Source of the DNA: Campylobacteraceae bacterium
Lineage (GTDB): Bacteria > Campylobacterota > Campylobacteria > Campylobacterales > Sulfurospirillaceae
Direction: 5' to 3'
Assembly (NCBI GenBank): GCA_027050775.1
Contig: JALUBH010000008.1
Span: forward strand, 1 to 37,056
Length of the DNA: 37,056 nucleotides
Shown here: positions 1 through 37,056 of the stretch, one piece after another
Position numbering within the stretch: the first letter of the stretch is position 1
Layout of the letters: every line of letters starts with the position of its first letter
Notes under the pieces: generated by a model
Database searches by the model: none
What the model saw: only the letters and a program-made list of their open reading frames with translations
What the model was told of the DNA's origin: nothing
Position numbers and translations under genes: made by a program

Positions 1-1
1 C

Positions 2-1030
2 GACAAAGGATCACTTAAAGTTTTCACAAAAAATTTTAAAAATTATAGTGCTAAACTCAAAGTCTATGATGTAAAAACACCTATCGTATATCACAAAAAA
101 AATATCAAAAACTTCGATATAGACATAACAACAGATGGTAATAAAATCTCTGCCTCCACTTTTCATAAAATGATCTCCTTAACATACAATAAAAATATAG
201 TTTTGAATATGAAAAATCTAAATATTATATTGGATGATAACAGTACAAATATTTCACATGGTATAGATTTTTCTATAAACGGCAAAAATGTAAACTTTTT
301 ACTTAGAGACTTAAATTCAACCATGCTTAGCGATTCTTTTACACTAAGCAGATTTAAAAATGAGATAAGATTTGCCAGCCAATACCAAAATTCTCAACTA
401 GGTTTTGAAAAAAATAGAAGTAGTTTTTCTCTCCATGCAAGAAATCTCAGTAGCCATTTTCTAAATACTGTATTAAATAAAAATATATTAAACGGTGGAA
501 CATTTAACTTAGAATCAAAAGGCATAAGTTCAAATATGTTTGATGGAAAATTTACAATAAAAAATAGTGTTTTAAAAGATTTTTCACTCTTTAACAACAT
601 AATGGCGGCCATCAACACTATACCATCTTTGGTTTTTCTAAAGGATCCAAACTTTGACGAGCAAGGATATTTGGTTAAAAATGGAATACTTAAATTTAAA
701 AAAAATGGGAATAACCTCTCATTTAGCCAGATAAACCTACACGGAGTAAGTGCAGATATAAGTGGCTCAGGATACATTGATTTAGAAAAAAAAGATATAA
801 ATATGGATTTGCAAATCAAGACACTCAAAGACATAAGCAAGATAATAAAAAACATCCCTCTAATCGGTTATATAATCTTAGGGGATGACAAAAGTATCTC
901 CACAAACATAGAGATAAGTGGTAGTGTGGACAACCCAAAAGTAAAAACGCAGATACTCCAAGATACCATTATGAGCCCATTAAATATCATAAAAAGAACG
1001 CTAGAATCACCACTTAAACTGTTCAACTGA
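2..1030 (+). CDS. AsmA-like / YhdP-type protein, C-terminal part (5' truncated)
   Basis: The frame is open from the first bases of the window, so the gene starts upstream and only about 342 codons of its C-terminal part are seen. An internal ATG at 170 is not taken as the start because the frame continues upstream without a stop. The text is rich in beta-strand patterns with Asn/Asp/Ser and ends with the type of segment seen in AsmA_2/DUF3971 proteins: a GYLVKNGILKF-like strand, then SGSGYIDLEKKDINMDLQIKTL, then a short amphipathic helix and SGSVDNPKVKTQ. In that family the final strands are followed by a short basic tail, as here (KRTLESPLKLFN). Family members are long envelope proteins that bridge the periplasm and have been linked to phospholipid transport. 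The role of this copy is inferred only from that similarity. Confidence 0.65.
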   Translation, partial: DKGSLKVFTKNFKNYSAKLKVYDVKTPIVYHKKNIKNFDIDITTDGNKISASTFHKMISLTYNKNIVLNMKNLNIILDDNSTNISHGIDFSINGKNVNFLLRDLNSTMLSDSFTLSRFKNEIRFASQYQNSQLGFEKNRSSFSLHARNLSSHFLNTVLNKNILNGGTFNLESKGISSNMFDGKFTIKNSVLKDFSLFNNIMAAINTIPSLVFLKDPNFDEQGYLVKNGILKFKKNGNNLSFSQINLHGVSADISGSGYIDLEKKDINMDLQIKTLKDISKIIKNIPLIGYIILGDDKSISTNIEISGSVDNPKVKTQILQDTIMSPLNIIKRTLESPLKLFN

Positions 1031-1044
1031 CTTCAAGAGAAGTC
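1029..1044 (+). terminator. Possible weak terminator hairpin after the AsmA-like gene
   Basis: A perfect 6-bp stem GACTTC/GAAGTC with loop AAGA begins in the stop codon, and a T6 run follows about a dozen bases later (1055-1060). The gap between stem and T-run is longer than in a textbook intrinsic terminator, so the call is tentative. It lies between two convergent genes. Confidence 0.3.
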
Positions 1045-1072
1045 TATCGAATTGTTTTTTATATTTTATTGG

Positions 1073-2203
1073 TTAAACGATTCTCTTATAGCCTTTTTTT
1101 ATGCCATGTTTAGACAAGACGATTTGCCAAACTTGATTTCGTCTAGTTTTAAAAGTTGCCGCTGATGAAAGAAGATAGAATTTCCACATTCTATAAAATC
1201 TTTTATTATAGTGATTTTTAATATCCGGCCAATATTTTTCAAAGTTGCTATGCCATGCCATTAAAGTATGATAATATTGGATTCCAAAATTATGCCAATC
1301 CTCCATCACAAATAAGCCTTCAGCCGCTTTTGATATCTGTTTTGCAGACGGTAGCATAGAGTTTGGAAATATATATTTATTTATCCAAGGATCAGTTGCT
1401 ACCGAACTGACATTGGATCCTATGGTATGCAATAAAAATAGTCCTTCTTCTTTGAGATTTTTATATACAATTTCCATATATGTTCTATAATTTTTATATC
1501 CTACATGCTCAAACATTCCGATAGATACAATATGATCAAATTTCTCTTCTACATCTCTATAATCTTGCAGCCTAAACTCTATCGGTAGATTTCCTTTTGT
1601 TTGGTTACCAAGTTTTACCTGTTCTTTCGATACTGAAATTCCTACGCAACGAGCACCGTATTTTTCTGCTGCATAGCGTATAAAACTTCCCCATCCGCAT
1701 CCTATATCTAAAATCTTATCACCTTTTTTAATTCGAAGTTTTCTACATATCATTTCAAGTTTATTTTCTTGTGCTTCATCAAGGTTTTTTGCCGCGGGTA
1801 TATCTTGAAAAGCATCCCAATAGCCACAAGTATAAACCATTCTCTTATCAAGCATTTTAGAGTACAAATCATTACCTATATCATAATGGACTTCTCCAAC
1901 TTTAAATGATTTTTTTCCTTTTTGTAAATTAAATAAAAATGACTTGAGATTGAAAAACATTAAAACAGGGGATTCTATTTTTTCATCTATGTGTAATAAA
2001 AAAATCTTTTCAAAAAATTTATCTAGTCTTTCTACATCCCACCAGCCATCCATATATGCTTCACCAAACGCTATAGTACCGCCAAGGAGGGTATGCTCAT
2101 AAACCTTATCATTATAGACTTGTATATCCCAAGGATTTTTACCATTTAACTCAATACCTGCTTCTTGCAATAATGAAATAGCTTTTTCTTTAAAAGACAA
2201 CAT
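1073..2203 (-). CDS. cfa: Cyclopropane-fatty-acyl-phospholipid synthase
   Basis: SAM-dependent methyltransferase that adds a methylene group across the double bond of unsaturated acyl chains in membrane phospholipids. The SAM-binding motif LDIGCGWGSF is followed by VGISVSKEQ, the IVSIGMFEHVGYKNY segment and a C-terminal region (YHTLMAWHSNFEKYW, FYLLSSAATFKTRRNQVWQIV) typical of the family. The length of about 376 residues is usual. The ORF can be extended upstream to 2239, but a GGAGG box nine bases before the ATG at 2203 (MLSFKEKAISLL) supports that start. The gene stands alone: it converges on the AsmA-like gene and is separated from hypA by about 157 bases. The product probably works at the inner face of the cytoplasmic membrane in stationary-phase or acid adaptation, as known for the family. 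Confidence 0.92.
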   Translation of the reverse strand: MLSFKEKAISLLQEAGIELNGKNPWDIQVYNDKVYEHTLLGGTIAFGEAYMDGWWDVERLDKFFEKIFLLHIDEKIESPVLMFFNLKSFLFNLQKGKKSFKVGEVHYDIGNDLYSKMLDKRMVYTCGYWDAFQDIPAAKNLDEAQENKLEMICRKLRIKKGDKILDIGCGWGSFIRYAAEKYGARCVGISVSKEQVKLGNQTKGNLPIEFRLQDYRDVEEKFDHIVSIGMFEHVGYKNYRTYMEIVYKNLKEEGLFLLHTIGSNVSSVATDPWINKYIFPNSMLPSAKQISKAAEGLFVMEDWHNFGIQYYHTLMAWHSNFEKYWPDIKNHYNKRFYRMWKFYLLSSAATFKTRRNQVWQIVLSKHGIKKGYKRIV

Positions 2204-2360
2204 AAGTTTATACCTCCCCTTTTGATTGTATATTACCAATTATACACAAAATTAATTTTATTCAAAATTATTTATTGGATATTTTTAAATCACACAAAGA
2301 AATTTCAAAAAAGTTAATGGCTACTGTTAAAAACAAAATACTAGAATTATTCACTCAAAT

Positions 2361-2702
2361 CTACTCCATCTCCAATCTCATCAAGTACATACCCTCGCCA
2401 TCTATCGTCTCTATGTCAAAGCTTTTGCACTCTGGGCAGGTAAACTCATTTTCTTTTAGTGTAAACTCCTTGTCACAGTTGCGACACCGAATCACTACAT
2501 CTTGTATGTGCATTATAAATTTAGCCTCTTCGCAGATGGTTTTTTCTTTAAAGGTGTCAAATGCACTTTGCAATAAGTATGGTTCAACGCCGCTTAATCT
2601 TCCTATCTTCACCTCTACTTTTGTGATTTTTTCCGAGCCCTCTTTTTTGGCATTTTCTTCACACAATTCCAACAAAGAAGTCACTATAGAGTACTCATGC
2701 AT
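2361..2702 (-). CDS. hypA: Hydrogenase nickel-insertion metallochaperone HypA
   Basis: Delivers nickel, together with HypB, to the hydrogenase large subunit precursor. The protein begins MHEYSIV, where the N-terminal Met-His-Glu forms the known nickel site. It carries a structural zinc site with two Cys-x2-Cys pairs at about residues 73/76 and 89/92 (CRNC, CPEC). At about 113 residues it has the normal family length. The ATG at 2702 shares its A with the hypE stop codon (TGATG), which implies translational coupling. Upstream in-frame TTG codons are less likely because the MHE terminus is required for function. It is the last gene of the hyp operon. Confidence 0.93.
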   Translation of the reverse strand: MHEYSIVTSLLELCEENAKKEGSEKITKVEVKIGRLSGVEPYLLQSAFDTFKEKTICEEAKFIMHIQDVVIRCRNCDKEFTLKENEFTCPECKSFDIETIDGEGMYLMRLEME

Positions 2703-3709
2703 CAGCAAATCCTCGGCAAAAGCTCACCTTTTGGAGGCTCAAGATATCTACTGCTTCCCCAAGGCGTATTTAGAACTACTCTTTTATTGTATTTGTTTGT
2801 AATTTTGCCTATATATGATGATTTTTTTGTTTTTTCAAAGCCCTTTAATATCTCTAAGGCTTTTTTGACATCTTTTTCGCCGACACAAACCACCATAGTT
2901 CCTTCATTTGCAAATTCATAAGGCTCAAAACCAAGCATTTCGCATATCCCGTTTACTTCTGGTGCTACAGGAATCTTATCTTCATCTACCTCAATACAGA
3001 CATTTGAAGTCTCTGCCCACTCATTTAATACAGCACTCAATCCACCCCTTGTGGCATCCCTGAAAGATTTTATATCTATATCCTCTTTGATTAGTGCTTC
3101 TACCATCGGCCAAAGTGTTGCACAATCGCTTTTAAGCTCTGTATCTAGCTCTATATCTTCTCTCTTTGCCAATATACAAGCTCCATGATTTCCCACTTCA
3201 TTTGTAACTATCACGGCATCTCCATCACTTAGATTGTGAGCAGATATACCACCTTTAATCACCTCTCCTATGCCTGTAGTGTTGATAAAAAGCCCATCAA
3301 CACTACCTTTTGGTACAACTTTTGTATCACCCGCTACTATCATAGCTCCGCTTACTTTTAACTCTTCGCTCATACTTTGCACTATCTTTTCTAAATCACC
3401 ATATAAAAAGCCCTCTTCTATCATAAATGAACATGTTAAATATAGAGGTTTCGCCCCCATCATAGCTACATCATTGACGGTTCCGGCGATGGCTAATTTT
3501 CCTATATTTCCACCATTAAAAAAGAGTGGACTCACAGTAAACGAATCACTCGTAAAAGCAATCTTTTTTGAATTCAAATTTAAAATCGCCGCATCTTCCA
3601 TCTTGAGTAAAATCTCATTTTCAAAATACTTAAAAAAAAGCTCCTTGATGAGACTAGTAGTCTCTTCTCCACCGCCACCTTGTGATAGCATAATCTTTTT
3701 ATTGCTCAT
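2702..3709 (-). CDS. hypE: Hydrogenase maturation protein HypE (thiocyanate-forming)
   Basis: HypE takes a carbamoyl group from HypF on its C-terminal cysteine and dehydrates it to thiocyanate, the source of the CN ligands of the active-site iron. The sequence starts with the Gly-rich LSQGGGGEETTSLI segment, continues with the PurM/AIR-synthase-like fold (FTSDSFTVSPLFFNGGNIG, GDTKVV, RDATRGGLSAVLNE) and ends in PRIC, with the essential Cys as the last residue (335). An AAGGA box lies before the ATG. The gene lies just downstream of the MITE-like element, which has cut it off from cbiO. It overlaps hypA by one base. Confidence 0.95.
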   Translation of the reverse strand: MSNKKIMLSQGGGGEETTSLIKELFFKYFENEILLKMEDAAILNLNSKKIAFTSDSFTVSPLFFNGGNIGKLAIAGTVNDVAMMGAKPLYLTCSFMIEEGFLYGDLEKIVQSMSEELKVSGAMIVAGDTKVVPKGSVDGLFINTTGIGEVIKGGISAHNLSDGDAVIVTNEVGNHGACILAKREDIELDTELKSDCATLWPMVEALIKEDIDIKSFRDATRGGLSAVLNEWAETSNVCIEVDEDKIPVAPEVNGICEMLGFEPYEFANEGTMVVCVGEKDVKKALEILKGFEKTKKSSYIGKITNKYNKRVVLNTPWGSSRYLEPPKGELLPRIC

Positions 3710-3727
3710 AATTTTCCTTTAAATGTG

Positions 3728-3761
3728 TAAGCACCTAACCAAAAGTAATACCAATTAATAG
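3728..3761 (+). repeat. Left terminal inverted repeat of the MITE-like element
   Basis: 34-bp arm starting TAAGCACCTAACC. It matches the reverse complement of 3966-3999 at 33 of 34 positions. It lies 18 bases upstream of the hypE start codon. Confidence 0.85.
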
Positions 3762-3965
3762 CATAAAGAGAACGGTGCGAGTACAAGGCAGATTTGTGCA
3801 GGCTTAGCTAAGCCTAAGTCAAACAAATCTAACGAAGTAATCGTGCCGTTATCTTTATGTCCAAAGAAAAACTAGGAAAGCTCACATCTATATCGTTAAA
3901 AACTCTTGAGGTACAATAAGTACATCTGCAAGTTTTTGCCTCATATATGCAACCTTTCCTAGTTT

Positions 3966-3999
3966 CTATTAATTGGTATTACTTCTGGTTAGGTGCTTA
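3966..3999 (-). repeat. Right terminal inverted repeat of the MITE-like element
   Basis: 34-bp arm, inverse partner of 3728-3761. Read on the minus strand it encodes KHLTRSNTN and the stop codon of the cbiO frame. Confidence 0.85.
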
Positions 4000-4739
4000 T
4001 GATAATGAGAGTGCGAAAAATCCTTGTGTTTATGCCTGTGCTTATGTATCAAATTTGCCTCCAAAAGCATATCAAAATCCTTCAGTAACTCCTCTATATC
4101 ACCATCATATATCTTTTTGTGTTTGTCGTTTATAACTATCGCTCTTTGGCTCACCTCATAAGCTAGCGAAAGATCATGCGTAGCTATAACTACACTTTTA
4201 TCCAACTCTAGCATCATATCTATAAACCAGCCTGTTGTACCAGGATCCATAGAAGCTGTCGGCTCATCCAAAAAGAGAATATCCGGCTCATATATCAGTA
4301 TGGAGGCCAATATAACTTTTTGCTTCTCTCCGCCACTTAGATTTAGAGGATTTTTGCCCAAAAGTTCTGTTATACCAAACTCTTTGGCTATTGTTTCAAC
4401 CCTCTTTTTTACATCTTCAAAAGCAAACTCTTTTAAGCTAAAAGCAATCTCATCATATACTGTAGGATTGAAAATCATACTTTGAGGATTTTGAAATAAG
4501 ATAGCTACTTTTTTTCTAAATTCTCTATCCACACTCTTTTTGGTAATGTTTTTTTCATCTATCAAATATTTTCCTTTTTTAGGAAAATACAGACCAGCCA
4601 AAAGTCTTAGTATGGTTGATTTACCGCTACCGTTGTTTCCAAGCAGAACAACTTTTTCACCCTCTTGGATTTTGAAATTTATCTCTTTTAAAACTTCTTT
4701 ATCCTCATAAGAGAAGCTTACATCTCTAAATTCAATCAA
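3969..4739 (-). CDS. cbiO: Nickel/cobalt ECF-type transporter ATPase CbiO, with 3' end altered by insertion
   Basis: ATP-binding subunit that powers nickel import for hydrogenase assembly. Walker A is GNNGSGKST, the signature is LSGGEKQKV, and Walker B is DILFLDEPTASMDP, followed by the switch His in VIATHDLS. The C-terminal tail is His-rich (HKHRHKHKDFSHSHYHKH), plausibly binding nickel. The last nine residues and stop lie inside the terminal repeat of the 3728-3999 element. Removing the element together with one TA would let the frame run on as HYHTHLKENYEQ and stop just inside hypE. The ATPase core is intact, so the protein is probably functional. The start overlaps the end of cbiQ by eight bases. 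Confidence 0.92.
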   Translation of the reverse strand: MIEFRDVSFSYEDKEVLKEINFKIQEGEKVVLLGNNGSGKSTILRLLAGLYFPKKGKYLIDEKNITKKSVDREFRKKVAILFQNPQSMIFNPTVYDEIAFSLKEFAFEDVKKRVETIAKEFGITELLGKNPLNLSGGEKQKVILASILIYEPDILFLDEPTASMDPGTTGWFIDMMLELDKSVVIATHDLSLAYEVSQRAIVINDKHKKIYDGDIEELLKDFDMLLEANLIHKHRHKHKDFSHSHYHKHLTRSNTN

Positions 4740-5274
4740 AAAATCCCCTTGCCCTCATCGCCATTGTTCTCTCTTTTGAGTCATCTAGTGCTTTTTTCAT
4801 AAAAAACTCAAACATCAACGCTATAAAACCTCTTTGCCTCTGTCTGAATTTTCTTATAACTCTTGCCTTATATGCAAGTCTAAAATCCTCAAAACTCTTC
4901 TTGTAAGATATGATTTGGGAAAGCGAAATCATCAAAAGATAACTCAAGTCCTTGGAAAAAGAGAAAAACTGCACTATATTTACTTTTGAAAAGAAAAAGA
5001 ATACAAAATATGTAAGCACATAGACTTTGAGATTGATATACACTAAAAACTCTATAGGCGATACACCTTTGATAAGCGAAGCAACTATAAAGCCTAGACT
5101 CACACTAAAATTGAAAAAAAAGATCGACTTTATGACTCTTATGTTTAATTTTACAAATTGCCTGTACGAGAGAAGCCACAGTATCGGCAACACATATAGT
5201 AGAAATATACTGTGCTTTATCCACAAAAGTAAAAAAAGTGTAAAAACAAATAAAATCCTAAGCAGATTGTTCAC
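4732..5274 (-). CDS. cbiQ: ECF transporter transmembrane subunit CbiQ/NikQ
   Basis: Energy-coupling (T) membrane subunit that links CbiO to the substrate-binding CbiM. It has several hydrophobic segments (about residues 4-34, 47-67 and 80-96). A cytoplasmic motif region near the C-terminus reads YKARVIRKFRQRQRGFIALM then MAMRARGF; the Ala-Arg-Gly pattern is the signature by which T subunits contact the ATPase. At 180 residues it is shorter than most CbiQ proteins (about 220-260), a feature of small nickel-type versions. It overlaps both neighbours (cbiN-like and cbiO), so it is translated within the same operon. Confidence 0.85.
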   Translation of the reverse strand: MNNLLRILFVFTLFLLLWIKHSIFLLYVLPILWLLSYRQFVKLNIRVIKSIFFFNFSVSLGFIVASLIKGVSPIEFLVYINLKVYVLTYFVFFFFSKVNIVQFFSFSKDLSYLLMISLSQIISYKKSFEDFRLAYKARVIRKFRQRQRGFIALMFEFFMKKALDDSKERTMAMRARGFFD

Positions 5275-5566
5275 TCTTTCCCCTTGCTTTAAATATCTTC
5301 ATCAAAACAAAAAATAGGACAAAAAGTATAGCTATACCGACAAATGCCGACAAATAGTAGCCTGTTATACTATTTGTTCCGCCCAGAGTGTAATCGCTAA
5401 GCGGCGCATTTAGAGATTTTGCATTTTGTATCCCTTTTGGGATAAAGCCCAAAATTTTTTTATAATATGCACCATCCCACTCACCCCAAGCAGGTGAACC
5501 ACTTAATAGCCCTAAAGGAATCAAAACTGCAAGTCCAAAAAGCACTATATATAATCTTTTTTTCAT
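5258..5566 (-). CDS. CbiN-like / PDGLE-domain small membrane subunit of the nickel transporter
   Basis: Small protein of 102 residues with one N-terminal and one C-terminal membrane segment (about 4-24 and 70-92) around an extracytoplasmic loop containing SPAWGEWD and a Gly/Asn/Thr-rich stretch. This layout fits the CbiN/NikN or PDGLE family, which assists CbiM-type substrate capture. It overlaps the stop of cbiM by four bases and the start of cbiQ by 17. The position between cbiM and cbiQ supports the assignment more strongly than the sequence alone. Confidence 0.75.
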   Translation of the reverse strand: MKKRLYIVLFGLAVLIPLGLLSGSPAWGEWDGAYYKKILGFIPKGIQNAKSLNAPLSDYTLGGTNSITGYYLSAFVGIAILFVLFFVLMKIFKARGKSEQSA

Positions 5567-6204
5567 GCTACTACCACCTTTTGTCTTTTTTTGATAAACG
5601 AATACACAAGAGCAGTAAAAATCCCCTCAACCACGCCAAAAAAGAGCATGTGTGAGCCAACCAGTGCTACAAAAGTAACTTTTAAACCAAATGGAAAATA
5701 TAGAGGTTTTCCATCAAGCGTCCAAAAAATCGGTTGAATTCCTAGGAAAATAGAGGTCAAAACAGATGAACTGACAAGTGCAATCCAGCCTGCAAAAAAT
5801 GGTGCAGCTCTATACTTTTTGCACATCATAAAGCTATAATACCCCACAAAAGAGCCCACAAAAGCCATGGAAAGCGCATTTGCCGCTAGTGTAGATATTC
5901 CCCCATCTCCAAAGACAACAGCTTGAATCAAAAGAACAAGTGAAACCGAGATAAAACCAATCCAAGGATTAAATAGTATAGAGATGAGTGCTGCACCCAC
6001 CGCATGACCGCTCGTTCCTCCTGGAATCGGGATATTAAACATCATAATCACAAAACTCATAGCACTCAACGCTCCTATGAGAGGAAGCGTCTCTTCATCC
6101 AAAGATGCCTTTAATTTTTTAAAGCCGTACACCCATAGTGGAGCTACCACTGCGTAGGTAGCAACTACGGTAGCGGGTGAAAGATAACCGTCTGGTATAT
6201 GCAT
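5563..6204 (-). CDS. cbiM: Nickel/cobalt transporter substrate-binding membrane protein CbiM/NikM
   Basis: Integral membrane protein that binds Ni(II)/Co(II). It begins MHIPDGYLSP; the conserved N-terminal Met-His-Ile-Pro-Asp-Gly places His2 as a metal ligand, so the ATG at 6204 is the right start. About six membrane helices follow, with the conserved PIPGGTSGHAVGAAL and GDGGISTLAANALSMA segments that form the metal-binding loops. It starts three bases after the hypD stop and sits within the hyp operon, so nickel is the likely substrate. No B12 synthesis genes are visible. Confidence 0.93.
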   Translation of the reverse strand: MHIPDGYLSPATVVATYAVVAPLWVYGFKKLKASLDEETLPLIGALSAMSFVIMMFNIPIPGGTSGHAVGAALISILFNPWIGFISVSLVLLIQAVVFGDGGISTLAANALSMAFVGSFVGYYSFMMCKKYRAAPFFAGWIALVSSSVLTSIFLGIQPIFWTLDGKPLYFPFGLKVTFVALVGSHMLFFGVVEGIFTALVYSFIKKRQKVVVA

Positions 6205-6207
6205 AAT

Positions 6208-7317
6208 CTACTCCTTTATAAACTGACCATACTTGTAGTATGCCGCACAAGCACCCTCGCTAGAAACCATGCAAGAGCCCATAGGACTGCTTGGTGTACA
6301 GGCTTTGCCAAAAACCTTACAATCAAACGGTTTTGCATTTCCTTTGAGTATATCTCCACAGATGCAAAGCTTATGATCATCTATCTGCGCCTTTGGCAAT
6401 ATATCATCAAAAACCACCTCTGCATCATAGTTGGCATACTCGTTTCTTAGCTTAAGAGCACTGTTTTTTATGTCCCCCAAACCTCTCCATCTAAAGTGGC
6501 TTCGTTTGCACATGTACTTGTCTATCAGTTTTTGGGCGTTTATATTGCCCTCTTTTGAGACTGCCCTTTTATACTGATTTTGAGCTTCGCAAACTTTGTT
6601 ATTAAACTGCCTGACTAGCATCAAAATTCCCTCCATAACATCAACAGGCTCAAAGCCTGCTACGACTATAGGAGTGTTGTATCTTTTAGCTATGGGCTCA
6701 AATATGCCATAGCCTGTTATGACACTTACATGTGAAGGTCCTAAAAATGCATTGATGCGAGAGTCGCCACCTGACATAATCGCATCTATCGGCTCAGGAA
6801 CCGTAACATGATTTATATGAAAATATAGATTTTTTATACCTAGTCTTATAGTCTCTTTTAGTAAAGATGCGCTCATGGGTGTCGTTGTCTCAAAACCTAT
6901 GGCAAAAAATATAACTTTTTTATCTGGATTTCCCATGGCGATTTTTAATACATCAAGCGGTGAATACAGAGATCTTATATCCTTGCCTTCAGCTCTTAGT
7001 TTTTGGAGGCTTGTTTTGCTTCCCGGTACTCGTATCATATCCCCTAGTGTCGTCAAAATCGTATCATCCATGCTTGCTAGTGCTATAGCGTGGTCTATCC
7101 GCTCTTTTGGCATTATACACACGGGACATCCCGGACCATGTATAAACTCAATCAAATCAGGTAGTATTTGAGGTAAGCCAAACTTCATGATAGTATGAGT
7201 GTGTCCTCCGCAAACCTCCATGACATTGATCTTGGTTTTACACTCTTTTTTTATAGCACTTGCAAGTGCTTTTATATGCTCTGGGTTTCTAAAACTGCTT
7301 ATCAAATCAAGTTGCAT
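6208..7317 (-). CDS. hypD: Hydrogenase maturation iron-sulfur protein HypD
   Basis: Scaffold on which, with HypC, the Fe(CN)2CO unit is assembled. Visible family motifs are MEVCGGHTHTIMKFG (Cys about 36), HGPGCPVCIMP, FFAIGFETTTP and VAGFEPVDVMEGIL. The C-terminal Cys-rich region (CICGDILKG, FDCKVFGKACTP, GSCMVSSEGACAAYY) binds a [4Fe-4S] cluster. Two in-frame ATGs exist, at 7326 and 7317. The second has a GGAG box nine bases upstream and gives the usual MQLDLISSFR N-terminus, so it is preferred. Either start overlaps the end of hypC. Confidence 0.94.
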   Translation of the reverse strand: MQLDLISSFRNPEHIKALASAIKKECKTKINVMEVCGGHTHTIMKFGLPQILPDLIEFIHGPGCPVCIMPKERIDHAIALASMDDTILTTLGDMIRVPGSKTSLQKLRAEGKDIRSLYSPLDVLKIAMGNPDKKVIFFAIGFETTTPMSASLLKETIRLGIKNLYFHINHVTVPEPIDAIMSGGDSRINAFLGPSHVSVITGYGIFEPIAKRYNTPIVVAGFEPVDVMEGILMLVRQFNNKVCEAQNQYKRAVSKEGNINAQKLIDKYMCKRSHFRWRGLGDIKNSALKLRNEYANYDAEVVFDDILPKAQIDDHKLCICGDILKGNAKPFDCKVFGKACTPSSPMGSCMVSSEGACAAYYKYGQFIKE

Positions 7318-7579
7318 AGTTTGCATCTCCCTCGCTTGGGTCTATCTCCTCGCTCTTCATCTTTTGGACTATCTCGTCATAGACTTTTATGCTCTCTATC
7401 GCCTCCTCTTGGCTGATTTTATTCATAGCAAATCCTACATGTATGAGCACATAATCCCCAATATCAACTTTTTCACCTATGAGATCAAGCGTTACTTCTC
7501 TTTTAACACCCATCGTATCTACTGTTGCCATATTGTTTTCATCTATATGAACTACTTTTGAGGGAATCGAAAGACACAT
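7307..7579 (-). CDS. hypC: Hydrogenase maturation chaperone HypC
   Basis: Small chaperone (90 residues) that binds HypD and carries the iron-cyanide-carbonyl unit to the large subunit. The essential N-terminal Cys2 (MCLSIPSKV) and the conserved GDYVLIHVGFAMNKI strand are present. It abuts the stop of hypB and overlaps the start of hypD, so hypB-C-D look translationally coupled. Only one hypC-type gene is visible here although two [NiFe] hydrogenases are encoded. Confidence 0.95.
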   Translation of the reverse strand: MCLSIPSKVVHIDENNMATVDTMGVKREVTLDLIGEKVDIGDYVLIHVGFAMNKISQEEAIESIKVYDEIVQKMKSEEIDPSEGDANYAT

Positions 7580-8328
7580 TATCTCATCTCCTTTTTAAAT
7601 TTTATCCAGTTTGCTACTTTTTTTATACTCTCTTTGTCGTTTATATTTACATCTAAAATATCCACATTTGGCCTCAATGCTCTTGCACTCATTTTTTCTT
7701 GCTCAAGATCATATTTGAAGTATGGCAAAAGATCTGTTTTGGTAAAGAGTATTAAGTCGGCCTTTCTAAACATCACGGGGTATTTTGCTATCTTATCTTC
7801 ACCCTCGGGAATACTAACTAGGACTATATTTAGGTGAGTTCCGACATCGTAACTTGCAGGGCAGACGAGATTGCCTACATTTTCAACAAAACAGACATCT
7901 ATGGTGTCTAAATCTATATGGTGAAGTGCTTTATGCACCATAAAGGCATCTAAATGACAAGCTGAGCCTGTTTGGATTTGATGTGCTTCTATGCCTTTGT
8001 TTTTGAGTCTATCAGCATCTTTGTTCGTCTCCAAATCCCCCTCAATAACTCCAAATTTAAAATCGGCTTCATCTGCTAAATACTCCAAAAGTGTTGTTTT
8101 TCCACTTCCGGGACTACTCATGAGATTTATGCCTAGCACTTTATTTGACTCTAAATGTGCCCTATTGTGCTCTGCCTCATGATCATTTTTATCTAAAATT
8201 TTGGTGATTACATCTATAGTTTTTTTGTCATTTAGCTGTGGATTGTCATGAAGATGATTATGACTATGGTGATGGTGTTTATGCTCGCTCTCTTGTTCTG
8301 TTATGCTACATCCGCAATCTGCACACAT
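7579..8328 (-). CDS. hypB: Hydrogenase nickel incorporation GTPase HypB
   Basis: GTPase that works with HypA in nickel insertion. The N-terminus MCADCGCS matches the high-affinity CxxCxC nickel site. It is followed by a His-rich stretch (EHKHHHHSHNHLHD), the P-loop MSSPGSGKTTLLEYL, GDLETNKDADRL, ENVGNLVCP and the guanine-specificity motif TKTDLLPY. A longer frame begins at 8361, but an AAGGA box six bases before the ATG at 8328 and the MCADCGC terminus fix this start. It is the first gene of the maturation/nickel operon, with a putative promoter and palindrome just upstream. Confidence 0.95.
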   Translation of the reverse strand: MCADCGCSITEQESEHKHHHHSHNHLHDNPQLNDKKTIDVITKILDKNDHEAEHNRAHLESNKVLGINLMSSPGSGKTTLLEYLADEADFKFGVIEGDLETNKDADRLKNKGIEAHQIQTGSACHLDAFMVHKALHHIDLDTIDVCFVENVGNLVCPASYDVGTHLNIVLVSIPEGEDKIAKYPVMFRKADLILFTKTDLLPYFKYDLEQEKMSARALRPNVDILDVNINDKESIKKVANWIKFKKEMR

Positions 8329-8345
8329 GGTTTTTCCTTTAATGA

Positions 8346-8368
8346 ATGAATTATTATTCATAATTCTA
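8346..8368 (-). promoter_or_regulatory. Putative hyp operon promoter -10 and palindromic operator
   Basis: On the minus strand an extended -10 (TG-TAGAAT-like, 8363-8368) is followed by the perfect inverted repeat ATGAAT-TATT-ATTCAT (8346-8361). The repeat would lie near the transcription start, 18 bases before the hypB ATG. It resembles the TGAATATTCA palindromes at the hydA promoter. No clear -35 was seen. Confidence 0.4.
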
Positions 8369-8432
8369 CAATTTTTTCATAAAAAAGATATTAATTAAAC
8401 TGTTTCTTATATATTTTTGGTACCATTTTATC

Positions 8433-9089
8433 ATGAAATGTCCATATTGTAACAGTAAGATTTTATATAAGCTAAAGACAGGACAATTAAAGTGCTCTAC
8501 ATGTAAGAAAAAATTTAGCCCGAAAAAGCTCAAAACAGATTACAACATTATAGAGTGTTTTTGCCAAAATCTTGTCGCAAATCAAGCAGCAAAAAAACTA
8601 GGTCTTAATTATGTAACTATTAAAAAAAGATATGAAGATTTTAGAAAAATCATAGCTATGTATCTTGAAGACAATTACAGAGGTCAAGAGATTAAGGAAT
8701 ATGATGAATATATCTATCTTGAGAAAAGCAAGAAGAAGATAGGCAAAAATATCTTTGATGCACAAAATTTTCTTACATTTTGTTTTGATGATAAAGTTTT
8801 CAATCTACCTATGACTGATCTGAACCGATATAAAAAGGAGTTTTTAAATGACAATTTAGACAAAGAGTATTTTAGGGAGTTTTCAAGAAGTATGATGCTA
8901 AATAAAATAGCAAAAATTCAAAAATTAGACAATACAATCACAAAATTTTGGCTCTATTTTGAAGAAGAGATACTAAAATTCAAAGGCATTAAAAGAGAAA
9001 ACTTTTTCTACTATCTAAAGGAGATAGAGTTTAAGTTTAATTACACACAAAAAAAACAAAAAGAGCTACTAGCCCAGCTCTACATGTAG
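8433..9089 (+). CDS. Zinc-ribbon/HTH protein, probable domesticated IS1595-type transposase
   Basis: The N-terminus has a Cys4 zinc ribbon (CPYC at about 3-6, CSTC at about 22-25) like the one at the start of IS1595-family transposases, then a helix-turn-helix (about residues 44-70, NQAAKKLGLNYVTIKKRYEDF). A shortened region follows that starts with KEYDEYIYLEKSKKKIG, reminiscent of the first catalytic strand of the DDE domain. The protein ends at 218 residues, and a full acidic triad and usual length are not evident. No terminal inverted repeats were noticed around it. It is divergent from the hyp operon with about 100 bases between the starts. A DNA-binding regulator derived from a transposase is possible; the function is unknown. 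Confidence 0.6.
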   Translation: MKCPYCNSKILYKLKTGQLKCSTCKKKFSPKKLKTDYNIIECFCQNLVANQAAKKLGLNYVTIKKRYEDFRKIIAMYLEDNYRGQEIKEYDEYIYLEKSKKKIGKNIFDAQNFLTFCFDDKVFNLPMTDLNRYKKEFLNDNLDKEYFREFSRSMMLNKIAKIQKLDNTITKFWLYFEEEILKFKGIKRENFFYYLKEIEFKFNYTQKKQKELLAQLYM

Positions 9090-9093
9090 AGCT
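9076..9093. repeat. 18-bp perfect palindrome (TACATGTA family)
   Basis: AGCTCTACATGTAGAGCT overlaps the stop of the zinc-ribbon gene and lies just before the 3' end of the convergent membrane protein gene. It is the longest member of a palindrome family that recurs across the window. It could also serve as a weak bidirectional terminator, but no strong T-run follows. Confidence 0.6.
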
Positions 9094-9096
9094 TCA

Positions 9097-9681
9097 CTAC
9101 TTGGAATCCAAGTCTTCTCTTAATTTTTTTAAATCTTTTCTAAAACTTTCACTATCTCCATAATCGAAAAAGTTTTGATATTTTGAGTGCAAAAAGCTTA
9201 TTTTTCTTGCATGTTTAATCGGACACCAAAACTGTTCTGTGCGTGATGCAACCTCCACGACATAACCCAAAAGCCCATTAAAATAGCCACAATAAGTACA
9301 GTTTATCTTCTCTACTATATTTAGATACTTCAATTTAGCCCTATCTATAGAGATATAATCGCCTCTTTTAACTTTTTGTATCTTATAAACAGGAAAACAA
9401 ATAGTTTGATAAAGCGTCACAAATAAATCTAAAAATATAGCCGGAAAGATAACAGACCAAATAATTGGTGCGGTAATAACATATAAAATAGGTGCATTTG
9501 CCAAGTAGCGAAATATATTTTCAACATCTTTTTCATGTTTTCTTATCACTTCATCTTTAAATACTGAAAATTTTCCTATATCACAATAGTACTCTTCTCT
9601 TCTTTTTTGAAGTTCATTTTCAAGTTGAACTTCTAGTATCTTTATCTGCTCAATAATTTCCGAAATTTTATGTGTTTGCAC
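9097..9681 (-). CDS. Conserved-type membrane protein of unknown function
   Basis: 194 residues from a GTG start with an AAGG box. The N-terminal 50 residues look coiled-coil (EIIEQIKILEVQLENELQKRREEYY). A long hydrophobic stretch follows (about 62-100, probably a membrane hairpin), and the C-terminal half carries a Cys-x2-Cys pair (CTYC) and a further Cys in FWCPIKHARK that might bind a metal. The family is not recognised with certainty. It is the most distal gene of the long minus-strand array, 86 bases after the channel gene, so it may be transcribed with it. Nothing in the sequence gives a biochemical role. Confidence 0.6.
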   Translation of the reverse strand: MQTHKISEIIEQIKILEVQLENELQKRREEYYCDIGKFSVFKDEVIRKHEKDVENIFRYLANAPILYVITAPIIWSVIFPAIFLDLFVTLYQTICFPVYKIQKVKRGDYISIDRAKLKYLNIVEKINCTYCGYFNGLLGYVVEVASRTEQFWCPIKHARKISFLHSKYQNFFDYGDSESFRKDLKKLREDLDSK

Positions 9682-9767
9682 AAGTTGCCTTTTTAACTAA
9701 AAGTATATCTAAATAAGCAAGCACCCTCAACAAAAATCATTGTAACTTTGAAAGTATTGCAATATTT

Positions 9768-10355
9768 TTATTCCTTATTTGGTTTAATTTCTTTATTTTG
9801 ATGTGCATATATCAAGATGGCTACAAAAACACCACCTTGAATTATACCAAGTATAGCCTCAGATGTCACCGCAACCATCCCGCTCAAAGTTTGCGGTATC
9901 CAATCCCCAGAGCCAAGCGTTGTAAAAGTAACAGTTGAAATATACATAGAAGTTATAAAACCATGTTTATGAATAGCATGTAGGTTTTCAGGTGTAAGCT
10001 GAGCACTTAAATGAAAGAGCGAGAAAACATCAAAAATATAAAAAACTGTAGCATAATAGACAATAGTCACAAGCGTAACTTCTAAATACAACAAGACAAC
10101 CTGGATAAGTGCCATATTTACTTTATGTTTTGAGTGAGAAAAAATAAAAATTGCACTATCAAGCAAAAGAAATCTTCCTAATACAATATAAATAATATTA
10201 GCAACTAAAATTTCATCTCTATAATGCATAAAAAAGATATTTTCATTCACATTAAGAATCCACTCCAAAATAAGTGGCAATAAAATCATAGGAATAAGCA
10301 AAAACGCTAAATTTATATTCTTAATATATCGATTTTCTCTCTCTAAAAAATTCAT
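9768..10355 (-). CDS. Two-pore-type ion channel family protein (K+ channel-like)
   Basis: Protein of 195 residues with about four hydrophobic segments (about 14-30, 50-70, 82-110 and 160-185). A pore loop between the last two reads STVTFTTLGSGDWIP, placing TLGSGD where potassium channels have TVGYGD. This fits the Ion_trans_2 family, but the Tyr/Phe of the filter is replaced by Ser, so K+ selectivity is uncertain. No cytoplasmic RCK/TrkA domain is present. The gene follows hypF by eight bases, and its likely ribosome binding site (GAGG) lies in the last codons of hypF, pointing to co-expression with the hydrogenase/carbon genes. Confidence 0.75.
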   Translation of the reverse strand: MNFLERENRYIKNINLAFLLIPMILLPLILEWILNVNENIFFMHYRDEILVANIIYIVLGRFLLLDSAIFIFSHSKHKVNMALIQVVLLYLEVTLVTIVYYATVFYIFDVFSLFHLSAQLTPENLHAIHKHGFITSMYISTVTFTTLGSGDWIPQTLSGMVAVTSEAILGIIQGGVFVAILIYAHQNKEIKPNKE

Positions 10356-10363
10356 AACATAAA

Positions 10364-12586
10364 TTACCTCAAATACCCATATATTTGCCCTAGTGCGATA
10401 CCGCTGTCATTGATAGGGATTTTTTGTGGGAAGTATATCTTCTTTTGCTTCTCTTTTTCAAGGATTTTTTCCAAAATTGTTCTATTTTGAAATACCCCGC
10501 CTCCAAGGGCTATGTCTAAATCATAACTATTTGAAATCTTAAAAAATATATCCACCAATGCATTTATAAATTTTGTAGCTATGAGTTTCGGATCCATATC
10601 TTTTAGCATTTGAGGGAAGATATGTTTATATCTTATGATTTCTCCATCGAGATAAAATTCATAACTTTCATTGATATTTTCATCATATAGACTCTCTATC
10701 AAAAGACCACTTTCGCCATCATAACTTACTTTGGAACAAATTCCGCTAAAAACAGCTATCGCATCAAAAATTCTCCCCACAGAGGTGCACTCTATGGCAT
10801 TTATCTTTTTTTTGTGCATCTGCTTTAGCACTGAGAGCTCACTTTTACTAAAAAGCTTTGTTAGATTTGTAAATTTACTTAACTCTTCATCTTTTGCTAT
10901 GTCAAAAACCATAGAGAGCGCTACTCTTTTGATATCTTTTACACTTGCATCTCCTCCTAAAAGCAAAAAAGGCTCAAAATGCACCACTCTCTCATAAGAG
11001 TTTTTATCACATAGTAAAAATTCACCGCCCCAGATGGTTCCATCATCTCCATATCCCGTGCCATCCCATGCAACACCCAAAAGTTTTTTATCTAATCCGT
11101 GCTCAAACATGCAAGAGAGTATATGAGCATAATGATGTTGCACTTGAAAAACATCTAAATTTTGCTTTTTTGCCCACTGCGTCGTAAAATAGTTTGGATG
11201 CAAATCACAAACTATCACTTTTGGCTCAAAATTATAAAATCTTTTAAATGTATCTAATGTTTTTAGAAAAAATTCACAACTCTTTACGCTGTCTAAATCA
11301 CCGATATAAGGACTTAGTATGATTTGATTATTGATATAAAGAGCGATTGAATTCTTTTGGTGGGCACCAACTGCTAGAATATCTCTTTTTTCATTGCTTT
11401 TATGCCTGTAGCTCATCGGTGTGAAACCTCTTGAAGCTCTCATCATCACCTGTTTTTTACCGACTATTTGTAACACACTGTCATCACTGGCATTTACGAT
11501 TTCCCTATTATAATCCAGATAATAATCAATCACATCAAAAAGCGACTCTTTTAAATTCTTCTCATTTGTAACTATCGGCTCTCCCGACCTGTTTGCGCTT
11601 GTGGCAACTATCGGTTTCTTGAGTTTTTGTAGCAACAGTACATGCACAGGAGTATAAGGCAAAAATACACCCAATCTATCTATATATGGAGCCACTATTT
11701 TGCTGATTGAAGTATCATTTTTATCTTTTTTTACGATTACTATAGGTCTTTGTTGTGAAGTTATCATCTTCTCTTGTGCATCAGATATGATGCAACTCTT
11801 TTTTACTTCGTCAATATCTCTGAACATAACCGCAAAAGGTTTTGTAGGTCTTTTTTTTCTCTCTCTTAGGCTTTTGAGTGTTTTGTCATTTGTGGCATCA
11901 CAAACAAGGTGAAATCCACCCATGCCTTTCATGGCTACGATATTTCCTTTATATATCAAATCTGAAAGCATATCTATAGCTTCGGAATTTTTTGTGAGCA
12001 GTTTACCGTCTATACTCTTTAAAAAAAGCTCGGGTCCACATTTGCAACAGCTGATTGGCTGAGCATGGTATCTTCTATTTAAAGGATTGGTGTATTCGCT
12101 ATTGCATTTTTTACACATCTTAAAACTGCTCATAGAGGTATTTGCTCTATCATAAGGAACTGTCTTGATGATGGAGTATCTAGGACCACAATTTGTACAG
12201 TTTATAAAAAAATAGTCATATCTATAATCATCTTTATCCATAAGTTCCGCAAGACAATCATCACAAATAGACATATCAGGAGAAATCAGCGTATATTTGC
12301 TGGCTTTAGAATTGCTTTTTTTAATCTCAAACTTATCAAATCCACAAAACTCCAACTCCTCTTTATCTATATAATCTATCCTAGCAAGCGGGGGTAGCTC
12401 TACATGTAGAGCCTCATCAAAAAGCTCCAGACTCTCCAAGCTTCCCTCAACCTCTAATTCAACTCCCAAAGAGTTATTTAGCACAAAACCATTTAAAGAG
12501 TTGGCATAAGCAATCTTGTAGATAAATGGACGAAAACCCACTCCTTGGACGATGCCTTCTATCTTGTATTTGTATCTTTTTTTCAT
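10364..12586 (-). CDS. hypF: Carbamoyltransferase HypF
   Basis: Uses carbamoyl phosphate and ATP to carbamoylate the C-terminal Cys of HypE, for the CN ligands of [NiFe] hydrogenases. Domains in order are an acylphosphatase-like domain (GIVQGVGFRPFIYKIA, about 10-25), two zinc fingers (CDDC/CTNC and CKKC/CCKC, about 108-185), a YrdC-like domain (MKGMGGFHLVCDA, KKRPTKPFAVM) and a Kae1-like domain (QVQHHYAHILSC, GVAWDGTGYGDDG, LGGGVFQN). At 740 residues it has the usual length. It overlaps the upstream radical SAM gene by four bases (ATGA). It lies apart from the other hyp genes, at the end of the hyd-dab array. Confidence 0.96.
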   Translation of the reverse strand: MKKRYKYKIEGIVQGVGFRPFIYKIAYANSLNGFVLNNSLGVELEVEGSLESLELFDEALHVELPPLARIDYIDKEELEFCGFDKFEIKKSNSKASKYTLISPDMSICDDCLAELMDKDDYRYDYFFINCTNCGPRYSIIKTVPYDRANTSMSSFKMCKKCNSEYTNPLNRRYHAQPISCCKCGPELFLKSIDGKLLTKNSEAIDMLSDLIYKGNIVAMKGMGGFHLVCDATNDKTLKSLRERKKRPTKPFAVMFRDIDEVKKSCIISDAQEKMITSQQRPIVIVKKDKNDTSISKIVAPYIDRLGVFLPYTPVHVLLLQKLKKPIVATSANRSGEPIVTNEKNLKESLFDVIDYYLDYNREIVNASDDSVLQIVGKKQVMMRASRGFTPMSYRHKSNEKRDILAVGAHQKNSIALYINNQIILSPYIGDLDSVKSCEFFLKTLDTFKRFYNFEPKVIVCDLHPNYFTTQWAKKQNLDVFQVQHHYAHILSCMFEHGLDKKLLGVAWDGTGYGDDGTIWGGEFLLCDKNSYERVVHFEPFLLLGGDASVKDIKRVALSMVFDIAKDEELSKFTNLTKLFSKSELSVLKQMHKKKINAIECTSVGRIFDAIAVFSGICSKVSYDGESGLLIESLYDENINESYEFYLDGEIIRYKHIFPQMLKDMDPKLIATKFINALVDIFFKISNSYDLDIALGGGVFQNRTILEKILEKEKQKKIYFPQKIPINDSGIALGQIYGYLR
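12397..12412. repeat. 16-bp perfect palindrome (TACATGTA family) inside hypF
   Basis: GCTCTACATGTAGAGC within the acylphosphatase-domain end of hypF (encoding ALHVEL). Same core as the copies at 9076, 36845 and elsewhere. Confidence 0.55.
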
Positions 12587-14100
12587 ATTTGCCCTGAGTG
12601 TTTAAGTTGTCTTTTGTTAAAGTGTATATGGTTTTTTCTCTTTTCTATACTCTCTTGCTCATCAAATCTTAAAAATTTCGGCAGTTTTCTTGTCTTTATC
12701 ACGAGCAAATCTTTACTCATCACCTCTCTTAGCTCCTCTTTGCTTGCATACTCCATCTCTAAGATATACTCATACAACAACTTTGCAAGTCTATCAAGTG
12801 AAATCTGCCAAGTCGATAAAGTTTTAGCATATACCCACTCACTAAAACTAAAAAATCCATCATACACCCTACCGTCTCCAAAAAGATATTTAACACTTTT
12901 TTTGAAATTTCCACTGTTATATACCAAATCCCAAAATCTTGCAAATCTTTTCATTTTTTGCATCATTTCATAAGATATAAGATTGTTTTGCAAGATGTCA
13001 TAAGGAGGCTTATCACTATATTTCATACCAAAAATTTCGTCATGCCTGTCTATTGTTGTGCCTGAGAGTTTTTTTAATATACCGATTTGTATCTCGCACT
13101 TTGTCATGTTATATAATCTATCAAGATTTTTACCAAACCCCTCTAGACTTTCACCCGGCAATCCGACTATGAGATCTACATGTAGGTGTGCTTTTGTTTC
13201 ATTGTCTAAGAAATTTAGATTTCGCTGAATCTTTTCTATGTTTAATTTTCTATATATATTTTGCGAGATTTTCGGATCTAGTGTCTGGATACCAACTTCA
13301 AGCTGCAAAGAAGCAGGTGGAAAAAGTTTGATTCTCTCTTTGAGCGAACTGGGAAAGTTATCCGGTACCACCTCAAAATGTATAAAATATGGCGGCTTTT
13401 TTGAGAGAAAAAAATCCATAAACATATTTGCTCTCTCTATGCCTTGATTAAAAGTTCTATCTATAAATTTGAAACTTCTTACACCTCTATCCCATAAAAT
13501 TTGAAGCTCTTTTAAAAATCTTTGTATCTCTATATTTCTCACTTTTTTATCAAGCGATGAGAGGCAAAACTCGCACGAATACGGGCAACCTCTACTGGCC
13601 TCAACATATATATATCTATTTGCTACATCTTCATCACTATAGTATTTATAAGGAAGTTCTATCTTGCTTAAATCAACCATCTCAGCTTTTATGACTCTAT
13701 TTTTGGGTGGATTTTTATCATATATGTTTGCACACAACTCATAAAAAGCCACATCTCCTTCTCCTTGTATAAAATAATCCGATCCACTAAAATCAACCCT
13801 GTGTGGAAAGTAGCTTGCCTCCGGACCTCCTGTGATGATGACGACTTCGGGGGCCACTTTTTTGAGTATCTTTATAAAGTCTCCAACTTCTATGGCATTC
13901 CAGATATAAGCTCCTATGCCCACTATCTTTGGGCTCTCCCTCAAGATTTGTTCAACCGCATCTTCTATACTTGTATTTATGACAAATTCGATTATTTTTG
14001 CTCTGCCTTGTAACTCTTTTAGGTTTGCATAGATATACCTTAGTCCGATAGAGGTATGAAGATATCTGGCATTAAATGTGCAAAGTACAATCTGGCTCAA
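12583..14100 (-). CDS. B12-binding-domain radical SAM protein (DUF4080-type)
   Basis: The N-terminal B12-binding-like domain (about 1-125) includes VGIGAYIWNAIEVGDF and ITGGPEASYFP. The radical SAM core follows, with the cluster motif RGCPYSCEFC (Cys-x3-Cys-x2-Cys, about 170-177), a VGIQTLDPKI strand and HVDLIVGLPGE. The C-terminal 150 residues fit the DUF4080 extension of this family, whose substrates are unknown. The gene overlaps the PII-like gene upstream and hypF downstream by four bases each, so it is translated together with them. It is not a recognised hydrogenase or DIC-uptake component. It may modify a small molecule or a protein of this cluster, or be a passenger. Confidence 0.85.
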   Translation of the reverse strand: MSQIVLCTFNARYLHTSIGLRYIYANLKELQGRAKIIEFVINTSIEDAVEQILRESPKIVGIGAYIWNAIEVGDFIKILKKVAPEVVIITGGPEASYFPHRVDFSGSDYFIQGEGDVAFYELCANIYDKNPPKNRVIKAEMVDLSKIELPYKYYSDEDVANRYIYVEASRGCPYSCEFCLSSLDKKVRNIEIQRFLKELQILWDRGVRSFKFIDRTFNQGIERANMFMDFFLSKKPPYFIHFEVVPDNFPSSLKERIKLFPPASLQLEVGIQTLDPKISQNIYRKLNIEKIQRNLNFLDNETKAHLHVDLIVGLPGESLEGFGKNLDRLYNMTKCEIQIGILKKLSGTTIDRHDEIFGMKYSDKPPYDILQNNLISYEMMQKMKRFARFWDLVYNSGNFKKSVKYLFGDGRVYDGFFSFSEWVYAKTLSTWQISLDRLAKLLYEYILEMEYASKEELREVMSKDLLVIKTRKLPKFLRFDEQESIEKRKNHIHFNKRQLKHSGQI

Positions 14101-14408
14101 CTTTTTTTCGCCTTTGCTCTTATGGTATCACTCAAAAAAATAGCACCTGAGTGTTTTTGCAAAAAAGGCTCCAGACCAAGAGCTATATCTTCTGCTTTTT
14201 GAGGCTCAACGACGCTCATAAGCATAACCAAAGCATCCTCTTCATTAAACAGTAGATGCCCTTCATGAAAGCCGTGCTTTCCCATACCCTCAAGATTGTG
14301 AAAGATAGTGTATCCAGGTATCTCTATCTTGTCGAGTATCCTCTTTAGCATCTCAAGGTTTGAACCCTCTGTTATTATCTCCACTTTTGTCATCTTTTGC
14401 ATAATCAT
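14097..14408 (-). CDS. PII-like signalling protein linked to DabA
   Basis: A 103-residue protein with the ferredoxin-like alternating strands and helices of the PII/CutA-like superfamily: KVEIITEGSNLEMLKRILDK, then a variable loop rich in Gly/His (HNLEGMGKHGFHEGH) where PII proteins have the T-loop, then DALVMLMSVVEPQKAEDIALGL and a C-terminal helix. Small PII-like genes are known beside DIC-uptake genes in autotrophs. The predicted role is to bind a nucleotide or bicarbonate signal and gate DabAB. The start at 14408 has AAGGA six bases upstream and overlaps the dabA stop as ATGA. A later ATG (MTKVEI) lacks such a box. Confidence 0.78.
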   Translation of the reverse strand: MIMQKMTKVEIITEGSNLEMLKRILDKIEIPGYTIFHNLEGMGKHGFHEGHLLFNEEDALVMLMSVVEPQKAEDIALGLEPFLQKHSGAIFLSDTIRAKAKKS

Positions 14409-17400
14409 ATCATATCCTTAAACTCTATCTTTTTCCATCTTTGCAAATTTCCATCATAATAGAAAAATGCCTCCTCATCTCTGTCTATAAAAACCATCTT
14501 TATCCACTCATTATAGACCAACTCTGAAATCTTTTTTATCTTATCTATACTATGTCTGTATTTGCGAAAAGGTGCATCTATAAAAGTCAATAATCTTATA
14601 GGCTCGTGGTAAATCTCTCCTCTTTTATGCACACTTTGTGCAGCCAAACCCGTCCTTAAATCGCTCATATTTCCGCTTATCACACCAAATCTACCTACAA
14701 CATTATGATAAACTTTGCTCTCGCTCCCAAATGAGTGATTATCTAAAGACGAAAAGAAGTGCTCCATATTTATCCATTCACCGATAACAAGTGGCGCAGA
14801 GAGGATAATCTCCAGATAGTAGCCTAGCTTATCTTTAGTGTAGTCATAAGAGTGTAAAAAGACTCTATTGTCAAACTTTATGCCCCTGCTTATGTTTCTA
14901 GGGCCTATGATAAATGAGTGATTTGTTGCCAATCCCCACTCTGGTCTTGTCTGCGACCAGTCGTGTGCATTTTTCTTTATAAATTTCAAAGCTCTCTTTT
15001 TATTTATTTTTTTGGCAAAAGGCAATTTTTTAGCTCTTTGTAGCGCTGAATTTTCACTTGCAATATCTAGCTTTTTTTGTATTTCAATCAACTCTACAAC
15101 TCTTTTTGTCTCAACTCCTTGCGTGCAAAGTTGAACTTTATCTGTAACTGTATTGTGTAGGGCACTAACAAAAATCGTACCTTTTGGTATATTGATGTCT
15201 GGCTTCAACGCCTCTTGTATCTCTGGCTTGTTAAGTATATAGCTCAAAACTTTTGCATTTGTATCGCTACTTTTTCCTCCGCATGCTCCACAATCAAGTG
15301 CTGATTCATAGGGGTTGTTTTCAGACCTGCTCTCGTGCCCGCAAAATATAACAATCGGTGCAAAGTTTTCACTCAATCCTGTCAATTTTAGTGCGTTTTT
15401 GGCATAAAAGAGTTGTTCTTTAAATGTAAAACCGACTTTTGAAAGTAATTCTATATGTTTGGTTTTATAAAAATATGAGATTTTATACTCGTTTTGCAAC
15501 ATCTTTAAAAGTCGTACCTCTTCATAATGCATAAGATTCAAGCAAAGCGCCAAACTTGAAAATGGCTTAATTCTACCTTTTTGAAACTGCAAAATATCTT
15601 CATGTGAAGTAGCTATCTTTAAAAACTCCTCTAATTCCAAATCAAATTTGCTCACATCCAATGCAAAATTCTCTTTGATGGCAATTTTTGCGATCTCTTT
15701 TTGTAAAGATTCAATTTTACAGAACACTTCATCTTTGCTGTATTTATCAATCAAAAGTCCACCGCTATACTTTTGATTAAACAGTTTTTTTCTAAATGGC
15801 ATATATGAGTTCGCAAAAAGTGTCTTACCAAAAAAATCAAAACCAAATAAAAGACCTATCGTCTCAACTGTTATATAGGCTGACATAGTATTGTATTTTA
15901 AATCATGATATATATGTTTGAGTGCTTTTTTTAGTTTTCTACTCTGTTTTTCTTTTTCATCTTCAAATCTATAGACTATATTTTTTGGCTTAACAACAGC
16001 TGGGCAGAGGTTTGATTCCTGTTTTTTAGACATATCTATAAGTTTCAAAGGTATGCCGAAAAATCCGCCTATACCATAGGTTTCAAAATCTCCGCTCTCT
16101 TCTATATTTCTTCTTATGCTTTCGCTTCTGACATCTATACAAAAAAAGAGCTGTGCTTTAGGATTTGATAATTTTTGATTTTGTATATTAGGAAGCATAT
16201 CTCTCATCAAATCTTCTATATAGCCCTCTTCCATAGCCTTGAGCCAGATAAAACCTTCATACTCCTCAAATTCTGCCAAAACATCCAAAAGCCTGGCATA
16301 ATCTTCAAAATTCTCATTAAAATCTTTCAAAACAGCATATAGTGCTTGTGCACTTTTTTGTTTATAATTTTCATTATAGGCTACCATATAATCTTCATAT
16401 ATCTCATCTAGGGTATTTTTATACAAAGCCTTTTCGTATCTTTGTATAAATTCAGGCAGCATCCTCTGACTGTGGTACTCAATCCTTAAAAAGCTCTCTT
16501 TCTTGGCAAGCTCTTGTTTTAGTGCTAGAAAATCAGGAAAAAAACCTATCTTTTTTTCAATTTTCAAAAGGTACATGTAGAGGTAGTAAAGTCTTATAGC
16601 TAAAAAATCCTCTAAAAATGCCGGATATTTTCTCTGGTATAGATAGTCTTGATTTGTACTTCTCCACCTTAAAAAACCAGTCCAACCATGCAGCTTTCCA
16701 AACTGCAATACAAAAAACTCTTCCCACTCATCTTTTGGGATGTTGAGTCTGTTTAAAACCCAGTATATAACATCTTCTGGTTTATCACTTTGGGTCAAAA
16801 TCCTGCAAAGCTGAAGAGATTTGTCAAAAAATAGACTATCTTTTTTAATCAGTCTTCTCCACGAATAAAACATACCCTTGTCTTTATCCGCAGGTATCCA
16901 AGTTGCTTGTCCCTCATCAAGATGCCTCATAGCCATCTTATTTAATCTTTCGTTTATGTGCTCACAAATTTCACTTCCGTACAGCAAATCCAAAGCATCG
17001 CAAAAACCAAAATTGACTCCTAATTTTTGAGGACGACGAGAAGCACAAGTGCCATTTAGCCTCTCTTTTATAAATTTTATCTTTTCATTTTTAACTTTTT
17101 TGCTGGCATCAGACCTTTTTACATTTAAAAATATATGAAAAAACAGTCTCTCATATCTATCGTCCAAGTCTCTTTTTTTGCAGTAGTGTTTTATCTCTGA
17201 TCTTATGCTTTTAGGCTTTATCTTACCTTCCTCATAAAATTTAAAATACTCTTCTCTTGATAAAAATTTTCTATTATGAAAATATGTCCTAGCTTTACAA
17301 ATCGCCTTTTCAAAGTGCATATTCTCAAATCCATGTAGCGGATTATGGTGTATAAATGAGGTCATAGGCCAAAAATTATGAAAAAGATCAACAGCATTCT

Positions 17401-17446
17401 CTATCAGTGAATTGATATATAAAATCTCCCTGTTTGAGACAATCAT
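14405..17446 (-). CDS. dabA: DabA, carbonic-anhydrase-like subunit of the DAB inorganic carbon accumulation complex (DUF2309/UPF0753)
   Basis: Cytoplasmic, membrane-associated zinc protein proposed to hydrate CO2 vectorially to bicarbonate when coupled to DabB. The zinc/active-site set known in Halothiobacillus DabA is visible: Cys436 and Asp438 in FFCIDVRSE, His704 in FCGHESRSE and Cys719 in LDCGACGG, with the same internal spacing (2 and 15). At 1013 residues it is longer than the roughly 830-residue Halothiobacillus protein and belongs to the long form. The start shares four bases with the upstream small membrane protein. The gene is in the hyd-dab-hypF array, downstream of dabB. Confidence 0.95.
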   Translation of the reverse strand: MIVSNREILYINSLIENAVDLFHNFWPMTSFIHHNPLHGFENMHFEKAICKARTYFHNRKFLSREEYFKFYEEGKIKPKSIRSEIKHYCKKRDLDDRYERLFFHIFLNVKRSDASKKVKNEKIKFIKERLNGTCASRRPQKLGVNFGFCDALDLLYGSEICEHINERLNKMAMRHLDEGQATWIPADKDKGMFYSWRRLIKKDSLFFDKSLQLCRILTQSDKPEDVIYWVLNRLNIPKDEWEEFFVLQFGKLHGWTGFLRWRSTNQDYLYQRKYPAFLEDFLAIRLYYLYMYLLKIEKKIGFFPDFLALKQELAKKESFLRIEYHSQRMLPEFIQRYEKALYKNTLDEIYEDYMVAYNENYKQKSAQALYAVLKDFNENFEDYARLLDVLAEFEEYEGFIWLKAMEEGYIEDLMRDMLPNIQNQKLSNPKAQLFFCIDVRSESIRRNIEESGDFETYGIGGFFGIPLKLIDMSKKQESNLCPAVVKPKNIVYRFEDEKEKQSRKLKKALKHIYHDLKYNTMSAYITVETIGLLFGFDFFGKTLFANSYMPFRKKLFNQKYSGGLLIDKYSKDEVFCKIESLQKEIAKIAIKENFALDVSKFDLELEEFLKIATSHEDILQFQKGRIKPFSSLALCLNLMHYEEVRLLKMLQNEYKISYFYKTKHIELLSKVGFTFKEQLFYAKNALKLTGLSENFAPIVIFCGHESRSENNPYESALDCGACGGKSSDTNAKVLSYILNKPEIQEALKPDINIPKGTIFVSALHNTVTDKVQLCTQGVETKRVVELIEIQKKLDIASENSALQRAKKLPFAKKINKKRALKFIKKNAHDWSQTRPEWGLATNHSFIIGPRNISRGIKFDNRVFLHSYDYTKDKLGYYLEIILSAPLVIGEWINMEHFFSSLDNHSFGSESKVYHNVVGRFGVISGNMSDLRTGLAAQSVHKRGEIYHEPIRLLTFIDAPFRKYRHSIDKIKKISELVYNEWIKMVFIDRDEEAFFYYDGNLQRWKKIEFKDMI

Positions 17447-18183
17447 ACTAAACCTTTCATGCCAAAAAAGACAAAAGATATAAAAGAGGACAAAAGCATA
17501 AAAATCAATAAAACAGTTTGAAAACCGCTTAAATCCATATATATCACATCTCTTCTATATCTGCCATATATAAGCCACTCTATGAGTTTTATTGAGCTCC
17601 AGTTTAGAAAGATCCAAGATACAATCAACAAAATACCATAAAGGAGAGGAAGCTTTGAAAACTCTAATTCTAAAATCTCATACCCCAGGAAAAATAGTGA
17701 CGAAGACAGCCCAAGCAGCGATAATATAAAGAAGATAGAAAATCTTGGCATCACACTTCCGATGCCGCTTATAGTCTTTTGATGGATAACATCAAATTTT
17801 TCACTTAAAAAAACAAAAAGCACTAGCAAGGAGATTAAAACAGGAATCTTAACTGCCAAAAACTCTATCAAATCACCACCGACTACATGCCACAAGATAG
17901 ATACACCAGAAATCACAGGATAAAGATACAAGATAAAACTCTTTAAGTTGTTTGCTCCAAGTAGTCTGAAGCTGTAAAACAAAATAGTCAAGACCGCCAT
18001 AAAAACCAGAATTTTTGAGTTGATATTTGTATATGACAAAAGTATATTGCCACTAGTAAATAAAATAATCATAACGATAGCAAATAATTTTGGTTTAAAA
18101 ATTGCCAAAAACCTATTTGTAAGTAAACTAAAGGGAAATACTGGAAGTAGTAGTAAAACAACTATGACATAAAAAGCATTCAT
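17443..18183 (-). CDS. Small membrane protein between dabB and dabA, resembling half of a complex I-type antiporter subunit
   Basis: 246 residues, nearly all hydrophobic, with about seven or eight predicted membrane helices. The stretch SVMPRFSIFFILSLLGLSSS (about 144-163) resembles the helix of NuoM/NuoL-type antiporter subunits that reads like MPRLALFFLLFSLASLGLP, which suggests a shortened, diverged antiporter fold. It begins in the last base of the dabB stop and ends overlapping the dabA start, so all three are translated as a unit. It is therefore a strong candidate for a third membrane component of the DAB complex in this lineage. This role is inference; no characterised homologue is recognised. 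Confidence 0.65.
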   Translation of the reverse strand: MNAFYVIVVLLLLPVFPFSLLTNRFLAIFKPKLFAIVMIILFTSGNILLSYTNINSKILVFMAVLTILFYSFRLLGANNLKSFILYLYPVISGVSILWHVVGGDLIEFLAVKIPVLISLLVLFVFLSEKFDVIHQKTISGIGSVMPRFSIFFILSLLGLSSSLFFLGYEILELEFSKLPLLYGILLIVSWIFLNWSSIKLIEWLIYGRYRRDVIYMDLSGFQTVLLIFMLLSSFISFVFFGMKGLV

Positions 18184-19862
18184 CAGTATTTCATCCTAAA
18201 ATTTATAAAACTAGCAAGCTCAACCATCTTTTTTGATACAGAGCTAGAAAAATCAAGTATATAAAATTCTCTACTAAAAACTCTATATATAAAATCATAT
18301 AAATCAGAAAATTTTGATAAAACAGAGCTGTTGTGGACTAGGCTTTGATATGCAAAAATCCATGCAGAAACAACCATAGTAACAACGATACCAAAAATCA
18401 TAAAAAATGTAGCATCAGCCCAAGATGCCGACTCAAACAAAGCTTTAAAAAGCCCTTTATCAGGATATAAAACCGTACCGAAAAAGTGCTCTGCTCCTAT
18501 ATAGACAAAGAGCGCAAGGGCGAAACCGATATTGGTAAAAAACAGAGCCTTAAACCTTTTGCGTGTATGGTACACGCTATATACAATCTGTGCTCCGCTA
18601 ACCCATGCAAAAAGATAAAAAAGTATAGTACTTTGAAATGAATTGTCTTTAAAAAGAGGCGAAAAAATAGACCCTGTTATAACTATAGGTACTATAAAAA
18701 CAAACAGTAGATATTCGAAAAAAGATGGTTTTTTATATTTTATCTTTGAAAAAAATATATCAAAGATGGAGTGTTTATCTATGTTTTCATCTTCTCTTGC
18801 TTCATGTATAACACCGCCTGAACCCAAAAACAAAGATGCTTTGAAGATGCCATGTATCATCATGTGATATATCGCTAGAGCAAAAGCCCCTGCTCCAATT
18901 TCAAGCATCATATAACCCATCTGACCAACTGTCGAGTATGCAAGTGCCTTTTTTATATCATTTTGCATAAGCATCATGGATGAGCCTAGTATGGCAGTTA
19001 TAAAACCTATCACAAGGGCTACATGTAGAGCTATTTCACCATGTATAAATAGAGGTGCAAATCTATTGGCTATAAATGCACCTGCATTTACTATGCCAGC
19101 ATGCATGAGAGCTGATACAGGATTTGGTCCCTCAAGCGTAAAAGGAAGCCAAATATGAAAAGGAAATTGTGCTGATTTTATGATGGCTGAGATGATGATA
19201 AAAAGTGATATGAGCGATGCGACAGATATGCTTGTATTTGTAAAATATATATCTTTTTTAACTGAAACCATATCTAAAAAGAGTTTTAGATCCGTAGTAT
19301 GATAAAAATTGTAAATGAGATACAGAGCTATCAAAAATGGAATGTCAGCCAAAAGATGGGTAAAAAGCGTATAAAATCCATACCTGTAAGTCTGTTTTTT
19401 TCTAAAATTATGAACGAGAAGAAAATACAACACAACACCCATCATATGCCAAAAAGCTGCAATTAGAATGATATTTCCAACATTTAAAAGTCCAAAGATG
19501 ATGAAAATCATCAAATCCAAAAGCACAAAATATCTAACATAACCTTCATCATCATACATGTATTTGACTGAATACAAATGTATAATCAAAGAGACAAGAG
19601 AAACAAAAAATGTTACAACTACGCTCAATGGCGTGACATACAAAGAAAAAAGAGTTTGAGGAAATATGCTCACATGCGAGCTATTTCCTAAAAAAAATGT
19701 AACCAAATAGATAAAAGAGGAAAAAGATGTTACAAAAGAGAGACTGATTGAGATTTTATATATATCCGCCCCAATCTTTTTAAAACTGCCTATTATAGCC
19801 GCAGAGGAGATAATAGGTGTAAAAAATGAGATAAGAGCAAAAACTACCACAAACTTTTCCAA
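18183..19862 (-). CDS. dabB: DabB, proton-translocating NuoL/MrpA-like membrane subunit of the DAB complex
   Basis: Integral membrane partner of DabA, thought to couple cation flow to CO2 hydration. About 14 hydrophobic segments are seen. The antiporter core motif FPFHIWLPFTLEGPNPVSAL with MHAGIVNAGAFIANR (about 230-265) includes the conserved Lys just before it (IKSAQ) and matches the NuoL family. The start is a TTG at 19862 preceded by GGGGA. No ATG is well placed. It lies 40 bases after the hydE stop, with no obvious terminator or promoter between them, and abuts the small membrane protein. Without dabA close by this would be annotated as an NADH dehydrogenase-like subunit; context makes DabB the better call. 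Confidence 0.9.
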   Translation of the reverse strand: MEKFVVVFALISFFTPIISSAAIIGSFKKIGADIYKISISLSFVTSFSSFIYLVTFFLGNSSHVSIFPQTLFSLYVTPLSVVVTFFVSLVSLIIHLYSVKYMYDDEGYVRYFVLLDLMIFIIFGLLNVGNIILIAAFWHMMGVVLYFLLVHNFRKKQTYRYGFYTLFTHLLADIPFLIALYLIYNFYHTTDLKLFLDMVSVKKDIYFTNTSISVASLISLFIIISAIIKSAQFPFHIWLPFTLEGPNPVSALMHAGIVNAGAFIANRFAPLFIHGEIALHVALVIGFITAILGSSMMLMQNDIKKALAYSTVGQMGYMMLEIGAGAFALAIYHMMIHGIFKASLFLGSGGVIHEAREDENIDKHSIFDIFFSKIKYKKPSFFEYLLFVFIVPIVITGSIFSPLFKDNSFQSTILFYLFAWVSGAQIVYSVYHTRKRFKALFFTNIGFALALFVYIGAEHFFGTVLYPDKGLFKALFESASWADATFFMIFGIVVTMVVSAWIFAYQSLVHNSSVLSKFSDLYDFIYRVFSREFYILDFSSSVSKKMVELASFINFRMKY

Positions 19863-19902
19863 AAAATCCCCATTTTTTGTTTTATTATATCAAAAATTAT
19901 GG

Positions 19903-21594
19903 TTATTTTAGGTTATCTATCGGTAATTCTTGGTTAAAATATATCTTATGATTTGGCAAAAGATTTTTAGCGACTAACTCTGCTACTAGTGGATACCCAA
20001 AGAGTGAGCCTCCGAGTGTAATCTTGTTGCTTCCTAGTGTCTCTTTGTGTGAATCCGCCATGTCCGAAACAAAGTATGAAAAGCTTTCCAAAATACCAAA
20101 ACTAAGAGTCATATCATCTGCACCTGCTAGCTTAAAACTCATCGCACTTTGCAAAAGTCTATATGGATTAAAAGTAGAATTTATTTTACTTTCATCTTCT
20201 AGCTTAAAGTCTATCCTGACACCTTTTTGTCCACCGAAATCTTCTGCTTTTTGTATTAAAGTATCAGCAGCCGTTTTGAAATCATCTGAAAATCCAACAA
20301 CCATAGAGACAAATCTCAGTGTATTAAAAAGATTATTAGCAAGTCTTTTTGGAATTTTGATTCGCTGTATGGATTTATAAAGTTTAGGATATGTTTTTTT
20401 GTAGTTATCTATGAGCCTTTGTGCGCTATCATTTTCATTTTTTATATGGCTAAACAACTCTCTTACGCTAGAAAAAGTTGGAAATTTAACCAAAGTGAGC
20501 AAACTTCTCTCTTCATCATGATACATCACGGCATCATCATATTTTTTACTAAAGTAAAAACAGCTCGCTTTATCTTCGAACAATTCTCTCTCTTTCAGAA
20601 TTGACACAAATTGTCTTTGTGCCCGATCTCGTAGCTTTTTAAGGTTATTTTTGGACGAAGAAGAGTCAAATCCATCACTATTTAGAACAAAAATTTCTCC
20701 ATTTTCCAAAATAGAAATTTCTATAGTCGAGATTTTAGGAATATCCGCATCGTAGCTTAAAAAGCTTGCATACTCCGCCTCATCACTACTTTTTGCTATA
20801 AACTCCACACCACTTTTATATAACTCTTCACATATAAAGAGCAAAAGAGGTATATTTGGCATTGAAATTTTAACTCTTAAGGTTGGTAATATATCTAGTG
20901 ATTCATATACCATATTTACCTTTGCTCGCATAACAGGCTTCTCCAATGAGGCTAAGGCTTGTAACTCATTTTCTCCTATATTTGCCATTTTTTGAACCAA
21001 TGAGAGATCTGTCGGCACGATTTCAAAACTCTCTATGCCTTCAAAAGCCCCTTTTTGGACTCTAAAAAAAACAAAATCACCATTTGGAGTTTTTATCTTT
21101 ACTCTTTTACCGCTTTTAATCAAGTTTGCTACGCTTTTATACATATCACTATACCCATCCGAACCGCTTGCAACGATAAGTCCACTACTGTCTTCAAGAC
21201 TTAGAGATATCTTTTGAAATACTTTTGAAAATCCAACTTCATTTGGAACAAAAGGTGATTTGTAGAAAAAAGAGCCTTTATCTTTTGCTGACTCTATAGC
21301 TTTTTTTGTAAAAGGCAAAGAGATGGCAGTATCCGTAAAATCTAACTCTTTGCCTTTGATGCTAGTTGTTACTTTAGCATTAGAGGATTTTAAAAAAATA
21401 GACAGAGGAAGACTTGAAGAGAGAAAATCAGCAAATTCATGTTGCCTTTGCTCATCTTCGTCTATATAGAGTGTAGTTATGTTTTTCTCTTTGCAAATTG
21501 TATATTTTGCCCCAAACTCTTCGCTAATATTTTTTAAAAAACTCTCTAATACCAAATTTTTTGATACATACTCAAATTTATACTCTAATATCAT
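19903..21594 (-). CDS. hydE: HydE-type hydrogenase maturation protein of Campylobacterota
   Basis: Large soluble protein (563 residues) at the fifth position of a hydABCDE operon, as in Wolinella and Helicobacter, where HydE is required for active hydrogenase. No classical motif can be pointed out. The sequence alternates alpha/beta segments, with a Cys in the FICEELYKSGVEFIAKS region and a C-terminal domain starting near FVSMVVGFSDDF and ending GGSLFGYPLVAELVAKNLL. It follows hydD by seven bases. The identification rests on gene order and length, with moderate sequence recognition. It is not related to the radical SAM HydE of [FeFe] hydrogenases. Confidence 0.8.
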   Translation of the reverse strand: MILEYKFEYVSKNLVLESFLKNISEEFGAKYTICKEKNITTLYIDEDEQRQHEFADFLSSSLPLSIFLKSSNAKVTTSIKGKELDFTDTAISLPFTKKAIESAKDKGSFFYKSPFVPNEVGFSKVFQKISLSLEDSSGLIVASGSDGYSDMYKSVANLIKSGKRVKIKTPNGDFVFFRVQKGAFEGIESFEIVPTDLSLVQKMANIGENELQALASLEKPVMRAKVNMVYESLDILPTLRVKISMPNIPLLLFICEELYKSGVEFIAKSSDEAEYASFLSYDADIPKISTIEISILENGEIFVLNSDGFDSSSSKNNLKKLRDRAQRQFVSILKERELFEDKASCFYFSKKYDDAVMYHDEERSLLTLVKFPTFSSVRELFSHIKNENDSAQRLIDNYKKTYPKLYKSIQRIKIPKRLANNLFNTLRFVSMVVGFSDDFKTAADTLIQKAEDFGGQKGVRIDFKLEDESKINSTFNPYRLLQSAMSFKLAGADDMTLSFGILESFSYFVSDMADSHKETLGSNKITLGGSLFGYPLVAELVAKNLLPNHKIYFNQELPIDNLK

Positions 21595-21601
21595 AATTTA
21601 T

Positions 21602-22141
21602 TCACCTGTATTTTGCGCAGGCTTTATCTGCTACGCTTTGTATATCTATATCTTTTTTTATCTTGCATCTAAACCCAAGCTCTTTTATATGCTTGAGAAA
21701 TATCTTTTCCATAAGTTCACTGCCTTTTTTTACTGCTTCGCTCATACTAAGCGTAGTGATACTTACAACTTCGGGTATAATTCCGATTATTTTGGTTGGT
21801 GGTCTATCGCCTACCATATCCATCATATTTAGAGTTTGCAGCATTTCGACTTCATGAGCACTTCCTTGAAATGATATAGAATCTGGAATGTTTTCAAAAT
21901 CAAAAAAGTAAACATCTCCAATTTTACCGTCATTTGCATCAACACAATCAAATACCAACAGATAATCATATTGTGAGATGATGGGAATCAGCCTTTGGGC
22001 CAATGTCCCACCGTCTATAAAATCAAGTGAATGTTTATCGGAGTAAAACTCATATTTTTCTTCTAAAAGGTGACAAAGATGCACCCCAATACCTTCATCA
22101 GAAAACATCACATTACCAATTCCAAGAATTAAAATCTTCAT
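21602..22141 (-). CDS. hydD: Hydrogenase maturation endopeptidase HydD (HyaD/HupD family)
   Basis: Nickel-dependent protease that removes the C-terminal extension of the large subunit after nickel insertion. The N-terminus ILGIGNVMFSDEGIGVHLC is the family signature, with Glu16 as a metal ligand. The Asp of VFDCVD and the His of GSAHEVEML are the other expected ligands. At 179 residues it is normal in size. It starts two bases after the hydC stop. Its substrate is expected to be HydB, which has a 20-residue extension. The cytosolic large subunit at 25955-27298 has no extension and would not need it. Confidence 0.93.
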   Translation of the reverse strand: MKILILGIGNVMFSDEGIGVHLCHLLEEKYEFYSDKHSLDFIDGGTLAQRLIPIISQYDYLLVFDCVDANDGKIGDVYFFDFENIPDSISFQGSAHEVEMLQTLNMMDMVGDRPPTKIIGIIPEVVSITTLSMSEAVKKGSELMEKIFLKHIKELGFRCKIKKDIDIQSVADKACAKYR

Positions 22142-22143
22142 GA

Positions 22144-22836
22144 TTATTTTTCAGACTCCGGAATCTCCCATTTGTATCCACTCACAATAGAATCAATAGT
22201 GCCTTCTTTTCCATACACAGCATTAAATACAGACATATAAACATGCGCTATGATAAATATAATAACTCCCCAAGTCAAAACATGGTGGATTTCTCTCACG
22301 CTAGCGAGTCCACCAAACATAACTTCTAAAGATGTGAGAGGTGTATTTAAAATAGATAAAAAACTGTTATGAAAATCATGCATGTACAGTATCAGTCCTG
22401 TCAGTATCAAGAACAAAAGCATTATATACAATCCAATATAGGCAAAAAGCTGTATAACATTGTATGCGCCGCTCAAAATTGGATGCTTTCCTATAAAGAG
22501 ATAGTATCCTATCTGTTGCATCCATTTTTTTATACTAAAAAGATCTTTAAATGACCTTATTTCCTCCCTATCTGACTTAACAAAAAAGAAATAGTAAATT
22601 TTTCCTATAAACATGGAGATTAAAACAAAACCTGCTATCTCATGAAATGTCCTTCCTTGAGCATATAAAAATCCTGTTGGATTTGAATCAACTTCTGGAG
22701 TTAAAAATGGATAAGATATGTAAAATCCACTAACTATCAAGAAGTTGATAGCAAAAAATCTTATCCAATGATGCCACCTAAAAAAAGGCGAAAATTCCAT
22801 ATGTCTTTTAACAAATAAATCTTTAAATTTTCCCAT
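22144..22836 (-). CDS. hydC: Ni/Fe-hydrogenase b-type cytochrome subunit
   Basis: Di-heme membrane cytochrome that takes electrons from HydA and reduces menaquinone. Four membrane helices are apparent (about 25-45, 63-85, 120-145 and 185-210). Candidate heme ligands are in the expected places: His22/His23 (FRWHHWIRF), His65 (RTFHEIAGF), the His pair in REIHHVLTW and the His of FIIAHVYMSVF, matching the pattern described for Wolinella HydC. The gene starts nine bases after hydB. It supports a periplasm-facing, quinone-reactive group 1 hydrogenase. Confidence 0.95.
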   Translation of the reverse strand: MGKFKDLFVKRHMEFSPFFRWHHWIRFFAINFLIVSGFYISYPFLTPEVDSNPTGFLYAQGRTFHEIAGFVLISMFIGKIYYFFFVKSDREEIRSFKDLFSIKKWMQQIGYYLFIGKHPILSGAYNVIQLFAYIGLYIMLLFLILTGLILYMHDFHNSFLSILNTPLTSLEVMFGGLASVREIHHVLTWGVIIFIIAHVYMSVFNAVYGKEGTIDSIVSGYKWEIPESEK

Positions 22837-22845
22837 AACTACTCC

Positions 22846-24567
22846 TTAACAAAAACAGCTTAAATCGACTTTATACTCACTTAGCTCATTGCCCTTTGTG
22901 TCCATCAAATGTACGGCACATGCGATACATGGATCAAAAGAGTGTATAACTCTTATGATTTCAAGTGGTTCAGAGAGATCTAGAATTTTCAGACCCACTA
23001 AAGACTCTTCGTATGGACCTCTGTTGTCTCTTGCATCTTTAGGCCCGGCATTCCAAGTTGATGGTACAACAGCCTGCCAATTCTCTATAACCCCATTTTT
23101 GATTCTAGTCCAATGGCTAAGCATTCCTCTTGGTGCATTTCCTATAAATCTTCCCTTATACTCTTTTGTTGTATCTATATGGTAAGTTGTGTAAGTAGAA
23201 TCATCAACCTTAAGATTTTGAATAAGAGAATTAAAAGCTTCAAGTCCATTATCTGCGATAATCTTAGCTTCGAGCATACGGGTAGCTGTTCTTCCAAGTG
23301 TAGAAAACACCGCTTTGAGTGGAATTCCCGCATCTTTTAGGAATTGGTCAACAACTTTTATGACTTTCTTGTTGCCTTTTGCATAGTTTATAACTATATT
23401 TGAAAGAGGACCAACTTGCATAGGCTTTTCATCATATCTCGGTGATTTTATCCAAGAGTATTTCTTGTTCTCTTTTATGACCTTAGTATTTTCTAGCTCT
23501 CCCTTGCCATTAATCGTTTGAGCATCTTTAAAGCCGGTATATTTTGGATTTGTTTTCCCATCATATGGGTGTAAAGGCTCATCATCAGCATACCAGGAGT
23601 GTGTCGCTTCTTCTGTTATTTTATCTTCATCTATATCATAAACTTTTGATATGTCACCTCCAAGTATAACTCCACCATCAAATAAAAATTCACTGCTACT
23701 GAGTTGAAACTCTCTTGATGTCATCAAATTTGCAGTTCCAAGACCTGCATTTACACTAGGCTCCGTAACATACGCTTTGGCAGCCATAACCAAATCAGGA
23801 TAATATGCACGATTTACAAAATCTGCCATCTCTTTAAATTTTGTTAAAAACTCACCAAGTCGTGCTGGATCTTGAAGATCCATGATACAAGTAACTCCAC
23901 CGACTGTAAGACTCTGAGGATGAGGATTTTTTCCACCAAAAATCGCCATCATTTGGGCAGCTAATCTCTGCATCTCTAAAGCTTTTAGATAGTGTGAAAG
24001 AGCTATAAGATTTTGCTCGGGAGTAAATCTATAAGTTTTATGTCCCCAATAAGCATTTGCAAATGGTCCAAGATTTCCTTTTTTTACAAATTCACCTACT
24101 CTCTTAAGCGTCTCCACTAAATCATCAGCTCCACATGCCATAGGATTTGAGCTATATTTAAACGCTTCATCTGCTGCTTTATGAGGATCTGCTTTTAAGG
24201 CAGATACAACATCTACCCAATCAAGTCCATGGAGATGATAAAAATGAACTGTATGGTCGTGTAAATAAAGTGCCATGTTCATCAAGCTTCTTACTAATTT
24301 AGCATTTAAAGGAGGATTTATACTTAGTGCATCTTCAACCGCAATAATTCCTGCTCTATAGTGAGAATATGTACACACCCCACAAATTCTCTGTGTAAAA
24401 AAACCTGCATCTCTTGGATCTCTTCCTTTTAAAATAGTCTCTATACCTCTCCATAAAGTTGAAGACGAGTATGCTTCCTGTACAACATTGTCATCATCTA
24501 CAACTACTTCTATTCTTAAATGTCCTTCTATCCTTGTGATAGGATCTACTACTACTCTTTTTGACAT
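22846..24567 (-). CDS. hydB: [NiFe] hydrogenase large subunit (quinone-reactive, group 1)
   Basis: Catalytic subunit with the Ni-Fe(CN)2CO centre. Both Cys motifs are present: RICGVCTYSH near residue 60 and DPCIACAVH at 545-553. After His553 a 20-residue extension ends in DLSCFC, to be removed by HydD. The N-terminus DPITRIEGHLRIEV is typical. At 573 residues it has normal length. It begins four bases after hydA, is exported with HydA through the Tat system as a complex, and faces the periplasm. The overall likeness to Wolinella and Helicobacter HydB is strong. Confidence 0.97.
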   Translation of the reverse strand: MSKRVVVDPITRIEGHLRIEVVVDDDNVVQEAYSSSTLWRGIETILKGRDPRDAGFFTQRICGVCTYSHYRAGIIAVEDALSINPPLNAKLVRSLMNMALYLHDHTVHFYHLHGLDWVDVVSALKADPHKAADEAFKYSSNPMACGADDLVETLKRVGEFVKKGNLGPFANAYWGHKTYRFTPEQNLIALSHYLKALEMQRLAAQMMAIFGGKNPHPQSLTVGGVTCIMDLQDPARLGEFLTKFKEMADFVNRAYYPDLVMAAKAYVTEPSVNAGLGTANLMTSREFQLSSSEFLFDGGVILGGDISKVYDIDEDKITEEATHSWYADDEPLHPYDGKTNPKYTGFKDAQTINGKGELENTKVIKENKKYSWIKSPRYDEKPMQVGPLSNIVINYAKGNKKVIKVVDQFLKDAGIPLKAVFSTLGRTATRMLEAKIIADNGLEAFNSLIQNLKVDDSTYTTYHIDTTKEYKGRFIGNAPRGMLSHWTRIKNGVIENWQAVVPSTWNAGPKDARDNRGPYEESLVGLKILDLSEPLEIIRVIHSFDPCIACAVHLMDTKGNELSEYKVDLSCFC

Positions 24568-24571
24568 TTAT

Positions 24572-25726
24572 CTACTCCTTCGGTTTTTTTATAATAGATA
24601 TTGCAGCGTGTGCGGCTATACCCAATGCTGTAACAGTGAGTATTGTGGCACCTATCTTGTCTGCTGTTGCATCGGCACCCAAGCCTCTAAATACGCTATG
24701 GTACAACCGATCTGCCAAAGGCATCTCAAACGGTCCCATTTTATCCCAAAAATCAGGTTCGCTACAACCGATACAACCATGCCCGGCTTCTATAGGCCAA
24801 GAGGTATGTTGGTTAAATCTCTCTCTTGAACAGTTATTAAATGTATAAGGACCTTTACACCCCACCTTATACAAACAGTACCCTTTTTTGGCACCTTCGT
24901 CACCAAACTCTTGCACAAATTCTCCCGCATCAAAGTGACCTCTTCTCTCACATTGGTCGTGAATTCTTTTGCCGTAAGACCATTTAGGACGATTGTATGC
25001 ATCTAGTGCAGGAAGTGTTCCAAAGAGTATATAATGAAGTACATTTCCTACTATATTTCTTGAACTTGGAGGACAACCCGGTACATTTATGACAGTTTTT
25101 TGTGTAACTTTGTGTAGAGGTTGAGCATTTGTTGGATTTGGGGCAGCTGCTTGAATTCCACCAAAACTAGAACATGTACCTATAGCAAATATGGCCAAAG
25201 CACTCTGCGCTGCCTCTTTTGCGTGGGATTCTCCTGTCTGCCCCTGAGGTCCGGCAGTAAGGTAAAAGCTGCTTTCACCTGCAGGTATGCCTCCCTCCAC
25301 CATCAATATATATCTTCCTTTGTATTTTTTGATTGATTCTTCTAGTATTTGTTCAGCTTGCCAACCGGCTGCTGCCATAAGTGTTTCATGATACTCTAGT
25401 GAAATATAATCAAATATCAGACTATCTATCGTAGGCGCAGCACTTCTAAGCAAACTTTCACTACAGCCTGTACACTCCGCCATATGCAACCATATCACAG
25501 GCAACCTGTCGGACAACTCCGCAGCTTGCGCCATCAATGGTGTAAAAGATGCCGGAAGTGATAACATGGCAGTTATACTAGCAGCCCATTTCATAAAATC
25601 TCTTCTTGAGAAACCATGCTCTTCCAGTAGAGACGAAATCGATTTGCCATCATCTTTCATCCTTGGAAATTTCGAAAGCTTACCCAGTCTATCGCTTAAA
25701 CTTTGGTACAATTTTTCTTGCTCCAT
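24572..25726 (-). CDS. hydA: [NiFe] hydrogenase small subunit with Tat signal
   Basis: Electron-transfer subunit with three Fe-S clusters. A long N-terminal region precedes the twin-arginine motif SRRDFMK (Arg41-Arg42), a hydrophobic segment and an AQAA cleavage site near residue 69. The proximal cluster motif is CTGCSES (Cys85, Cys88) with GTCSSFGG and PGCPPS. The C-terminal cluster Cys residues lie in CERRGHF, CLYKVGC, FNNC and GCIGCSEPDF. A C-terminal helix (about 355-375, LTVTALGIAAHAAISII) anchors it in the membrane. AAGGAG is six bases before the ATG. It is the first gene of the hyd array; upstream palindromes suggest regulation by the nearby TetR protein. Confidence 0.97.
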   Translation of the reverse strand: MEQEKLYQSLSDRLGKLSKFPRMKDDGKSISSLLEEHGFSRRDFMKWAASITAMLSLPASFTPLMAQAAELSDRLPVIWLHMAECTGCSESLLRSAAPTIDSLIFDYISLEYHETLMAAAGWQAEQILEESIKKYKGRYILMVEGGIPAGESSFYLTAGPQGQTGESHAKEAAQSALAIFAIGTCSSFGGIQAAAPNPTNAQPLHKVTQKTVINVPGCPPSSRNIVGNVLHYILFGTLPALDAYNRPKWSYGKRIHDQCERRGHFDAGEFVQEFGDEGAKKGYCLYKVGCKGPYTFNNCSRERFNQHTSWPIEAGHGCIGCSEPDFWDKMGPFEMPLADRLYHSVFRGLGADATADKIGATILTVTALGIAAHAAISIIKKPKE

Positions 25727-25738
25727 TCAACTCTCCTT

Positions 25739-25771
25739 AATATTTATTCACTATATAAATGAATATTTATT
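25739..25771. promoter_or_regulatory. Imperfect palindromic operator near the hydA transcription start
   Basis: The 33-bp region contains ATTCA-N9-TGAAT with extended AT-rich symmetric arms and an AATGAATATTTA half close to the AATGAATATTCA of the stronger upstream site. It would lie between the inferred transcription start and the ribosome binding site of hydA. Confidence 0.45.
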
Positions 25772-25781
25772 TACTATTGAA

Positions 25782-25810
25782 ATTAAAGCATAATTTTTCT
25801 TAAAAAACAA
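25782..25810 (-). promoter_or_regulatory. Putative hydA promoter
   Basis: On the minus strand TTGTTT (25805-25810), 17 bases and an extended -10 TGC-TTTAAT (25782-25787) are seen. The start point would be near 25775, about 50 bases before the hydA ATG. The -35 is weak and touches the palindrome at 25811-25841. Confidence 0.4.
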
Positions 25811-25841
25811 GTGAATATTCATTTATCGAATGAATATTCAC
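25811..25841. promoter_or_regulatory. 31-bp perfect palindrome, probable TetR-family operator
   Basis: GTGAATATTCATT-TATCG-AATGAATATTCAC has 13-bp perfect arms and a 5-bp spacer, directly upstream of the -35 of hydA. This size and symmetry are typical for a dimeric TetR-family site. A TetR gene lies at 28224-28808. About 110 bases between this site and the end of the second hydrogenase operon hold no gene. A small AT-rich inverted repeat near 25910-25925 (CAATAT-AATA-ATATTG) is there but is not a convincing terminator. Confidence 0.7.
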
Positions 25842-25954
25842 TTTAATGGGTAAAAAAGTAGCACTATTGGTTTAAAATGAGTAGTTTTTCTTAAGTTTCA
25901 CATAAGCAATATAATAATATTGTGACTATTTTAAGTTAGGTATTTATAATTGAT

Positions 25955-27298
25955 CTATTGTGTAGTACAAACTGAACATATATCAAAAGTTTTAAAAACA
26001 AAATCAGCCTTTTGCACAGTATCAAGTCCTATAATCGCTTTTTGTGCAACAGAAGGGTTTTTTGGGCTTCCATTGCCAAGATTCCATACTGTAGGGGGGA
26101 TAATATCATATTTTTTTATCATGCCCTCTTCTACTTCTATCTTGTGCATAAGCGTACCTCTTGCAGCTTCAACTACGCCGATACCCTCAGAGCTAATATG
26201 TTTAGGCATAAACTTTGGAGCTTGAAGAGATTTTTCTTTTATGTTTATACTTTTGAGTAGATATTGAGATCTTTTCAATAAGATAGCTATCTCTTTTACT
26301 CTAGCAGTAATTCTTGTTATAACCGAATCTGCACATCTCCTATGGCAGTCTCGTATCATAGTATCTTTGCTTATCATCAGTCTTGCGAGTGGTCCAACCT
26401 CATAAAAATCATTTTTATATATAGCACTTTTAGAGTAAGTAAATCCACTTTTTTTATCTTCAAAAAAACTGTTTTTTAAACTCTCTTCAACAAACTTGAT
26501 ATTTGCACGGTACAATCTAGTTTTTATCGCTTTTGTAGGCTCTTGTATGCCTTGGTTCTCTCCAAAAGATATAAATCTGTCATAACTCCTGCCAATCTCA
26601 TTAAAACCTATCTCTTTCATATATGTTATAGCTATATCTAAAGTAGAGTCAAAATTAATCAAATCAGATATGGAATCTAACTCTAAAAACTCATCTATAC
26701 TACATCCAAAAAGTCTCTCTTCACAGAAATCATATACATTTGATAAAAAACTCTGTGCATTTGATATATCACTAGAAAGTGGGTCGCATGTGACACCGCC
26801 CGTCATAACATAAGAGCCGTGTGGCCACTGACCTGAAAAAATCGCACCCATTTTCAATATATCACTTAAAGCTTTTTGAGCTTCAAACCACTCTTTATCT
26901 TTGAAAGGCACAGTTGCAACAAACTTGCCTCTGTTTATCTTAAATAGCTCAGGTAGTATTGAAAAATAGAACCATTTTATATGATTTTGAATTTTTTCTG
27001 CATTTAAAACAAGCTCTCTAATCTTTTTGGCTTTTTCTGTCATATCAAGATTTACACCGATATTTTTATAGCAATCCTCAATAGCAAGGATAGTTGCATT
27101 TACATGTGAATGAGAACAGATACCACAAACTCTTGGGGTTATCATCAAAGCATCCAAAAGATGTCTTTGTGTCAAAATATCTTCGATAGCCCTATAATTT
27201 AAAAATTTGATTTTTGCATAAGATATCCTACTCTCTTTCCACTCTAATTCAAGTGTAGCTTCACCCTCTATACGCTCTATAATCTCTTTAGTTATCAT
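25955..27298 (-). CDS. Cytosolic [NiFe] hydrogenase large subunit (group 2-like)
   Basis: Second Ni-Fe subunit, 447 residues, clearly shorter than HydB. The first Cys motif is RVCGICSHSH, and ERIEGEATLEL opens the protein. The second motif is DICSVCTTQ at the very C-terminus: Cys441 and Cys444 are kept, but the usual Pro is Ile, the final His is Gln, and no extension follows. No maturation protease is therefore required, as in HupV/HoxC-type and related cytosolic hydrogenases. It overlaps the small subunit gene by four bases. It is probably a group 2 enzyme (2d is the likely subgroup in Campylobacterota) that reduces a soluble carrier or senses H2. Physiological direction cannot be read from sequence. 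Confidence 0.88.
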   Translation of the reverse strand: MITKEIIERIEGEATLELEWKESRISYAKIKFLNYRAIEDILTQRHLLDALMITPRVCGICSHSHVNATILAIEDCYKNIGVNLDMTEKAKKIRELVLNAEKIQNHIKWFYFSILPELFKINRGKFVATVPFKDKEWFEAQKALSDILKMGAIFSGQWPHGSYVMTGGVTCDPLSSDISNAQSFLSNVYDFCEERLFGCSIDEFLELDSISDLINFDSTLDIAITYMKEIGFNEIGRSYDRFISFGENQGIQEPTKAIKTRLYRANIKFVEESLKNSFFEDKKSGFTYSKSAIYKNDFYEVGPLARLMISKDTMIRDCHRRCADSVITRITARVKEIAILLKRSQYLLKSINIKEKSLQAPKFMPKHISSEGIGVVEAARGTLMHKIEVEEGMIKKYDIIPPTVWNLGNGSPKNPSVAQKAIIGLDTVQKADFVFKTFDICSVCTTQ

Positions 27299-28185
27299 CC
27301 CATTAACCTCTTTTCAAGTCTCTCTATCTTAAAACTTTTCGCCACTCCTGTTATGGAGTAGTAAGCTCTCTTACTTACCCCAACCGGTGTGGCTGGAAGA
27401 GACATATACTTCTTGGTTTCATACACATTGTCTCTTGGAAAATCAGGCTCGGTACACCCTAAACAAGGTGACCCTGCTCTTGTCTTAGAGCTAACTTCAT
27501 TCCAGAGGATTTTATTGCAGTTTGCATGTGTCATGGGACCTCTGCAACCATGGTCATAAAAAAGGCATCCCTCTTTCTCACCAAAGCTTTTTGTATCTAT
27601 CTTCCATTCGAAATATTCATTTCTCATACAACCATGATGTACAAAATAAGAGTAGACTTCTTTTGGTCTAAGATACTCATCCAACAATGGTTCCCTGCCC
27701 TCTTTCAGCGCAAAAAGAGTGTCAACCAACCATTTTGGATGAAGTGGGCATCCGGGTATATTTATGACTTTGTGATTTTTATCCCAATATCCGCCTTTTT
27801 TGTCTCCACTATAGAGTGCTCCGCTTATATTTTTTTTATCCCTTTCTCTAAAAATTCCCCCAAAACTTGCACAAGTTCCGGCACAAATGATATATCTTAC
27901 CTTTTTAGCCAAATTGTCAATCAACTCGCCAAAGCTGTATCCAGATCTATCGACATAGTCTTTAACTTTTGTAAAAGAACCCTCTACGATCAAATAATCA
28001 TAACTATCATCACTATTTAAAATATCTTTTAAATTATAATTGCCGACAAGTAGAGGGTGATAAACAATATCGAAGTTTTTGGCAAAACTCTTCATTTGCG
28101 AGTAGTTAAAAAAAGAGTGGGAATCGCCATTGCAAGTAATCCCCTGAATCCAAACGATACTCTTTTTAAGTTGAATTTTAGACAT
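27295..28185 (-). CDS. Cytosolic [NiFe] hydrogenase small subunit without Tat signal
   Basis: 296 residues starting directly with MSKIQLKKSIVWIQGITC; no twin-arginine signal and no C-terminal anchor, so the enzyme stays in the cytoplasm. The proximal cluster motif is CNGD (Cys18, Asp21) where most small subunits have CxxC. The other ligands are in AGTCASFGG and PGCPLHP. The later Cys/His set is HHGC, GCLFYDHGC, HANC and PCLGCTEPDF. It lies 38 bases after the TetR gene and overlaps the large subunit gene, so the three probably form one operon. Asp/Asn replacements at this position are known in some uptake hydrogenases and change cluster properties. Confidence 0.9.
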   Translation of the reverse strand: MSKIQLKKSIVWIQGITCNGDSHSFFNYSQMKSFAKNFDIVYHPLLVGNYNLKDILNSDDSYDYLIVEGSFTKVKDYVDRSGYSFGELIDNLAKKVRYIICAGTCASFGGIFRERDKKNISGALYSGDKKGGYWDKNHKVINIPGCPLHPKWLVDTLFALKEGREPLLDEYLRPKEVYSYFVHHGCMRNEYFEWKIDTKSFGEKEGCLFYDHGCRGPMTHANCNKILWNEVSSKTRAGSPCLGCTEPDFPRDNVYETKKYMSLPATPVGVSKRAYYSITGVAKSFKIERLEKRLMG

Positions 28186-28223
28186 CTTAGAGAACCTTTT
28201 TTGGTTAGATTTCTTGTGTATTT

Positions 28224-28808
28224 TTAAGTTTTTAGAGCTCTGTATATATTTTCGGATATATCATCCACATAATTTTCAAGCTTATCATCAAGAATACCCT
28301 CTCCATTTAAGAACACAAAGCCCCCTAGATACCCCATAAAAAGACCAAAGGCAGAGAAAAAGTTTTGATTTCTAAGTTCTTTTCTTCTAACTCCCTCTTC
28401 AAAAAATATCATAAGCTCAGTAACAAAAGCAGCGACACAGACCATACCTTCACAGCCATCTTTGAAAATCTCCTTGTTTGAAAGATATACTCTAAGAAAA
28501 AATTCTAGATGTTCAGGTTGCTCTATCGCCATTGTAAAGTATAATTTTACAATTTCATGTATCTTCTTTCTTGTATTAATATTTTGTTCGTTAATGACTC
28601 TTATCTTTGCACCCAATATATCAGAAGAGTATCTAATGACGCTTCTTGCCAACTCTTCTTTGGAGGAAAAATAGTTATATAAATTTCCAACACTCATATC
28701 CATAGCTTTCGCAATATCGGGTATAGTTGTACTGTAAAAACCTTTTTTTGAAAATAAAACCAGCGATTTTTCAAGTATGAGCTCAGTCTTTTTAAGTTTC
28801 TTATTCAA
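28224..28808 (-). CDS. TetR-family transcriptional regulator next to the cytosolic hydrogenase
   Basis: N-terminal TetR DNA-binding domain: LILEKSLVLFSKKGFYSTTI, then PDIAKAMDMSVGNLYNYFSSKEELA forming the helix-turn-helix (about residues 10-55), followed by an all-helical ligand domain. An ORF start at 28820 (TTG) is possible, but GGAG six bases before the TTG at 28808 favours the latter, giving about 194 residues. It is the first gene of a likely operon with the cytosolic hydrogenase. The perfect palindrome upstream of hydA is its most likely target. No copy of that palindrome was seen in front of the TetR gene itself. The ligand is unknown. Confidence 0.9.
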   Translation of the reverse strand: MNKKLKKTELILEKSLVLFSKKGFYSTTIPDIAKAMDMSVGNLYNYFSSKEELARSVIRYSSDILGAKIRVINEQNINTRKKIHEIVKLYFTMAIEQPEHLEFFLRVYLSNKEIFKDGCEGMVCVAAFVTELMIFFEEGVRRKELRNQNFFSAFGLFMGYLGGFVFLNGEGILDDKLENYVDDISENIYRALKT

Positions 28809-28820
28809 TTTTAACTCCAA

Positions 28821-29048
28821 TTACATAAAGTGACATATTTGTAATTTTATCACAATTATAATAAAATTTTGGTTTTTATACCCATTGCATGATACAATTT
28901 GGAAAAAGTTGGCTCATAAAACAGTATGGTTAGTATATTTCTCTGCTGGCGATAAACTCCTATTTGCACTATGCATTTTTTGCGTGTTATAAAAGTTCTA
29001 TATATTCAAATACAGAAAATGAAAAAAATAATCTTCTACAGTAGTGTC
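28821..29048. other. Intergenic region upstream of the TetR gene
   Basis: About 230 AT-rich bases hold the presumed promoter of the TetR-hydrogenase operon, but no confident -35/-10 pair or operator was picked out. A GTGA-N16-TCAC symmetry at 28827-28850 was noticed and is weak. The part adjoining 29049 is probably decayed sequence, since it abuts a gene remnant. Confidence 0.3.
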
Positions 29049-29111
29049 GATGGAGCCTTATATGATGCTAAAAAAAGAGGCAGAAATAGAGTTGTAGCTA
29101 CACTTCAATAA
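29049..29111 (+). pseudogene. C-terminal remnant of a GGDEF (diguanylate cyclase) gene
   Basis: The plus-strand frame reads DGALYDAKKRGRNRVVATLQ and stop. This is nearly the standard end of GGDEF domains (ADxALYxAKxxGRNRV). Sequence upstream in this frame does not continue the domain, so only about 20 codons survive. The remnant's stop overlaps the 3' end of the convergent gene at 29098-29697, suggesting a deletion or rearrangement joined the two. Confidence 0.6.
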
Positions 29112-29697
29112 TAAGCTTGGAGAAAACAGACTGAAAAGATTTGACTGAAAATTCTTTTTGCAAAGAGTACAACTCTTGCCAAGTTTTACCTATAAATCCA
29201 TCGCTCTGACCTAAATCTACCTTTAGCCTGATTTGGGTGACAAAATCACATATAATCGTAAAAAGCACATAGTATTGAAAAATCGTAAGTTTATCTAACA
29301 AATCATCAACCCTATAATAATCCGCTATAAACCTGCCACTTCCATCTTCAAGCCCAATTGACCAAATCTCTTTTGCAAAATCATGTCTAAACTCTACTGA
29401 GTTTTGTTGCGTATAGGCAAAGTCTTTCAATATAACTTTTAGCTCTGTTTTGGCTACATAAGAATCTATGTTTTTAAGATACAAACAAACTGCAAAAATA
29501 AAAATCTCTTTATAACTTAGCCCGATTTCGTATATTTCTTCTATTGTTTCATTTTCTAGTCGAATATAATTTTTCAAGAAAGTAAGATGATCAACCCTCC
29601 AATTTTCAGGCTCACTTTTAGCTCTCTTCTTCCACTCTATAAGTGTTGGTCTAGGTATCTTGAAGCGTTTTACAATTGGCTTATATGAAAATCTCAA
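29098..29697 (-). CDS. Protein of unknown function with N-terminal HTH-like segment
   Basis: 199 residues from a TTG start five bases after AGGAG. The first 25 residues (YKPIVKRFKIPRPTLIEWKKR) resemble a helix-turn-helix of the transposase/phage type. The rest is mainly helical with several aromatic residues and no membrane segment, Cys motif or catalytic signature that can be named. It is followed by the GGDEF remnant on the other strand and preceded by the CNNM gene. A DNA-binding role is possible. The family is not recognised. Confidence 0.5.
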   Translation of the reverse strand: MRFSYKPIVKRFKIPRPTLIEWKKRAKSEPENWRVDHLTFLKNYIRLENETIEEIYEIGLSYKEIFIFAVCLYLKNIDSYVAKTELKVILKDFAYTQQNSVEFRHDFAKEIWSIGLEDGSGRFIADYYRVDDLLDKLTIFQYYVLFTIICDFVTQIRLKVDLGQSDGFIGKTWQELYSLQKEFSVKSFQSVFSKLIIEV

Positions 29698-29772
29698 ATC
29701 ATCTCCTAGTTCTTGTTTGCATTGTATTATCTTTAAAAAAGATGTATTTAATAACTGATCTTATATATTATA

Positions 29773-30807
29773 TCAAATATTTTTACTATTTTTCCTCTTT
29801 TTCATTTTCTCTTTTGCAAGCTTTTGCATATCTTCTGTAGTATCTAGTTCATCCATAATCTCGACTCCAAGAAGTGTCTCTATGCAGTCTTCAAGCGTAA
29901 CTATTCCTTCTGTTTGCCCATAGCTATCAGTCACTAAAAACATATGTTCTTTTCTTTTAATAAAGAGATCAAGCGTATATGATACTGGTATATTTTCGTT
30001 AATAGCAAATATAGGTTGCATTAGCTCTTCGAGCTTTACATCTTGAGTTTTAATAGCTTTTTCAAAAATTTGCTTACTAAGAACAACACCTATTATATTG
30101 TCTATAGTTCCTTCATATAGTGGTACTCTTGAGAATTTTTTTATACCTGGCCTATCTATAACATCTTTTATAAACTTATCTTTTTCTAGTGCAAATATGA
30201 CACTTCTAGGGGTTAAGATCTCATGTATCTTGCTTTTATTTAGACTTAAAATATTTTCTATATAATCAGACTCTTTTTCATCTATAACACCCTCATTCTC
30301 GCTTATAAGCGTACTTTCAAGCAACTCCTCTCTTGTGATTATATTTGCATTTTCATCTTTTGCTATCTTTTTTGTGATAAACAAAGAGACGATTATCAGT
30401 GGATAAGTGATAAATATAAAAAAGTTTATAATATAAGAAGCAAATGGTGCCAACTCTTTATAATACATAGCTCCTATAGTCTTTGGTATGATTTCTGAAA
30501 TAAACAGTATCACTAAAGTTAAAACAGCCGAGACATAAAACATATATTCACTGCCAAAAAGTTTACTAGCCTGCGCTCCAACTCCTGCAGCTCCAAGCGT
30601 ATTTGCCACTGTATTCAAAATCAATATGGAAGACAAAGAGGTATTTAGGCCTTTTTTTAGCTTTTCTAAAGACTTACCGACATTTGGTTTTGCTTTTTTT
30701 ACAACATTTATATGCGACATATTTAGAGAGAGCAGTATCGACTCAAGCATTGAGCACAAAAACGAAACCCCAACTGCAAGGGCAAAATATATAATTAGCA
30801 GCGTCAT
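29773..30807 (-). CDS. CNNM/DUF21 and CBS-domain membrane protein (CorC/HlyC-like family)
   Basis: The N-terminal DUF21 domain has about four hydrophobic segments (1-22, 60-80, 88-110 and 124-145) and the family-typical ISEIIPKTIGAMYYKELAPF. An acidic linker NEGVIDEKESDYIENIL and two CBS domains (ILTPRSVIFALEKD..., LMQPIFAINENIP...) precede a charged tail. The usual C-terminal CorC_HlyC domain is missing (344 residues). Relatives are linked to Mg2+/Co2+ efflux or transport. The gene is on the same strand as ubiD and starts 48 bases after its end, so the two may be co-transcribed. Confidence 0.88.
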   Translation of the reverse strand: MTLLIIYFALAVGVSFLCSMLESILLSLNMSHINVVKKAKPNVGKSLEKLKKGLNTSLSSILILNTVANTLGAAGVGAQASKLFGSEYMFYVSAVLTLVILFISEIIPKTIGAMYYKELAPFASYIINFFIFITYPLIIVSLFITKKIAKDENANIITREELLESTLISENEGVIDEKESDYIENILSLNKSKIHEILTPRSVIFALEKDKFIKDVIDRPGIKKFSRVPLYEGTIDNIIGVVLSKQIFEKAIKTQDVKLEELMQPIFAINENIPVSYTLDLFIKRKEHMFLVTDSYGQTEGIVTLEDCIETLLGVEIMDELDTTEDMQKLAKEKMKKRKNSKNI

Positions 30808-30855
30808 CTCTTCAAGCCTTGAGCTACAAGATGAGACTGCTTATTCGACGAATAA

Positions 30856-32664
30856 TCAGACATAGTAGTGTTTTAATAACTCCTTGTTATTTTGTATCAA
30901 TCCTCTTTTTATCAAACTCTCCAATACTCCATTATCGCAATCAGTATCGTCCGGCCACTCTCTAGAGTAGCCGTCTTTTTCGCTCTTATTTGTAGCATCT
31001 ATCCCTATATATTCTGTTTGCAAAAATATATCTCTTTTGGCATCTATATTGTTTACAACTCGCCATACAAGCATATAAGGATTTGTCAAATCATTTTTGT
31101 CAACATCTACAAAAATCAAAAGTTTCAAGTGTTTCTTTAGCTCTTTTAACTCTTCATAAATCTCTTTTATATCTCTATTTTTTTTCACTCCCAAAACACA
31201 AATAGGTGTCTTTGTGTGAGTTTTGTATTGGCAAAGAGATTTGATATCAGAAATTTTAGAGCTTATTATATCCAAAAGTTCCTTATCTTCCAATATCTCT
31301 TTTTTTGGATATCTAACATTGTCTTTTGTACAGTCAACACCAAGTTTTCCACCATAGCAGGCATTTGGGCTAGCATGGTCAAGAGCATCGCAAATACCCT
31401 CACTTATAAGGATATTTTCTACGCTCACTCTATCGCATATATAATCACTTATATCTTCATAATTTTCAAGCTTAGGAGCATCATCATCCACAAAAAAGGC
31501 ATGTTTGACAAAACTCATCTGCCCTACTCCCCAAAAAGCATGCATAAACTGTTTGGCATGGCCGGGATAGCAACTCTTCATCTTAGCTAGTATAAGATTA
31601 TGAAAAACACCATTTTCAGGCATTCGGTAGTCGATAAGATCAGGTGCGGTAGTCTTTAAAAGTGGCAAAAATATCCTCTCTGTTGCCCACCCCATGTATT
31701 TATCTTCTAAAGGTGGCTTTCCAACAACTGTTGCTTGAAAAACAGGTTTTTTCTTTGTAGTTATACATGTAACATCCATCACAGGATACAGCTCTTTAAG
31801 CGTGTAGTATCCCGTGTGATCACCAAAAGGACCCTCTATCTCTTCTTTGCTTGGATCTACCCATCCTTCTATCACTATATCACTGTCACTTGGTATATAT
31901 ATCGGATTTGTTTTTGATTTGACTAATAGGGCATTTTTCTCTTTTATCAAGCCATAAAGCAAGAGCTCAAACATGCCATTTGGCATAGGAGCTTGTCCAC
32001 ACCAAATATAAAGAGGATCTCCTCCAATTGCCACACTCACTGGCATTTTTTTGCCGGCTTTTTTGTATTCATTAAAAAAATGTGCACCGTCTTTGTGTAT
32101 TTGCCAGTGCATACCTAGTCTATTTTTGTCATAAACCTGTAGCCTATACATGCCAAGGTTTTGTTTTTCTCCATCTAAACTTTGAGTATAAACTTGACCC
32201 ATAGTGATAAAAGGTCCGCCATCATCGTTCCAAGTCTTCAAGATTGGCAAATCATATAGATCAATATCCTTCTTTACAAGCTCTTGAGCCGGTGCTTTCG
32301 AATTTACTCTTTTTGGAAAAACACTTTTTAGATCAAAAAGCTCTTTTAAAATCCCCATTTTGCCCCAAAAATCTCTTGGAGGCCTCATGTGAAGCAACTC
32401 CTCTATTTTTGCTGCTATCTCATCGGGCTCCTTGCCAAATATAAGTTTGGTAGCCTCATAAGAGCCGAAAACATTCATTAAAACAGGAGTATCAAACTTT
32501 TTGTTTAGTCGTTTGCTTGTCGGATTTCTAAAAAGAAGAGCTTTTGAGTCCTTTTGCTTAACTTCCACATAAGCGATATGAGCCATCTCAAGGTCTATAT
32601 CCACCTCTTCATCTATAACTCTAAGCAGACCATTTTCCCTAAGCAATTCTATACTCTCTTGCAT
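30856..32664 (-). CDS. UbiD-family decarboxylase, menaquinone (futalosine pathway) type
   Basis: Prenylated-FMN-dependent decarboxylase of 602 residues. Motifs include PVLMNVFGSYEATKLIFG, LPILKTWNDDGGPFITMGQV, the active-site strand EGPFGDHTGYYTLKE and MPNGMFELLLYG. The length and the C-terminal acidic stretch fit the subgroup annotated as the menaquinone biosynthesis decarboxylase (SCO4490-like) in bacteria that use futalosine. Menaquinone is the acceptor for the HydABC hydrogenase, so the gene is metabolically consistent with the rest, though not in the same operon. It is divergent from the PAP2 gene, with about 125 bases in between. Confidence 0.88.
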   Translation of the reverse strand: MQESIELLRENGLLRVIDEEVDIDLEMAHIAYVEVKQKDSKALLFRNPTSKRLNKKFDTPVLMNVFGSYEATKLIFGKEPDEIAAKIEELLHMRPPRDFWGKMGILKELFDLKSVFPKRVNSKAPAQELVKKDIDLYDLPILKTWNDDGGPFITMGQVYTQSLDGEKQNLGMYRLQVYDKNRLGMHWQIHKDGAHFFNEYKKAGKKMPVSVAIGGDPLYIWCGQAPMPNGMFELLLYGLIKEKNALLVKSKTNPIYIPSDSDIVIEGWVDPSKEEIEGPFGDHTGYYTLKELYPVMDVTCITTKKKPVFQATVVGKPPLEDKYMGWATERIFLPLLKTTAPDLIDYRMPENGVFHNLILAKMKSCYPGHAKQFMHAFWGVGQMSFVKHAFFVDDDAPKLENYEDISDYICDRVSVENILISEGICDALDHASPNACYGGKLGVDCTKDNVRYPKKEILEDKELLDIISSKISDIKSLCQYKTHTKTPICVLGVKKNRDIKEIYEELKELKKHLKLLIFVDVDKNDLTNPYMLVWRVVNNIDAKRDIFLQTEYIGIDATNKSEKDGYSREWPDDTDCDNGVLESLIKRGLIQNNKELLKHYYV

Positions 32665-32790
32665 AAATTTTCTCCTATTGTATTGCTGATATTGTATCTT
32701 ATTTTGTTTAGGGACAGATAAAAACTATCTTTTCATCTTCATTTCATTTTCGCAAGTATAATTCTGCTAAACATACATGTAAAGGTCAAT

Positions 32791-33366
32791 ATGCTAACTT
32801 TAAATCAAGATATATTTTTGAGTATTAACTCATATGCACTCAAAAGTCACCTTTTGGATTCTGCGATGATGGCAGCGGCACAAGATATGCCGTTTTTATT
32901 TATCGGATTACTTTTTTACCTGTGGTTTAAGAATAAAAAAGCTGAAGCTTTATATGCGGGATATGCCACAACTCTAGGAGTTGGAATCAATCTAGTCGTA
33001 GGACTCTTTTACTTTCACAATCGTCCTTTTATGGATCACTTAGGGGTTACACTACTAGCTCATAAGGCAGAAAACTCTTTTCCGTCTGATCATACAACTT
33101 TTACTGTCTCAATTGCTTTGATGCTTTTATACTTCAAATCTACAAGAACCATAGGAGTAATTTCAACTTTTTTAGCTCTATGGTGTGGAATCGCTAGAGT
33201 TTACTCAGGGGTACACTACCCATTTGACATATTGGGCTCTATTATAGTTTCGATTATAGCTGTTGTGATTATCGCTATACTAAAAAATAGGCTAACTACC
33301 GTAAATAAACACATTATATCTACTTGGTATAAAATCATAGGAGGAAAAGATGAAAAAAATTTTTAA
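32791..33366 (+). CDS. PAP2-family membrane phosphatase (undecaprenyl-diphosphatase BcrC/YbjG-like)
   Basis: 191 residues with about five or six membrane helices. The three phosphatase motifs are present: FHNRPF (motif 1), PSDHTT (motif 2) and ARVYSGVHYPFD (motif 3 with the catalytic His). This fits an enzyme that dephosphorylates undecaprenyl diphosphate or a related lipid phosphate on the outer face of the membrane. AAAGG is five bases before the ATG. It overlaps the metallophosphoesterase start by 17 bases and is the first gene of a five-gene envelope/two-component operon. Confidence 0.88.
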   Translation: MLTLNQDIFLSINSYALKSHLLDSAMMAAAQDMPFLFIGLLFYLWFKNKKAEALYAGYATTLGVGINLVVGLFYFHNRPFMDHLGVTLLAHKAENSFPSDHTTFTVSIALMLLYFKSTRTIGVISTFLALWCGIARVYSGVHYPFDILGSIIVSIIAVVIIAILKNRLTTVNKHIISTWYKIIGGKDEKNF

Positions 33367-34346
33367 CAAACACAATATCATAGCTGTAGTTATGATTATG
33401 GTTGGGCTTGGAGTATTTTTATATCCATGGCTATTTGAAATGCCAAAGGTATTAGATTTAAACTATCAAAATTTACAAAAAATCCAAAAAGAGGATAACA
33501 ATGGAAGTAAATTTTCTTTTGTAGTTTTTGGAGATAATAAAAATTCAGTTTTTTCTTTTCCAAAACTTATCAATGATGTAAATAAAGAAAAGATAGCATT
33601 TAGTGCAGAAACTGGTGATTTGATAGACAATATGATTGATGGTGGCAGTGAATATAAAGTCTATCTCAAACAGATAAGTGCCATAAAAAAAACCTTTTTT
33701 AGTGGTCCCGGGCAATCATGAAACAGAAGGCATGAGTTCGGCATATTACTATCTTTTCGGCAGAGCCTATTATGCTTTTAGTTTTAAAAACTCATACTTT
33801 TTGATGCTTGATGGATCACACGAGACCGGTATGGGAGCAGCTGAATTTGCATGGTTGAAAAACAGACTTAAAATCTCTCAAAAATTTCAACATGTTTTTG
33901 TTTTTATGCATATTCCTCTGCACGACCCCATAAAAGATTCTATAGTAAAAGCACAATTTGATGAACCGTTTGCATCTAAATTGCAAAATCTGTTTGATAA
34001 ATACAAAATAGATATGATTTTCACAGCTCATCAACACGGGTACTTTACAGGCAAATGGGGCAAAACTCCATATACCGTCACCGGAGGTGCAGGAGCAGAA
34101 CTCGGGGGAGAAGATAAAAACCACTTTTTTCACCACTATGTTTTAGTTAATGTAAATGGCTCGCAAGTTAGTTATAAAGTGAAACAAGTCACAAAACCAA
34201 CAGGCTCTTTGATAGATGAGTTTCTACACAATCTAAAAGAGTTTATAAGCATGTATGCGCTAGCACATTGGGATCTGTTTTTGACTCTGTTTGGTTTGAT
34301 TTATCTATTTGTGTATAATTGCATAATTATCAAAAAGGAAGATTAA
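33350..34346 (+). pseudogene. Metallophosphoesterase interrupted by a +1-type frameshift in an A8 tract
   Basis: Two overlapping frames together form a calcineurin-like phosphoesterase. Frame one (33350-33721) has an N-terminal membrane anchor, VVFGDNK and AETGDLIDN. Frame two (from about 33702 to 34346) has VVPGNHETEG, the HIPLHDP and TAHQHGYFTG metal-binding motifs and a C-terminal membrane helix (WDLFLTLFGLIYLFVY). Deleting one A from the A8 run at 33685-33692 gives IKKPFLVVPGNHE, the expected continuous motif. All catalytic motifs are otherwise intact, so this is a recent mutation, a phase-variable tract or a sequencing error. A GGAGG box precedes the ATG. The product would be an extracytoplasmic enzyme next to lipid-phosphate genes. 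Confidence 0.85.
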
Positions 34347-34350
34347 AATA

Positions 34351-34929
34351 TTGAATGAAATAGTAAATTTTTTGGTTAACACTATAGGGCAAATGGGCTA
34401 TGTTGGTATATTTGCTCTGATGTTTTTAGAGAGTTCTTTTTTCCCATTTCCTAGTGAAGTTGTGATGATACCGGCTGGCTACCTTGCTTATCAAGGAGAG
34501 ATGAGCTTATCTTTAGTTCTAGTTTTTGGAATACTTGGCAGTTTAGCAGGGGCTTGGTTTAATTACCTCTTGGCTTCAAAATTTGGAAGAAAGTTTTTAG
34601 ATAAAATAATGAGTCATGAAAAAGTAGAAAAACTTGAAGCATTTTTTGAAAATCACGGACACATCTCTACCTTTACAGGGAGGCTGATTCCTGGAATTAG
34701 ACAGTACATCTCATTTCCTGCAGGTCTTGCTAAAATGAATGCACTAAAATTTAGCATATATACAACCATAGGTGCAGGTATATGGGCTACTATCTTAACA
34801 TTTCTAGGATATTTTTTAGGGGCAAATACAGAGTTGATTCATCAATATTTGAAAGAGATTACTATCGCAACTCTTGTTTTGGTTATAGTTTTGATAGCAA
34901 TCTATGTTAAAGCAAAAAGCAAAAAATGA
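34351..34929 (+). CDS. DedA-family membrane protein
   Basis: 192 residues, about five membrane segments. The family signature ESSFFPFPSEVVMIPAGYLA is near residue 27, followed by GSLAGAWFNYLLASKFGRKF and FTGRLIPGIRQYISFPAGLAKM with the conserved Arg-Pro region. DedA proteins act in membrane homeostasis and undecaprenyl-phosphate or phospholipid flipping. The start is a TTG, as no ATG fits the frame; AAGGA lies 11 bases upstream. It sits four bases after the metallophosphoesterase and overlaps the response regulator start (ATGA), consistent with a lipid-carrier recycling group. Confidence 0.9.
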   Translation: MNEIVNFLVNTIGQMGYVGIFALMFLESSFFPFPSEVVMIPAGYLAYQGEMSLSLVLVFGILGSLAGAWFNYLLASKFGRKFLDKIMSHEKVEKLEAFFENHGHISTFTGRLIPGIRQYISFPAGLAKMNALKFSIYTTIGAGIWATILTFLGYFLGANTELIHQYLKEITIATLVLVIVLIAIYVKAKSKK

Positions 34930-35588
34930 TGAAACTCTTAATAGTTGAAGATGATACAAATATTCTCTCCTTTTTGAAAAATGGATTTACCGATCTAGGA
35001 TACACGATAGACAGTGCGAAAGACGGTGAGGACGGTGAATATTTAGCGACTCTCAACCGTTATGATGCCATCGTGCTTGATTGGATGTTGCCTCTAAAAA
35101 GCGGGATAGATGTTTTAAAGTCTCTCAGAGACAAGGATATAAAAACTCCCATTATCATGCTCACAGCCAAAAGCGAAATAGATGATAAGGTAAAAGGACT
35201 AGTGAAAGGTGCAGACGACTATCTCTCTAAACCTTTTAGCTTCAAAGAGCTAAATGCGAGAATTCAGGCACTATATAGACGATCCATAGTTTTAAGCTCA
35301 AACATTATAAAGTTAAAAGAGTTTGGTTCCTTGGATATGGATGCAAAAACTTTCACAAAAGACCATGAAAAAATCATATTATCTAAAAAAGAGTACGAAC
35401 TTATCGTTTTTCTCATCAAACACAAAAATGGAATCGTATCAAACTCCATGATAGAGGAACAACTTTGGAACAATGAAAGCTATATAAACAGCAATGTTAT
35501 ACAAGTTACGATGTATAATCTTAGAAAAAAAGTAGGTAAAGAGTTAATCAAAAGCTTTCGAGGATTGGGCTATAAGATTGAAATTTAA
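34926..35588 (+). CDS. OmpR-family response regulator
   Basis: 220 residues. The receiver domain has the acidic pair EDD (8-10), the phosphoacceptor Asp52 in IVLDWMLP, the Thr in MLTAKS and the Lys in YLSKPF. The C-terminal winged-helix domain (about 125-220) contains LSKKEYELIVFLIKHKNG and VIQVTMYNLRKKVG. It starts within the DedA stop codon and overlaps the histidine kinase by 11 bases, forming a cognate pair. Target genes are unknown; the upstream PAP2-DedA genes in the same operon suggest envelope stress control. Confidence 0.95.
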   Translation: MMKLLIVEDDTNILSFLKNGFTDLGYTIDSAKDGEDGEYLATLNRYDAIVLDWMLPLKSGIDVLKSLRDKDIKTPIIMLTAKSEIDDKVKGLVKGADDYLSKPFSFKELNARIQALYRRSIVLSSNIIKLKEFGSLDMDAKTFTKDHEKIILSKKEYELIVFLIKHKNGIVSNSMIEEQLWNNESYINSNVIQVTMYNLRKKVGKELIKSFRGLGYKIEI

Positions 35589-36945
35589 TAGTCTGAAAAT
35601 CAGAGTTTTAGCTTGGTTTACCTCGTTGGTTGCTATCATTTTGCTTGTTTTTAGTCTGTTTTTATATCATTCTTTGAACTCAAGCATCAATCTAAAGATA
35701 GAACACAGACTATCAAGCACTGCACTACTCATAAAAGAAAATATCAAAACCAAAAAAAGCTTATCTCATATATTAAAGAATTCAAAATATAGACTTTATG
35801 AGATAGCTATATATAAAGATAACAAACTCATAGCTAAAAGAGGCAATACAGACTTTAAAAAACTCTCCACCAAAGCAGGAAGTGCAGAATTTTTGACAAT
35901 CGAAAACGGGGATTTTATCAATGCTTACTATATTTTAAATCTTCCGCAAAATAGCATTAAAATCATCATATACCAAAAAAATATAGACGATAAGATCGAA
36001 AATATAGTCTTCATCATGTTTTTTTCAGAACTTGTACTACTTATGCTACTCGTATTTTTAGGCAGCACTCTTATAGATAAGATACTTTTTACCATAAAAA
36101 GCATCACAAAAACCGCCAGAAATATCTCTGTAGATGACTTTTCTTCAACCATACCTTTGCCAAAATACGATGATGAAACAAAAGAGTTGGTTGTGGCTTT
36201 TAATAAAATGATACACCGGCTAAAAGATGGAACCAAAAAAATCGAAAGATTTAACTCTGATGTATCTCACGAGCTAAAAACTCCGCTAACAGTCATAAAA
36301 GGTGAGATCGAGATAGCAACTTTAAAACCAAGAGATATCTCCTATTACCAAGCCATACTAGGGAAAATAGAAGTGGAAGCAAACCAAATCCAAGACATCA
36401 TAGATAACCTTCTATTGCTAACAAGATACACAAAAGAGAACATAAAACAGACTTATAAACTCTGCTCTTTGGAGTCTATACTTTTAAATGCTATAGAGAT
36501 ATTTGATGCAAATTTAAAAGAAAAAGATATAAAAATAGATATCCAAAAGATAGAAAATATACAATTAAACGCAAATGAGATTTTAATAAACACAATCTTT
36601 TCAAACCTCATAGATAACGCTATAAAATACTCCCCAAATGGTAAAAGTATTTACATCTCCTTATACAAAAAAGACAACCATATCCACTTTATCATAAAAG
36701 ATGAAGGCATGGGAATACCAAAAGATAAAATAGACAAAATAACAGATAGATTTTATAGAGTCGATGAGAGCAGAAACAAATCCATAAAAGGTTTTGGTCT
36801 TGGACTGAGTATCGTTAAAAACAGTGTAGAACTTCATGACGGAGCTCTACATGTAGAGTCGAAAGTTGGAGTTGGCAGTAAGGTGGAAGTTGTTTTTGAG
36901 AAAGGATTTAAAAAAAAACCAGCTTCTTACGAGACCGTAAAATAA
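35578..36945 (+). CDS. Membrane sensor histidine kinase
   Basis: 455 residues from a TTG start inside the end of the response regulator gene. Two membrane helices (about 9-29 and 143-165) frame an extracytoplasmic sensor domain of some 110 residues. Then come a HAMP region, the HisKA box SDVSHELKTPLTVIKGE with phosphoacceptor His231, and the ATPase domain with NLIDNAIKYSPNG, DEGMGIP and GFGLGLSIV. The gene is complete. One TACATGTA-type palindrome lies near its 3' end. The stimulus is not apparent from the sensor sequence. Confidence 0.95.
   Translation: MKFNSLKIRVLAWFTSLVAIILLVFSLFLYHSLNSSINLKIEHRLSSTALLIKENIKTKKSLSHILKNSKYRLYEIAIYKDNKLIAKRGNTDFKKLSTKAGSAEFLTIENGDFINAYYILNLPQNSIKIIIYQKNIDDKIENIVFIMFFSELVLLMLLVFLGSTLIDKILFTIKSITKTARNISVDDFSSTIPLPKYDDETKELVVAFNKMIHRLKDGTKKIERFNSDVSHELKTPLTVIKGEIEIATLKPRDISYYQAILGKIEVEANQIQDIIDNLLLLTRYTKENIKQTYKLCSLESILLNAIEIFDANLKEKDIKIDIQKIENIQLNANEILINTIFSNLIDNAIKYSPNGKSIYISLYKKDNHIHFIIKDEGMGIPKDKIDKITDRFYRVDESRNKSIKGFGLGLSIVKNSVELHDGALHVESKVGVGSKVEVVFEKGFKKKPASYETVK
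36845..36858. repeat. 14-bp palindrome (TACATGTA family) in the histidine kinase gene
   Basis: CTCTACATGTAGAG within codons for ALHVES. Same core as at 9076 and 12397. Confidence 0.5.
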
Positions 36946-36977
36946 ACTGTGTAAACCCACCTCTTATCCAATAATCA

Positions 36978-37019
36978 CTTTGTATATTTTGACATAATTT
37001 CGCTGAAAAATATACAAAG
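36978..37019. repeat. Inverted repeat at the window end, possible terminator or element end
   Basis: The perfect 13-bp arms CTTTGTATATTTT (36978-36990) and AAAATATACAAAG (37007-37019) flank a 16-base loop, about 30 bases after the histidine kinase stop. The stem is AT-rich and no T-run follows, so an intrinsic terminator is doubtful. It may be the edge of a repeat that continues past the window. Confidence 0.5.
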
Positions 37020-37056
37020 TTGAGGATAAATTTCATACCAATTCCTGATACAGTTC

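Follow-up and report, generated by a model that had tools for sequence, protein, structure and literature searches.

A TetR-family regulator coded beside a sensor-like hydrogenase and its predicted operators at the hydrogenase promoters of Campylobacterota

Introduction

How do free-living Campylobacterota control their uptake hydrogenase, and what does the cytosolic hydrogenase encoded next to it do? No regulator of the uptake hydrogenase in these bacteria was found in the literature searched, and for the cytosolic group 2d hydrogenase of Campylobacterota two roles are under discussion, supply of reductant for carbon fixation and regulation. Both questions are raised by a single locus on a 37,056-nucleotide stretch of DNA (the window), which comes from a genome of 2.19 Mb in the family to which Sulfurospirillum belongs. 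The initial annotation, made from the sequence of the window, had proposed that two palindromes around the hydA promoter are sites for a TetR-family protein. Here this proposal is examined by comparison with related genomes.

The locus and its palindromes

On the minus strand of the window the genes follow the order tetR, hupS, hupL, hydA-B-C-D, a hydE-like gene, dabB, a membrane gene, dabA and hypF. The proposed repressor, a protein of 198 aa, is encoded by tetR (28224-28820, minus strand). The genes hupS (27295-28185, minus strand) and hupL (25955-27298, minus strand) encode the small and large subunits of a cytosolic, sensor-like hydrogenase. The first gene of the membrane-bound hydrogenase operon, which is the proposed target of regulation, is hydA (24572-25726, minus strand), and its product has a Tat signal. 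The rest of the apparent operon (9768-24567, minus strand), whose extent was judged from gene spacing, holds hydB, hydC, hydD, the hydE-like gene, dabB, the membrane gene, dabA, further genes and hypF. The palindromes lie in the hupL-hydA intergenic region.

The larger of them is a perfect inverted repeat at 25809-25843. It had been described as a perfect palindrome of 31 bp with 13-bp arms; it is indeed perfect, but it spans 35 bp, with arms of 15 nt and a loop of 5. It is the longest perfect palindrome of the window, and in 20 rounds of dinucleotide shuffling applied to the whole window the longest arms were 8-14, compared with 15 in this repeat. A -35-like TTGTTT overlaps its edge, in keeping with the contact to the putative -35 that had been reported. 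The predicted extended -10 of the hydA promoter, TGCTTTAAT (25782-25790, minus strand), lies between two palindromic elements, and the second, imperfect palindrome that had been placed in the hydA leader was found at 25756-25773, just downstream of the -10. The 12-mer RTGAATATTCAY occurs at 3 places in the genome, two at the palindromes and one across the sucC start codon; this last copy is explained by coding.

Comparison of the hydA upstream regions of relatives showed that the repeat unit is a 14-bp dyad, TGAAT-R-NN-Y-ATTCA, which is written TGAATRNNYATTCA as a scan pattern and reads TTGATTTAATACTAAATGAATAATCATTCAG in an example from Sulfurospirillum. The unit first named, TGAATATT, has to be given up, as sister genomes keep the 14-bp dyad and not that core. 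Their upstream copies read TGAATTATTATTCA or TGAATTTATATTCA, so that the 10-bp TGAATATTCA core is broken while the dyad is retained, and the 10-bp unit was rejected as the true repeat for this reason. Position 6 is R in 62 of 63 distinct hydA sites and position 9 is Y in all 63, and both positions are outside the letters of the search pattern. The recognition helix of TetR, MSVGNxYNYF, is near-invariant, corresponding to this extended conservation of the dyad. Such conservation agrees with binding of the site by a TetR dimer.

Three or four copies of the dyad surround the window promoter, each with one mismatch. Predicted operators A (TGAATATTCATTTA, 25812-25825) and B (CGAATGAATATTCA, 25827-25840) each match 9 of the 10 fixed bases of TGAATN4ATTCA, and the 35-bp palindrome arises because these two dyads are adjacent. 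Sister genomes have a dyad at the same place as A; both A and B are extra to the conserved position and confined to the window's genus. Predicted operator C (TGAATATTTATTTA, 25760-25773, 9/10) begins 8 nt downstream of the hydA -10, and its position is kept across the whole family. A possible fourth, weak site (TTAATATTTATTCA, 25737-25750, 9/10) is close to the hydA ribosome-binding site.

The long palindrome could also serve chiefly to end the tetR-hupSL transcript as an intrinsic terminator, with its operator match secondary. Read on the minus strand it fits a weak terminator of this kind, with a 15-bp stem (-16.6 kcal/mol, z -5.8) followed by GTTTTTT, and it is the sole terminator-like match in the region. 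However, the stem has only 3 G-C pairs, three sister loci (L036, L039 and L070) have kept the dyads and not the T-run or the long hairpin, and operator C and the family-wide sites lie outside the terminator-like hairpin. A mainly terminating role is improbable, and terminator and operator roles can coexist in the same palindrome.

The TetR regulator

The N-terminus of TetR carries a TetR_N helix-turn-helix (PF00440, E = 3.2e-14), and its AlphaFold model (pLDDT 89) has the all-helical TetR fold. The best Foldseek matches to the model are RutR and FadR, and these and others score at E about 1e-6 and TM about 0.75. RutR and the FadR of Bacillus have the fold and the helix-turn-helix domain in common with TetR, and their operators are very similar, but the proteins are about 16-21% identical to it in structural alignments and their gene contexts differ. 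The operator of Bacillus FadR is close to TGAATGANTANTCATTCA.

Of 397 genomes sampled from the class, 114 have an ortholog of TetR (53-93% identical), and nearly all members of two families (f2 and f3) are without one. Among named genomes it was found in Sulfurospirillum, Sulfurimonas, Sulfuricurvum, Sulfurovum, Nitratiruptor, Nitratifractor and also Arcobacteraceae. HupL was found in 108 genomes, 107 of which also have TetR; in the one HupL-only genome (G321) the locus stops at a contig edge. The gene order tetR-hupS-hupL-hydA is retained in nearly all. Judged from these genomes, TetR is coded beside a sensor-like hydrogenase across most free-living Campylobacterota. Other apparent TetR-only or HupL-only genomes were mostly threshold or contig-edge effects, and only two, G038 and G182, are truly without hupSL. 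Both retain TetR and the operator; HupSL may be dispensable, or the losses may be recent. In G038 a degenerate remnant of the hupL end (L076:8588-8902) is all that lies between tetR and hydA.

Variations in the surroundings of tetR have also been observed. At four loci of the window's genus (L066, L067, L068 and L069) tetR stands directly before hypF and not hupS, still among hydrogenase genes. A second TetR paralog, 43-44% identical, occurs in the same genus (L095, L096 and L097); the L096 paralog is divergent from a rhodanese-like gene, is near selD-like genes, and has TGAATGAATATTCA in its promoter. Plasmids of Sulfurimonas paralvinellae and Sulfurovum mangrovi (L251 and L252) carry the tetR-hupSL-hyd module with its sites, and the module may move as a unit.

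The site follows the regulator

Sixty hydA promoters, nearly all from outside the first set of loci, were compared for dyads within 300 bp. A perfect dyad precedes hydA in 26 of 29 genomes with TetR and in 1 of 31 without it (Fisher p = 1.6e-12, a value that ignores kinship, as related genomes are not independent of one another). The three remaining TetR-positive promoters each match 9 of 10 positions, and shuffling leads one to expect 0.035 perfect dyads among the 29. The same pattern is seen within one genus (g12), where four genomes (G349, G166, G267 and G147) have neither TetR nor dyad and five (G362, G341, G371, G323 and G397) have both. A decayed site, TGAATAATCATGTA, persists in two genomes of Sulfurospirillaceae that have no TetR (G013 and G027). 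In G035 the operator is kept and TetR is absent, and in family f5 and in genome G039 TetR and hupSL are present with no clear dyad before hydA. Many promoters of family f7, taken as Arcobacteraceae from matches and gene layout, have two sites about 68-80 bp apart. The proposal that the palindromes are TetR sites is upheld by the way the dyad tracks the hupSL-linked TetR, class-wide and also within genera. TetR very probably binds the dyads in front of hydA, which are its predicted operators.

Could the palindromes serve a different regulator, such as the other two TetR proteins, NikR, Fur or a sigma-54 activator? The window genome does encode candidates, two more TetR proteins and a minimum of two sigma-54 activators, and in H. 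pylori Fur and nickel control hydABC (PMC6682613). The dyad, however, is present with the hupSL-linked TetR and disappears with it, a pattern that holds within genera as well, and the recognition helices of the other two TetR proteins differ. This explanation is very unlikely.

For the hupSL-linked TetR, the position of the site is informative as well. In Sulfurospirillaceae the dyad usually begins 5-8 nt after the extended -10 TGNTTTAAT, an element kept in most relatives within the family, and it therefore covers the transcription start. This is where repressors sit, and TetR very likely represses the hyd operon. The control of this operon together with the dab genes, which had been suggested at the outset, follows from the site position and from dab lying downstream in the operon. 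Autoregulation was rejected as the main role of TetR, as most tetR-hupSL promoters are without the site. The predicted operator, its regulator and the repressor position are established by comparison.

The predicted wider regulon

In six genomes all perfect dyads were placed and then split by the R/Y rule. Those that obey the rule are all intergenic (17/17), and those that break it are inside genes in 10 of 17 cases. Eleven of the 17 obeying dyads lie before a first or second hydA, before hypB or before a gene for a nickel transporter. The hydA share of this result is partly circular, since hydA sites were the source of the rule; the sites at hyp, nickel and nrf genes are independent of it. 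One further dyad is at nrfHA, and the others are at chemoreceptor or sensor genes, at a TetR paralog, or have nothing clear downstream. Unfiltered whole-genome counts of the pattern are at background, and they become informative only once the rule is applied. With 11 of 17 sites at hydrogenase or nickel genes, the initial annotation's concern that the palindrome might be found mostly at unrelated genes is answered.

In one Arcobacteraceae-like genome (G362) a perfect dyad is located 74 bp before nrfHA (L290:4262-4275), and this agrees with the published H2 induction of nrfA in Arcobacter butzleri (PMC12286921). Two genomes also have a perfect dyad before a chemoreceptor (MCP) gene, at a distance of 58 bp in one (L299:3853-3866) and of 35 bp in the other (L286:2213-2226), hinting at a link between the regulon and chemotaxis.

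The window itself has a candidate site, TGAATTATTATTCA (8347-8360), before hypB, whose start is likely near 8328. Its ten fixed bases match and one half breaks the R/Y rule; the hyp/nickel promoters of three other genomes have full sites. The case for a full operator at the window hypB is weak. In each of the genomes G358 and G292, which belong to different families, a divergent zinc-ribbon gene shares the nickel/hyp site. These zinc-ribbon genes are homologous (62% and 38% identity) to the window ORF 8433-9089, a zinc-ribbon gene with no Pfam match that is divergent from the hyp/nickel operon, and the window candidate is at the same junction.

HupSL as a sensor or an enzyme

HupS has no Tat signal. 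It is 31% identical to C. necator HoxB and shorter (295 aa vs 347), and the alignment stops at HoxB residue 327 of 347, so HupS is without the C-terminal tail of HoxB (its last ~20 residues). Every HupL read ends in FD-x-C-x-VC-xx-(H/Q) with no extension (DICSVCTTQ in the window), like C. necator HoxC, which ends RSFDPCMVCTVH with nothing after CxxCxxH. HydB of the window, by comparison, has an extension after its CxxCxx motif. The missing C-terminal extension is a mark of regulatory hydrogenases. HupSL also resembles HupUV/HoxBC, whose large subunits are about 26% identical to HupL, in being a cytosolic [NiFe] protein coded beside the uptake hydrogenase that it would control as a sensor.

The partners are different. 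HupUV/HoxBC work with the HupT/HoxJ kinase and HupR/HoxA, whereas the partner of HupSL is a TetR one-component repressor. There is no kinase or NtrC-type regulator gene beside hupSL at the locus, and a HoxJ search of the window genome gave matches to the generic kinase region alone. NtrC-type regulators and many histidine kinases are encoded elsewhere in the genome, which has two strong sigma-54 activator domains, neither near the hupSL-hyd locus. The earlier suggestion that TetR replaces the HupT/HoxJ-HoxA pathway fits the lack of a kinase beside hupSL and of the HoxB tail in HupS, and TetR may have taken this place. The TetR-HupSL pair is set apart from the HupUV/HoxBC systems because the kinase partner and the tail are missing. 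On this comparison the pair would be a new form of hydrogenase control, working in the manner of the HupUV/HoxBC sensors.

The HupSL/HuaSL proteins of Campylobacterota have been placed in group 2d of the [NiFe] hydrogenases, the Aquifex hydrogenase III type, and the group 2d assignment of HupSL used here is from the same work (PMC12286921, PMC5401914). The published role of group 2d is CO2-fixation reductant or unknown, but the strict TetR pairing and the operators found here argue for regulation. HupSL has been proposed as a reductant source for the reductive TCA (rTCA) cycle (PMC5401914; PMC2628731). A tie through ATP-citrate lyase was considered and rejected: the two share 76 genomes, but the lyase was undetected in 37 of 113 HupL-positive genomes and present without HupL in 43, a far looser association than that with TetR.

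It could still be that TetR represses as proposed and answers to its own ligand or to a redox/thiol cue, with HupSL an enzyme that merely shares the operon, for example as the rTCA-cycle feeder hypothesised previously (PMC5401914). TetR has a C-x4-C motif (GCEGMxC, residues 123-128) in its effector domain, which is kept in 82 of 83 distinct orthologs and lies in a flexible loop of the model; it is a candidate sensing or docking site at which such a cue could act. The paralogs of 43% identity have retained a related Cys pair and lie by rhodanese- and selD-like genes, with no hupSL, and the two genomes that have lost hupSL keep TetR and the operator. Set against this, HupL virtually never occurs without TetR, in contrast to its loose link with ATP-citrate lyase, its C-terminus is of the sensor type, and huaSL goes down when H2 is supplied (PMC12286921). 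An enzyme that only shares the operon is unlikely, though a serious competitor to HupSL as the sensor.

Published expression data

When Arcobacter butzleri hDNRA1, a strain outside the genomes read here, was given H2, its two hynAB sets went up 2.3 to 6.2-fold, nrfA went up 4.0-fold and huaSL went down; electron donor and nitrite reduction change along with H2 in this comparison (PMC12286921). The response matches the predicted regulon, nrfHA included. In a Sulfurospirillum strain hynAB showed no difference between H2 and formate, a source of H2 in its own right (PMC12286921). Expression of hydB in S. multivorans is close to constitutive, with an H2 effect of at most about twofold that is not significant, and transcripts of hupL do not rise above the detection limit (PMC5357620). 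The constancy of hydB is hard to square with a strong H2 switch in S. multivorans, unless internal H2 keeps the switch on. It was suggested by Kruse et al. in 2017 that TetR represses hupSL (PMC5357620); the target there is hupSL, whereas the conserved site found here is before hydA.

Proposed mechanism

It is proposed that without H2 a TetR dimer would sit on operator C, across the transcription start; in the window's genus A and B, which lie upstream of the promoter, would be occupied as well. Bound TetR would block the hydABCDE-dab-hypF operon. Cytosolic HupSL, built like a regulatory hydrogenase, would sense H2, and its signal, passed by direct contact or by electron transfer, would release TetR; C-x4-C is perhaps the target of the electron transfer. 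In related genomes the predicted regulon would also include hyp/nickel-uptake genes and second uptake hydrogenases, and nrfHA in one genome. The whole chain, in which TetR repression of hyd would be relieved by H2 through HupSL, is reasonably probable. The more specific proposal is tentative, with chances a little below even. It holds that HupSL is an H2 sensor that gates TetR directly, with no kinase or phosphorelay between them, and that this class-wide switch governs the uptake hydrogenase and nickel/hyp maturation, joined in some lineages by nitrite ammonification and by chemoreceptor genes.

Conclusions

With a conserved operator, a regulator that can be named and a predicted regulon, both the role of the cytosolic hydrogenase and the regulation of the uptake hydrogenase become testable. 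If HupSL gates TetR, the H2 switch would be simpler than the known kinase systems. It would also be widespread among bacteria that dominate hydrothermal vents and sulfidic habitats, and could be used as an H2 biosensor. The TetR-HupSL pair points to an undescribed bacterial way of turning on hydrogen metabolism when hydrogen is present.
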